A stretch of 64,000 nt of DNA from Aedes albopictus (Eukaryota > Arthropoda > Insecta > Diptera > Culicidae): contig NC_085137.1 in NCBI RefSeq assembly GCF_035046485.1, positions 132,684,703 to 132,748,702 of the forward strand, in the 5' to 3' direction. Below the pieces are notes generated by a model that saw only the letters and a list, made by a program, of their open reading frames with translations, ran no database searches and was not told the DNA's origin. Numbering within the stretch: the first letter of the stretch is position 1; every line of letters begins with the position of its first letter. The translations under genes were made by a program, and so were the position numbers. Below, one piece after another: positions 1 through 64,000 of the stretch.

Positions 1-17
1 ACACTGGATTGCTTCTT

Positions 18-535
18 CTTTTCTTCTGTAACTGCGGGCACTGTTTACAAAAAAAATGACATATTCATAAACATCCAGCGACTGAAACTTCACCGGATCT
101 CGCCGGATGCAAGATGTGAGCAGTGATTTTAGTAAACACGACCCGCAGTTACCGTTTCACAGCATGCTGTCAGTTCGCATGTGACGTCATTGTGGACAAG
201 TTCATCCCCCATGACTCTTCGTGGCCAAAGTTAATTGATCTCCATTCGCGGTGAAAATTTTGATGTATAGTCGTTGCAACTTAAGCTAAGATAGGCACAC
301 AACTTGAAATTACATAAGAACAGTAGCTGTTGGAGCTGTGCCAGCTCGATGAACTTGTCCACGAAGATATCACACGCCGACTGACAGCAAAATGCGAAAC
401 GGTAAATGCGAGTAGTGATTACTAAAATCACTGCTCGCATCTTGCATCCGGTGAACATCCAGTGAACTTTCGGTCGCTGGATGTTCATGAATGTGTTATT
501 TTGTTTAAAGAATGCCGGAATTTGCAGAAGAAAAG
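18..535. mobile_element. Foldback (long inverted repeat) element
   Basis: The two ends are inverted copies: CTTTTCTTCTG at 18-28 matches the complement of 525-535. The arms (about 18-215 and 340-535) stay alignable with moderate divergence, sharing for example the complement of 'cgctggatgttcatgaa'. The centre is unpaired. There is no coding capacity. Such palindromes are typical of non-autonomous foldback or MITE elements in mosquito DNA. No clear target duplication is visible, so the family is not named. Confidence 0.75.
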
Positions 536-802
536 ATGAATCAACTAGTGGAAAAAAGAAGGCCGTGGATGGGAATATTTGGAGAGTGGCAAATGGAGAC
601 TTCGTGACAACCGTTTTAATTCTGTCCGCAGCACCTAGCTTATAATGTGCGGATATACATAGGCTGTATTGGGATTATTTACTAATTTCAATAGGTTTAC
701 CTATAGCAAATTATCAATTAATCTCGCCTCAATCTGTTTTGGGAATTCAAATAACTATTCAAAATGATAAAATCGATAATATAACACACTTCGGCACCAA
801 CA
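536..802. other. Unassigned AT-rich spacer
   Basis: No convincing gene, RNA or repeat is visible here. It separates two inverted-repeat elements. Confidence 0.4.
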
Positions 803-1016
803 TTTCAAAAGGGCGTAACTGCATTTGGAAGTAATACCTTCTTTCAAAGCTGTAGGTCGTACTGCCTCCCTTACACTCAAACCACCGTGGTTGTCGGAAA
901 GAGGAGGGTTTTTCCCATCTGGTACTTGTTGTGAAAAACATGGAAATCATAACACATGATCCACAGCTTTAAAAGAAGGTGATGATTCCAAAAGCAGTTA
1001 CGCCCTTTTGAAATGT
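803..1016. mobile_element. Short foldback MITE
   Basis: TTCAAAAGGGCGTAACTGC near 806 recurs inverted near 1010, and the similarity continues inward over about 60 bases per arm, including the word CTTCTTTxAAAGCTGT. The middle is about 85 bases. There is no ORF of note. Confidence 0.7.
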
Positions 1017-1045
1017 ACGTGTCGACTTTAGCTACTAGTACATAC

Positions 1046-1168
1046 ACAGGGTCAAATATTTGTCCAAAAAGAAACCAATGCTCAAACATCTTGTTTGACT
1101 CGATCCAATTTTCATTAGTGTCAAACTGATGTTGTTTCTTGGGTTCTTTCTAAATATTTGACCCTGTG
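1046..1168. mobile_element. TA-flanked MITE of 123 bp
   Basis: Terminal inverted repeats begin CACAGGGTCAAATATTT and are bounded by TA on both sides (1044-1045 and 1169-1170). This matches the TA target choice of Tc1/mariner-type non-autonomous elements. It is too short to code. Confidence 0.7.
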
Positions 1169-1182
1169 TACTACATGCCTTA

Positions 1183-1551
1183 CACGGAGAGACGAAACTA
1201 CCCAAAAGTGTGTTCTTTCCACCCAACTTCGGGGTTGCGTGCGTCAAGCCAATTTTGAGTTGATGGAATCGATGTTTTTGTTGGGTTGTTCCCGCTTGCT
1301 TCCATGTGAAAAAAAATACCTAATTTTAAGTTTTTTCCACCCAACCGAAATTTTGACTAGGTTGTATTCACTCAAATTTGAGTACTGTGCTAGAAACTCA
1401 GTGTTGGCTTGACGCACGGAACTGCAAAAGTTGGGCTGTTTCTCTCTTCACTCTCTGACAACAACAGAAAGAGCGCATGAAAAGGGAGATGAAAAAGAAC
1501 TCAAAATTGAGTTTAAAAGTACCTAATTTTGAGTTTTTCAGTTTCTCCGTG
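1183..1551 (+). mobile_element. TA-flanked MITE, copy 1 of an inverted pair
   Basis: This 369-bp unit starts CACGGAGAGACG and ends TTTCTCCGTG, with TA on each side (1181-1182 and 1552-1553). Copy 2 at 1739-2106 is nearly identical and inverted. It is AT-rich with scattered CTCAAATTTGAGT-type small palindromes and no coding signal. Confidence 0.75.
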
Positions 1552-1556
1552 TAGGA

Positions 1557-1735
1557 ATGATAATTGTTTTTAGGAACACATTTGTGTTCTGACAATGAGC
1601 CATTTTACGAAACGACAACAATGTTGATATTGATATTGAATTTCACGGGTTAGGATGCCACCTCCTGTCAAATTTTCATTCATAAAATTAGCTCGTAAAA
1701 TGGACTGTTCTGCCGAACTGTCAAGACGATGGTCG
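1557..1735. other. Spacer between the inverted MITE pair
   Basis: It contains a smaller inverted repeat: CCATTTTACGA near 1600 is mirrored by TCGTAAAATGG near 1693. Either this is host DNA between two insertions, or it is the core of one long-TIR element whose 370-bp arms are the two MITE units. Confidence 0.45.
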
Positions 1736-1738
1736 CTA

Positions 1739-2106
1739 CACGGAGAAACTGAAAAACTCAAAATTAGGTACTTTTAAACTCAAATTTGAGTTATTTTTCA
1801 TCTCCCTTTTCATGCGCTCTTTCTGTTGTTGTCAGAGAGTGAAGAGAGAAACAGCCCAACTTTTGCAGTTCCGTGCGTCAAGCCAACACTGAGTTTCTAG
1901 CACAGTACTCAAATTTGAGTGAATACAACCTAGTCAAAATTACGGTTGGGTGGAAAAAACTTAAAATTAGGTATTTTTTTCACATGGAAGCAAGCGGGAA
2001 CAACCCAACAAAAACATCGATTCCATCAACTCAAAATTGGCTTGACGCACGCAACCCCGAAGTTGGGTGGAAAGAACTCACTTTTGGGTAGTTTCGTCTC
2101 TCCGTG
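1739..2106 (-). mobile_element. TA-flanked MITE, copy 2 of an inverted pair
   Basis: This is the reverse-oriented partner of 1183-1551, with the same ends, TA flanks (1737-1738 and 2107-2108) and only a few differences over 368 bp. The closeness of the copies implies recent insertion or gene conversion. A transcript across both copies would fold into a duplex of about 370 bp. Confidence 0.75.
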
Positions 2107-2335
2107 TACCCGTCACCGCAGATGTCACAGCAGTGATGATGGAAGGGCTGCCAGATTTCAAAACTAGCATACCGCAGGATCGACGTCTATAGTCGATGCT
2201 GATCAATATTCGCCTCTTGCCACTGTTGATTGCCGAGTTATTCGGCAAAATCCTCGACAACGCACCAGCTCCATTTTCTTGTGGGCTATGGCAAAGAATA
2301 AGAATATCAAGAATGCCCACTCCGCCGATGCTCGG

Positions 2336-2360
2336 AGGGGGGGGGGGGGGGGGGGGGGGG
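2336..2360 (+). repeat. Poly-G tract
   Basis: An uninterrupted run of about 25 G residues. It has G-quadruplex potential and its length is prone to error in sequencing and assembly. Confidence 0.9.
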
Positions 2361-2574
2361 TGGTACACAACCGCAGCGCTATCTGCGGATGAAAGTTCAA
2401 CCTTCATGCGGTAGTATGCGTTACTGATTGTATGCGGATACCAAAACCTACGCACACCACCTTCTCTTACGACAAATCACGAACACTGTTACAGAGAGCT
2501 TCCAGCTTGATACGCTTAGAGAGCGCCACTTGTCTTGTCGCTTGACGTTTACATAGAAAAAGGCAAGAGAGGGC

Positions 2575-3225
2575 ATTCTTTCTATTTTTATTCTTTGGCT
2601 ATGGACAATTTCTTCTCCTGCATCCAAATGGCAACAGCGTCTACCGCTTCTGTAGCACGTATCTCCACTGCTACTAAGGGCTCACGAACTACCAGCAACG
2701 TGGTGTCGTCCGCAATTCCAACGATTTCGATGCCTGTAGCGCCAGTGCAGTGTCAGCATCCCGTTGTACATTTCGTTCCACAACGTCGGACCCCTGTGGG
2801 TCGCCCGCATTTATCGGAACGTTCTTCTACCCTACATTTGTTCTGTAGCATAAGGTCCAATTATCGATGTTCCATCAGAGAATCCGGCAGAGGTAGTCAG
2901 GAATATTCATCTCATATGGCGCTTCAGTGATGGCTTCCCAGCTTGCGCTATTGATTGCGTTTTTCACACCGCCGCACAAAAGTGTTACACCTCGTCACTT
3001 TATGCGTCCTTGTTTTATAGGCTGTAGCCACAACCGTCTGGATGGTATCTATCGATAACTTCTTTCTATGAAATCCGAATTGCATCCTAGACAGACCCCC
3101 AGACGTCAGCCTAAAACGGATGGCCATTTCTAGCAGCTTGCCAAGCATATCCTACAAGCATATCGGGCAGAACAAACTTGGTTCACCAGGGAGCTTGTCC
3201 AGTTTCGTAAGCAGGGGATTTTTTT
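2575..3225 (-). pseudogene. Non-LTR retrotransposon reverse transcriptase relic
   Basis: The minus-strand translation in shifting frames gives the ordered landmarks of a LINE reverse transcriptase. These are a KLPGEPSLFCPICL-like stretch near 3185, LGKLLEMAIRFRL then GGLSRMQFGF near 3060-3145, VKNAINSASWEAI near 2940, DPQGS near 2800, and GIADDTTLL (the catalytic ADD box) near 2720. Frames change at least twice and stops interrupt, so it is dead. The spacing between boxes matches a normal reverse transcriptase, so it is decayed more than deleted. The order resembles jockey, R1 or LOA-type elements, not the RTE-like copies elsewhere in this window; the clade is inferred only. Confidence 0.75.
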
Positions 3226-3391
3226 TTTATTATCGTACAAATTGGTACGAAGGTTCTCAGAATTTAATGATTTTTTTCTCACAGGTAGAGTTCACATATA
3301 TATGAGCAAAAACTAAATTGAAAAAAAAAATCAGGGTCGCCTAATTTTCCAGGAAAACTCCAGGGGAAACACACATTTTCCACAGACACCA

Positions 3392-4154
3392 CCCGAGCAA
3401 AGGCGGATAACAAAATGATAACAAGTTCTGTTACCTGGTTATCATACGTTTGATAATTGAGTTTGTTATCATTTAGGTTGAATTAAGAGCCAACATAACA
3501 AAAATGATAACTCAAATTTACTCCACGAATACCAAAATGACAAGAAGTTAAGTTATCATTGAGTTCAAGTTGATAACTAATTGTGTTATACAATATTTTA
3601 TTCAATGTTACATTTAGTTATCAACATGAATAAATACAGCTGATTGATAACAGGTTTTGTTATCATTTAGTTATCATTCGGAGCTATTTTATCGACGAAA
3701 GTAGTAAAAATCTACTTTACCGACATGGTTAGCAGTTGAAAAAAGTTTATTGTAACTATAAACCCATGTTTTCAACTATTGCGCCCGGTCGGTCTCGAAC
3801 CCTGATCGAGTGATTATCGGTCGCAGCCGATAGCCCCTATACCAACGGGACTCAGTGAGAGGGAGAGTGGTTGAAGGCTACGCTTTCGTACTGCAGTCGC
3901 ATTGAAGATTCGAGGTCCGCCAGACCCTCAGTTCTGGGAAAGCTTTGAAATGTGCGTTTGAAACTGATAACATATTTTGTTATTATTTAGTATTTTTATG
4001 TTATCGTGATAGACCAAAATTATTGATAACTAAATTTGTTATCATCTGATTATCATCAATTGGAAAAGATGATAACAAAAATATCAAGATGATAATATCG
4101 ATAACATAGTTTATTATCAAAGTGATATCACTTAGTTATCCGCCTTTGCTCGGG
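3392..4154. mobile_element. MITE with GATA-motif-rich interior
   Basis: The terminal inverted repeats are CCCGAGCAAAGGCGGATAAC at 3392-3411 and its complement ending at 4154. The interior is AT-rich and dominated by about twenty TGATAA or TTATCA words in both orientations. A tRNA-like segment lies in the middle. There is no coding capacity. The flanks are CA/CAC-like, but I do not claim a target duplication. Confidence 0.8.
3786..3856 (-). other. tRNA-like segment (SINE head or tRNA pseudogene)
   Basis: Read on the minus strand it has an A-box-like GTTGGTATAGGGG and a B-box GGGTTCGAGACC at tRNA-like spacing, with an anticodon-arm-like inverted repeat TATCGG/CCGATA. The acceptor stem does not pair well, so a functional tRNA is unlikely. 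It lies within the MITE at 3392-4154 and is probably a SINE remnant. Confidence 0.5.
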
Positions 4155-4197
4155 CACCTACTTCAAAAAACCATAACTCAAGAACGAAGCATCGTAG

Positions 4198-4460
4198 ACA
4201 CATTTTTTATGAAATCGTAAGCAAATTTTCTCAGCAATCAGAAAAAAAAATACAAAATGAAAATTGTTTTCCACAAAAGTTTCCACCGTTGAGGAAAATC
4301 GGTTGGAAAAGTCGGAAAAACTATTTACGAAGTCTGGAAAAATTCTCAAAAAAAAATTTTTTTTGATGGAAATTACAAAAGCTATATTCTGTGAAATTTT
4401 CAAGACGTGGTTTTTCTTCGTTCCTGACCAATTTTGTGGAAATTTTCCAGATGTACTATA
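4198..4460 (+). repeat. Degenerate direct repeat, copy 1
   Basis: The block with TTTTCTCAGCAATC, then poly-A, then ACAAAATGAAAATTG, then GTCGGAAAAACTATTTA recurs at 4680-4850 with modest divergence. About 220 bases of other sequence separate the two copies. No gene is seen. Confidence 0.6.
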
Positions 4461-4679
4461 TGAGCCGTTTGTTTAAAAAATCAGAACTTAAGAATGAAGC
4501 ACCGCAGACACAATTATGGGATTCACTAAGCAGCGTAAACCGCTGATTAAAGATTACTCTGATTAAACGTCGCGAACACCAAAGCAATCTTTGATTATTT
4601 CATTCACAATTTCATGAAATATTTCAAATAGCAGAAAGTCATGGCTTACGCAAAAATTATAACAGTATAGTGAGTCCCC

Positions 4680-4850
4680 TTAATGTATTTTCATGAAATC
4701 ATAAGCAAGTTTTCTCAGCAATCTAAAAAAAAAAAATACAAAATGAAAATTGATTTCCAGTCGGAAAAACTATTTATGAAGTCCGGAAAAATTCCCAAAA
4801 AAAATATTTTTGGAAGGAAATTTTATAAGCTATTTTATAAGATTTCTCAC
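4680..4850 (+). repeat. Degenerate direct repeat, copy 2
   Basis: This is the second copy of the block at 4198-4460, sharing ATGAAATCATAAGCAAG, TTTCTCAGCAATC and CGGAAAAACTATTTATGAAG. It grades into the 'ttcc' minisatellite downstream. Confidence 0.6.
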
Positions 4851-4859
4851 AGAAACTCA

Positions 4860-5700
4860 CCAACTTTTTTTGGACAATCTTCCAGAAATTCTTTAAAAAA
4901 ATTCCAGGACTTCCATCTGATATTCTCTCTTCTAGAATTATTTTTTGAAGAATTTTATGGGTTTCTTCTGAAACTTCTCCAAGAATATCTTTAGAAATAT
5001 TCTGATGATTTCATCGGATACTCCTTCAGAGTTTCAAAAGTACTTCCTAAGATTTCTACAGGGATTTTACTGAATATTTCCTCATAACCAACTATCCTTG
5101 CACCTGAATGTGGAGTTTCGTTGTACGTTGTACGTTTTATATAAGTGTACAGATACGTTCATAGACTGAGAGGTCCATGCTGACACTTCAGGGGAGCAGA
5201 ATTCCTTCTGAAATACCTTTGAGGAGATTTTTCTTATCACCAGAGACTTCTTCAGAACTTTAGGAATTTCTTTGAGAGATTTAGCGAGGGATTTCATCAA
5301 AAATTTTGCAAGGAGTTTTTCAGAAAATAATCTAAAAATTTCTTTGCAAATCCTACAGGGATTGCTTCGGAAATTTCTCCCAGGGTTTCTCCGAGAATAA
5401 TTTGAGAACTCTGAAAAAAATCTTACAAGGATTTTTTATAAAAATTGCACCAGGGGTTCCATCAGAAATATCTCCTTTAGAGATCCTTGAAGAATTTGTT
5501 CAGATATTCCTCCAGAGATTTTCAGAAGTTTTTCTTGAAATAACACAAAAATACGAAGGATTATGTAAGGAATCCCTGAAGAAGTTTCTGTGAAATCACT
5601 GGAAGAGTGTCTCAAGAAATCCCTTAAAAAACTCCTGGCGATACCTTTGTAAACTCTCAGAGAAAAAAATTTCCTGGACAAAAATTCCTGAAGCAAATTC
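4860..5700 (-). repeat. Degenerate ttcc/gaa minisatellite
   Basis: Words such as TTTCTCCAGAG, GAATTTCTTC and CTTCAGAA recur every 10-15 bases, as in the better preserved 24-bp array at 9340-12410. Here divergence hides a clear unit. The orientation is mainly the 'ttcctcc' one. Open frames in it are a consequence of the repeat, not genes. Confidence 0.55.
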
Positions 5701-5751
5701 CGAGCTCTGAAGTTGTCTTATGAACAACACAGCGTAACAAAAATTAACTTT

Positions 5752-6372
5752 TGGTCTGTCTCAAGAGCAAACTTATGTGTCTCTGACAGATTTTGGTCCG
5801 CTGAATCCGAATCTGAGCTCAGATTTGCTCCAGCACGTCACAATTTTGAGCTATACCTCAATTTATAGGGCAAAATATGCGGTTTTGGTTTTTTTTTTAC
5901 TGCATGCACTTAGGCATGGAAATATTTTTTTTAAGCAATCAAAAGGTAAATTAGTCAATTAACATCTAAATTAACGACTCATGCAAAATATTTCGTTTTA
6001 TCAAATCGAATTTGATAGTTTTAAACGATTTATGGTAGGTACGATATTTCCCGTACAAGTTACCCTCCAAAAGTTGCATGCAAGTTTACATACTAACATA
6101 AAATGCTTAAATCTATCAAATTTGATTTCGTAAAACGAAATGTTTTGCATGAGTCGTTAATTTAGATGTTAATTGATCAATTTACCTTTTGATTGCTTAA
6201 AAAAAATATTTCCATGCTTAATGGCTGGCAGTAAAAAAAACAAAATCGCATATTTTGCTCTATAAATTGAGGTATAGCTCAAAATTGAGACGTGCTGGAG
6301 CAAATCTCAGCTCAGATTCGGACTCAGCGGACCAAAATCTGCCGGAGACACATAAGTTTGCTCTTGAGACAA
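5752..6372. mobile_element. Foldback element with 260-270 bp arms
   Basis: The arms at 5752-6022 and 6113-6372 are inverted copies. Both carry GAGCAAACTTATGTGTCTC, GAGGTATAGCTCAAAATT in complementary form and the AT-rich inner block ATGAGTCGTTAATTTAGATG. The loop is about 90 bases. It interrupts the minisatellite. There is no coding capacity. Confidence 0.8.
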
Positions 6373-6379
6373 AAAAATG

Positions 6380-6695
6380 TTGCGCTGTGCAATTCCTGGA
6401 TGAATGCCTAAGATAAAACCTAGGAGAATACCTGAAGAAATACCTCAAGTTGCCCCTTTTATTCTCTAAATAAAGTACTTAAATACTTATGCAGGAACTC
6501 TGCAAGTAATTTATAGGAAATTTAAGCAGAAATTTCTGAAAAAGTTTCTAGAAAAAAATCTGAATTTCTTAAGGAACCTCCTACAGAAAATTCTGAAAAA
6601 AAAGTCTCCGCACCTTTGTAAAAAAAAACTTCCGCAATTACATCTATAGAAGAAACGTTTGGAGGAACTCCTGGACAAACTCCTGAAAAAAATCC
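6380..6695 (+). repeat. Degenerate minisatellite, flank of the foldback
   Basis: This continues the 'ttcc/gaa' minisatellite, now largely in the 'gaggaactcctg' orientation, opposite to 4860-5700. It ends at the SINE beginning near 6700. Confidence 0.5.
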
Positions 6696-6699
6696 CCGA

Positions 6700-6872
6700 A
6701 GGGACATGCGGGGCGCATGCACAGTGGATACGGAGAAGAAACTATTCTCACGAAAAGTTGCATCGCCCGGAGCGGGAATTAAACCCTCACCCCACTTCAT
6801 GGTGCGTTGAGAAGCTTGGTGACCCTACCCGCACGGATACGAGGCTCTACAAGAAGTCATGGTGCCTTGGTT
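6700..6872 (-). mobile_element. tRNA-related SINE
   Basis: On the minus strand the element reads through a degenerate B-box GGGTTTAATTCCCGCTCC into ATGCAACTTTTCGTGAGAA. This is a combination I recognise from Aedes tRNA-derived SINEs. A short T-run lies at its 5' side in plus orientation (6870-6884). The A-box is weak, so it is probably an old copy. Confidence 0.55.
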
Positions 6873-7079
6873 TTTTTTTTTTTTGTACTATTCACAACCA
6901 GTGACCTTCAATTCGAATAGCTCTTCCTATTCTGATCAAACTGATGATACTGATGAAAAAAGCAATCTAATTTTACTTCTATTTCAAAGGACTTCCAGCT
7001 TCGACTCAAATGACCGATTATTGCACTTTTCAAACGATTTTCTCTTGGCTTTTCGCCCATTTCTGTAGCAATGATTAGT

Positions 7080-7310
7080 GGCTCCATAAGAAGTCCATGG
7101 ACAGAGATGCATTTAGTAGGGGCACTAAGAGGAATCTTTACAGGAATTCTTGCTACAATCATTCTAAGAAATCCTGCGAGAATCATCTTTCTGTAAACAT
7201 TTCAGTTAATTCCTCAAATAATCCCCAAAGAAATTTCTGGCGGTGTTCCTGGAAGTAATCCTGGAGAATTTTCTAAACATTTTAAGAAGAATTCTTGTAT
7301 AACTCATAAA
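7080..7310 (+). repeat. Weak continuation of the degenerate minisatellite
   Basis: Scattered AGGAATTCTTG, AGAAATTTCT and GGAAGTAATCCTGGAG words resemble the 24-bp family but cannot be aligned into clean units by eye. Confidence 0.4.
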
Positions 7311-7496
7311 AATAATTCTCTTCCGCGATAACTACAATAAATAAATCGTTAAATAATGATGCATGGAAGGGGTTTCCCGGAGTAATTACTAATTAGGCGC
7401 AATAGTGAAGTATTTTCCTTGGGAGCGTACCAGTATGAGGTGCGCTAAAACTTGAGTAACCAGCTCTGATTCTACCATAACAGCACTACTGGTGCC

Positions 7497-7749
7497 GGGT
7501 TTGTTGTCTGGAATTATTGCAACATGCCCTGCCAACCATATCCTTCCGGCTATGGCAACCTTGTGGATGTTGGGTTAACCGTAGAGTGCAGCGAGCTCAT
7601 GGTTCATCCTTCTCCTGCACATCGCCGAAGATCGTCCCTTCGTACGCGTCTCTCAAAACTCCTAGTGCTTGCAGATCCTCCTCGAGCATGGTATACGTCT
7701 CTTATAAAGGTTTTGTCGGCCTTATAAGCGTTTTGTACATGGTACATTT
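7497..7749 (-). pseudogene. RTE-like LINE, C-terminal part (split copy, segment A)
   Basis: On the minus strand this matches, with stops and frameshifts, the C-terminal region of the better preserved reverse transcriptase at 63124-64000. Shared stretches include the counterparts of MYKTLIRPVVLYGHETW, LGVFERRVLRTI and GHVARMPDNN. The match stops exactly at the hAT-like element beginning at 7750 and resumes at 12559, so the two segments are one old LINE copy split by that insertion. Below about 7497 similarity is lost. Confidence 0.75.
7742..7749 (+). repeat. Target-site duplication, left (GTACATTT)
   Basis: This is identical to 12559-12566. The uninterrupted site is represented in the related LINE at about 63560, which reads TGTACATGGTACATTT straight through. 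It is an 8-bp duplication, the hAT hallmark. Confidence 0.85.
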
Positions 7750-7879
7750 CAAGGGCGTAGCCAGCTTTTCGGCCAGGGGGGGGGGGGCGAGCACCCTTAC
7801 ACTGAAAACCACTTTGCAGTAACAAGGAGTTCAAATAGTTCATAATTAAAAAAAAATATATAAGTGAAGTATGAAATAT

Positions 7880-9330
7880 GGGTGATTAACAGGAATGATT
7901 CAATGGAAAAATCATATATGATCATAATCCTGAGGATTTCCTCAAGATATTGCTTCAGGAATTTCTTAACAAATGCCATCATTAATTTGAATTTATCCAG
8001 CAGTTTCTCCAGAAATTTCTTTATTATTTTTCCAGGTTATTTAAATGTAGATATTCCAGCAGAAATTACCTTCGGAAAACTTGCAGTAATTCCGTTGGGA
8101 ATACCTTCAGAAATTTCTTCAATAATTCCCCCAGAAGTTTTATTACGAATTTCACCGTGCATTCTTTTGAGAATTTCCCCAGTAATTCTTTACAAATATC
8201 ATTCATAATTCCACCAGAAATCCGTTTGAGAAGCTCCAGAAAATACTTTAAGAATTTCTCCGGGAATTCTTTCAAAAATTCCAATCAAACTAAGATTCCT
8301 TTCCTTGAGGAATACCCTAAGAAATTTATGGTGAAATTTCTTCGAAAAATCCTTTAATGAATTCCTTCGGAATTACCGGAAAAAATTCATTGAAAATTTC
8401 TAAAGGAATTCCTTCGGAAATTCCTGTAGGAATATCTTTGGAAGTTGCTAGAGGAATGCATTCGGAAATTTTTAAAGGAATCAATTAAAAAATAATTTCA
8501 GGAATTTATTTCGAAAATCCTTGAGGAATTCCATCGGAAATTCCTTGACAAATTCTTCAGAAATTTGTTGAGGAATTTCTTCATTTCTATAGTTCCTTGA
8601 GAAATTCCATAAGACATTCCTTCGAGAGTTCTTCTACGATTTCCTTTAGAAGATTCTTCGGGAATTCCTTGAGGAATTTCTTTGAAATAGATTTAGAATA
8701 TTCCTTGAGGAACTCCTTCGGAGTTTTCGTGAGGAATTCTTCCGAAAATTCCTTGAGGAATACCTTCAAAAATTCTTGGAGGAATTCATCCGGAAATTTC
8801 TGTGAGAATTCCTTCCCAAACTCCTGAAGCAATTCTTTCGAAAATATTGAAAAAATTCCACTAAAAGTCTCATGAGATATCCCTTCTGAAATTCCATAAG
8901 GAATTTCTTTTAAAATCTTTCAAACCTTCCTTGAAAAAAATATTTCGGAAATTCCTGAAGAAATGCTTTTTGTGATTTTTTATTTCCTAGAGGAACTCAT
9001 TCGGAAATTCTTTGAAGAATTCCTTTAAAAATGCCTTGACAAGGAAAATTCGGAAATTGTTAAAGGAGTTCGATTGGAATTTTTTTTGACATATGTCTGA
9101 AATGTCTATTGGAATACCTTGGGAAATTTCGTGAGAAATTGTTTGATAAGTTCGTTGAGGATTTTTTTCGGTTTTTTTTAATAAATCTTTACGAAATTCC
9201 TCAAGGAATTCCAGCGAAAGATCCTTGAGAAGATTCTGCGGAAATTCCTCAAGAAATTCCTTCAAAAATGTATTGCGGAACTCCTACGAAAACTTGAGAA
9301 ACTTCTTCAAACATTCCTTCAGAAACACGT
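7880..9330. repeat. Decayed outer part of the minisatellite
   Basis: GGAATTCCTT, GAAATTTCTC and GGAATTCC words are dense but spacing and orientation are irregular. 7900-8340 mostly reads in the 'gaatttctcc' sense, while 8345-9330 mixes both. This is the old or rearranged edge of the array at 9340-12410. Confidence 0.7.
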
Positions 9331-9339
9331 TTGGGGATT

Positions 9340-11130
9340 ATGTGGGAAAATCCTAAGGAAATTTTTTGAGGACAACCGTCAAAAATTTTTGGAGGAATTC
9401 ATTCGGATATTTTTGTAGGTATTTCAAGGCAAATCCATAAGAAATTTCCTGGAAATTCCGGGAGGGATTTCTTTAGAAATTCGTAGAGGAATTCCTTCGG
9501 AAGTTCAGGAGAAAATCCTTTGAAAATTCCAGGAGAAATTCCATTGAAAATTCCTGGAGGAATTCCTACGGAAATTCCTGAACAAACTCCTCCGGAAACT
9601 CATGGAGGAATTCTTCGGGAAAATCCTGGAGGAATTCCCTCGGAAATTCTTGGAGGAATTCCTTCGAGAATTCGTGGAGGATTTCCTTCGGGAATTTCGG
9701 GAGGAATTTCTTCGGAAATTCCCGGAGTAATTCCTTCGGAAATACCTGGAGAAATTCCTTCCTGAAATTTCTGGAGGAATTCCTTCGGAAGTTCATGGAG
9801 GAATTCCTTCAGAAAATCCTTGAGCGATTCCTTCGCAAAAGTCCTGGAGGAATTCCTTCTGAAATTAATGGAGAAACTCCTTCGGAAATTCGTGAAGGAA
9901 TTCCTGGAGAAATTCTTTCGAAAGTTCCTGGTGGAATTCCTTCGGATATTCATGAAAGAATTCCTTCGGAAATTCCTGCAGGAAATCCTTTGAAAATTCC
10001 AGGTGAAATTCCTTTGAAAATACCTGGAGGAATTCCACCGGAAATTACTGCAGGAATTCCCTCGGAAATTCCTGAAGGAATTCCTTCGGAAATTTATGAA
10101 GCAATTCTTTCGGAAATTCCAGGAGGAATTCCTTCGGAAATTGCAGAAGGAATTTCTTTGAAAATTCCTGGAGGATCTCCTTCGGAAATTCCTGGAGGAT
10201 TTCCTCCGGAAATTTCTGAAGAAATTCATCCGGAAATTCATGGAGGAATTTCTCAGGAAATGCCGGGAGGAATTCCTTTGAAAATTCGTGGAGGAATTTC
10301 TTCAGAAATTCGTGAATGAATTCTTTCGGAAAATTTCTGGAGCAATTCCTTCGGAAATTCATGGAGGAACTCCTTCGGAAATGCTTAAGGATTTCCTTCG
10401 CAAAATTCCTGGAGGAATTCCTTCGGAAATTCCTGGAGGAATTCCTTCGGAAATTCATGGAGGAATTCCTTCGGACATTCATGGAGGAATTCCTTTGGAA
10501 ATTCCAGGAGGACATCCTTTAAAAATTCCAAGAGGAATTTCTTTGAAAATTCCTAGAAGAATTTCTTCGGAAATTCTTGGAGGAATTCCTCCGGAAATTC
10601 CTCGAGAAATTTCTTTGGAAATTCGTAGAGGAATTCCGTCGGAAAATTTCTGGAGGAATTCCGTCGGAAATTCATGGAGGCATTCCTTCGGAAAATCCTT
10701 TAGAAATTCCTTGGCAAAATTCCTGGAGGAATTTGTTCGGCAATTCATGGAGGAATTCCTTCGAAAATTCATGGAGGGATTTCTTCGGACATTCATGAAG
10801 GAATTCCTTCGAAAATTCCAGGAGGAAATCCTTTGAAAATTCCAAGATAAATTCCCTTGAAAATTCCTGGAAGAATTCCTTCGGAAATTCCTTCAGCAAT
10901 TCCTCCGGAAATTCCTAGAGTAATTCCTCCAGAAATTTGTGGAAGAATTTTTCCGAAATTTCCTGGAGAAATTTCTCCGGAAGTTCCTGGAGAATTTCCC
11001 TCGGAAATTCCTGGAGGAATTGCCACGGAAATTCCTGGAGGAATTCTCTCGGAAATACATGGTGGAATTCATTCGGAAAATCCTGAAGGAATTCCTTCGC
11101 AAAATTCCTGGTGGAATTACATCGGAAATT
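9340..11130 (+). repeat. 24-bp minisatellite, forward arm
   Basis: About 70 tandem units have a 20-base core GGAATTCCTTCGGAAATTCC followed by TGGA, with point variation and occasional 6-12 bp slips. Each unit holds an EcoRI-type GAATTC. Because the unit is 24 bases, frames repeat every eight codons; the plus strand reads GIPSEIPG, EFLRKFLE or NSFGNSWR in its three frames. Long open frames at 9795-10319 and 10288-10836 (plus) and 9600-10241 (minus) are products of this periodicity. They have no other domain and change phase where the array slips, so I do not call them genes. Confidence 0.9.
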
Positions 11131-11149
11131 CATGGAGAAATTCCTTTGG

Positions 11150-12410
11150 CAATTTCCAAAGCAATTTCTCCAGGAATTTCCGACAGAATTTCTCCTGGAA
11201 TTTCTGAAGGAATTCTTCCTGGAATTTCCAAAGAAAAATCCTTCAGGAATTTCCAAAAGAGTTTCTCCAGGAATTTCCGAAGAAATTTCCAAAGGAATTC
11301 CTCCAGGTATTTCCAATGGAATTCCTCCAAGAATTTCCGAAATAAATGCTCCACGAATTTCAGAAGGCATGCATCCAAGAGATTCCGGAGGGATTTTTCT
11401 AGGAATTTCCAAAGAAATTCCCCTAAGAATTTCTGAAAGAATTCTTGCAGGAATTTCCAAAGGAATTCCTCCATGAGTTTTCAAACGAATTCGTCCAGCA
11501 ATTTCCGAAGGAATTCCTCCCGGAATTTCCGAAAGAATACCTCCAGGAATTTCCGAAGGAATTCTTCCAGTAATTTCCGAAGAAATTATTGCAGCAATTT
11601 CCGAAGGAATTCCTCCAGGAATCATAAAACGCATTCCTCTAAGATGTTTAGAATGATTTTTTTCCAGGAATGTCCTTAGGAATTCATCCAAGGATTTTCT
11701 CAGGAATTTCTCTATAGATTTCTGAAAGAATTCCTCCAGAAATTTCCGGAGGTATTCATCCAAGATTTTTCGAGGGAACTCCCCAAGGAATTTCCGAAGG
11801 AATTCCTCCAGAAATTTCCGAAAGAATTCCTTCAGAAATTTCCGAACGAATTCCTTCAGAAATTTCCGAAGGAATTCTTCCAGGAATTTGCGAAGGGATT
11901 CCTCCAAGAATTTTGTAAGGAATTCCTTCTGGAATTTTTTAAGGAATTCCTCCAGGATTTTTTGAAGGAATTGCTTCAGGAATTTCCGAAAGAATTCCTC
12001 CAGGAATCTCCAAAGGAATTCGTCCAGCAATTTCCGAAAGAATTCCTCCCAGAATTTCCGAAAGAATTCATCCAGGAACTTTTGAAAGAATTCCTAACGG
12101 ATTTCTGAAGGAATTCCTCCAGGAATTTCCGAAAGAATACCTCCAGGAATTTCCGAAGGAATGCTTCCAGTAATTTCCGAAGAAATTATTCCAGCAATTT
12201 CCGAAGGAATTTCTTCAGGAATTTCCGAAGGAATTCCTTCAGGAATTTCCGATGGAATTCTTCCAGGAATTTGCGAAGGGATTCCTCCAGGAATTTTGGA
12301 TGGAATTCCTTCAGGAATTTCCAAAGGATTTCCTCTAGGTATTTCTGAAGGAATACCCTCTGGAATTTTCGAAGATATTCCTCCAAGAATTTCCGAAGGA
12401 AATCCTGCAT
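11150..12410 (-). repeat. 24-bp minisatellite, reverse arm
   Basis: The same unit runs in the opposite orientation from about 11150, where GGAATTTCCGAAGGAATTCC now reads on the plus strand. About fifty units are present. The switch lies between roughly 11130 and 11165 with no spacer. The 371-codon open frame at 10915-12030 (minus) crosses this switch and changes from EFLRKFLE-type to GIPSEIPG-type repeats there, which supports the view that it is not a selected protein. Confidence 0.9.
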
Positions 12411-12489
12411 ACATTAAAAAAAATACGAGGAGAATTTTATTTTTACTAGTCAAAAACAGCTCTGATCATCTAAGTTTTTCGGTTAAGTT

Positions 12490-12545
12490 AGAATATAGTT
12501 GCTCGGTCAGGGGGGGCCACGCCCCCCTCCTGCCCCCCCCCTCCT
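12490..12545 (+). repeat. G/C homopolymer-rich end of the hAT-like element
   Basis: Runs of G and then C (cagggggggccacgcccccc) are mirrored by the poly-G run at 7776-7787 at the other end. Such G-runs just inside the ends are also seen in the 48034-55377 element. Confidence 0.75.
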
Positions 12546-12558
12546 GGCTACGCCCTTG

Positions 12559-13510
12559 GTACATTTCGTGTAGGGGTGATTATTTTTTGATCTACTATTA
12601 GCTGCTTCTGCAGCCCGTAGTAGGAATGACCTCCATTGATGATGCGCCTTCAAATTTCACGACTCCGATTATTGTCAGTCGTCAATAAGAATCCGAAAGA
12701 TAAATTCCTCAACTAGCTCGTAGGTATCCCTGTATATCGTAACATTACTTTTAAGACGAATCTTGTCGTGTTGGGTTCCGCCTGCCAGCATGTACTTTGT
12801 TTTCAAAGTACACCAATGATCTGACCATTACTGCTTCGTATTTCATGCGGGTGTACAGTTCTGCCACCGTTCCAAATGTTCTGGCGATAATGTCCATGCC
12901 GTCCACAAAGCACACAAATTGGCCGGATTTCGTGAAAAGCGTACTGCTAAGCCCAGCTCGTCGCATTACACCTACCAGAGCGATGTAGGCATGAGAGTGC
13001 GTCACCTTTTCGCAATCCGCGGCGAGTTCCCCCAAAACTCTAGCACAGTTGTGCGTATCGTCCATCGTTGCTTTGATAACTTCCCACGAACTCGTTTGTT
13101 TTGACGACGGAAGATAATCTGGGATATTGTCGGGCCGCCACCAAACCGGACGCCCCACAATCAAGTCGCGACGCGACTCAACTCGCGACGTTTTTGAATC
13201 ATGTCAAAAGTAGTGCGCATCCTTCCCGTTGTTGTCTGCAACACAGCGCACTAGATGCGAAACAGTTGCGACACTTGTGGACCAAGAAAATGGCAATTTT
13301 TGATTGAATGTCTGTCTTGATTCCAACCGGATAGACAATAGTACTTTGTGTAGACGGCATTTAAAATGGTGATCGCTGTGAAGTTCTCACTTTCCAAATA
13401 GTCGTCTTTATTGTGGATGGGGCAATCTACTCCTTCTTTTCACTCCTCCGGTAGTTGTTCGATTTCCCAGATCCTGAGTATGCACCGGTGCAGACAGATG
13501 ATCAACTTCT
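12559..13510 (-). pseudogene. RTE-like LINE, central reverse transcriptase (split copy, segment B)
   Basis: On the minus strand, from high to low coordinate, the following can be read. LPEEWKEG and PIHNKDDYLESENFTAIT (a fingers region, near 13320-13450) come first, then VIKATMDD near 13070. ALVGVMRRAG follows near 12970, then TKSGQFVCFVDGMDIIARTFGTVAEL, where the catalytic FADD has become FVDG. After that come the KTKYM and EEFVYLGS regions in broken form near 12700-12800. Frames change and residues are lost near 13165-13310. This is the upstream half of the LINE whose C-terminal part lies at 7497-7749. Confidence 0.75.
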
Positions 13511-13538
13511 CCTGGTTTCGTACCAGCTACAGTAATAA

Positions 13539-14210
13539 CACTAGTTTACAGCATTTTTGAACTCGGTAAACTAATGATCGTTTTTGGTGTAAAATCATGC
13601 CCTGAGTTCGAAAACGCGAAGGAAAAAAAATTACAGTAGAGCGGAAATTTTTTTCGACTTTTCATACAAGGTTGATGATTTGAAATCGATTTTTGATCTA
13701 TTTTTAAGCAAAGTCGCTCACTTCACACATCTCATTCTCCGTAATCAATGCACCGATTGAGCTGATTTTTTTATTGTAACTCGGCAACATATGATATGTC
13801 AAATAAACGTTGAGAAAAAATGTTTAAATTGCTTTTTTCTTATTGAAAAAATGCATTTCTTCATATTTTTTTGGGAATTTTGCTAAAATTTAAGGAGATC
13901 GTCTTTTGAACCTGCAAATATCTTGAATTTCATTAATTTGAAGCAGAACCTGCCTTCAGATGATCGAATGGTATTATATTCAGCTCTTTATTTATGGAAA
14001 AAGATTTAAAATTGGTTGAACATAACGCAAGATATTTGAATTTTAGTAAATTCCGTATTTCAAAAAGTTGTAAAACTCAATACTGAGCTAAAACTCAACA
14101 TCTGTTCGACTTAAAATTTTTTGAAGAGCGGTTTCGAAATCAGCGCTAAATTCAAAAACTTTGGTCGTTGACAGAAGTTCACGACTTTCGTTTTATTTTG
14201 TAAACTAGTG
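13539..14210. mobile_element. Harbinger-type MITE, copy 1
   Basis: The terminal inverted repeats are CACTAGTTTACA, with 3-bp target duplication TAA (13536-13538 and 14211-14213). The length is 672 bp with an AT-rich interior and no ORF. A second copy at 28367-29119 has TTA duplications. A TWA target with such ends fits PIF/Harbinger. The two copies align nearly end to end. Confidence 0.85.
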
Positions 14211-14213
14211 TAA

Positions 14214-15984
14214 TCATATTTTGGTCGCTTTCAAATTTTCTTCAAAAAGCATTAAAACTTTTATTTGCATCTTATTTTGTATCGCGAGCGAAAGATTCGT
14301 GGTCGGAAATAGACATCAAAATCTTTAAACACTTCGCGCGCCGGTTCGCTCTCCAAACCGGTGTGGGACGACACCATTTGGCTCAGCAAAAAAAAAAATG
14401 ATGATCCGAAAGCGAGTTCAGTCATGTGGTGAAGACCACTTGGTATCGGTCAGTTTGTGGCTTGGCGTTACCCAACTGCCGCCTGCCACCGACACTCTGG
14501 CGGGTTTATAGTAAACTGGTGGATGCACCGACCAGACCAAACCGTGCCTAGTGGGTCTCTTCTTCATCTGCCTGCGGGCCGAAAACCTACGACAGGTTTT
14601 AGCTGATATTTATTGTTCGAGAGCAGACAAGAGGTGTTTTGCATTTGCTAATTTCGGATCATTTTTCACGAGGACTGCAATCTGCACAAGTTTTAGGAGT
14701 CTGTGGAGCAAATTTCCGAGAAAGCTGAAGGATCTTTTATGAAAACTGTGTCCAAATGCATAAATTTCCTAATTAAGGCGATCTAGTCGGTGGGCATCAA
14801 TCGGATTCCGTTCCAATTGTGTGCTCTGCTCGCGGCCGCAAAGTAGGTCAAAATTGAAAGTAGTCCAATTCCATTCTCACTCCAGCAGAGCGCATGAGGG
14901 GTAGTGAAATCAATCTGCCAGCCGACCAGCACCGTTCTAGATGATGAACCCACATCGATGCTGTGTCGCTTTACAGTGTAGTTGCTCGGAGGCCGGTTCT
15001 TACTACATTTGGGCATTGCAGGCATGTTTCCACACGTCCCTGCGTCCATCTTATCCCATCCCATCGGCTTCTTACGGTTGGCTCGGTTGTCGTCGCCATC
15101 TTCGTCACCAGCAGAGTCGTTAACCGTTCTGACTCGATGTGCACATTCTCCCTTGCATCAGCAGCGACGTCAGGTACCTACTACGCTCATCAGACCGAGC
15201 GGCGAGCGTCTGGAGGTCAGTGAATTCCTTTCACCCAGGCATCATAGGTGTTCTTGAATTCCCAAATCCAAAGAAACTGTGAGCCTGTAGCGTTGTGCGC
15301 TCTCATTTGCAAAAGAACAACCGGAGCATTCAGAGGAGGAATATTTTATTGGCAAGCGTAAAAATAATCCTGCCATCCGGTCGAACTGGTCCACTTTTGT
15401 GTGGTTTTTGTCTACGGTGAAAAGAATAGCTCTCTTGGGTTTTGGAATAGTTTTGTTTACATCGAATTTAATCGGTTTGAGGCTGAACCCAGCGGGGGTG
15501 TGCAAATCAAGGCACGTTATCGCAACCATAAGCCGGTTGAGGCAGTTCGGAAGGTAGGTGCTCCCTGATGGGACCAGTTCAGGTGTGGTTTATATATCGT
15601 TCGGACCTTGGCTCCAATTTTGGGTGGAATCTTGTCCTGCAGCACTGCAAGTGCTGCGGGTATCCTTGAAGTCTGAGCAAATGGGTTTGTTTTGAAGAGA
15701 TAAATTTTGGGGAAACCTGATCGGCAGGACGAGTTGGGTGGTTAAGGATAAACAAAAATATTTCGATTGATATTGTGAATGGATAAGAATACACTGTTTG
15801 GCCATGCCTAGAGCTACAGAGCTGGCTTCCAGAATAGTTTGAAGGCCTGCATGTTTATTCAAAATGGTACAGACGATGAATCTTTAGTCCAAGAAGGGGG
15901 AACTTCTATCTAGGTAACTTCCTTAAACCGGTGTTTGCTACTTTCAATAAAAATGAAATAAAAAATTCGCGTGTCATGCCTCGA
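14214..15984. other. Unassigned region with short open frames
   Basis: No gene could be recognised. GC content is higher than around it at 14320-14560 and 14780-15250. Short frames (for example minus 14783-15064 and minus 15242-15529) show no motif I can name and lack splice or start context worth proposing. It may hold old, unclassified transposon sequence. Confidence 0.4.
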
Positions 15985-16375
15985 GCATGTGTACTAAACA
16001 GCCGGGATACGATTTTCACGAGACTCGGTCAATGACACGGATATTATTGCTAGAACACTTGGAGCGGAGGCACAGCTGCACACCCGCCCTAATTAGCAAT
16101 TTAGTTTCACCATCCTATAGTAATAAAAAAAAATAGTCTACACACATGTCCACCGACGGCATTTGGCACAAAAGGGCGTTATATTTGTAATACTCAAATA
16201 TCGAAGTCTCGTGAAATACGCGGTATTTTAATAGTGCTCAGTGGAAGTCGTCCCTATTGTGCAGTTCAGAAGAAACTGCGTTCAATGCAGATTCACTCGC
16301 GTACCAAGTGTACGATGTACAGCACGCTTATAAGACCGTTGCGTGGTCAGGTTATATAAGGACTTGAGACCAGCA
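15985..16375 (+). pseudogene. RTE-like LINE fragment, heavily decayed
   Basis: The plus-strand translation in broken frames gives a GTIFTRLGQ-like stretch and then DTDIIARTLG near 16000-16060. QKKLRSMQIHSRTKCTMY-LIRP follows near 16270-16345. These stretches correspond to residues either side of the FADD box and to the MYKTLIRP block in the copy at 63124-64000. The FADD box itself and about 150 codons between the blocks are deleted or scrambled. Confidence 0.65.
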
Positions 16376-16427
16376 AAGTTACATGATCACAATTATAACC
16401 AAATTTGATATAGACTTACTCTCGCAC

Positions 16428-16610
16428 TCCGCATACCTAGCCACCAAGCAACTTGTTTGCTGGTGTCTAATTTAGTATGCGTCGAGAGCTCGGCACGGTC
16501 GACGGATTCGAATCCCACCAGAACGCGATTTTCATCTCTCAATTTGTGAATTGGCAACATTTCGTGCCTTCTAATTACAAGTTTTTTTCAGTATGTTTCA
16601 GACATACCGG
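16428..16610 (+). mobile_element. tRNA-containing repeat, rearranged copy
   Basis: The left half (16432-16503, through TCTAATTTAGTATGCG) and right half (GATTCGAATCCCACCAGAACGCG onward) match the family at 17000-17395, but the leader and most of the tRNA-like body are missing. The left half also pairs as an inverted repeat with 16967-17042. Confidence 0.65.
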
Positions 16611-16628
16611 CTTGCGTTTGTTTCAGAC

Positions 16629-16912
16629 GATGCTGGGTCATTAGGTCGAAGGTCATTAGGCCGAAGGCCATTAGGCCGAAGGTCATTAGGCCGAATGGTC
16701 ACACGATAACACATGCAAAATGGTCATTTGCAGAGGAAGCTCTCAGTTAATAAGCTGAGAAGCAGGCTTTGTCTCAGTGGGGACGTAACGGCAAGAAGAA
16801 GACCCAATGACCATTCGGCCTGATGACCATTCGGCCTAATGATCATTCGGCCTAATGACCTTCGGCCGAATGGCCTTCGGCCTAATGACCTTCGGCCGAA
16901 TGGCCTGACACC
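16629..16912. mobile_element. MITE built of 15-bp repeats around a SINE tail
   Basis: It is flanked by an exact 9-bp duplication GTTTCAGAC (16620-16628 and 16913-16921). The ends are imperfect inverted repeats (GATGCTGGGTCATTAGG against GGTGTCAGGCCATTCGG) and extend inward as tandem GGTCATTAGGCCGAA units, inverted in the right half. The 100-bp core (16700-16802) is the 3' end of a Feilai-type SINE. A 9-bp duplication suggests a Mutator-like mobiliser, but this is inference. Confidence 0.75.
16700..16802 (+). mobile_element. Feilai-type SINE 3' fragment
   Basis: ATGCAAAATGGTCATTTGC, AGGAAGCTCTCAGTTAATA and CAGGCTTTGTCTCAGTG match the body of the full SINE at 58200-58514, in plus orientation, ending in a GAAGAAGA tail. 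It sits in the centre of the MITE 16629-16912. Confidence 0.75.
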
Positions 16913-16999
16913 GTTTCAGACATACCCTAGTTTGCGTCGCAACAGCGCAGTTGGTCGTCAAGCGTGCGACCGTGCCGAGATCTCAACGCATACTAAATT

Positions 17000-17395
17000 A
17001 GACTCCAGCAATCAAGCTGCTTGGTAGCTAGGTATGCGGAGGGCGACAGTAAATCTCAGCTTCATAAAAACAATTCGCTCTCACTTGTAGTTAGTGGGCA
17101 CGAACGCGAGTGCGTTGTGGATTGGTATCTAAGCCGAAAGAGAGATGGGTTTGTGAAAAAGGAGTGTTCCGGTGTGGTTTCGGAGTCAGTTTGGCTTTCT
17201 ATTCCGCAGACTTGTTACTTGTTCTGTGGCTTAGTTCGTTAAAGCGCCGGTTTAGCGAATACGGAGCTGTGGGTTCGAATCCCACCAGAACGCGATTTTT
17301 TTTTTCACAAATTTCATCTCTCAATTTGTCAATTAGCAACATTTCGTGCCTTCTAATTACAAGTTTTTCCAGTATGCTTCAGTAGAGCTTTAGAA
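17000..17395 (+). mobile_element. Repeat with central tRNA-like unit, long copy
   Basis: A roughly 400-bp repeat has a 200-bp leader (from GGTAGCTAGGTATGCGG). It is followed by a tRNA-like unit at about 17218-17292 and a tail ending in TTCTAATTACAAGTTTTTCCAGTATG. The tRNA-like part has A-box TGGCTTAGTTCG, B-box GGTTCGAATCC and a perfect T-arm GTGGG/CCCAC, and resembles tRNA-Thr in its D-arm. Related copies lie at 16428, 36900, 37030 and 60870. Confidence 0.75.
17218..17292 (+). other. tRNA-like unit, probably non-functional
   Basis: The acceptor (TGTTCTG against CAGAACG), D-arm and T-arm can pair. The anticodon stem cannot (CCGGT against ATACG), which argues against a working tRNA. The loop would present AGC. 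The same defect is shared by the copy at 60955-61030, so it was fixed in the repeat family. It probably supplies an internal Pol III promoter. Confidence 0.55.
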
Positions 17396-17413
17396 ATGAT
17401 TACGGGAGCCTTA

Positions 17414-18112
17414 CACGCAGAAAAATGGCGCTTGTTCAAAACAATAAAACGTATGGTTGATTTTCAAACTGAGAATTTACTTATTCCAAAGTTATATTTA
17501 ATTGTTTTCATTTAGAGTTTATCAATAAAAACAACCGATTACCATCATTTCATATAATGTCAAAAATTTCATTTGTTTCAACAAAATAAAAACCATAAAC
17601 ATGGTCCAAAAGCACTCACACATCTATAAAATGCTTACCCCAACATCGGCACAACGAAGAAGGTGCAGCAAATCCATCACGCCAACTTCCAAGTGCAGCT
17701 TTGGCCGTGATGAATAACGCGCAAGTACTCACGACAGCATCCACAAAAAGTTGATCGGTTTCGCCTTTTTTGTCTTTTTTTAGTCGTTCTCCTCCCCATC
17801 CGCTTACCGACGGTCTAAAAATAGATTTCCGAGCTGCCGCAGTTGCTGCCGTCACCTACACAATAACATTCCGGGTTTGTTAGTGGCAAAAGTGCAGTCG
17901 TTTGAATCAATCCATTATTTCATGTTGAAAAAACCATATCTCTGTTTATTTTAACAAACTGTCAAAAATTTCGACAAATGAAAATATTTGTATTATCAAA
18001 CAATAGAACAAGTTCAGTTTAAACTAGAAATCAGTTTGTCGCTATAGTAAACTGAAAAATCGGTTGATTTGAACTGGAATTCAATTGTGTTTACAATTAA
18101 TTTTTCTGCGTG
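17414..18112. mobile_element. TA-flanked MITE with GC-richer core
   Basis: The terminal repeats are CACGCAGAAAAAT and complement, with TA at 17412-17413 and 18113-18114. The outer parts are AT-rich and full of CAAT/TTGATTT words. The core at about 17635-17860 is clearly richer in GC and holds a 79-codon open frame on the minus strand (17616-17855) of unknown meaning. The core may be captured host sequence. Confidence 0.75.
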
Positions 18113-18117
18113 TAGGG

Positions 18118-18620
18118 TAGTTTTCTGAGGGGTTTCAAGGCGCTTAAAAACATTTCAATGCATTTTGACAGGTTCCACGGGATTTCAGGGAGCTTCTGTA
18201 GAGTTTAAGGGAAGCCAGCAGGGGTCTCAGGGAGGTTTCGGAGGAGTTTTAAGGCGTTTAAAGCAGAGGACTGTTATGGTCTTCTTGTTTTCTTACCCAG
18301 CATTAAAACTATGTTGCTGTGTTAAAAGATAGATTGTCAGCTTGAGCCTCACGCTTGAGCCGCAGTTATGTTGGCTACGAAAACATTGTATTGGTGAGAT
18401 AGGGATGGCAATTCCTTGGTTTCAAGAGGTTTCAGGGGCTTTCAGGGCCCTTCAATAGAGTTGAAGTGAAGCCTTCGGGGTTCTCAGGCGGTTTTTTTAG
18501 GGATTTCAAAGCTTTAAGATGTTTAGAGAGCTTATAGAGGGTTTCAGTAGAGTATGAGAGAAGTCTACGAGGGTTCTATGGAGTTTCAAGGCGTTTCAAT
18601 GCGCTTCAAGGGTTTAAGGG
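18118..18620 (+). repeat. Degenerate GTTTCAGGG-type minisatellite
   Basis: GGTTTCAAGGCGTTT, GGATTTCAGGGAG, GGTTTCAGGGGC and similar words recur every 12-30 bases in 18120-18260 and 18410-18610. The segment 18265-18405 interrupts. It is different from the 24-bp family and no clean unit can be defined by eye. Confidence 0.55.
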
Positions 18621-18769
18621 CTTCTGTGCTCATTGTGTTTCAAAAGATCGCTATGCTTGAAAATCAAATGAACTATATTTACTCTAGTTCTTGGATATGC
18701 TTAGTGTCCCTCGCGCTCCAATTCAAACTCGCAAACCCTCCATAAACCCTGAAACAGCTTCAAGTTTAA

Positions 18770-20335
18770 TAGATTTTTTCCAAAGTTCCTTATCCAAGAA
18801 ATTGATTCAAGAAGCCCTTCATGAAACCTTCTTTGGATTTCTTCCGAAAATGCTCAATGGTATTCTTTAGAAAATCCCCCAATAATTTCTTTCAGAAAAT
18901 CTTCCACAGTTTTATTTGCATTTTCTGTAAGAACATCTTCCATGAATTACTTCAAAAATTCTTCTAGAATTTCCCTCAGAAGTTCTTTCGGTATTTCCTC
19001 ATGGGCATCCTCCAGAAATTTCTCCAATAATCCCTCTAAAAAAGCTTCCAAGAGTTTCCTTAGAAATTCCTCCATAGATAATTTCAGAAATCCGTACAAT
19101 TTCCTACTGAAAATCAATAGATCAGGATTCCTCCAGAAATTTCTCCAAAGATTTGTTTGGAAAATCTTCCACGTGTTTTTTAAGAAATTCATCCGAAGAT
19201 TCCTTCAAAATTCTTCCAGGAATTCTATTAGAAATTTCTCTGGAAATTCTGTCAGAAGTTCTTCCTCCATAAGTTTGCCCAAGGAATCCTGTAAGAAATA
19301 TTCTAGGGATTTTTCCCTAAATTGCTCCAAGGATTCCTTCAGAAGGCACTCCAGGAGTTCGGTCTTATAATCTACCAAGGATTCTTTCAGGAACTTCTTC
19401 AGCGATTTCTTCAGAAGATCTTCCAGAGATTCTTTAAGAAATTTCTCCGGTGCTTCTTTTAGATATTCCCTCAAGAATTTCTCCAGAAATTTCTCCAAAT
19501 TTTGTTTGGTACATTTCCATGGGTTCCTTCTGATACTCTAATTCGATTAATCAAGAATTTTTTCTAAGGATTTGTTCAGCAAATCCTTTGGAATTGTCTT
19601 CAAGAATTCATTCAGAGTTTTCTACAGGGATTCCTTCAAAAATTCTTTACGCAATACGTTCACAGATTGCTCCAGAAATACTTTCGGAAAATCCTAAAAA
19701 AAATCAAGGATTTCTCAAGGAATTTTCCTAAAAAATCCTCAGTACACTTTAATAAGAATCCCAACAAGGGTTTCCTGAGGAGTTTCGCCAGGTATTTCTC
19801 CAGGAAGATCTTCGGAAATTTCGCCTGGAATTCTTCCAAGAACATTCCTCTAGAGATTCATTCAAGAGTACTTCCTGAAGTTCCTATAGAGATTCTTCAG
19901 AAATTTCTGGTCGGATTGCTTCTGAAATTTCTTTAAGGATTCCTTCTAAAATATATCCAGAGACTACTTAAGAATTTTAGAGGTTTCTCCAGAAATATCA
20001 GCGAGGGATTTCTTTAAAGTTCTTCCATGGAGTGTTCCAGAAGTTGTTCTTATTTTTTTTCTTAAAGTCCTATAGTGGTTTCTTTGGAATGTCTTCCAAG
20101 TGTTCCTCCAAGAATTCCTTCAGAGAGTCATGCAGGAATTTCTTAAAGCATCATTTTTTTTTAAATTTCCCGTGCGGTTTCGTAAGGACTATCTCCTGGG
20201 ATTCTTTCAGAGATTCCCGCATGAATTGTTCCAGAAACTCCATCAGGGATTTTTATCAGAAGCTCTACCGGAAATTGCACAAAAAACTGCTTGGAAGAAC
20301 CCCTGAAGAATTTTTTAAAGTAATCCTTGAAGTAT
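18770..20335 (-). repeat. Degenerate minisatellite, reverse orientation
   Basis: CTCCAGAAATTTCTCC, AGGGATTCCTTC and TTCCAAG words run through 1.5 kb in the 'ttcctcc' sense, with a rough 24-36 base rhythm. It is an older relative of 11150-12410. Open frames on both strands (for example 18942-19370 and 19205-19498) show only the leucine/phenylalanine/lysine/glutamate or serine/asparagine/arginine repetition expected from it. Confidence 0.65.
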
Positions 20336-20339
20336 AGTC

Positions 20340-21330
20340 GGAAGGAATCTCTTGAAAAAGCTTATGACGATACCTTTGATGATATCTGGAAGATATTCAT
20401 GAACATTTCCTGGACAAAAAATCTTGTAGCAATTTCTGAAGTTCTCTGGAGGATTTTCTGGATGAATGTTTGGGAGAATACTTGAAAAAAAAAACTTCTA
20501 AGGATATCTCCTTAGAAAAAAATCATGAGATACTTGTGGAGGAACTCTATAAGTTATTCCAAGGAAAATTTGCTTGAGAAATTTTTGGAGGAATTCTTGG
20601 AGAAATCCTTTGAGGAATTTCTGAAGGAAACCCTAAAAAAATGTCTATAGAATCTGAGCAGAAGTTGCCGAAAAAGGTACTAAAGGAACTCTTTAAGAAA
20701 TTCCTCATTAATTACTGAGGGTTGCCTGGAGGAATGAATGAATCCTTGGAAGAACTCCTCTAGAGATACCTTTGGAAGAATTCTTAGAAGGATTTTTCAA
20801 TACAATTTTTGAATGGAGTAGTATACAAATTCCTTGAAGGGAGAAATTTCTGAAAGAAATCCCACAGGAACAAAACAAAAACTTGTATAAATTTCTGTAA
20901 AAAATGATTTTTTAAAGGAATATTTGAAAGAATACCTAAAAAAACTGGAGAACCCTCTGAAGGTAATCATTGCTGAATTTCTCGAAAAAATCTTTGAAAA
21001 ATGCCAAGGAAAAGATTCTATAGTAATTTCTGCAGGAGTTGCTGGGAGGTTTTTTCGGAGAATTTATTGAAGCATCACCGGTACAATTTCTGAAGGGATC
21101 CCAGAAGAAAGGTTTGCATAAACCCTAAGCAATCCCTGGTGGAATCCCTTGATATATGTAGTAATACACGTCGGAATCAACCAGGATACATTCCATCAAT
21201 TGTTACTGAAAGAGTACCTAGAAAAATAATATGAACTTCTTAAGAAACCATTTAGAGGAATCTCTGAAAGAATTTCCAAATCTCCGAGAATATGCACCTC
21301 TTAAAGCAATCTTTAGAGGATTCCTTGAAT
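20340..21330 (+). repeat. Degenerate minisatellite, forward orientation
   Basis: From about 20340 the sense flips: GGAGGAATTCTTGGAG, TTTGAGGAATTTCTGAAGG and GGAAGAATTC words now read on the plus strand. With 18770-20335 it forms a second reverse-then-forward array. No terminal inverted repeats or duplication were found around it. Confidence 0.6.
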
Positions 21331-21399
21331 TCCTAAGAGAATTTCTTGTGTCGCCAACCAAATTGGGCATGGATATGAACGCGACTATCCTGAAAGGGT

Positions 21400-21580
21400 T
21401 TTTTTATCTGTATTAACGAGATTTTTAGCCCTGGACTAGTTCATCTCGGGACCCACACTTTGCTTCCATTCCGATGGAAGAACTCACATTTTATGAGATT
21501 GTCGGGAGTGGGATTCGATCCCAGGTCCTCGGCGTGATAGTCACGTGCTTTAACCATCACACCAGGTCCGCTCCACATTC
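21400..21580 (-). mobile_element. tRNA-related SINE (GAGATGAAC type), full copy
   Basis: On the minus strand it has an A-box in TGGTGTGATGGTTAAAGC and a B-box GGGATCGAATCCC, then a body (CGAGATGAACTAG, TAAAAATCTCGTTAATACAG) and a T-run-terminated 3' end. A duplication TGAAAGGGT flanks it (21391-21399 and 21581-21589). Other copies in the window lie at 28681, 39445 and 48319. Confidence 0.85.
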
Positions 21581-21594
21581 TGAAAGGGTAGTTA

Positions 21595-21760
21595 GGGGCT
21601 GTCCATTAATTACGTAAGGGTTTATGGGGAGAGGGGGGGGTTTGGAAAATCTTACGCGCCATACAAAAATATTTAGAGTTTCATACAAAAAATCTTACAA
21701 GGGGGGGTGGGGGTGTCGAAAAATCGGAAAAAATGCCTTACGTAATAAATGGACAGCCCC
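21595..21760. mobile_element. Short MITE with TTA duplication
   Basis: The ends are GGGGCTGTCCATTAATTACG and complement, with TTA at 21592-21594 and 21761-21763. The length is 166 bp and the middle is G-rich. It is similar in its first bases to the element at 57076-58183. Harbinger-like by target and ends. Confidence 0.8.
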
Positions 21761-21763
21761 TTA

Positions 21764-22270
21764 TGGGGTGATCGAACACCTGAATGGTTCGAATAATCAA
21801 GACAAGGGAAAACACAGCTACGACCAGCAAATTAAATGATGAGCCGGTTGCCTTGTTCAGTGTAGTTGAGGTGCCCAAAGACACCAAGGTAGCTTAAACG
21901 AATGGCATCAAAGCTGAACTTTTCAGCGTTACCCGGAAACATTTTCTATTCAGATGCAGCGATCAATAATGGTAATCTAGAAGATCTAATAGACAAAACA
22001 GTATTATTTTTGATGTTTTTCTTCGAAAACAAATGAGTAGGTGAGAGTATCCAGTAATTCCATAAAATCCAGGTTTAGATAAGCAGGAATGATTTTAAGG
22101 TCCGTCTACCTTCGATTCTTGTTCATCTCAGAACTCTACAACTTCTGTTATCTTTAATACTAAGAACAACCTAGATCAATTGGCGTATTCAGAATGTTTC
22201 CATTACATAACCTATCATATTATCCTAGAGCTGAAGAACTATTTATCTGTCATTACTAACCCACTTAAAT
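21764..22270. other. Unassigned AT-rich spacer
   Basis: No gene or recognisable repeat is seen. Confidence 0.35.
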
Positions 22271-22279
22271 CCCTGTTCA

Positions 22280-23340
22280 CAAACTTCAAGCTCGACAAAA
22301 ACAACAAAAAGCTCATCCATCAATAAACCAATTACCCCAACTGGTACTTTCAACGCTCATCATCACAGTCGGCACCCGTCGTCGAAAATTATGCAACTCA
22401 AGCCACAAATGATTTATCAAAACATTCGTCGAAATGACCACCTTTGGCTAAGTGAGTGAGTGCGAGAGTGTGATGGACTTCAACGACATGGAGAAATGAT
22501 CCCATCGACTCCACTTCTGTGCGCAACCAACGCACCGCATTAATGCGTAATGTAGATGACCAGACCACTACTGTAGTGACCACTCATCATCTTCTGTCAT
22601 CAGACTCAACACACTTGTTGAATCCACTTGGTCGTCGTCGTCACCAATTCGTCGATGATTAACCCAACTGAAGCGATGGCGATCAGCCGAGAATGTCAAT
22701 CACACCGCCGAAGTACGTCTACGCATTCGGTGACATCTGTGCGCGAATTTGAAACCGAAAAACCGACCACAACCGGTTCCTGATATAGATTTCTAAGACT
22801 CTGCTCTGAGATCGGCACTGTGGGTCTATGAGGTGGCGGTAGCCACCGGGTCTCGTCCGCGGTAGCTTAATCAATCAATCGCCCCGCACCACCGCACCGA
22901 TTCGATGCGATGATGTGCTGTAGTTACCAAATGTATGCGTTATTAAGCCGAAACGATACGATCTGTGGGTCTCGGCATTCGGAGATTCACAAATGCGGGA
23001 ACCAGTTTCGGTTTCGGCGCGAGTCTCATCTTCGACTGGTGATGATGATGTTCATGATCGTGATGGTAGTGGCGATCGAACGGCTGCATATAATGAGTTG
23101 AAGCCCGTCGTTGTCGTCGTCGTCGCCGCTCTCCTCGGACGACTAATTAAGCAAAGTTGCAAATCGGACGGTGCTAAAAAATTAAACAGCCGAATTTAGC
23201 AACCAGGGATTTAGACTGCCAGGCAAATTTTGTTGCTGATGCTGATGATGCGTGATGAATCGGTGATCAAGGTCTGGTGAGTGGTTGCCGATGATAGCTT
23301 CGGGCGTTTCTTTTCGATGAGGGGAACTACTAGACTAAGA
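22280..23340. other. Single-copy-looking, GC-richer block
   Basis: No transposon signature is visible. Trinucleotide-flavoured stretches (GTCGTCGTC near 22630 and 23110, GATGATGATG near 23040) and words of mixed composition resemble the non-coding DNA near mosquito genes. Short frames show no domain. It could be regulatory or untranslated sequence of a neighbouring gene; this is inference from composition only. Confidence 0.35.
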
Positions 23341-23454
23341 TTGGATACACGTGAATTCTGGAGGTTTTGGATTGTATATGTTTTGAATCAGGCCCGTGCA
23401 CAGAAGTGGCGCCAAGGGAGGGTTTTTCCCTAATTTGGCAAAAGGCGGAGGGGC

Positions 23455-24526
23455 GCCTAGTGTGCTATGGCAGATTATGCACGAATACGGATTCCCGGAT
23501 AAACTGATACGATTGATCAAGGCGACGATGGATCGAGTGATGTGCGTAGTTCGAGTATCAGGGACACTCTCTAGTCCCTTCGAATCTCGCAGAGGGTCAC
23601 GGCAAGGTGATGGTCTTTCGTGCTTGCTGTTCAACATTGATTTAGAGGGTGTAATAAGGAGAGCAGGGATAAACACGAGTGGTACGATTTTCACGAAGTC
23701 CGTTCAGCTGCTTGGTTTCGCTGATGATATTGATATTATAGCTCGTAAATTTGAGACGATGGCGGAAACGTACATCCGACTAAAGAGTGAAGCCAGGCAA
23801 ATCGGATTAGTCATTAATGTGTCGAAGACAAAGTACATGATGGTAAAGGGCTCCAGGGAGGAATCACCGCGCCCGCCACCCGGAATTTATATCGACGGTG
23901 ATGAAATCGAGGCTGTTGAAGAATTCGTGTACTTGGGCTCACTGGTGTCCGCCGACAACGACACCAGCAGAGAAATTCAGAGGCGCATTGTGGCAGGAAA
24001 TCGTGCTTACTTTGGACTCCGCAGAAGTCTACGATCGAATAAAGTTCGCCGTAACACGAAGTTAACTATCTACAAAACGCTGATTAGACCGGTCGTCCTC
24101 TATGGGCACGAAACATGGACCCTACGTGCAGAGGACCAACGCGCCCTTGGAGTTTTCGAACAGAAGGTGTTGCGTACCATCTACGGCGGAGTGCAGATGG
24201 AAGACGGGACTTGGAGAAGGCGAATGAACCACTAGCTGCATCAGCTGCTGAGAGAACCAACCATCGTCCACACCGCGAAAATCGGGAGGCTACGGTGGGC
24301 GGGTCACGTCATCAGGATGTCGGATAGCAACCCGACTAGAATGGTTCTCGAGAGTCATCCGACCGGTACAAGACGACGTGGTGCGCAGTGAGCTAGGTGG
24401 GTCGACCAAGTGAAGGACGATCTGCGGACCCTACGCAGAGTGCGGAACTGGAGACAAACAGCCATGGACCGAGTGGAATGGAGACGGCTAGTATGTACAG
24501 CAGAGGCCACCCAGGCCTTAGCCTGA
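23455..24526 (+). pseudogene. RTE-like reverse transcriptase, 5'-truncated with two nonsense codons
   Basis: It is open from VLWQIMHEYGFP through RQGDGLSCLLFN, LEGVIRRAG and the catalytic FADDIDII. It continues through KTKYMMVKG and EEFVYLGSL to TIYKTLIRPVVLYGHETWT and LGVFEQKVLRTIYGG. A stop (TAG at 24233-24235) then replaces the glutamate expected after MNH, by comparison with MNHEL at 63124-63978. In the same frame LHQLLREPTIVHTAK, RLRWAGHVIRMSD and GTRRRGAQ follow. A second stop (TGA near 24390) replaces the next arginine, and the frame ends at TGA 24524-24526. The N-terminal endonuclease and palm region are absent (5' truncation, usual for LINEs). The short tail GGTAAGGTAAGTAAG follows. 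RTE-like clade by motif recall. Confidence 0.85.
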
Positions 24527-24828
24527 TCGGTAAGGTAAGTAAGCAAAACTCTCGAAGAGCTGAAAATACTGAAAATGGATTGACGATAATGCTTTCATAT
24601 TCTTCAGAATGCGTTATAAAGAAGTACATAGTGTCTACGGGACTTCCAAAGGTTTGTGAGCTCATTGTATGTTGTTTTTCAATGCAAAATTATTTAAATC
24701 GCGGTGGCTCTTGAATTCATCGCACTCTTAGTCCTAATAGGGCAACTTATCATTAGGACTCAATCCGACAGAACTTCAATTTTGCTGCTCAACCTGCTCC
24801 GTAACTATTAGGGGCAGAAACCAGGATA

Positions 24829-24925
24829 GGGGCTGTCCATAAACCACGTGGTCATTTTTTGGGAAATTCCCATAAAGATCGAGCATCTTTTAAACCCCCC
24901 TCGAACCGTTCATCCATTAGCACGG
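24829..24925 (+). mobile_element. Harbinger-like MITE fragment
   Basis: GGGGCTGTCCATAAACCACG then TGGTCATTTTTT matches the left end of the element at 57076. The right end is missing. Confidence 0.65.
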
Positions 24926-24929
24926 GTCA

Positions 24930-26250
24930 CCTGACATCTTGGATTGGGGTTCTCTGTTTGGGAGACTTTAACCTCCGGAACAAGGGGTCCATAGAGCTGT
25001 TCTAAGCCGGCAGCTACACGGGCAGTAGTGGATACTTGATACTTAGTAGTAGATACTTGAGAGTTTCTTACTGAAACTCAAATTTCTCAAAGCCTTTGTA
25101 AAACAGGTTGAAAAATTTCTGTAGGCCTTAATTCACCGTTCAATAGTATGTTTTCATTGATTTATACACTACTAAAGCCTCGTTTTACATTGGTTCCATT
25201 AGTGATATTGGTTTCATTTAAATTAGAGATGAAAGATGTGAAAAATATATAAAATTTACTACTGAAATACCATCTAAATATCGTTGATTATGTTTTCAGA
25301 TTTTGGGATTTCAAACCAATATCACGTTTCTTATTATTATTATTATTATTATTATTAGCTGCATTAAAGAGATTTTCAGCTCGTGGCTGGTTCATCTCTA
25401 AAGAAGAAAGGAGAAGATCTGCAATCGCTTTTTGATTGTTATCATTGTTATCACCTTGCTTCTGCAGATGTTATTATAATTACAGAAGACATTTTCACGA
25501 TTCACGATTCCTAGAGGAATTCTTTATAGCAAATGGAATTCAATGATTCCTAAAGCATTTTTGATAAATCTGATAGAGATCAGAGGAATAAGGCGGGGTT
25601 TATTCTAGCTGATTCTTTAGAGGCACTGGCGTCTCTTTTGGCAATATCGAATCGACATATGAGAATATTTAGAATAATTTTATGAACAATTCTGAAAACT
25701 CCAGAGGAAGTTATGGTGCAGTTTCTAGAATACACTCAATTCTGTTTTTACGCGATTTCTTGTTCTGCGTGAAAAAATGTGAAAAAAGTTTTTAAAACTT
25801 TCTTATAGGATCATATTTAAATTTTGACAGGATATCAAGGATGATAAGAGAGATCTCTGTAAGAAATTTGAGCGTCATCGGAAAGTAAAAGCGACCGTGA
25901 GAGAAGAATATTTCAAAAAGCACATCGCGTAATTTCGAGAAAATCGGTTAAAATAAAACCGCTTCAAAAAGTCGTGTAAAAAAATGGTATACAGGTAATT
26001 CGAACAAAACGAAATTGAGAGCGTTTGTTTGAAAAAATTGCTTAAAAACATATCCAGGACAAATTTTTGAATGCAGGCATAATGTACATTTCGTAATTTA
26101 TCTCGGAAATTTCATGTGCACTGTCAGATATCCTTCGGGAAGTTTCATCGTTGATACATTTTTAGTGAATTTCCTAGATTGTTTTGGTTAAACTCTTGAA
26201 ATAAAATTACAAGTACTGCTAATGAATTTCCTAGTTTTAGTTCTCTAGTA
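24930..26250. other. Unassigned AT-rich region
   Basis: It contains a TTA microsatellite (25337-25366) and, at 25366-25415, a possible fragment of the GAGATGAAC SINE (AAGAGATTTTCAGCTC then GGTTCATCTC). No gene is seen. Confidence 0.4.
25337..25366 (+). repeat. TTA microsatellite
   Basis: About ten TTA units in a row. Confidence 0.9.
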
Positions 26251-26255
26251 CAGGG

Positions 26256-26420
26256 TGTGGCAGGAAAATGGCGCGCCCAATTGTCATAAGACAAAACGGC
26301 TAATATACTAAATTTTTTAACTATAATTCGATGAACATCCAAGCCATACTATTCCAGAGCCATGTAGTTTCATATACTAGTTGAAATAAGCACATACATT
26401 TGATGATATTATAAAGAAAA
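26256..26420 (-). mobile_element. Mariner-type MITE fragment
   Basis: It starts CAGGGTGTGGCAGGAAAA after TA. Its inner sequence (GAGCCATGTAGTTTCATAT and GAAATAAGCACATACATTTGA) is the inverse of 35575-35640 in the element at 35308-35905. The other end is lost. Confidence 0.65.
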
Positions 26421-26439
26421 TTTAATTATTTAAAAACTG

Positions 26440-26525
26440 CACCGCGTTCGTGCTGTATACGACGAGCGAGGTTTTTTGGTAGTGTTGCACTTTTTACAAC
26501 GGCGCTCGTCCTAAAGGGTTAAAAA
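26440..26525. mobile_element. TTAA-type hairpin MITE fragment
   Basis: AACTGCACCGCG, GCTGTATACGA, GAGGTTTTTTGGTAGTGTTG and AAGGGTTAA match the complete copy at 51817-51931; the left end is missing here. Confidence 0.65.
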
Positions 26526-26804
26526 ACTCTGCATTACAAATTTCTACCGCCTTTTCAATTACAAATAGTTTTCATATTTCTCCAGGATATTTGATATGCG
26601 TTTCCCCAAAAGTTCCATTGGGATTCCCCTTGGGAGAATGTTCTCATCAGACTTTTGCCATATTTTTTAGTATTTGTTGAACATTTCTTCAAGAGGTGCT
26701 TTTATTTGCCTAAGCTAAAATCCTTTCTATTTCAGAGAATAGTGATAAAAAATATTCTCAATTTTTTGTCTTCTTTCTGATTTTCTCCTTTTTAAATGAT
26801 TCGG

Positions 26805-27165
26805 TAGGTTTTGCCTTTCTCGTTCACCAAAGTGAACTGAAAGGCTATATGTTCACTCAAAAAACGAATTTTCGATAGAAGGGTCGGAGGGTCAAGTCAC
26901 ATATACCAATCAACTCAGTTCGACGAATTGAGATGATGTCTGTATGTATGTCTGCGTACAAAAAAGTTCACAATTTTTAAGGCACTTCCCATAGGCCGAT
27001 TTTTCGGATTGTAGCTGGAATCGAACCGGAATTTTACCGCATTGTTTGCTATTGAAAATGGTTCGGATCGGTCAAGGCGTTCCGGAGTAAGGACCATTTC
27101 AGTAATCTGGACCAACACCGGTAGAACTGGCCACATATATAACTGAACCAAGCCCCACCATGCGA
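26805..27165 (+). repeat. Mosquito interspersed repeat (GCCTTTCTCGTTCACC type)
   Basis: GCCTTTCTCGTTCACC, GAACTGAAAGGCTATATG, then CGACGAATTGAG and GATGTCTGTATGTATGTCTG is an arrangement I recognise from many mosquito sequences. The element class is not known to me. A related short end, GTGCCTTTCTCGTCG, occurs near 62498. Confidence 0.5.
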
Positions 27166-27239
27166 CACATCAAACTGCGGCTATTTTTGTAACCTTTAGC
27201 ATGGTTGACAAATGTTGTGCGGAAGTAACATTGGAGACC

Positions 27240-27712
27240 GACAATTCTACAATGTCAGCCCAAAATTAAAGATGGCGGTCTAAAATCCAATATGGCGGCT
27301 CAAAATTCAAAATGGCGGTTGTATAATGGAGTTTTAGACCCAAAAACCATGCAATAAGGGTATATTTTGTATGGGGAAGATGTATGGAGTCCAAAAATGG
27401 CGACCTGGATATCCAAGATGATGGTCTAAAATCCAAGATGGCGGCTCCAAATTCAAGATGGCGGCTCCAAATTCAAGATGGCGGCTGTTTAATGGAGTCT
27501 TTGGCCCTAAAACCATGCAATATGGGTATATTTGGTATGAGGAAGATGTCAGGAGTCCAAAAATGGCGACCAAAATATCCAAGATGGCGGTCTAAAATCC
27601 AAGATGGCGGCTCCAAACTCAAGATGGTGGCTGCGTAATGGAGTTTTAGGCCCTAAAATCATGCAATATTTGGTATGAGGAAGATGTCTGGAGTTCAAAA
27701 ATGGCGACCTGA
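27240..27712 (+). repeat. GATGGCGG satellite, left block
   Basis: About three units of roughly 145-165 bp each hold ATGCAATATGGGTATATT, GAGGAAGATGTCTGGAGTCC, AAAAATGGCGACC and two or three copies of CCAAGATGGCGG separated by TCTAAAAT or CTCCAAATT. The array resumes at 29165 after an insertion. It contains short ORFs such as 27384-27638, which are repeat shadows. Confidence 0.85.
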
Positions 27713-28366
27713 ATATCCACTAGCGTGGTTCAAAAATTCGTTCTTGCTCCACACCGCTTATTCGATTCATAACCATATTCTATGCCTTCTCCCAAAATTT
27801 GAGCTGAATTGGTTGAAAATTGAGAGTGCACAAGCCCTTCAAAGTTTGTATGGGAATTACCATGGGAAAAGGCTACTTTATCAGCTACAACTTTGTCGAA
27901 GACCACATTCAAATCGGACGCCTCATTAATTGGTTATTGATTTTTATCCGGAATGAACATCTTTGACCATGATGATTACACTTTTCGATGGGCATCACTG
28001 CAATTGACCTTGAAACACAGTAGCCATGATTTATGTGTGCTATCTTTGGCGCCATTTACAGTAATGTTGCCCGCTGGGAAGCTGAACGATCACTGTTAAA
28101 GTTTATGCAGCTGAATAAAAATTGATAACTAATTAATGAGGCGTCCGATTTGAATGTGGTCTTCGACAAAGTTGTAGCTGATAGAGTAGCCTAGGAGAAC
28201 CAAGGGTCAACTAACACTCTAGGGCACTTTGGGAAATGCTACGGTCAATTGAATGAAATACGTCCTTTTCCCATAGTAATTCCCATACCAACTTTGAAGG
28301 GCTTGTGCACTTTAAATTTTCAACCAATTCAGCTCAAATTTTGGAAAAAGGCATTGAATCTGGTTA

Positions 28367-29119
28367 CACTAGTTTACAGAATTTTTGAACTCGGTACGCT
28401 GATGATCGTTTTTGGTGTAGAATCATGCCCTGAGTTCGAAAACGCGAAGGAAAAAAAATACAGTAGAGCGGAAATTTTTTCGACTTTCCATACAAGGTTG
28501 ATGATTTGAAATCAATTTTTGTTCTATTTTTAAGCAAAGTCGCTCATTTCACACATCTCATTCTCCGTAATCAATGCTCCGATTGAGCTGAATTTTTTAC
28601 TGTAACTCGCCTACATATGATATGTCAAACAAACGTTGAGAAAGAATTTTTAAATTATTTTTTTCTTATTGAAAAAAATATTTTTTTTTATCTGTATTAA
28701 CGAGATTTTTAGCCCTATGCTAGTTCATCTCGGGAAATTGAAAAAAAATACATTTTTTCATATATTTTAGGAAAATTTGCTAAAATTTAAGGAGATCGTC
28801 CCCAAAACTCGCCAATATCTTGAATTTCATCAGTCTGACGCAAAACCTACATTCAGATGATCAAGTGGTATTATATTCAGCTTTTAATTTATGGAAAAAG
28901 ATTTAAAATTGGTTGAACAAAACGCAAGATATTTGAATTTTATTAAATTCCATATTTTAAAAAGTTGTAAAACTCGATATTGATCTAAAACTCAAAAACT
29001 GTTCTAAAACTGTTTTAATTTATTTGAAGCACGGTTTCGAAATCAGCGCTAGATTATGCTTCAAAAATTTTGGTTGTTGACAGAAGTTCACGACTTTCGT
29101 TTTATTTTGTAAACTAGTG
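28367..29119. mobile_element. Harbinger-type MITE, copy 2
   Basis: It has CACTAGTTTACA ends and TTA duplication (28364-28366 and 29120-29122). It aligns with copy 1 (13539-14210) and is longer by about 80 bp, mostly because of the SINE at 28681-28734. It lies in the right arm of the foldback 27721-29156. Confidence 0.85.
28681..28734 (-). mobile_element. tRNA-related SINE (GAGATGAAC type), truncated
   Basis: Only the 3' part is present: CCCGAGATGAACTAGC, then TAAAAATCTCGTTAATACAG on the minus strand. It is flanked by ATTGAAAAAAAT-like direct repeats, consistent with 5'-truncated retrotransposition into the MITE. Confidence 0.8.
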
Positions 29120-29164
29120 TTATCAATCGAATAAGCGATGTGGAGAAAAAAAGGTTATATTCAC

Positions 29165-29665
29165 AACGGAGGTCCAAAATCCAAGATGGCGGCTCCAAAT
29201 TCAAAATGGCGGTTGTTTAGTGGAGTATTTAGCTTCAAAACCATGCAATATGGGTATATTTGGTATGAGTAAGATGTCTGGAGTCCAAAAATGGCGACCT
29301 CATTATCCATAATGGCGGTCTAAAATCCAAGATGGCGGCATCGAATTCAAGATGGAGGCTGTTTAATGGAGTTTTATGCCCATGCAATAAGGTTATATCT
29401 GGCATGATGAAGGTGTCCGCAGTCTAAAAATGGCGACCAGAATATCAAAGATGGCGATCTAAAATCCAATATGGCGGCTCAAAATTCAAGACTGTGGCTG
29501 TTTAAAGCAGTTTTAGATCCTAAATTCATGCAATATGGGTATATTTGGTATGGTAAAGATGTCTGGAGTCCAAAAATGGCGTCCACAATATCCAAGATGG
29601 CGGCCCAAATACCAAACTGGCGGCTCCAAATTCAAGATGGTTGTTGTTTAATGGTGAGTTTTGTT
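29165..29665 (+). repeat. GATGGCGG satellite, right block
   Basis: This continues the array of 27240-27712, with three more units carrying CCAAGATGGCGG, ATGCAATATGGGTATATT and AAAAATGGCGACC, in the same orientation. Confidence 0.85.
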
Positions 29666-29854
29666 TAAATGTGTTTTCGAAGGCACGAGAAGGCGCCATC
29701 ACCGCTAGGTGTATTAATTAGCGCTTTTGAGTATGTGAACGGTACCTGGAAATATCTTCAAGATCCTGAAAAAAAAAACATGCAAACATCAGGAAATATT
29801 ATGTTTGATGATCAGTAGACACCCTGAACTAATGATTGCACTATGCACATACAT

Positions 29855-30015
29855 GTCTGGGGGCTCCAGTTAGCCTAGTAATTAAGGCTACGGATCGCCA
29901 ATCCGGAGAAGGCTGGTTCGATTGCTGTTTTGGTAGGGAAATTTTTCTCGACTTCCTGGGCATAGTATATCATTGTACTTGCCTCACAGTATGTATTCAA
30001 ATTCATGCAATGGCA
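29855..30015 (+). mobile_element. tRNA-related SINE
   Basis: GGGGCTCCAGTTAGCCTAG (A-box region) and GGCTGGTTCGATT (B-box) are spaced as in a tRNA. The body CTCGACTTCCTGGGCATAG, TATATCATTGTACTTGCC and TTCATGCAATGG resembles the Feilai body (CTTGACTTCCTTGGGCATAG) at 58200-58514, so the two are relatives with different heads. Confidence 0.7.
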
Positions 30016-30019
30016 GGCT

Positions 30020-31005
30020 TCAATTTTATTTTTCAAAACTTGTTTGAAAAATGGAATGCATATGCTCTTCTAGATTCAAATCACATACAGTAGAAAAATG
30101 GCCGAGATTGAACCAAAAATTTTGAGATGAAGAGGAGCCGCAATTGCATAATAGTTGAATTTTCGAATAATAAAAAGATGCATTCACTACAAGTGTCATA
30201 ACTTTCTCAATTTTCAACCGATTTGCAATATTTTTAAGATAATTTCTTAAAAAATTATTATGGAATAAACTTGTAGAACATAAAATTTTCTCAAAGTCAT
30301 GCAAAATACTGGGATTTAATATATTCGTTCATCTTTTTACTGAAAAGTTTAACTTTAGAGCCCGATAATTTTTCATTTGATTAACCTATGGCAAATCTTT
30401 TGACGTGATTTTGCAGATATTTTTGTTGTCTAAATATGTTCTGAACAAAGTAATCGTTTTAATGATACTTTTCACCATAAATTGCTCATACATTAAGAAG
30501 ATTTGTTGGCAGTTTTTACACAAAATTAGATAACAAGCATTATGTACAGGGATATGGAACAGATTGGATGATTTTTCGCAACAATTTTGTTTCCACACGA
30601 AAATACTTTTTATCCAGAAAACTCCAAACATTGAAGCTTAAGGCTTCCATATTATTATTTAGAATGAACTTTTCCTTTTAAGACTAGAACTTTAGATGAA
30701 AATAGTCCATATTTTCGGTTTTCTTCTAAAATACGTGTTTTAAATGATGTTTGATATTTATCCATGCTAACACAATTTTCTAAGGGTACAATTGATTCAC
30801 ACCATTTTAGGCAACAAAAATACCTGCAAAATACGTTAAAATATTTGAAATTCATCAAATAGCCGGAAAGCTATTAGGCCCTGAAGTTAAACTTTTGAAT
30901 AAAGAGAAAAAAAATAATTTCCAACAAGTTTATTTGAAAATCGTTGCGAAAAGATTGGATGTAAAGTTATGACAGTTTTTCAAAAAAATGCAGAGGTATT
31001 CATTT
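30020..31005. other. AT-rich region with weak inverted similarity
   Basis: CTTTAGAGCCCGATA near 30355 and TAGGCCCTGAAGTTAAAC near 30875 hint at a decayed foldback whose arms cover about 30100-30380 and 30860-31000. No clear ends and no gene are seen. Confidence 0.35.
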
Positions 31006-31009
31006 TTCT

Positions 31010-31165
31010 CTTCTTCTTCTTCTTCTTCTTAAGGCTCTACGCTCTCCCTGGAGCTTGGCCTGCCTCTCTGCAACTTAGTGTTCTTTGAGCACTTCCACAG
31101 TTATTAATTGAAGGGCTTCTTTGCCTAGTTGAATTAAAGGTAGGCATTGTGGCTACCATTTTGTT
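31010..31165 (-). mobile_element. Feilai-related SINE 3' fragment
   Basis: CTTAGTGTTCTTTGAGCAC, TTCCACAGTTATTAATTGA and GGGCTTCTTTGCC match the minus-orientation body of the SINE at 58200-58514. The tail side is a TTC repeat (31010-31030). The tRNA head is missing. Confidence 0.65.
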
Positions 31166-31169
31166 TATC

Positions 31170-34100
31170 TAGCAACCTTTTCCGTTAAGCATGGAAAGAA
31201 TGCAGTTGAAAGTTATTTGAACAATAACATTTAAGAGATATTAGATGATGACTGACCTCACTCAGGACCACCAAACTCAACCATAAACAATACACTCTGT
31301 AACATGACGAACAACATGGTAGCAGTCAAAAACAGACACAGGTGCTGCCGCTTCTTTCCCCATTATCATTATTAGCATATCTTGGGAGCCGGCTTTCCAT
31401 CAATTGCCAAACATCCCGGTCGTAATGGTTAGACCGCAAACTTGTTAATCTGCAGACATTTAGCTAATTTGCGGTATTGCCATCGTTTCTATTTTTATCG
31501 CAAAATCCAAATTTATTCGAAAAGAAATGAAGAGCTCCATCATGATTCCGTGGGTTTTACGGTCCCAGCGGGGCTCACCTGTGGTTATTTTTAGCTAATA
31601 GCTTACGACCATCTCATTATCATACGTGCCGAATTTCGGGCTTTGATGGCTCTTGGTTATCGAATGTCCGCTGGGCTTGCAATGTTGTATATTCTGACCT
31701 TTTCCGTTTTTATTTTGTTTTGCAACAAATTTTCACACCCGTTCGAAAGTTTTTAAAGTAGACAATGTTTGAAACATGTTTCGGATGAATTATTCATACA
31801 TATCTGATAGTGTTTTTTTCGGACAAAATACTGTTTTCTTTTTTATGAATGATAGCCGATTAAAATAAACAAGTGGCTTAGTCGATAATTTAGTCCAGAT
31901 GCAAATCCCTATGCTGAAGTTTAACGAGATTTCTCGAACGATACTCATCTCTTGATTTTCTACACTAACAAAAAAAATCTTAAAGCCACAAAATGCACAA
32001 AAGTCGGTGACAGTCCACAAAAAGCCAAAAAACTGGCCAATACCAGTGTGTAGCAAAAAAAAATTGCACCGCTCACCACAATAACAGTCGGGAAAAAAAT
32101 CCACAAACTCATCTTCCCATAACCTGCCCATATCGGTCAGTTGTTGGACCGCAAATTCCGCGAAGTGGGCAGGTGAATTTCGCTCCTTTGGTCCACAACC
32201 ACACACACAGTACAGCATTCACTCTACCTGACTGTTTTGTTGAATCGACTCAAATAAACTGGTTTTGCGCCGCCAAAAGACTAGCGTGATCCGTGCTGCT
32301 GGAGAAGTGCCACTTTCAGTTTCGACGACGAAATCTCGGAGCATCTTCGCGAGCGAGCAGATTTTTTTTTCGGGAGATTATTCAAAGTATTATGGGGTGA
32401 CTGTACCTTTTTCAGAGGAACAAAAAAAAATGGAATTATTAATATTTTTTAGTAGTTTTGTTTGTATGAAATACTAAATTTTCCACAATATGACAACTGG
32501 TTTGGTGGTCTATATAGCTATAGCGTTGTATGAATAAGATTTTGAGTTTAATCCCTGATTGTTACCTCATTCTCTTTTGTTTATCATTTCATATCATTTG
32601 TAGCCATAGCAGTGCTTTTCACAATGTGCGCAGTGGGCGAGCGATTGCATCATCAATCATTAACTTGAATTCTGACGTATCAGACACCGCTATCGCCCAA
32701 TAATAATAGAAAAACTTGCTATTACAACATTTCGAGTAGATGGAAAATCACGGTGCCCATATTTGACACTTCCACCCCAGCAGCAAATTTAGTGGTCGAA
32801 CATGGAACAACACAATCTTAATATCGCTCACCCACTTTTTTCTCCTCCGGCCCCCGGAGAAGCTGTCCGCGCGCGCATCACGGGAACACTTGTTTGTTTC
32901 CTTCTTGAGTGGCCGCAAATCGTTGACGACGACGACGAGACGGTTCGAGCATCTTCTACCTGCGCTGAAATGACGATGAGCAGGTCGTTTTGCCAAAAAC
33001 GTTTCGCCTTCCTTTTTCTTGCGCAGGTTTCGGATCATGTATGTAAGACTTCCTCGCTGCTGCCACTCAGATGGGTCGAACAGGAAAGCTTAGCGGATAA
33101 AACTTTCTAGCGATTTACAATTTTAATGTGATTTATTTGTTTGGATTTGAGCGGTCGTTGGTGCCAGGAGGGCACAAAAAAACAGACCACGATCAGAAGG
33201 ATGAGACGGGAAGGATGATTTTGGCGAAATAGTTTTGGATTAGCGATTGGATGCGCACGGAGGCCGGCGATGGTGTGGTTGCGGTCGGTGTGGGAAACTT
33301 TCGAATTTTCAGCATACGTTGAATGTGTGGCGATCATCAGAGTGCATTTTTCAAATTCGGTATGGAAGCAGGATTAATTAACGCTTTTTGATATGGTGGT
33401 ATGTTTCACATTTCTGGGAATATGTATATGTTGGATTTTGCAAGGAGCTCTAAGTAGATTAGACAGGCTTGGGCATCTAAGGGCTACCGCTTCTGCTCTT
33501 GGTCTCAGTGATTGGCGCGGCTCGGTTTTCCTACTTCATAAATGTATCTTGCATTTTTTCTATGCCAACATGTAATGTATACTAAAATCCACCATCTCAT
33601 GTTGGTGCAGGTAATTTAAGTATCTGAGTAGATTAGCGATTACAGTATCAACTCTTCCAATTTTGTCCTGCATTTTTCTCATGTTATGTATCTAAACATA
33701 ACGAGTAATTTGTTCACAGAAAATAGAATCTAAATTCGGTTTTTCATGATTTGGACTGCACATAAACAACTTTGAAGTAATGTTACTGTCTGGAAAGAAA
33801 GTTAAGTAAGGAAATATTGATAAGAATTTACTTCATATAAATATATTCCTACATAAATGTCCAAGTATCATTTTTAGGAAAATGAACTAGAAAGGGTTCT
33901 TAGATCTATCAGAAAACCAAATCAAAAGATATTAAGTTTTATGACGGTTCTCAAAACCTCTACAAGACTAATTGGTCATCAAAATGTTACTTGGGTGTAT
34001 TGAGTATTCAATGGTAAAATTTACTAGAAGTTTTTTATCTTTATTTTGAGAAATTTATGATTTTTATATTTTAATGCAAAAGACCGTTTTTTCGGTATTT

Positions 34101-35300
34101 AATTTTTAAAAATTCATTTTGAATTCAAAAATCAGTCTCGAAATGAAGTCCTAAAATCAGATTGGTTGAATACACCTTTTGATGGCTGCCCTACTGTATG
34201 ACAGCTCGATGCAGTATAAAATCTAGCTAGCGATGATCCAACAAATTGCTCCCACAACCCTGAAATTGTTTTTTTAATTAGTTCACAAGCACCGAAAATC
34301 ACGAAAATTCGTAATTCGGCTAAGTTTTCTGTGTTGATTACCAATATGCAGCTATTTAGATACCGCGGGGTTTTTATACGTAATGGGTACAAAAATTTGC
34401 TACGGCATCTAGAAGTTTGAACAAATTTTAGGTATTCAGTATAATTGCAATTTTTTCAGTTAGAAGATTTTTTTAAAAGTTCATGCATGCAACGAGTTAT
34501 TTTGCACACATGTTTCTAAAAAAATAATCGGGATTAAAAAAAAAAAGTTTTCTCGAAAGCAGTATTTGCAAATACTAGCCCTAATCATTCCTTTATACAT
34601 TTTTTGAGGGGCATAAAATCTTCGTTGTTTCTGGCCCAATTTTCAAAAGTTTTGAATCAAAATTACCGGTCATGGTTCCTATTTCTATATTTCATTTTCA
34701 TTTTCATTTTGCAGCATTTGGTGGGGCGATGAGAGCGCAAGTCAGTCCAAAGCCGATGATAAGGAGGGGTAATGGCTGAATAGTCTTTGCTGACCACATA
34801 AACGCCATGGGATAGGACAAGGGTATTTTGGTGTGGGATAAGGGTGTTGGTACAGACTTGACAATATCAATGCTATTCAGATGCAAAATAATTTTAAGGC
34901 TCAATAGTGAATCGCATACCTTCCAAAACCAAAAAACAATAATCCATAAAATACCAAGCAAGTCAAAGAAAGAAAAAGCGCCCGATTGTTCATTTTGTCA
35001 ATTATAACAAACGGAAACTTCTACCCTCTCCGACTCGCCAGTCACCCCGGAAAAATGTCCCTTCAGTTCTGGAAAATATATTATCCCCATTAAGCCTTTA
35101 ATCGAATTGTCCGCGTGGTCTTGTAGTACCCCTGCTAGGTAAGAACCAGTCATTGCCATACATATTAAATGCTAGACATGACCTCATGGATAGCATTTGC
35201 ATATATAAAAGCTTTGCTGATGTGACTTTCCTATTAGGCAATTCTCTCATCACATGTTTGTCTTCAAAACCTTGTCAAGCTTAGAAAATTGGAGTTAATA
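31170..35300. other. Long stretch without a recognised gene
   Basis: A 142-codon minus-strand frame at 31790-32218 shows no motif I can name and lies in AT-rich DNA. 32600-33340 is GC-richer with GACGACGACGAGACGG and looks single-copy. A TTTTCA repeat lies at 34690-34712. A TATATAAAAG box preceded by ATTTGCAT lies near 35200-35214. Nothing else can be supported. Confidence 0.4.
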
Positions 35301-35307
35301 AATAATA

Positions 35308-35905
35308 CAGTATGCGGCAGGAAAAAATGCGAAAGTGTTTTTCAACTTCAAACCTCATTTTCGTCCATTTGACATTAACCTATCTATGTTTCAACGTTCC
35401 ATGATCTATAATAGGCTAGTTTTCTGAAAAGTTAATTAAAAAATTTCCCATTTTGGTCACTAACCTTTACAGGGCGGCGCCTGAAGATGAAGACAACCAG
35501 AATTTTCAAACCGCAAAAAATCGCACAGGTCGCTAAATTTCGCATCTGATAAAACAAAATTTTTGATTTTCTCTACAATATCATCAAATATATGTACTTA
35601 TTTCATCTGGTATGTGAAACTACATGGCTCTGGATCAATTTGGTCTGGTTGTTCATCGAATTTGAGCTAATTTTGTTACTGTTATAGTCATTTTGTTTAA
35701 TGACCATTGGGCACGCAGTTTATTGATATCCGCTTATTAGGCCTACATTATCACATGTTAAACATCAAATGTGTTCATTTTTATTTTTCAGTGCTAGAAT
35801 ATAGACATTGACTGATACACTGTCATGAAAAAATAGTCATATATATCCCATATTTAGCGTGTAATAGTGCCTTGAACTTTTCGCATTTTTTCCTGCCGCA
35901 CCCTG
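35308..35905. mobile_element. Mariner-type MITE, full copy
   Basis: The ends are CAGTATGCGGCAGGAAAAAA at the left and, complemented, CAGGGTGCGGCAGGAAAAAA at the right, with TA duplication (35306-35307 and 35906-35907). The length is 598 bp. It has no transposase. A fragment of the same family lies at 26256-26420. Confidence 0.85.
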
Positions 35906-35907
35906 TA

Positions 35908-36845
35908 CATTACAAGGTTCAAATTCCCATAGAATGAGATCATTCATTCGCACTACAACACCATAGGAGATAATATCCCATTGGCTGATTACAGTACAAA
36001 TGCGAAAAATCTCCCTTTTCCCCCTATCCGCAACCCGGGGACGCGCCCTGTTGGATTTCGAAAGCCTCGGAGAATATTACAAACCTTCAATGGCATTCCC
36101 ATACACTAACCCACATTGCCCATTCAGGGGTCTGACTGGGCCTATTACCCTCCCTCAGTTTGTAATATTCTCACCAACTTGGAATTATATTTTCCCGGCA
36201 CATAAATGACTTCAACAAATGTTCGATATACTATGCAGCATCATGATCAGTATAACAATATCAGATGACTTGAAGATCTGATTTTCACATAATTGTTTGC
36301 CATTGATTATACATTCAGCTATTCCAATCATTACTGCAAAGCATATCGACTACATGCCTGAAATCAAAGCTTCCTGGAAGATATAATCCAAGCCCAGGGG
36401 GTTCCTATTTCTATATTTGCAACAAAACCTGTCATTCATCACCTTTTTCCAGAATTTTTCCGGGGTTTCTTGGGGTATGGCATTTTTCTCGGGTGTTGGT
36501 ACGCATGCTAAATTCTGCCGATGAATGCCTTTCGACACACCAAACATCATGAAGTCACGATACATGTACATTTCTAGAACCTTCTGGCCACCTAATTCCC
36601 TCGGGAAAGTGGCCAGTTTTTTAATAGTTTTGAATCATGCCTTGCGTATAACACACTTTTATTTTATATCTTTGTTTTGACAACCAAATGAACAACATAA
36701 CTTTCATTTCCATGGATAGAATGACACTTCAATCGCCTGTCATTTCGCTTCAAACCAAATTTTTAACCACACAACCTTCAAATGCAATGCATTTTGAAAA
36801 TAGTTCCCGGGCAACAGAAAAGATGAAATTTTCGAAATGACTAAT
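35908..36845. other. Unassigned spacer
   Basis: No gene is recognised. The 69-codon plus frame at 36000-36209 sits in moderately GC-rich DNA but has no supporting signal. Confidence 0.35.
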
Positions 36846-36849
36846 TTCG

Positions 36850-36890
36850 AAATTATTTTATAATCGAAACCTCCGATTATAAAATAATTT
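36850..36890. repeat. Perfect 17-bp stem hairpin
   Basis: AAATTATTTTATAATCG at 36850-36866 is followed by a 7-base loop and its exact complement at 36874-36890. It lies just outside the head-to-head tRNA-like repeats. Confidence 0.85.
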
Positions 36891-36899
36891 GGTTCTCCT

Positions 36900-37030
36900 T
36901 AAAGAAACCAGTATGTCAAAAATAGACGTAAAAGCTTGAAGTATATTTTAGGCAAAGTACGTTTAATTGACAAATTGAGAGATAAATTTGTGACAAAAGT
37001 ACCACTTGTTTTAGTGGGATTCGATCGCAC
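36900..37030 (-). mobile_element. tRNA-containing repeat, truncated minus copy
   Basis: On the minus strand it has a B-box-like TGCGATCGAATCCC and the tail TCTCAATTTGTCAATTAA, then GTACTTTGCCTAAAATATAC. It stops in the tRNA-like unit at the junction with the plus copy beginning near 37030. Confidence 0.75.
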
Positions 37031-37192
37031 GACTCCGTAATTTGTTCTGTGGCTTAGTTGGTTAAAGTGCCGGACTAGCGATACGGAGTCGTGAGTTCGA
37101 ACCCACCAAAACAAGTGGTAATTTTTTCACAAATTAATCTCTCAATTTGTCAATTAATCGTACTTTGCCTAAATTATACTTCAAGTTTTTAC
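37030..37192 (+). mobile_element. tRNA-containing repeat, plus copy
   Basis: Its tRNA-like unit (about 37037-37112) has TTCTGTGGCTTAGTTGG and GAGTTCGAACCCACC. The anticodon stem CCGGA/TACGG pairs at four of five positions, better than in the other copies. The tail is the mirror image of 36900-37030, so the two form a head-to-head palindrome. Confidence 0.75.
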
Positions 37193-37202
37193 GCCTCCAG
37201 TA

Positions 37203-37279
37203 CTGCCGTTCTACGCCTGATTGTCCCATGTTACATGGGATTCCCATATAACATGGGACAATCGGGCGTAGAACTGCAG
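37203..37279. repeat. Strong hairpin, 31-bp arms
   Basis: CTGCCGTTCTACGCCTGATT, continuing TGTCCCATGTTA, is answered by TAACATGGGACAATCGGGCG, continuing TAGAACTGCAG, with a short CATGGGATTCCCATA centre. Two or three mismatches. A minimal MITE is likely. Confidence 0.8.
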
Positions 37280-37299
37280 AGTAGATCTTGTGAATTTTT

Positions 37300-37580
37300 T
37301 TTAGGAATTGCTTCTGGTGTACATCCAGTTATTTATCGTGGGATTGTTCACGAAGCTTTCCTGTACTATTCTTCCTACAGTTTCGGCTTGAATATTTGGA
37401 ATTTTGCCTGAATTCCGGGATTAATACATTTCTTTTGGGATCCTCAAGAAGTTCCTTCTCAGATTCTCCAAGAATTCCTTCTGAGATCCTTCAACAAGTT
37501 CCTTCGGGAATTTCTTCTGAAGATCCTTCCAAAATTTATTCAGTAGTGCCTCCTGGTCTTTCTCAAGAAGTTAACTTTGG
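37300..37580 (-). repeat. Short patch of degenerate minisatellite
   Basis: GATCCTCAAGAAGTTCC, TCTCCAAGAATTCCTTC and GTTCCTTCGGGAATTTC words resemble the 24-bp family. It ends where LINE sequence begins. Confidence 0.5.
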
Positions 37581-37599
37581 AATCTTAGAACTTACTAAC

Positions 37600-39330
37600 T
37601 TTCAGTCCTGGGCGCCCACGGTTATGCAGAGGGCCGATATGAAAGATCTCCATCCTGGGCGATTGCCCGCCATCGTCTTGACCTGTAGCCAGGTCAAATT
37701 TCTGTCAACTTGTTTTATTTCATTATTGAGGCTGCGCCACCATGAGCCTCTGGGTCTGCCTCTGCTGCGATGTCCTGCTAGGTTCCAGTCTAGCGCGTGC
37801 TTGCAGATTTCGTTTCCGCCTCTGCGTAGAGTGTGGTGCGTCGAATAATCTGGTTGCAATCTCGCAAAAACAGCCCTCGCCTTCTTGATCCGTGCACCTA
37901 TGTCGATCTTGGTGCCGCCATCGGCCGCCATTTGGCTACCAAGATATTGGAAGCTTTCAACATTCTCCACTGCTTGCCCAGCTACCGTAAAGCTGGAGGG
38001 GTTTACCGTGTTTACAGCCAACGATTTGGTCTTGCTGACCTGCCTCCGAGGAGCGATTGGCAAAATCGTCGTGCTTGCTCTGCATATCAGAGCGCCGTTG
38101 AGCTAGGAGAACAGTGTCATCAGCCAACTCGAAGTCATTTAGGTGCTCCATGGTAATGGGCTGCCACAGAAACCCACGATTTGGTTCACGGTCAATCGCA
38201 CCTATTTACCAGGATCTCGTCGATTACGATGTCGATTACGAACAGTAGCAGTGATAGTATACATCCTTGGCTCACTCCAGCAACGACCCGGATGGGATCG
38301 GACAAGACACTCTGCACGAAAATGCCCTGTACTGTGCTTCAATGAGGCCGATGATTTTCTCAGGGACACCCTTGCGGCTGAGGGCTCCTCACATGTTTAC
38401 GTGATTGTGAAAGTTGTTTCGTAATCAATAAACACCAGGTAGAGATACTGTTGGAATTAATTGATTTGCTCCAAGATGATACGGAGTGTGACAATATGGT
38501 TCACACAGGATCGTCCGGCACGGAATCCTGCTTGCTGCCGCCGGAGAGTTGCGTCAATCTTCTCCTGTACCCGGTTAAGGATCACTTTGCAGAGGACTTT
38601 GAGGACGATGCACAGCAGCATGATATCCCGCCAATTATCGCATACAGTCAGGTCACCCTATTTGTGTACCTTTACTAAGACGCCTTGCATCCAGTCGGCC
38701 GGAAATGTCGCGGTTTCCCATATGTTGCAGAATAATTAATGCAGCAGTTGGGCAGATACTACGGGGTCAGCTTTGAGCTTCTTGGCTGATATGCGATCGA
38801 CCCCCGGGGCTCTGTTCGATTTCATGCTACGGATGGCTATTTCTATCTCCTGCAATGATGGAGCTTCGGTGTTGACACGGGTAATGCGTCGAACCCTTGG
38901 CGGATCATGCTGAGATATTGGCGTGGCGTGGCCGATACTTGAAAAAGGTTTCCAAAGTGCTCGAACCAGCGTTTCAACTGTTTTTGGGTTTCGAGAACAG
39001 TAGGTTGTTGGCCTAAGGTCCCCTATCCACCGTGGTGGGGCTGCCACCTTAGGTATAGCTTCCGGTGGAGGAGTATTTCATACCCAGCCGGTGAATATCA
39101 GAACAGACGCTGTTCGAGCCGCTCCTCCTTGGTGAACAGACGATCGGGACGTACCTCCTCAATCTAGCTGAAGTCAGAAGGACAACAGTGCCCAGGCTGC
39201 ACTACCAGCTAAGCACACAACTCTTAGCTGGCGGTCGTTGCCATTGCTTGACCCGTGGAAGCATGAGGTAGGGACTTGTGAGGACCAGAGCCATGTTGGA
39301 CGCTCTCCTTACCGACTCACCGTTTTGCAG
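37600..39330 (-). pseudogene. Second-type LINE reverse transcriptase relic
   Basis: On the minus strand, from high to low coordinate, the following can be read. AIRSMKSNRAPGVDRISAK (near 38800) is followed by ATFPADWMQG. WRDIMLLCIVLKVLCKVI and QQAGFRAGRSC lead to VTLRIILEQIN and LYLVFIDYE. VSQGCILS near 38250 precedes MEHLNDFELADD near 38130 (catalytic ADD). VNTVNPSSFTVAG, ESFQYLGSQMA and GARIKKARAVFARL come next, then RRGGNEICKHALDWN and GRPRGSWWRSL. Frames break at about 38740, 38400, 38200 and 38060, and the finger-to-thumb joint before LRRGGNE is deleted. It differs from the RTE-like copies elsewhere (different motifs around every box). Above 39050 the link region becomes unreadable. Clade not resolved. 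Confidence 0.85.
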
Positions 39331-39444
39331 CCCGGAATCTTAGAAGGATCTACAGAAAGAATGCACGAAAAATTCCAGAAAAATGTTCAAAACGATCTCC
39401 TTGAGAAATTAACTTCCAGACAGGAAACCAACAGATTGTTTTGT

Positions 39445-39560
39445 TTTTTTAACGAGATTTTTAATCCGGGGCTATCATCTCGTGACCTGCACTGTACTTG
39501 CCTCCGAAGGAAGAACTCAGATTTTGTGAGTATGTCGGGAGTGGGATTCGAGGAATTTGT
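39445..39560 (-). mobile_element. tRNA-related SINE (GAGATGAAC type), partial
   Basis: AACGAGATTTTTAATCC, GGAAGAACTCAGATTTTGTGA and GTCGGGAGTGGGATTCGA match the plus-strand reading of the copies at 21400 and 48319. It breaks off at the B-box. Confidence 0.75.
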
Positions 39561-39564
39561 GATC

Positions 39565-40190
39565 AGGTCAACATGAGGACTATTTGGTCGTTACCCTACC
39601 GCAGGAAAGTCCATTAAGTAGCGATACCATTCATGAAGGAGGTTTTGTTCAATAATCCCTCCTAACATTTCACTTATACTTTCAAATGAAATTTGCGCGA
39701 TACTCGTAATTTTCTCAATGATGCCTCCTAGAATTACTCCATGAATTATGAAACTACTTTCAAAAAACCATGTAATAGACAGTTAGTTCGTCTAAAATTC
39801 CATAAAAATATTTACAGGAATCACTAGAAAATCCTAAAAATAAGTTATTCTGAAATATTGCATTTGGCAGAATAATTCCAATGATTTGAAATTTCTCTTA
39901 AAATTATCTCAGATATTTTTTAAGAAAATATTTCTGTAAAAAAAAGTTCCAGTAAGGCATACACTTCAGCAAAATCCAAAAGTAGATTTACCAGAATGTG
40001 CAAGATTATTTGCTCTAAAAATTCATTAAACCTTGAGCAGCAGAAATCCTTTCTGGACATTTCTGTGAGACCTATAAATGGAATCCAAAAGAATTTCGTA
40101 CAAGTATTTCACATAGTATCAACATTTCAAGAAAATATTCAAGAATTACCATTCCTTGAAATGTTTTTGAAAATAAATTATGGTCCATTT
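39565..40190. other. AT-rich spacer with faint minisatellite words
   Basis: A few 'gaaatttctc' and 'ttccag' words are present but no unit is definable. No gene. Confidence 0.35.
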
Positions 40191-40194
40191 CGGA

Positions 40195-41250
40195 AACCCG
40201 GGGTCCATTTGGACCTCAAATTTGATCTTCTGTATCTCATGATCCTGACTTCTTAGAAGATCGGTGTTTTCAGCAAATATGTTGGGTTGGTCAAGGACTT
40301 ACAGGTGCTGGACCTTTTAATTCGAAATTTCATATATAGGTGGCGCTAGTGAGCATGTAAGTATTAAGTATTTGAGCACATATACATATATCAAGATCCT
40401 GACCACATAGAAATTTGGTGTCTTCAGCAAAGTTGTTTATTAGATAAAGTGTTTACTAATGATGGACCGTTTGTTTGAAAATTTCACTCATAGATGGCGC
40501 TACTGAGCGTGCAAATTTTATATTAATGTATCTCAGGATCCTGATCACCTAGAATGATGGTATCTTCGGCAATGTTGTTGACTTGCTCAAGGACTGAGAG
40601 ATGCTGGCCTGTTTGATTCGGAACTACATACATAGGTGGCGCTTGTGAGCATGTAAGTGTTAAGTATATGATCACATATATATCAAGATCCTGACCACAT
40701 AGAAATTTGGTGTCTTTGGCAAAGTTGTTTATTGGGTCAGGTGTTTACTAATGATGTACCGTTTGTTTGAAAATTCCACACATAGATGGCGCAACTAATT
40801 GTGCAAATTTAATGTTTCATGTATCTCAGGATGCCGAGCACCTAGAAAGATGATATCTCAGGCAAAGATGTTGGATAGGTCAAATACTTACAGATGATGT
40901 GCCGTTTGATTTGGAACTCCACGTATAGGTGGCGTTACTGAACTCGCATATTTCTTATATCACACTTATCGCAGGAATCTGATCATTTTGAAAGATGGGG
41001 TCTTCGGAAAAGTTGTTGCGTAGGCCAAGTAGTTACAGACCATGCGCCGTTAAATTTGGAAATTCGGTGAGCATTCAAATTGTATATGTATATGTATCTC
41101 AGGATTCTGAGCTCAAACAAACATGGGGTCTTCGGCAAAGTTGTTTGGGTAGATCAACGCTTACAGTTAATGTGCCGTATAATTCGGAACTCCACATGTA
41201 GGTGGCGGTACCGCGCATGCAAATTAAATATTTCACATGTATTAGGATTC
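40195..41250 (+). repeat. 145-bp satellite, left arm
   Basis: About seven units of 140-160 bp read ATAGGTGGCGCTAGTGAGCA, then an AT-rich stretch, TATCTCAGGATCCTGA, CTTCGGCAAAGTTGTT, AAGGACTTACAGATG and TTTGATTCGGAA. TGGCGC cores lie near 40331, 40492, 40637, 40785, 40930 (weaker) and 41203 (weaker). The outer edge carries GGGGTCCATTTGGACC (40200). Confidence 0.85.
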
Positions 41251-41434
41251 ATTGTCATACCTCTCAGGTTTACCCATTTTGTTGAACTAGTTACTTTTTG
41301 CGTTGTGGCTCACGGTGTACAACGTAGTGACAATGAGTACAATTTATGTGTGGGTATATGTTTCTTCTACTTACATGGCAAACTTGTGGCCGTGCGGATA
41401 GCATCGTCAAACATATTGGATGGTGTGACATACT

Positions 41435-41458
41435 GTTTGAGCAACAGAGAGAGAGAGA
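41435..41458 (+). repeat. GA microsatellite
   Basis: A short run of GAGAGAGAGAG. Confidence 0.8.
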
Positions 41459-41588
41459 GCGGCGCTGGAGGCGTAGTGTTAAGCGTAACAGGTGGCAAGG
41501 TAAGACAAAAACATCTGATCACGTCTTCCTTTGAATGTACAGCCGTTGGTCCCGTTCCATGTGTTAAAGGATTTGAAATGAAGGGTGG

Positions 41589-41702
<114 letters not shown>

Positions 41703-42089
41703 TGGATGTCTTCTTGACCATCCGTGTTTGGGCTTCGTACCCTAAATAGGCCGAAGTAAAATTATAACTGATGCCAGAACGGTGAGCCGACATATTTTAG
41801 CTGAGTCAAATGTTTTCCAAAGACCAATATTTTAGTAATTTATGTACAAAATTTCATTTCACTCGGTTCCCTTAATCTTGAAATGTAGCAGTTTAATAAA
41901 CGGTAGTGAAATTAGAATTATTATACTAGAAAAACTTCAACTTTGAAATGAGTCAACCAATCCAGCCCAGGAAATGTACCTATTATAGCTAACTAGTTAG
42001 GAAATCAGCAGTCAAAATTTGAGAAATTTTGGAGCATTCGATAAAAAGTTACAGCTTGTTGAAAACTTTCTAGAACAAAATGAAAATTT

Positions 42090-42700
42090 GTATGCTCATG
42101 CAAATTTGCAACTAGCGCCGCCTAGTGGCCGAAACTCTAATCAAACAATAATTCAAATGAAAGCCCTTGATCTAGCCCACAACTTTGCCAAATACACCAT
42201 ATTTCTAAATAATCAGGATCCTGAGATATGCACAATTTAAAATTTGTTCTCACTCTAGCGCCGCCTAGCGGTGTAATTCCGAATCATACGTACCATCATT
42301 TGTAAGTCCTTTACCGACCAAACAACTTTGCCGAAGACACCAAAGCACAATGTAATCAGGGTCCTGAGATATATGATATTGAAATTTCGCTAGGCGGCGC
42401 TAAAGTGAAAACAAATTTCAAATTTTACATATCTCAGGATCCTGATTATTTAGAAATATGGTGACTGCAGGGAAGTTGTTAAAAATATCAAGGACTTTCA
42501 GATGAATTATTGTTTAGTTAGATTTTCTGCCATTAGGTGCTAATAGCAAATTTGCAAACACATAGAAATAATAATTAATAGCTAGAAAATCTTTACCAAG
42601 CTTTAACTTCTTATGAGGTGCACCTAAAATTCTCAAATTTTGACTGCAAGTTCCCCAACTAGTTAGCTATATTTCTTACAAATTAGAGCTTGATTGGCTA
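42090..42700 (-). repeat. 145-bp satellite, right arm, first block
   Basis: The unit is now inverted: CTAGCGCCGCCTAGTGGC (42113), CTAGCGCCGCCTAGCGG (42256), with CCTTGATCTAGCCC, AACTTTGCC and ATCAGGATCCTGAGATAT between. One core near 42395 is turned back to plus orientation. Confidence 0.8.
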
Positions 42701-42715
42701 ACCCTACGTGAAGTA

Positions 42716-43658
42716 AGGAGTGTATCGTAAAGTAGTTGAAAATGTTTACAATAGCCTCAAAAATAGTTTAATACATCTTTTGAGTATTTTTTTTGAGATA
42801 CTGTATAAATCCTTGAAAAAAGAAATGACTTTTATGATTTTCTAAAAATGTTCTTTCAACTGGGTTTTAACCTAGATTACTGAACGCATGTTTTTAAATT
42901 TTTGCACACCTTCTAAAAAATTGCGAAAAAAGTTCGATAATGTTCGAAAATTGCTAACTTTTTTGTGCAAATATAATAAGCTCCAGAATCCTCATGATAT
43001 AGGCAAATTATTTTTTTCAAGAAAAACCACTGTATATAAGCGCAATTCTTAAAAATGAAAAAAGGCCATTTTTGAGGAACCCCTTTTTTCTATGCTCCTC
43101 CAAATCATGTTTACGCAAATAAAAAATACATAAAATGAAAAATTCGCATTTTCTAAAATAGGGTATGTTTTTTAATTTATGGACGAGTAGGTTAGAGCAA
43201 AAAATAGAATTTTATAACCTTTTAAGATATTAAAATCAGAACTTCAAAGTTTGACCAAAAAATTGACGTTTTTTGAAGTGGACCATTTTGTAGATATAGG
43301 AGATTTTTCTATCGAAAATATGAATTTTTTAAGTCGGTGTTGAATGATATGTTATGTGTACATAACTGTTAACATGCATCAATATTTTCTTGTTTTTTAT
43401 CGTACAAATTTTATTCGCTACAGATTTTTGAAATGTTGGAAAATCTTAACAAAATTGAATTTTGTGCAGATTTTTATTTTGTGAGGTATATTCATTTAAC
43501 CATATTTTCAGTAATACTAAACATTTTCCAAATTTTTCCAAGCTGTTCTAAACTTATCTATATTGTGAATATTTCATAGAAGAACCGAAATGAGAAGACC
43601 AACCCAGCTTCGATATAGAGCATCCTGAACATTTTCAACTACTTTCCGATACACTCCT
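42716..43658. mobile_element. TA-flanked MITE inserted in the satellite
   Basis: The ends are AGGAGTGTATCG, then T or G, then AAAGTAGTTGAAAATGTT, inverted at 43627-43658. TA lies on each side (42714-42715 and 43659-43660). The length is 943 bp, very AT-rich. No transposase. Confidence 0.85.
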
Positions 43659-43839
43659 TAGAAGTGTTTCTAGTAAAATACTCCTCATTCTACTGCAGTT
43701 TATTAAACTACTATAACTTAGGATGAAGTTAAACAAATTTAATGAAATTTTGAAAATGTATGACTAATACATTGGTCTTTGATTACCATTTGACTTGACT
43801 CAAATATATCTGAAGGGAAAAAAGTTACAGCTTGTTGAA

Positions 43840-45350
43840 TACATTTTAGAAATTCTAATCATTTGCAACCTATTGCAAATTTGTAACTAGCGCCGCCTAG
43901 CGATGAAATTTTGCATCGAATGGTAAGGGTAAGCCCTTTACTTACCAGACAGTTTAGCCGAAGAAATTGTCTTTCTAAGTAACCCTGAGATATTGAAAAA
44001 CTAAAATTTATAAGCTCTCTAGCGCCACCTATTTGTGAAATTTTGAATGAAACGGCCCATCAACTGAAAGTCCTTGACCAGCTTAACAATATTGCCGAAC
44101 ATATCAACACTCTAAGAAATCAAAACCATGTGATATATGGGTGAGAAATTGCGTTAGTGTTATATCTGTTTGTCACTGATATCACAAGATGTGATGTTTC
44201 TTAGCTTTTTTAGGATCCACTGGTATGCCTTTGGTTCATCAAAACATTTGAACAGTCCCCTGTGGTATTTTTTCCTGAGTACGCCCAGAAATTGTGCACT
44301 GGGATTATGACTTGCGGGCTCGCACGCAGGATTCAAGTCACCCACACACAAACTCTGCGTGAGAGCAATTTTATATTTTTAATTGTGCGTTTTCATTTCT
44401 TTCTCTTTTGATAGACAGATGAAACTGCGTAGTTCAGTGAAAGATGAGCGTAAATGGGCGCAGTTTCTGCGCGGCATGCCATCCCTGCCAAATAGTTAGA
44501 ATCTTGTGCTATGTAAGATATACAAATTGCATGCTCACTGACGCCACCTATTAGCAAAATTCAGAGTAAAACGGCTCACCATTTATAAGTTCTTGCAACT
44601 TATTTGCAGAATCTTCAATTTATCTAAATAATCTGAATCCGTATGTATAAATGATTCAAAATGCGTATGCTCACTAGCGTCATCTAGAGACAGAGGTTCG
44701 AATCAAATGGTCCATTATCTGCAAATTCTTGACATACCAAACATCTTTGCTAAAGACAGTAGAGACAGAAAGAGAGTCATTAGGATCCAGGAAAATTTGA
44801 AATATAAAATTTGCATACTGAGTAGCGCCACCTATGTGTGAATTTCCGAATCCAAGTGTGCATCATCTGTAAGTTCTAGACCAATGAAACAACTTTGCCG
44901 AACATACCTTTTTTTATGTGATCAGGAACCTGAGATATATGAGATGTAAAATTTGTATGCTCACTAGCGCCACCTATGTGTGGAGTTTCAAGTCAAACGG
45001 CCCATCATCCGGAAGTACTTGACCAACACAACAACTTTCTCGAAGGCGTCATCTTTCTAAGACCTAAGTGATAAGGATCCAATGATATATGAGATGCAAA
45101 AAATAAATGCTCACTAGCACCACCTAGTGGTGGAATTTCGAATCAATCGACCCATTATCTGTAAGCGCTCGACTTACTGAGCAACTTTCCCGAAGACGTG
45201 ACGCTTCTACAAGATCTTCCGATAATTTTGTTTGAAGACATTATATTACTATGATTTTAATGCCAAATAGCGCCATCTAGTGGGGAAATTTTGAATTACC
45301 AAATTCACCGCCAGATGGCGCTTGACTTACCGGACAAATTTGCCGAAGAC
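43840..45350 (-). repeat. 145-bp satellite, right arm, second block
   Basis: Cores lie at 43870 (GCGCCGCCTAGCG), 44021, 44541 and 44826 (GCGCCACCTATGTGTG), 44970, 45118, and 45270 (GCGCCATCTAGTGG). Between them are CTTGACCAAC, AACAACTTTGCCGAAGAC and ATCAGGATCCTGAGATATATG. Spacing is again about 145. It is broken at about 44160-44520 by unrelated DNA. Confidence 0.85.
44160..44520. other. Insertion of unknown type in the satellite
   Basis: A 360-bp block of non-satellite sequence, including a possible GCGCAGTTTCTGCGC palindrome near 44458. No ends or duplication could be defined. Confidence 0.4.
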
Positions 45351-45397
45351 ATGAATATTCTAAAACATCAAAATAAAAAAATATAGAGAAACCTTTG

Positions 45398-45606
45398 TGG
45401 GGTCCAAATGGACCCCAGCTATACAAAATCGCCCGGTTTTACTTTGACATGGAATAGAAATGAAAGTATGCCATGAAATCAATTTGATTTTTGCTTAAAT
45501 TATAGAACTAGGTCTAGTGTGAAGGTATTGCAAAAATAAAGTCAATATGTTATACCAAACTTGTTTGCCATTGCACCAAAGTTGCATGGGGTCCAAATGG
45601 ACCCCA
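45398..45606. repeat. Two GGGGTCC-type inverted repeats at the outer edge
   Basis: TGGGGTCCAAATGGACCCCA occurs at 45398-45417 and again at 45587-45606. The mirror version GGGGTCCATTTGGACC lies at the opposite outer edge (40200). They appear to bound the inverted satellite. Confidence 0.75.
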
Positions 45607-45616
45607 GGTATCCATT

Positions 45617-45727
45617 AGAGGGTTAACGCTAGTAGGATTTTGGGGTCAATATGAACCAGACAAGCACGCTGAACGTGCACTACGCCATCGTGGTGCGAAA
45701 ATCCTATCATCTTAGGAGTTTTAACCC
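45617..45727. mobile_element. Possible TTAA-type hairpin MITE
   Basis: GGGTTAACGCTAGTAGGATTTT is answered by AAAATCCTATCATCTTAGGAG then TTTTAACCC. TTAA lies at or near both ends. The match is imperfect at the very tips. Confidence 0.5.
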
Positions 45728-45729
45728 TC

Positions 45730-47700
45730 CTAAGATTAAAAAAAAAGAAAAATAGAATTTTGAGTGCCAGAAGGCAGCTTAAGTGCTGGTACAAAAAAGT
45801 TTCTTCGATATCACACATGTGTCCTGCCCACGCAATTGTCCGTGATTGTGCCTCCGTTGATAAGTGATGCGATTCAGGCAACACTCGTTTCGTGCCCTAA
45901 TATTGTAAAATTTCAATAAACACTAATTTATATATAACATGAACAGTGTCTGTGAAAAAAAAACGTTATCGAAAATAAATCAGCATCGTTTGTCACCCAC
46001 CAAATGAAAGATAAGCGTCTCCTCTTTCATTTGGTGCTGAGAGGGAAATGTGTTTTTGGGGGTCTAGAAATATTTTATTTATATTGTTTGTGATTTCCTG
46101 AGTAAATTTCCGAGAAATACTAGTTTTTGACTACTTTTCACCCCAAAATGCAATCCGTGTATAGCCAACAAAAGCGCGGCAGTCTGCATGTCAAATTCAA
46201 AACGTCGACCCATCGGTACCTACCCGGCTACATGTGGGGGAGACACAGTGGTAAACGCGGTCTTTTACATAACAAATCTTGGTATAAATATTCCTTCGGC
46301 GCTGTGTTGCGAAAGCGTCGTTTTTGTACCATTAAAGAGAGTACATTTACATCTTACACAGTGAGAATAGTTATGAACAGTCTCAGTCAACCATTCATTC
46401 AACAAATAATATGGAACGAGCTCATATCCATGCTTCTGCAAATTGGGAAACAAAATCGAGATGAACTGTTCAGTATATTACACTGACTGGTATCGTACGA
46501 TCGACTCCCGCAATTAGAAACCGACATAGACTCGATTCTATTCAGGAATTTTCAAAGTTGCGAAAACTGGACCATTAGAATTGTATCCTCGGGATACGTG
46601 GCAAGAACGCTAGTTGACAAGAGCAAGCCCATTTGTTCAGTCTATAAAATACCTAAATTATCCGGATATTCTACTATTCTGTCAGTCAGTATTACTGTTT
46701 TAGTTTCTTCTATACAAAAGCGATAAACTTACCATAAAATAGTGTTGCCTTTTGTATGACTCATTGCTCATTGACGTCAGTTACCTTATGTCTTATGAAG
46801 ACTAACTTCACAGGAAATGTTTGAAAAGATGCTTTTATTAGATAATGATTCCTTTTTCAGCATGGTCCAGCCATTTGAATCTTTGTTCACAGGAAACAAT
46901 TCCGACGCATCCCTGATGACGTAGATACTTGCTCCAACCAGTCAGTGGTGGTATCCAGTTACATCACGACTGCAAATAGGGCTTCCCATTGGAAGGAAAA
47001 GCTGTACTGTGTGCAAAATCTGTGGACAAGACATTCCCTGGTTCCTCCATTATCAAGTAACGGAAAAACGAACCAATTGAAGCAACAATGAGACCGATGA
47101 GACTATGTAATCTCCCACCGTCTCTCCCACCAGTTGGTAGTCGAGGATATGAATCTTGTCCCTGCGCTTGTTGAAATCGTACTGTTGTAGGTAGTACCCA
47201 CCCGCGCAAGAGAGTCTCCAGATAGGAATTCCATAGTGTAGGAACGGACGGAACAGACATGCAACAAATTGATGAATGAAATTTTAAATAGCCCTTCAGC
47301 AAGGACTTCGTGCTCCTGTAGCTGTTGTGTGAAACGATTCACGTCAGCTACGTGTCCGTGGGTGGTGGTTGTGATTAGATAAACGAGAACTTCGATTGCA
47401 TGTAATCTTTCCGTGCGTATTGGCTCCGCAGACATTGATGGACGGACAAGTTTCGTGAACTGCTGCGGTGGTTGTGGCGCGGATATAATATTAATTGTTT
47501 TGCATGAAGCGTGCGGTGAGGTGGAGGAAGGAGCATGTCAGTTGTTGGCGAATAATATCCAATGGGAAGAGAGTGAGGTTAAGGTTCGTCGATAAAGTAA
47601 ATCGAGTTTGAATTCTAATTATACCTCGATGTTCTGACGATAATTCGTTCACTATAGCTACAGGTAGGTAGCATACGCCAGTGTGGTGGTGAGGTAATTG
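45730..47700. other. Region with open frames of uncertain status
   Basis: A 119-codon plus frame (46127-46486) and overlapping minus frames (46964-47302, 47103-47435) have no domain I can name. The minus frame at 47103-47435 and a third frame reading GETVGDYIV near 47110 look more protein-like than average. No consistent splicing could be worked out. It may be the edge of a host gene or an unknown element. Confidence 0.3.
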
Positions 47701-47719
47701 AAGCTAATTTTGTTTCCAG

Positions 47720-47832
47720 GCGTTCGATTCGCTTGGCGCAATAATGTAACAGCAGCGGGCTCGGTGGACGTCATCGACAAGTGGATTCCCAATCGAAATG
47801 ATAGGAAACCGCAGGTGTTCCGGTTCGATGGG
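47720..47832 (+). CDS. Candidate internal exon of an unrecognised host gene
   Basis: A pyrimidine-rich tract ends in TTTGTTTCCAG (acceptor AG at 47718-47719) and the segment closes at GG before GTACGTGA (donor GT at 47833-47834). One frame is open throughout, 37 codons after a two-base split codon. It starts VRFAWRNNVTAAGS and ends with IPNRNDRKPQVF then RFDG, mixed-composition sequence unlike repeat shadows; the other two frames stop early. It ends at a codon boundary, so the next exon would start in frame. I do not recognise the family. GC content is higher than the flanks. No other exon of the gene was located. Confidence 0.35.
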
Positions 47833-48025
47833 GTACGTGATAATCCCGAATGATGGAAATATGTTTTGATTTTATAATAGTCGCCGTGCTACGGGGGCGA
47901 CAAGCGTGACATGTAGCGATTAATGCTATTTTCAACTTCAGTAACTTAAGTTATTATTTAAATTTGGAAATGGAGCAGTTCCACTTGCGGATTACACAGT
48001 AATATCGTAAATGGATCGTTTTTGA

Positions 48026-48033
48026 ATTTCAAC
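48026..48033 (+). repeat. Target-site duplication, left (ATTTCAAC)
   Basis: This is identical to 55378-55385, across 7.3 kb, immediately next to matching inverted ends. Confidence 0.8.
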
Positions 48034-48147
48034 CAGTGGCGTAGCTAGGGATTTGGGGGCCCGGTGCGGAAGCAAATTGGTAGGCCCCCCAGAAAATTAC
48101 ATAAATCTTTACATTTAACTGTCGAATGATCGCACTGTTGCATTTTG

Positions 48148-48260
48148 TACAAAACGTTGAAAAAATCTCGCTTTTTGTACTCAGCATTCTAGTGATGCTG
48201 GCAGTGATGGCCAACGGAAGGTTAAACATTATCTATCTTATCTTATTTTCTGTATTCCTT
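48148..48260 (+). repeat. Dispersed repeat shared with 57778-57870
   Basis: CTCGCTTTTTGTACTC, then GCATT, GGCAGTGATGGCCAAC and GGAAGGTTAAAC align with the counterpart near 57790-57870. Its nature is unknown. Confidence 0.55.
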
Positions 48261-48318
48261 TATGTTTTTTTTCGGGAGCGAAAGATTTTTTTATAAGAAT
48301 TATGCCGAAAAAGTTTTT

Positions 48319-48494
48319 TTTTATCTGTATTAACGAGGTTTTTAGCCCTAGGCTTGTTCATCTCGGGACCCACGATTTACTTCCCTTCCGAAGGAAGAAC
48401 TTACATTTTTCGAGTTTGTCGGGAGTGGGATTCGATCCCAGGCCCTCGGCGTGATAGTCAAGTGTTCTAACTATCACACCAGATCCGCTCCGCT
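48319..48494 (-). mobile_element. tRNA-related SINE (GAGATGAAC type), full copy
   Basis: The minus strand reads GCGGATCTGGTGTGATAG (A-box region), then GGGATCGAATCCCACTCCC (B-box), CCCGAGATGAACAAGCC and TAACGAGG in complement. A 12-bp duplication GAAAAAGTTTTT flanks it (48307-48318 and 48495-48506). Confidence 0.9.
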
Positions 48495-48512
48495 GAAAAA
48501 GTTTTTAACAAA

Positions 48513-48776
48513 TTCTAGATTGAGTTTAAATAAGGACGAAAGTAACATGAGAGAGTTCTCTTCATCGACTCTCTCTTCTGCAAATTACAGTGACAAGATG
48601 CAAATTCAATCGAACTTTTTTACATTTAGACGCTAGATTGCATCGCAACCTAGCGATTAATGGCCAAAAAGTTCAATCATACTTGCATCTTGTCACTTTA
48701 ATTTGAAGAAGAGAAAGTCGATGAAGAGAACTCTCTCATGTTACTTTCGCCCTTATTTAAACTCAACCTAGAATTA
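48513..48776. mobile_element. Foldback MITE of about 260 bp
   Basis: The arms, about 105 bp each, carry GAGTTTAAATAAGG, AAAGTAACATGAGAGAGTTC, TCTTCATCGACT and AGTGACAAGATGCAA, and pair with few mismatches. The loop is about 45 bases. It is a strong hairpin. Confidence 0.85.
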
Positions 48777-48789
48777 TTCAGAAATTGCA

Positions 48790-49965
48790 CAAAATAATCC
48801 TTTATAAACGCTTTCAAAGATTGCTTTATCTTTTTCTTTGGGAAATCTTTCTTGAAGAATAATTTGTCTTCAAGAATCTTTTAAGTTGCTAATGCAAGGA
48901 TGTCATTCAGTATTCCTTTAAAAGCTTTATTAATGAGGCTTTCATCCCCTTGGTTGGTTCACCTCAGACATTCAGCAATGTTTTCAAAAGTACTACAGAG
49001 TAATTTAAAAGATTCTTGCAAAGGCTTCATCGAGTATGTCTAGAAATATTAGTTCAGGAATCTATCAATTATATCTCTGAGGATTTATCTAGAAGATCAT
49101 CTAAAGAATTCTTGAAAAACTCCAAGAAAAATACTACAAAAAACCACCAATGATTCATTCAGAACCAGATATTCTTCCAAGAAATTACATCGCGATCCCC
49201 TCAGAGGAAGAGAAGCCCTTCTAGAATTTCCTTAAAAATTCTTTCGTTTCTTCCAGGGAATCCTCTAAATATTCCTTTGGTGATTTTCCACGAAAGTCAA
49301 ATATTTCTCCATAAATTCTTCAAGTATTTCTCAATTATTCCCTCAAATAACTTTTTCAGATATTTCTCCAATATTTAAACTTGTTATTTCCTCAAGCATT
49401 CCTAACTTTTCTTGGCGTTTTTTTTAAGATTTCTTAAGAATTATTCCCTAGGATTACTTCAGAAATTCCACCAAAGATTCCTTTTTCCAAAAGTATTCAT
49501 CGTGAAGTTTCTCTAAAGGTTTTACTAAGAGATTCATCCTAGAATTCCTCCTAGAAATATCCAAAGAATCAATTGGATAATAATAAAACAAAATCTCCAA
49601 GGATTCCTACAGAAGAAATTGAATTAAATAAATTAATTATTAATTAATTATTAATTAAATTAGTTAAATTAAACTTTTAGATGGACTTCTGTAGGAGTTC
49701 TGTAAGAATTCTTTCGAAAAATCCTTCTGGACTTCCTCTAACGAACTTTTCAATATCCATCAACTCTAGGAGTTTTCTCAAAAGTTCCTTCAGCAATTTT
49801 TGCTAGTATTCCTCTGGGGACTTTTCAAAAAACTTCTATTCCGATTTTTGGTAAGACTCAAGACTCCTTAAAAATTCTTCCAAGGAAAAATAATTCTAAG
49901 TTTCCATCACGCATCTCAGTCAGGAATTTCTCCAGAAGTTGTGATTGATTCCTCCAGAATTATTA
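48790..49965 (-). repeat. Degenerate minisatellite inside the second hAT-like element
   Basis: TTCCTCCTAGAAATAT, AGATTCCTTTTTCC and GAATTTCCTTAAAAATTC words show the 'ttcctcc' sense. It is highly decayed. An AT-only patch of TTAATTAATTA lies near 49625-49670. Confidence 0.5.
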
Positions 49966-50099
49966 CGTTATTTTTTATATTATCCGTGCTACCGTGCTCA
50001 CTTCTAACAAATATACAAAAATAAGAAGCAGAACAAAAAGCGCTTCATTCCTTTGTTTTGAGTGGTATGAAAATGCGAGCGTATATGCTTAAATAGTAA

Positions 50100-50560
50100 A
50101 AGAACAGATACCCAATCGTGTCAAAACAAATAACTTCTCCAGAAGTCTCTCAAAGGATTCCTCCTAAGACTATTTTACAACTTTCTGCAGGAGTTCTTTA
50201 AGAATACCTAGGAGCATCCTTTAAGTAATTAATGCAAGGCTATGATTTCATAGAGGATATTCATCGGGAATTTTTCAGGAATCGCTTCAAGAATTCATAC
50301 GAGTATTTTTCCAAGGATTTCTTAAATATTTCTTCAAAAAAATCTCCTGGAAATTATCACAAGAGTCTGTCAGAATTTATTCAAGGATCTTGTTAGAAAC
50401 TCCTGCGAAGGTTTCATTAATCGTACAAGCATTAAGCATTTTGCTTATTTTTTTTAATAACATCTCCAAAGCTTCCACCATTACTTTTGGGATTTTTCCA
50501 GGAATCGATTTTCTAAGGTTATTCAACATTCTAAAGGAATTCCTTCAAATTTTACCGTAA
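50100..50560 (-). repeat. Degenerate minisatellite, continued
   Basis: Same character as 48790-49965: GGATTCCTCCTAAGAC, AGGAATCGCTTCAAGAATTC. No gene. Confidence 0.45.
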
Positions 50561-50564
50561 TCTC

Positions 50565-51790
50565 AACAGCTGAACGTACGGTGAAAAGTTCAGTGATTTT
50601 TCAAATCACCTAACGTACTGTGTATCTCAGGAAAAGGCATCTGTCAAAATTACCGGAACGTTCGGTACTTTTTACAAATTTACCGTAAAAATCGCAGAAC
50701 GTTCGGTATGTTTGTTTACGAATATCACTGAACGTACGGTAAATTTTACAAATGATCCGTAAATATTACCGACCGTACGGTAGTTTTCACAAATTTACTG
50801 CGATTTTATGAGAGCACAAAAAACCTCTATTTTCATAAAAATGTCGATCATGGGATTGAATACACGGCCTTCTGATCAGGAACCACACTTGCTACCACTG
50901 TACAAGAGAGTCTTCCTTGGAGATGATGCGCAAATTCTAATAGTCAAACGCATTTTACAGTAGTACGGTAAAATAATCCCATCACCGTTCTGTTCGGTAA
51001 AATATTCACAGATCTCCTGTAAATTTGTCTGATTTCACCGGTTCTTCGGTGATTTCTTAGAATTCACCGATTTTCTCCTGTAATTTCATCGATTTCGCCG
51101 TAATACTGTAGCGCAGACAGACGTTCTAGCTCGAACAAATTTATTCATATTTTCTATGTAAATTTTCACTAGCGACACCTATGCAACCGATTGCCACAGT
51201 GCAGTCGCGTGCAGTTGACAGTTTGAGAAACCACGTGCTTCCAGCCGCTTACTTACCACCCAATTCACCACCCACCGAAAAATAAAATCAAAACAAACAC
51301 TGTCAAAATCATTCCTACATTTGCGTCACATTCACAAAGATTTTCCAATGCGAGTGAAGTTCATCCAAATGCAGTTTGATTCAAGCAAATCTATGTAAAA
51401 TAAAAGTAATAATGTGTAAAATATTTAACAAGAGTCCTGCGCTAATTTGTGCAAAAGATTTTAGACATTAAATAAAAGCCATTTACTATGCACAAATTAT
51501 GTGGAAACATTATTAGCGTGCAACACGTGTGCTCTTTTCCCGCCATCCGGCTGGAAGACGACCGTGGTGACAGTTCTTGGTCGCAACGCACATGTGAGGC
51601 AGCGATTGAATATGAACGTCGGTAACGCCATCTGTTCGCTGATTGCCACTTGGCAATTTGTGGCGGCCATGTTTTTTACACAAGCTGCTGAGTCAAACTT
51701 GAACGTCTGTCTGCGACTGTAGTTTGCTTGTTTACAGACCAGTTTCGGTGATTTTTTTCACCGAATACTGTAATTTATTCTAAGTGTGTA
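50565..51790. mobile_element. Element with ACCGTACGTTC-type subterminal repeats
   Basis: Five GAACGTACGGT or GAACGTTCGGTA words occur in 50572-50785 at roughly 45-base spacing. CACCGTTCT, TTCGGTAAAA and CACCGAATACTG recur at 50985-51110 and 51740-51770. The right edge reads GTAATTTATTCTAAGTGTG. The middle (51170-51720) is GC-richer with a 73-codon plus frame of unknown meaning. The left end is not defined. Confidence 0.5.
50842..50912 (-). other. tRNA-like relic
   Basis: The minus strand reads ACAGTGGTAGCAAGTGTGG then CTGATCAGAAGGCC and TATTCAATCCCATGATCG, an A-box/B-box-like pair at tRNA spacing. The T-arm does not pair properly, so it is a pseudogene or SINE scrap. Confidence 0.45.
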
Positions 51791-51816
51791 GATTTTTTTT
51801 TTAGAAATTCCTTTAA

Positions 51817-51931
51817 CCTTCCAGGACGCGCGCCATCAAGCAACCGAAACTGCACCGCGATCGCGCTGTATACGAAAAGCGAGGTTTTTTGGTAGTGTTG
51901 TACTTTTTACAACAGCGCGCGCGCTGAAGGG
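51817..51931. mobile_element. TTAA-flanked GC-rich hairpin MITE
   Basis: TTAA (51813-51816 and 51932-51935) encloses CCTTCCAGGACGCGCGCC and, inverted, CCCTTCAGCGCGCGCG. The 115-bp body includes GAGGTTTTTTGGTAGTGTTG. TTAA targeting and CCYT ends suggest piggyBac-type mobilisation. A partial copy lies at 26440-26525. Confidence 0.75.
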
Positions 51932-51939
51932 TTAATAAG

Positions 51940-54350
51940 CCTATTCAAGGATTCATAAATTCCTCCAATGAATACTTAAGAAACTCAAATTAAAAAATAT
52001 AAGATTTCTTTCAATTTTAACAGAAATTCCCCCAAGAAATTCTAATGGAATTTCTTCATACATTTTTAGGGAATTGTTTGTGATCTCTTCTGGTAATCAT
52101 CTTAATGTTTTGGTTTTTTTTTAGTAATTCTCTTGAGATTTTTCTCGGTCGTTCCGTTGTAAATTCTTGGATTTTTTTTTTTTGCAAAAGTGTATCTCAT
52201 AGAACTTCAAAAGTAATAACAAACAAGCTTTTAAAAGTCGTCACTAAAATTTACAAATGAATTGACTAATTAATTTTCAAAGTACCTATCGAATGAATTT
52301 CAACATTGAACTATTGAAAGAATTACAAATGTATTTCTCAGGTATATTTGCATATGGACTGCTGGTGGAACTTTCAAAGAAATTGCTGAAATCCCGTGAA
52401 AAATTTCCAAAGCAGTTGCCCAAAGAGTTTTAAAAAGATATGTTAAAGTAATTTTCAAAAATAATAATCTATTTCAACTTCGAGTATTATTGCTGAGAAA
52501 TTTCCAAAAGAGTTATCGGAGATTTCGAAGGAAGTGCCGAAATACTTTTCAAAAACATTTGCAAAGAAAACCCCAAGAATAATTTTATAGGAATTTTCGG
52601 ATTTAATCCAATCAAAGCATTTCCCAATAATTTGCCAAAAAAAAAACTCCGTCAAAAGATTTTCGAATTTTTTTTTTCATGTAACTCACAGAAAACTTGC
52701 CAAATAAATTACCAAAAAAAATGCCAAGTGAATTAAGCAATCAATTCCCGTAGGGATTGGCACAGAAGATTCCAGAAAAGTGTTGAAGTTGTTCAAAAAG
52801 TAATTACCAGAGGCTTTTCCAAACGCATTGTCAAAAAAAAAAATCAGTGAAAAGTTGCAGACGGAATTCCCAACAAAATTTCCGTTGAAAAAAAATCTGA
52901 AGAAGTTCGTAGAAATAAAAATCAGAAGCCATTTTTGTAGCATTGCCGAGAATTAGTTGAATAAGTTTCCAAAGGAATTCCCTAACAATAAATCAAAAGT
53001 GTCGCCAAAGGAAATTTTCAGAGCAATTGCCGAATGGATTTCCAAATTAATGTGTGAAGATAATCCTTAATGAATTTGTAGACGGGTTTCCAAATTAGTT
53101 ACTAAAAAAAATTAAAAAAAAATTATTCTGGAAATTCTAATAAATAATGTAAAAGTTCTTACAGGAATTGCTCCAAGAAATTCTACTGGAATTCCTCAAT
53201 GAATCATTTAGGAATTCTTCCAAGGTTTTTATTAGATTTTTTTCTATTAATACCCTAAAGGATTTCTTTAGCGATAACACCAGTTTCGTCCGGATTTCCT
53301 TCACGAAACTCCTAAGGAAAGTTTCTAAGGATTTCATCAAGCATTTTTTTCCATGTGCGGAGCTCCAAGAACTCTTTCTGGGATATCTTTTATACCTTCG
53401 CATACAATTCATCTGGAAAATACTTCAAGGACTTCTATACAAATCCCTCCAAGATTTCCTGCGAAAGTTGCTACAGCGATTCCTTAGAAAATTCCTCCTT
53501 CATTTCTGAAGAAATTTCTTCAGTATTATATAATCCCAAGAACTCCATAAAGAGTATATCCACAAACGCTTCCTTCAAGCTACCCCACATGTTTTCTTCA
53601 GCACTTTATAAAGAGGAATACTTTAGGAATTCCTTTTTTTAGAAACTTCTTCAAGGGTTCATTTTTTACTGCCTTATATGATTTTGAAGCCCTTCCAAGG
53701 ATTTTTTGAGAATTTGTTCAAGCATTTCTTTAGTCATACCTGCAGGGATTTCCTCAGAAGTTTCTCTAATAATTGCTGTTGGAAATCATCCAAAGATTAC
53801 TTAGGCATTGTTTTCAAGTCCTCTTTCACAATTCGGTCAAGAATCTTTTAAGAAATTCCAGTAAAGATTTAATCTTTTCTCCAATGATTTTTTTTTTCAA
53901 GTTACGAATAAAGATTCGTTCATGGATTTTTCAGTTTTTCTTCAGATAACCCTACAAGGATGAACATATTCATCCCCAAAGTATTCTTGCACAAATTTCC
54001 TCAGGGGATCTTGCAGAAATTCACCCAAGGCCCCCTGCAGAAATTCCTCCAAGAAAATATGTAGGAATTCTTTTGAAGATTGTTTTTATTTATTTGCACC
54101 AAAGAATTCTTCACTAATTCGGTAAAAATCCTTCCAGACCATAATCAAATATACCTCCAAAATCAACCCAATGATTCTTTCCTTACACATCTTGGAATTC
54201 ATTCAGGCGGTTTTTCAAGGATTTTTTTTTAATTTCTACAAAGAATGCTACAGACATTTCTACAAGGATTTCTTCGGGAATTCATTCAAATTTCTTTAGA
54301 AAATCTCCCAAGAGTCCATTCAGGTATGGCTCCAATCATGATCTCAATGA
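51940..54350 (-). repeat. Degenerate minisatellite, main right block
   Basis: CTCCAAGAAATTCTACTGG, AAGGATTTCTTTAG and TTCCTCCAAG words run at irregular 12-30 base spacing. 52360-53060 differs, with TTGCCAAA/TTTCCAAA words. Frames such as 53168-53509 reflect the repeat. Confidence 0.5.
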
Positions 54351-54359
54351 TATTTTCCG

Positions 54360-54790
54360 TGAGGAACTCCTGCAAGATTCCTTCTCGAAGAAGTTTCTAA
54401 AATCATTCTTGGAGAGATTTCTTATGGTCCATCTAAAAGATTTCTTGAAGGGCTTCATGACATAATCCTTGAATGGCTTTATGACCCTTTCCGAAGAGGT
54501 ATTTCTGAACGACTGCTTGAAGAAATTCCTACATAAAAAAATCTCAAAGGAATTCCTGAAGGATTTCTTGATAATTTTTTGAAAAAAATCCTGAAAAAAT
54601 GTTAGGAGGAGTTCCTTTAGGAATCATTGTAAGTATTCGTACACCAATGCTTAGAATTTTTTTTTAAGCAATCCCTAAAAAATGTGCTGAAGTAAATCTT
54701 AGAGGAATTTTTGTAGAAGTCTTTGGAGTAACTGCCTGATAAATCGAAAAAGATATTCTTGCCCGAAGGAATTCCCACAGAAAGCCTTCA
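54360..54790 (+). repeat. Degenerate minisatellite, forward sense
   Basis: The sense flips to GAGGAACTCCTGC, AGGAATTCCTGAAGG and GGAGGAGTTCC, as at 20340 in the other array. It is the right edge of the minisatellite cargo. Confidence 0.5.
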
Positions 54791-55241
54791 AGGACGTTGA
54801 ATGCGTTCAGTTCTTAATTTTGATAAATGGGGCCCCTGAATTTCAACTGCTATCTTAAGCTAAATCAACAGCTATGTTTGGTTCTGTGGTTGGGATATCA
54901 TGGATGTTTTCATAATGCTCATGAATTTTACTTCCATTTCGGTATTGAATATCGTAAAATTCAATTTTGATCTCGAGCACATTTTTTTTATTGTATTTTG
55001 GGGATCCTGCAGGTGCAAAGAGTAGTCATCAAACTAATATGAACAAACCTAACAAAACTACACGAATAAAGTGAGTACATTTTGAATTGTTAATAATAGA
55101 GCTTCAAAATAGCCATATGTGTTCCCCATTCCAAAATCTCTTGATAATAACAAAGAGGCCCCTATATAACTATCAGCAGATCGGCAAGTGTTGAACTTAT
55201 ACTTATAGAAATCTTTCTCTAATCACAGAACTTTATTCAAA

Positions 55242-55333
55242 CTGGGGACCCGAATTCAGGGGGCCTCCAAATCAGGGATGGTTTATAACACTAGACCTGC
55301 CCTGATTTGGAGGCCCCCTGAATTCAGGGACCC
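55242..55333. repeat. Palindrome at the right end of the second hAT-like element
   Basis: GGGACCCGAATTCAGGGGG, continuing CCTCCAAATCAGGG, is mirrored by CCCTGATTTGGAGG then CCCCCTGAATTCAGGGACCC, around a 22-base loop. Confidence 0.85.
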
Positions 55334-55385
55334 GGTGCGGACCGCACCCTCCGCCCCCCCCCCTTGCTACGCCACTGATTTCAAC

Positions 55386-56820
55386 ACTGTTGGAACGATT
55401 CAATATCGGTCTCCAAGGATGGTAAAAAGGACTAAAAATGAACATCTTCTTCAAAATATATCCAATTGAAAGAAACTTGGCCAAAATGTGATCACAGCAT
55501 CTCTGAGGCGCTTCGCTACCCTTCTAAAACCCAAAAGCCCATTTTCGGTTCAAGGTTTCCGCGACAAATAGCATCGCAATTGCACCACCATACTACGGCA
55601 ACCGACGTGTCACCGTACGAAACGTCAACCTTCTGCGGTAATCCACATGTCCAGCGGATCAATCCTGCCTGCAGCGCGAAACGTGTCCCCTGTCAGTGCT
55701 TCAATTCCGTCGTCGTTACTGGGTTGACGCAACAGAACCGCGGCAGCAGAACCAATCTTCAAGATCACGTCGCGTCGTCGTCTTTACTTCGTCAAAGTCA
55801 TCGTCTTCATACCCTACACCCGCGCGCAGACTGTGACGATTGAAACCCACTTATTGACATGATAATCGCATTTGATGCACACCACTCTGTGACGGATTTA
55901 TGGAATCGTTATTACTTTATAAATCATTGGCCAAACTAGCACGCTGAACAATCGATGGGAAACTCCGGCAGATCTTTAGCCGTAGACAGCGACAGTGTCC
56001 ACACAGCGCTGCTGGCTGGATTGGTGTGATACATGTCAACTAGCAGCATAACATGCGACGCATCTCGCCCCGTCAATCGGTTCGATGGTGGCTCCCCGGC
56101 TAGCTCTAGCGTGACTTGGTGACGTTCGCGCGCTGCGCCGCAACAGTTCTGATTTCCCAAATGTCTCAATGCACAAACCCAGCGCACGGCCCCAGGAGTG
56201 TGGATGAGGCCGTGTGAGTTCTGCGCTGGCTTCATTTTTTCTATTTCTTTTCTGCAACAACTTCGCCGCCGTTGAAGGTCGTTCGAGAATTTCAATCAAA
56301 TAAGTACACACAAATAGCGCGACTGCAGCCCCGCTGACACTATCCTCCTCGATCGTCAACCGCCGTCGTCGGCATCCATAGTCGGGGTCTTTCTAGCACA
56401 CTTTGATGAGACGTGTGTTGCACAACGTCTGAATGACGACGACGACGACGACGACGCGAGATCTCATCCCAGAAGATCGGCGGAAAAAGACCAATGCGTC
56501 AGCCCAGCACTCCCATTCATAGGTTTCAGCTCAGCAACGGTGAATTCGGTTCAACTCCCATCCGACCACTCGAGCGAGGAGGTTGGGTTGTGGACCTGAG
56601 GTGGCGATCGCGCAAGGGCTTGGCCGCCGAAGAATGACTCGGCACGGCGGCGGCGGGCGGTGGATTCGATTGTTTGGAAACTGAAATGAATCCGCTGCGT
56701 TGCGGTGCGATGCGATGCGATGGCAACGATGATGATGTCGCCAAATGGCGATGTGGATGCGAAGAGTTCAAGTAATGCGGAGGAATGCGCTTGGTTGGCG
56801 GGGGTGGTGGTTAAGGTACA
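55386..56820. other. Single-copy-looking GC-richer block
   Basis: It has balanced composition, CG-containing words and a GAC microsatellite (56433-56458). Open frames on both strands lack recognisable domains. TTTATGG and TTTATAAATCATTGG near 55895-55930 could be homeodomain-type sites, but this is not evidence of function. It could be regulatory DNA of a nearby gene. Confidence 0.35.
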
Positions 56821-57075
56821 GAGTGCAAAAATTGGTTTTGTTTGGGCTAGGCAGCCAACGCTGCGAGGATTGGGAAATCGTTAATTGGATTTCCAGATTT
56901 GTATTGACACTATGCATTAGCGTCACCTTAGAGCAAAACCAGCTGACGGTAGAGCTGTGACCATTGTTGGATCGAATCTGCGAAACCATGATTCTCGCGC
57001 TTTTAAAAAGGAAAACATGCCATTTGCCAGCTAAACTAAACACATCATCGTGGAGTGATAATGGTCACTGTCTTA

Positions 57076-58183
57076 GGGGCTGTCCATAAACCACGTGGTC
57101 ATTTTTTCCTAGATTTTAGACTCCCCCCTCCCCCACCGTGGTCTTGCGTGGTTTCAGGCTAGTTTGGAGAGAAACAAGACAAATTCTTGCGGCCAAAGAA
57201 AAAAATACGTCTTAAATTTCACTGCAAGAAGGTAGCTGAAATTTTTACAAGGATGACAGACAGCCTCAAAAAAAGGAGGCAGCTTTTGAAAAATGTAAAC
57301 GAGAGATCTGCAAAAAGATAAACATTCAATAAATGATCTGTAAAGATTTAGTCTGATTTGATGATCAGCCACGTTAACTGGAGATGTTCAGTAGTATCAT
57401 AATAGTTGGGTAGTCTTTATCATCAATAAAATCACGAATTTTAGGTAAACTGGACCTTGTACCTGGCCTGACCTTGTGAACATGTACTTAAATTAGCTGG
57501 GATTATTTAACTTTCAAGTATTCTTAAGAAAAAAGCGGAAAGGTATGCAAAATTAAAGAAAAAGTTTCTCTGAATTTTCTCATTAATCTGTATTTCATAG
57601 GTTCCCAAACTTTTCGAGTGCACGACCCCCCTTTGCCAGCAGACATACTTTTCGCGACCCACCATAGAAATTTCCTCATTTTATGTCTGTTACAGTAAAA
57701 TATTCAACTGTCCCTCACGACCCCCTGGATGAACCCCAGGGGGGTGTCGCGACCCGGTTTGGGAAACTATGCTGTATTTTGTACAATACTTAAAAAAAAC
57801 TCGCTTTTTGTACTCTGCATTAGCGTGGTACTAGCGGTGGTAGCCAACTGCGCGACTGACGGAAGGCTAAACTGCACTAAACGTCTTTATTCTCAATCGA
57901 CCTTTCCCTATGTTATTTGTTTTTCTTAAGATACAGGTGGTTTGTTTGTACGGACTTTAAATGGACATCACAATTTTTCATACTGTGAACAGGAAAAATC
58001 AACTTAGTCAGTCGAATAAAAACTGATTTTATGCTTCTGGAACAGACAGGAAAAATAAAATACCAAATAAAAAAACCACGTGGTTTGGTCGCAACCCCCC
58101 CACCCCCCTCCGTGGCTTTTCGTGGTCTTTTGGTAGACACACCCCCCTCCCCCCTAGTGACCACGTGGTTTATGGATGGCCCC
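57076..58183. mobile_element. Harbinger-like MITE with nested insertion
   Basis: The ends are GGGGCTGTCCATAAACCACG and, complemented, GGGGCCATCCATAAACCACG, both continuing TGGTCA. There is a TTA duplication (57073-57075 and 58184-58186) and C/G-rich subterminal runs. The length of 1108 bp includes the MITE at 57601-57767 and a dispersed repeat. Confidence 0.8.
57601..57767. mobile_element. Small MITE (GTTCCCAAAC ends)
   Basis: GTTCCCAAACTTTTCGAG at the left and GTTTGGGAAAC at the right are inverted. The interior CACGACCCCCC and GGGGGGTGTCGCGACCC can pair. It resembles widespread hAT-type MITEs that begin with GGTTCCCAAACTTTT. The duplication is unclear. Confidence 0.6.
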
Positions 58184-58199
58184 TTATTTTCACAAAACT

Positions 58200-58514
58200 C
58201 TCTCTCTCTCTTCTTGGCGTAACGTCCTCATTGGGACAAAGCCTGCATCTCAGCTTAGTGTTCTATGAGCACTTCCACAGTTATTAACTGAGAGCTTCCT
58301 CTGCCAATGACCATTTTTTGCATGCGTATATCGTGTGGCAGGCACGAAGATACTCTATGCCCAAGGAAGTCAAGGAAATTTCCTTTACGAAAAGATCCTG
58401 GACCGACCGGGAATCGAACCCGTCACCCTCAGCATGGTCATGCTGAATACCCGTGCGTTTACCGCCTCGGCTATATGGGCCCTACAATAGCTATCAAAAC
58501 AATAGTTTTTGTTT
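58200..58514 (-). mobile_element. Feilai-type tRNA-related SINE, full length
   Basis: On the minus strand it has a short AT-rich lead, then A-box TAGCCGAGGCGG and B-box GGGTTCGATTCCC. The body is CTTGACTTCCTTGGGCATAG, GGTCATTGGCAGAGGAAGC and AACACTAAGCTGAGATGC, and the 3' tail is AGAGAGAG. An exact 13-bp duplication TTTTCACAAAACT flanks it (58187-58199 and 58515-58527). The intact boxes and duplication indicate a fairly recent insertion next to the Harbinger-like element. Feilai is a family known from Aedes aegypti; the name is by recall. Confidence 0.85.
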
Positions 58515-58789
58515 TTTTCACAAAACTATTGTTTTTGATTAACGTCCAAGGTTGCCGATACGAGTTCCCGTAATCCGTCATCGGGAATGAGCATATACAC
58601 AGCATGAATAATCATTCAAAACTCGAACAAAAAAAGTAATTTTCTTATCTCAATTTTTTATTCTTTTGCTTACTAGGGCCTGATTTCAGCAGAGAACGCA
58701 TTTTTATGCTGCTGTGACTACCTTCCTTAAATACCTTAATGCATTTGAAACGAGGTAGACACTTTATTAGCAATCCGAACACTTTATTT

Positions 58790-59040
58790 TGATCCATTCA
58801 GTGATGTGCGTATTAACCTAATTAGTTTCGCCGGAGAACCATGCTCTGACAATTTTGGCCAAAGCACAATTATTTTCGCTGAATTGTACGCTGCTCCGCA
58901 AAAAATACTCCCGGATTTTTTCCAGGATCATCCGCAGTTTGAGCATTTGATCTGTCATTGGTTGACCCACGTGAAAACCAGTCTGGTACTCGCCGACAAA
59001 GGACTCCTCAAGAGGAATTAGTATGTTGAACAAGACGCGC
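58790..59040 (-). pseudogene. RTE-like reverse transcriptase fragment
   Basis: The minus-strand frame reads LEESFVGEYQTGF, then a TDQMLKLRMILEKIREY stretch, which is the fingers/palm start of an RTE-like reverse transcriptase. It turns into unrelated sequence at SSVQFSE. It is the region just upstream of what is kept in the other copies of this window. Confidence 0.7.
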
Positions 59041-59260
59041 GACAGTCTATTGTACGCTGAATTTTAAAGAGAAATACCTATGCATTTACTCAGACAACCA
59101 GGCATCGCATTGGGATGCACGCATTATTAGTACTCCCAGACAACCAATTCATACGTAAAACGAAGTTTGAACCCGTGTTATACGCGCAACTATCCATAAA
59201 AGTTTCATCGCATAAAATGCAGCAAATATGCCTTATGTGTGCAAAAGTGGAGGCGATATA

Positions 59261-60181
59261 CAGGGGATACTCAAAGTAACTGGGACAGGTAAAATTTTCA
59301 CTTTTCAAAATATGTTCAACTAGCTGTAACTTTTCGAAAAGGGCATCAAATTTTCTAAAATTTTTACTGTGAGTTCATCAACTAGTTGTGTATCAGTGGT
59401 CCAATTTTGGAGAAGATCGGGCTTTTCTACATGAAGTTAGAAAGATTCTAGAAAAAGGTATAATTATCCGATAGCCACCTTTGAGCTGTTATATCTCCGG
59501 AATCAATGAACCGAATGCAATGAAATTTTGCTCACTTATGACTAATATAATGAGCTTTGAAAAACATTTGACTTAATTTAAAATTATATATAAGAAAAAA
59601 AGTTATAGCGATTTCATTTATTCTATGTTTTTTTAGTAAATTTATCCATTTTTGATATGCATCCCATTACTTTTTCAATTTGATGCCGGCAATTTGGTTG
59701 CTTTCCTTCGAAACATAAATATATTCAAGTCAATTAGAGGGAATTTAAATGAACTATAATTACTATCCATAATTTTGAAACGATGATGAAGTTTCGGATA
59801 AATTGGTGTTATATTAGAAAAATGATCTAATCGTTTTAATTTTCTTTCTTGTAAAGATTTTTAAGTTAAGTCAAAAGTTTTTAATAACTCATTATATAAG
59901 TCATAAATGATCAAAATTTCATTGCATTCGGTTGGTTGAATCCGGAGATATAACAGCTCAAAGTTGGCTATCGGATAATTTTACCTTTTTCAAGAATCTT
60001 TCTAATTTCATATAGAAAAGCCGGATCTTTCCCAAAATTGGATCACTGATACATAATTAGTTAGTGAACTCACAGAAAAAAATTGAGAATATTCGATGCC
60101 CTTTTCGAAAAGTTACAGCTAGTTGAACATTTTTTGAAAAGTGAAAATTTTACCTGTCACAGTTATTTTGAGTATCCCCTG
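59261..60181. mobile_element. Mariner-type foldback MITE
   Basis: The ends CAGGGGATACTCAAAGTAAC and inverse have TA on each side (59259-59260 and 60182-60183). The arms are about 330 bp and share GTAACTTTTCGAAAAGGGCAT and ATATCTCCGGA. The length is 921 bp. No transposase. Confidence 0.85.
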
Positions 60182-60252
60182 TACGTGCATGGACGGAACA
60201 AAGATAACGCTATATGAGTTGAAACGATATCATCTGCGATTAAAGATGTGTA

Positions 60253-61491
60253 CCGTAAACCGGGGTCAAATTGATCAGCGGGGTGAAATTGATCATTCGG
60301 ATACTACATTGTAATTCCATACTAGGAACTCTTAAGCGTCGTAATGATCCTAAACTTGTTACGTCATCTGGTGCGTAGATGTCTAGAGATGATGTAGACT
60401 TTTATTTTTTTTAGAAAAAAGTTAGTTTTATCTTGTTTTTTTTGGAATTTGCAATGTATTGCTTATTTAGCTGAAATCATCGCTACTAAACAATCGATTG
60501 CTAATAGGACTTCCCGTAAATTCTCTGTTTTAACATTTTTGTGGAGTCTTGGTTGGGAAGTTATGTAGCTATTTTGAACATGAAATAGTCAAAGAAAAGT
60601 TCGTTTAATGATGAAATAGTCATTTATTGTGATGGAAATCACTTATTTCATATAAAATTGCCTACCTTTAGGCGTTTAAGGATAAATTTTAAAAACCTAA
60701 TTTTGCATTTTAAGAATTAAATTCACTAGTTATAAGATTTTAAACGCTTTATTCGGTTTTAGAAGAGCAAAATTAAGCATAGAGGAAATTTTCTTTTCCA
60801 ACCGATGCTTAATTGTATCAATGAAACATATTGCCTATTTAACTGGCACTTTACCAGATTTGCTGGTATGTCTGAAACATACTGGAAAAACTTGTAATTA
60901 GATGGCACGAAATGTTGCTAATTGACAAATTGAGAGATGAAATTTGTCAAAAAAATCGCGTTCTTGTGGGATTCGAACCCACGACTCCGTATTCGCTAGA
61001 CCGGCGCTTTAACCAACTAAGCCACAGAACAGGTAATGGTTCTGCGGAATAGAAAGCCAAACTGACTCCGAAGCCGCACCGTGAACACTCCTATTTCACA
61101 AACTCATCTCTCTTTTCGGCTTAGATGCCAATCCACAACACACTCCTGTTTGTGCCCACTAACTACAAGTGAGAGCGAATTATTTTTATGAAGCCGAGAC
61201 TTACTCTCGTACTCCGCATACCTAGCCACCAGGCAGTTTGTTTTGCTGGTGTCTAATTATGTGCTTAATTATATACTGATCAATTTCGCCCCAAAGTGGC
61301 ATTTCCAATTTTTTGATTTTTGGTGTTATTTAACGTAAAGTTTAAATTTGTTGAACAAAATTCTAACACATGGTTCCATGGAGATCCACTTGGTACTGGT
61401 TTTACAGGTATTCTTTTGGCAATATTTAAATTGCCACTGATGTTATGCACAAAAGTTGTTTTAAAGTGATCAATTTGACCCCGGATTACGG
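60253..61491. mobile_element. TA-flanked element (CCGTAA ends) with nested tRNA-like repeat
   Basis: The ends are CCGTAAACCGGGGTCAAATT and, complemented, CCGTAATCCGGGGTCAAATT. TA lies at 60251-60252 and 61492-61493. TTGATCA words recur just inside both ends. The tRNA-containing repeat at 60870-61262 sits in its right half. No ORF of note. Confidence 0.8.
60870..61262 (-). mobile_element. Repeat with central tRNA-like unit, long minus copy
   Basis: It has the same 400-bp layout as 17000-17395: tail, tRNA-like unit (about 60955-61030, B-box GGGTTCGAATCCC, A-box TGGCTTAGTTGG), then the 200-bp leader. The acceptor pairs at six of seven and the T-arm perfectly. The anticodon stem is broken as in the other long copy. 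Confidence 0.8.
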
Positions 61492-61554
61492 TACTGTATT
61501 GCGACGTAATCAATTATATTGTGCGACTTGTTTTCATTAGAACAAAAAGATACA

Positions 61555-61650
61555 ACTCTCGGCGCCCCCAGTATCGAACTTATGACGTTTGGACTAACAA
61601 CCGGTGATTTATACTTAACGCCACACAAATTCTTGCGGAACAAGCTAATA
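61555..61650 (-). other. tRNA-like SINE scrap
   Basis: The minus strand reads TGTGGCGTTAAGTATAAATC then CATAAGTTCGATACTGGGGG, A-box and B-box-like at tRNA spacing. The rest is unrecognised. Confidence 0.45.
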
Positions 61651-61654
61651 ATTC

Positions 61655-62600
61655 GTGATGACATTCTAACTCATCTCAGGGTTTTCCTACATAAAACCGA
61701 CTTACCTGTGATATCCAAGTACGGGGAAGTTGGGCCAAAAAAAAACCAACTTTAACGTGAAGTTTTGCGTTTTTTGCCTATCAGAGGTGAAGGGCGAGGT
61801 GAAAACCCTTCTGAATTGAATCACAAAACAACATTAACCATTTCATAATCAAAAATCGTTTACTACTTAAAGCTTTTCCACTTTCGCAGCGTATCCACAC
61901 CAAAACCACAGTCAGACAGCATTTTTTTCTCTTGTTATCACAATTTAAATCACATTATGTGTGCATAATAGATTCTCGATAATGTGAGTTTGTATGTATA
62001 CGTAAACAAATTTACTTATGCGTTTGTACGAGTTAATTGACTTAGCAATGCGAGTTGAGCTGCCATAACAAGGTGAAATGCGCATAATCATCACAGTACA
62101 CCGTTTTGTGCGAATACGAATATTATTTTGTGAGTCTGCTTGTATGATTATGCGATTCAGTTTTGTTCATCGCAAAATCAACATTAAAACGTTGTTTATT
62201 GCGATGAATTTCGCACGTTGGTTGTACTTATGGTTTACATTTATGTGATTGTGAGGTATATTGGTGATAATCTGATGAAATCTATGCATTTTTATGCGAG
62301 TTCTGGTTGTCTGGGCTTTATCTTATTACGTCAGTTTAAGTCGCATTGGTCTCAAAATAAAATCGCATAAAAGTACAAGTAAACTTGTAAAAGTGTACAT
62401 TCAAACCCACATAGGCAAGAAATCGTTCACATAATTACCGTAAATCGCCTAAGATGAGTTTTCAAAAAAAAAACAGGATTAATTCACCTAGTGGTGATAG
62501 TGCCTTTCTCGTCGTAAGTACATTATTCATGATTTATCCGTCTATGAAGGCCGAAGTGTTCCTGATCATGCTTGATTTAGCCATTATTGAAGTGGAAAAC
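61655..62600. other. AT-rich DNA with TATGCG words
   Basis: TTATGCG/CGCATAA words are frequent (61960-62330), probably the inner part of the CCCAGACAACCA element. No gene. Confidence 0.4.
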
Positions 62601-62639
62601 TTATGATAGCACATATTCTAACGTTGTGTTCAACAAAGT

Positions 62640-63060
62640 CCAAATGAGACGTGTTTGATCTGCTCGTCACATTTGCTCCGCGTTCGCCAGCTTTTTTTTT
62701 GCGATTCGGCTGACGGTTCGACCGGTGCTACGCCATCCGGATGGTTTTCCGCGTATACAAAAGTGTTAGTTCTGCTTGGTTCTGTGTGAATTTAAATAAT
62801 GAGAAAGTGATTTATTGATTTCGGAAGTCAGAAGATTTTTTTCTTGCAAATTTAGTTTCGCGGCCGGGTTTGTGCTACGCCATCCGGAAGTTTTCGTGTC
62901 TTGTGTATGATTGGGTTGCTAGCAGTTCGGTTAGCTTTCGTTGTGCGGGTTTTCTTCGTGATTCCACCAGCAAAACGGCCGACGCAATTCCACACCGTGA
63001 AAAGATGTACTAGTGTTCATTCCTCGGAAGATTTGAATTTCAAAAAGTGAATATGTTATC
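62640..63060 (+). repeat. Tandem 5'-UTR-like repeat
   Basis: GTGCTACGCCATCCGGATGG (about 62738) and GTGCTACGCCATCCGGAAG (about 62871) start two similar blocks about 135 bp apart, each running into a TTTTC, GTGT and TTxGG pattern. Repeated blocks before an ATG (63054, a 23-codon frame) recall the tandem monomers at LINE 5' ends. The downstream ORF is replaced by the minus-strand LINE that ends near 63100. Confidence 0.45.
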
Positions 63061-63123
63061 TAAAGTGGATGAAAATGCACGCATTCGGAATGTGGTCTAC
63101 ATACATTTATTTGTTCAACATCA

Positions 63124-64000
63124 TTAAGACAAGACATAATCAACAATAGTACGCCACAATACTCGGTTTGTGGCTGCCGCTCTCCATCCTCGATCGCGCC
63201 CGATACTCGCCAAGTCACGCTCCACCTGGTCCGCCCATCGTGCTCTCTGCGCTCCACGCCTTCTTGTGCCAACCGGATCAGTTGCAAACACTAGCTTTGC
63301 AGGGTTGTTGTCCGGCATTCTTGCAACATGCCCTGCCCATCGTATCCTTCCGGCTTTGGCCACTTTCTGGATGCTGGGTTCGCCGTAAAGTGCAGCGAGC
63401 TCGTGGTTCATCGTTCTCCGCCACACACCGTTCTCCTGTACGCCGCCGACGATCGTCCTCAGCACCCGTCGCTCGAAAACTCCGAGTGCTTGCAGGTCAT
63501 CCTCGAGCATCGTCCATGTCTCGTGTCCGTAGAGAACCACCGGTCTTATTAACGTCTTGTACATGGTACATTTGGTGCGGGGGTGAATCTTTTTTGACCG
63601 CAGTTTCTTCTGGAGCCCATAGTAGGCACGACTTCCACTGGTGATGCGCCTTCGTATTTCACGGCTCACGTTATTGTCAGCCGTTAGCAAGGAACCGAGG
63701 TAGACGAATTCTTCTACCACCTCGAAAGTATCCCCGTCTATCGTAACATTGCTGCCAAGGCTTGTCCTGTCTCGCTCAGTCCCACCTACCAGCATGTACT
63801 TTGTCTTAGCCGCATTCAGCACCAGTCCGACCTTTGCTGCTTCGCGTTTCAGGCAGGTGTACAGTTCTGCCACGGTTCCAAATGTTCTAGCAATAATATC
63901 CATGTCATCCGCAAAACGGACAAATTGGCTGGATTTCGTGAAGATCGTTCCCCGGCTGTTGAGCCCGGCTCGTCGCATAACACCTTCCAGGGCGATGTTG
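63124..64000 (-). CDS. RTE-like reverse transcriptase, C-terminal part, open to window edge
   Basis: An uninterrupted minus-strand frame runs in from beyond 64000 (NIALEGVMRRAG at the edge) to a stop at 63124-63126. Counting from the methionine of MRRAG, the catalytic FADD box is at residues 22-25. KTKYM follows at about 58-62, then EEFVYLGSLL. MYKTLIRPVVLYGHETW lies near 140 and LGVFERRVLRTIVGG near 165, followed by MNHELAALYGEP, RWAGHVARMPDN and GTRRRGAQRARW before the end at about 284. The N-terminal endonuclease and first half of the reverse transcriptase lie outside the window. An AATAAA (minus strand, about 63105) follows the stop. It is the best preserved LINE here and may be a young copy. 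The clade is inferred from motifs. Confidence 0.85.
   Translation of the reverse strand, partial: NIALEGVMRRAGLNSRGTIFTKSSQFVRFADDMDIIARTFGTVAELYTCLKREAAKVGLVLNAAKTKYMLVGGTERDRTSLGSNVTIDGDTFEVVEEFVYLGSLLTADNNVSREIRRRITSGSRAYYGLQKKLRSKKIHPRTKCTMYKTLIRPVVLYGHETWTMLEDDLQALGVFERRVLRTIVGGVQENGVWRRTMNHELAALYGEPSIQKVAKAGRIRWAGHVARMPDNNPAKLVFATDPVGTRRRGAQRARWADQVERDLASIGRDRGWRAAATNRVLWRTIVDYVLS

Follow-up and report, generated by a model that had tools for sequence, protein, structure and literature searches.

A probable non-autonomous transposon of hAT type in Aedes albopictus, with a foldback-like minisatellite body

We identify a family of Aedes albopictus insertions that, with a probability of about 85%, are non-autonomous hAT-type transposons with a foldback-like body, the minisatellite array being that body. 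The minisatellite would accordingly be dispersed because it forms the body of a transposon, and not because transposon ends capture satellites anew. The elements have 8-bp target-site duplications and the short terminal inverted repeats (TIRs) of the hAT type, and 17 of the 21 copies read carry opposing arms of tandem subrepeats with no coding capacity.

A genuine insertion within a probable decayed LINE

The window, a 64,000-nucleotide stretch of the Aedes albopictus genome, contains at 7750-12558 an element of 4,809 bp whose 15-bp inverted ends match exactly and whose flanking 8-bp duplication is likewise exact. Its TIR, CAAGGGCGTAGCCAG, lies at 7750-7764 on the plus strand and at 12544-12558 on the minus strand, each being the sole exact match on its strand within the window. 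The duplicated target site GTACATTT (11 occurrences in the window, both strands together) immediately borders the element in identical copies at 7742-7749 and 12559-12566. Inward of the left TIR, a unique subterminal region (7765-7997) consists of CTTTTCGGCCAG, a G-run and an A+T-rich stretch common to copies of the same type (type A, see below). This is followed by a forward arm (7998-11150) of units of 24 bp (GGAAATTCCTGGAGGAATTCCTTC), degenerate on its outer side and better kept from 9451, and by a reverse arm (11151-12418, minus strand) of the same unit in opposite orientation. A unique subterminal region terminating in C/G-runs (12419-12543) leads to the right TIR.

Tandem Repeats Finder placed 24-bp arrays at 9451-11154 in one orientation and at 11151-12406 in the other, with older degenerate units from about 8059, while tiling counted 110 forward and 52 reverse units. 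Unit matches of at least 18/24 occurred at 99 + 68 positions in the real element and at none in one letter-shuffled version. The original observation of more than one hundred 24-bp repeats, forward then reverse, in place of a transposase is borne out.

The element separates the upstream (12567-13164, with an ORF at 12751-13164) and downstream (7450-7741) halves of a minus-strand sequence that we take, by the motif YTKCTMYKTLIRP and its copy number, to be a LINE. When the flanks are joined with one copy of the duplication, the decayed LINE reads in frame (...YTKCTMYKTLIRP...). Using the joined 290 bp as query, we scored 40 of 2,252 candidates; two were the window's own halves, and the other 38 of 38 (78-79% identity) cross the junction without an insert. 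These uninterrupted paralogues, along with the terminal features, confirm the genuine 4.8-kb insertion that had been proposed. The halves had also been said to join perfectly, which holds for the junction but not for the LINE itself, as this is decayed.

A large family with ends and array together in the copies read

Allowing three mismatches in a 27-mer, we counted 1,551 left ends across the genome, compared with 0 for a reversed-pattern control; exact matches to the 15-mer TIR number 1,549. Among 100 listed places there were 27 end pairs, 20 of which were fetched, chosen by the spacing of their ends alone; 46 of the 100 ends had no exact partner. All 20 fetched pairs contain the minisatellite array, the opposite of a family whose other copies never carry it. 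Together with the window element these give 21 copies, most of them duplicated at the target site: 15 have exact 8-bp duplications (14 of them independent, because L011 and L012 share flanks), three have exact 7-bp duplications, and the remaining three have duplications with one, two and five mismatches.

Copies range from 4.1 to 9.0 kb, and even the smallest of the 27 pairs (4,069 bp) is above MITE size (less than about 1 kb). If each left end represented a near-complete copy, the family would total about 9 Mb (1,551 ends at a mean of 5.8 kb from 15 A copies), an estimate on the upper side because of the 46 in 100 ends without an exact partner. A pattern designed to exclude the common A and B ends found 44 + 58 places, against 0 + 1 in the reversed control; among the 100 listed, most were variants of the usual left end, and none of the others was seen, by eye, near a listed transposase.

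Long tandem arrays are error-prone in assembly, and the structure could in principle have arisen by chance or in assembly, with an array lying beside unrelated inverted ends. We give this a negligible probability, considering the excess of left ends over the reversed control, the duplications around most copies and the uninterrupted LINE paralogues. An assembly join in particular is very unlikely, since all 20 other fetched copies have the same kind of interior.

Two types of element and the origin of the array

The forward-then-reverse layout defines type A (17 of 21 copies), and the other four copies (type B) carry a 12-bp repeat chiefly in one orientation. Pairwise identity among 18 A copies averages 0.939 (range 0.892-0.995), compared to 0.79-0.80 for two A-to-B pairs in the same kind of alignment. 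The A copies have unique subterminal sequence in common, and the first 90 bp are similar across most of them. For example, the window element is 92.9% identical to copy L023 over 7750-8156 and 88.6% over 12313-12558. A and B are alike over about 50 bp at each end and different further inward.

The layout shared by 17 of 21 copies and the alignment of A copies at 94%, against 79-80% to B, suggest that the array had already expanded in an ancestral element and was carried along as that element spread. Of two alternatives offered earlier, expansion of the array inside a small MITE is favoured over mobilisation of satellite DNA: a single alignable array and common subterminal sequence run through the A copies. 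The small-MITE ancestor itself is our postulate, as the 27 pairs at the 100 listed places include none that is short and free of the array. From these sequence comparisons we favour the view that individual copies did not pick up their arrays separately.

The competing view is that hAT ends repeatedly enclosed pre-existing minisatellite arrays, each copy being an independent capture. Consistent with this, the same kind of repeat lies under different end types, A and B sharing so little beyond their ends, and part of B's left subterminal region matches another window element with a different TIR (76.5% over 81 columns), the interior of which is weakly 12-bp periodic (0.352 at lag 12, background 0.279). 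These observations imply that cores may have been swapped between ends, at least on rare occasions. However, all A pairs compared are 89-99.5% identical and have their subterminal sequences in common, and the minisatellite was encountered only with elements. All eight loci on contig C1 below 160 Mb that carry an exact double unit (four placed by sequence, four by position) lie in an element or on the inner side of an element end, with no free-standing array among them, and the one other place read (L052) is also inside an element. Likewise, over the 45,688 bp of the window that element-like blocks do not occupy, the coverage of a repeat profile rounds to 0.00. High coverage by this profile in the window element and eight copies is by construction, as it was trained on them. 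It also separates strands poorly because the unit nearly equals its own reverse complement. The reversed window still returned 17 matches with E below 0.01 (1.5e-6 for the best of those listed), and the reversed controls of two A elements were 5-6% covered. Taken together, independent capture appears highly improbable, and the element can, as had been suggested, explain how the minisatellite is scattered.

Whole-unit differences are frequent between copies. Among 4,005 gaps measuring 10-400 bp, 1,126 are divisible by 24 and 1,687 by 12, the pairs being non-independent. The reverse arm, with about 52 units in the window copy, has 91-123 in six other A copies tiled. L052 contains a fresh run of 730 bp at 95% or higher lag-24 identity, with 19 successive perfect units; none of 23 other element loci scanned has a similar run.

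Coding capacity and a possible transposase partner

The copies read yielded no transposase, and no stop-free frame longer than 140 aa occurs in the array-free parts of the five copies examined. The longest frames of the 21 copies look like translations of the repeat. A coding role was considered, the unit length being a multiple of 3 and stop-free frames reaching 392 aa, and was rejected: the long frames are taken to be repeat-made because they are found on both strands and in different frames.

The genome has 23 listed DUF4371 places and 138 listed dimerisation-domain places, the latter read only where they fall inside DUF4371 loci. The TIR was present within one mismatch at none of the 23 DUF4371 loci (5 read over 6-8 kb, 18 over 1.5 kb per side), and TIR-like sites with 2-3 mismatches in L045 and L048 had no partner site in the stretches read. 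No DUF4371 partner with exactly the family's ends was found at these loci. The same genome contains L057, a transposon of 3,343 bp with DUF4371 and Dimer_Tnp_hAT domains, flanked by an exact 8-bp duplication. Like the family, it has CA..GGCGTA ends and G-runs just inside both ends; unlike the family, it carries transposase frames, has the TIR CATTGGCGTAAATA and measures only 3.3 kb. In four comparisons of A ends to L057 ends, with G/C-runs shortened beforehand, the scores were reached by 1, 3, 0 and 0 of 1,000 shuffles. The likeness contains gaps and does not distinguish left from right, since the left end of A matches best with the right end of L057. Repeat matches in the L057 stretch fall outside the L057 element.

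The hAT-like character first proposed is supported by the 8-bp duplication, the short inverted ends beginning CA and the resemblance of both ends to this DUF4371/hAT-dimerisation transposon. Judged by sequence, mobilisation in trans by a hAT transposase is likely.

Possible roles of the mirrored arms

One possibility, to which we give limited credence, is that the array is functional: the opposing units would be subterminal binding sites that assist the transposase or keep both ends in contact, about 100 per arm having been retained by selection for transposition. Orientation is mirrored around the centre in 17 of 21 copies, and the tandem repeats of the foldback element Galileo contain secondary transposase binding sites (PMC4079207). 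Against this, type B is mainly in one orientation, and unit and TIR have no evident common motif by eye. Mirrored arms are in any case unnecessary for insertion, since two of the four B copies (L025 and L026) have exact 8-bp duplications.

Transcription of the arms could also yield kilobase double-stranded RNA and, from it, endogenous siRNAs, making the element a regulatory or self-silencing locus, a role compatible with the transposon reading. In 2.4 kb around the arm junction, 821 of 970 predicted RNA pairs link both arms (-1,252 kcal/mol), compared with 199 of 918 (-1,048 kcal/mol) with one arm inverted and, in three shuffles of unit order, 572-746 of 917-945 (-1,089 to -1,132 kcal/mol). 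In Aedes aegypti, MITEs take 15.03% of transposon-mapping endo-siRNAs compared with 2.03% of such piRNAs (PMC3259105). However, type B is without mirrored arms and an Rfam search of 7600-12700 returned no match, and we regard this role as unlikely.

The two arms pair through the likeness of their units. The folding contrast also seemed to point to a specific arm order, but a stricter whole-unit shuffle control agreed only for the window copy. There, the order-dependent match between arms was above all 60 whole-unit shuffles, but it was not in five other copies. The arms are thus not clearly inverted copies of one another: alignment with shuffles gave an order-specific match in only one of six copies, and a unit matrix likewise gave no clear sign of inverted copying.

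Comparison with known elements

By description, sea urchin TU elements resemble this family in their 8-bp duplications and in arms that contain short tandem repeats. Sea urchin is mentioned among foldback hosts (PMC4079207). Foldbacks (FB, Galileo and Tetris of Drosophila virilis) resemble the family in their long inverted arms of tandem repeats, lack of apparent coding capacity, flanking domain at the ends, variable repeat number and capacity for further repeat expansion (here L052). Tetris has duplications similar in length to the family's, 8-9 bp in three complete copies, but its repeats are about 220 bp and its structurally complete copies number three, as opposed to a 24-bp unit and 1,551 left ends here (PMC4079207). 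Most foldbacks seem to be Mutator members, with exceptions (PMC4079207). The present family differs from most foldbacks in its hAT-like ends, and no separate middle domain was seen. The foldback label is limited to type A, since B (4 of 21) lies mainly in one orientation.

We recognised no description of the family in the literature; Repbase or TEfam may catalogue it. The name of the m8bp MITEs of Aedes aegypti, a TEfam class (PMC3422177, PMC3755910), presumably implies 8-bp duplications. MITEs are likewise non-autonomous but short, against 4-9 kb of mostly repeat here.

A model for the family and its implications

We postulate that a short hAT derivative acquired a 12-bp repeat, and that in lineage A a dimer of this repeat (24 bp) expanded and ended up in two opposing arms. 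The interior as observed comprises about 100 forward and then about 100 reverse 24-bp units and can be aligned among copies. The completed element would then have been amplified in trans by a hAT transposase able to recognise its ends, perhaps of the DUF4371 kind, and its copies may have gained or lost whole repeat units following insertion. A more far-reaching but improbable extension is that several hAT end types (A, B and the window's CAGTGGCGTAGC type) have a common minisatellite core as their body. This core would have moved from one set of ends to another and developed from a 12-bp form into a two-armed 24-bp one, because the repeat itself would promote transposition; it would then be a satellite spreading genome-wide by cut-and-paste.

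An array that is itself the transposon would provide a clear route for the dispersal of a short tandem repeat. The opposed 24-bp arms of type A and the one-way 12-bp repeat of type B offer a natural test of the role of mirrored repeats in transposition. Likewise, the kilobase hairpins predicted here lend themselves to testing how endogenous siRNAs originate.

Structure and insertion site of the element

The element spans 4,809 bp (window 7750–12558), with the 15-bp terminal inverted repeat CAAGGGCGTAGCCAG at 7750, its reverse complement at 12544 and the 8-bp target-site duplication GTACATTT on both flanks, in line with the original prediction. Unique sequence of ~240 bp on the left and ~140 bp on the right encloses the repeat arms, where the predicted hundred-plus 24-bp repeats, forward then reverse, were found: about 110 units run forward and 52 in reverse. 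Both flanks belong to a decayed minus-strand LINE, identified tentatively by its motif. That its halves rejoin upon removal of the element was borne out: the reading frame is unbroken over the join once a single duplication copy is kept, and all 38 scored non-window matches to the rejoined site cross it uninterrupted (40 of 2,252 candidates scored).

Another such element occupies window 48034–55377 (7,344 bp; ends CAGTGGCGTAGCTAG/CAGTGGCGTAGCAAG; exact 8-bp duplication ATTTCAAC). Its interior shows a weak 12-bp periodicity and 10% coverage by a repeat profile trained on the 7750–12558 element and eight copies (0.00 in the reversed control), and its left end has 292 + 310 genome matches at ≤3 mismatches. 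Decayed repeat blocks of the same kind as these elements lie at 4500–7741 and 18500–21400 (profile coverage 12% and 36%, respectively; reversed controls 0.00). Three tandem arrays are also present, at 27262–27632 (period 166 bp), 29171–29654 (146 bp) and 40217–40941 (292 bp); a similar AAATCCAAGATGGCGGCTC-like motif recurs in the 166- and 146-bp arrays.

A family of minisatellite-bearing copies

The window element, on contig C2 of the 1.344-Gb genome, is a member of a family and not a single case. Its 15-bp end has 776 + 773 exact matches in the genome (reversed pattern 0 + 1), and the 27-bp left end 776 + 775 at ≤3 mismatches (control 0). Among 100 matches listed, all on contig C1 below 65 Mb, 54 places form 27 convergent pairs and 46 are without an exact partner. 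Twenty of the 27 pairs were fetched, omitting the final five and two of more than 10 kb. The copies analysed thus come from a single chromosome end, from the window and from a small number of loci reached through their repeat. The interiors between paired ends, proposed as a check on the cargo, contained the minisatellite in 20 of 20 fetched pairs. With the window copy added, exact 8-bp duplications flank 15 of the 21 and exact 7-bp duplications another three, the remaining three carrying 1, 2 and 5 mismatches. Two copies (L011 and L012) have their flanks in common and look like a single insertion, duplicated later along with its surroundings.

The copies fall into two types, alike over about 50 bp at either end and divergent further in (L025 vs L023). 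Type A, with forward then reverse arms, accounts for 17 of 21 copies, window included; type B (L014, L018, L025 and L026) has its repeat mainly one way. Lag identities give a 24-bp repeat for A (two copies, 0.65–0.67 at 24 vs 0.50–0.52 at 12) and a 12-bp repeat for B (two copies, 0.50–0.51 at 24, 0.51–0.53 at 12), over a background of 0.26–0.28. Seven tiled A copies hold 98–110 forward units; reverse units number 91–123 in all but the window copy, whose 52 point to a probable loss of about half the reverse arm. A further A element, in locus L055 (C1:20157000-20166000; one mismatch per end, exact GAATGACA duplication), seems to be nested inside an element of the 48034–55377 kind; a corresponding left end lies about 400 bp past it, and its other flank has 17% repeat coverage.

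The 48-bp double unit, at ≤1 mismatch, occurs 147 + 113 times in the genome (control 0). On C1, exact double units fall at eight separate loci within the range spanned by the left-end listing (below 160 Mb). Four of these lie inside elements by sequence (L016, L022, L055 and L056, the last with one end seen), one within an end pair among the matches listed, and three 4.5–7.1 kb inward from a left end among the matches listed; none of the eight is a free-standing array, in a test that detects only units near the A consensus. Profile coverage is 86% in the window element, which supplied part of the training set (reversed control 5%); once element-like blocks are set aside, the remaining 45,688 bp of the window give a coverage that rounds to 0.00. 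Over 92,974 bp of partly overlapping stretches around hAT transposase genes (25 loci), the profile covers 1,526 bp, in three of the loci (reversed control 0).

Age of the array

Pairwise global alignment of 18 A copies (16 fetched pairs, the window copy and L055) gave a mean identity of 0.939 (range 0.892–0.995), whereas the same method, which forces some match between any two such arrays, gave only 0.79–0.80 for two A-to-B pairs. Aligned columns against 14 A copies comprise 92–98% of the window copy and 64–92% of the other. Units inside one copy agree on average at only about 16–17.5 of 24 letters. The high identity among A copies, set against the A-to-B value and the low likeness of units within a copy, argues for a single, inherited array that predates the spread of the copies. 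Alignment gaps from copy to copy tend strongly to unit size, 1,126 of 4,005 being multiples of 24 and 1,687 of 12, which indicates that whole units were lost or gained.

Foldback character

When the 2.4 kb surrounding the junction is folded as RNA in silico, 821 of 970 predicted pairs link the two arms, compared with 199 of 918 when one arm is flipped and 572–746 of 917–945 when unit order is shuffled. Arm pairing stems mainly from the overall likeness of the units: a specific inverted order of the arms was detected in the window copy, above 60 of 60 shuffles, and not in the five other copies. The element thus works like a foldback element, but the order test lends no support outside the window copy, one of six, to the idea that one arm arose as an inverted duplicate of the other.

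Mobilisation and comparison with known elements

The longest stop-free frames in the 21 copies are repeat-derived, and array-free stretches of five copies contain no frame above 140 aa. The copies are probably mobilised in trans. The DUF4371 loci include a transposon at L057 2374–5732 (3,343 bp; CATTGGCGTAAATA ends, exact 8-bp GGTAGTAC duplications), whose long 528-aa frame matches DUF4371 (E 8.4e-21) and whose 174-aa frame matches the hAT dimerisation domain (E 2.1e-6). Another locus, L058, has the same left end in a different flank. Four A-to-L057 end scores were reached by 1, 3, 0 and 0 of 1,000 shuffles with long G/C-runs shortened, in gappy alignments where the A left end fits the L057 right end best. 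This likeness makes DUF4371 hATs our best guess for the partner transposase.

Foldback arms with tandem repeats, and a role as satellite seeds, are already known from Tetris of Drosophila virilis (PMC4079207), and a review tabulates transposon-derived repeats, such cases included (PMC9659126). Our search of the open-access literature, with Repbase and TEfam outside its scope, found no published description of the present family, which differs from tandem-repeat foldbacks such as Tetris in its hAT-type ends, very short unit, many ends and lack of a separate middle domain. Exact units from one copy, L052, dominated the repeat search and led to its choice; the stretch takes in one end of its element and, at the opposite end, the inner part only. 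At 4094–5006 it contains a nearly perfect new expansion of the 24-bp unit inside the element copy. This fresh local expansion, with 19 consecutive perfect units within 730 bp, is possibly a satellite seed.
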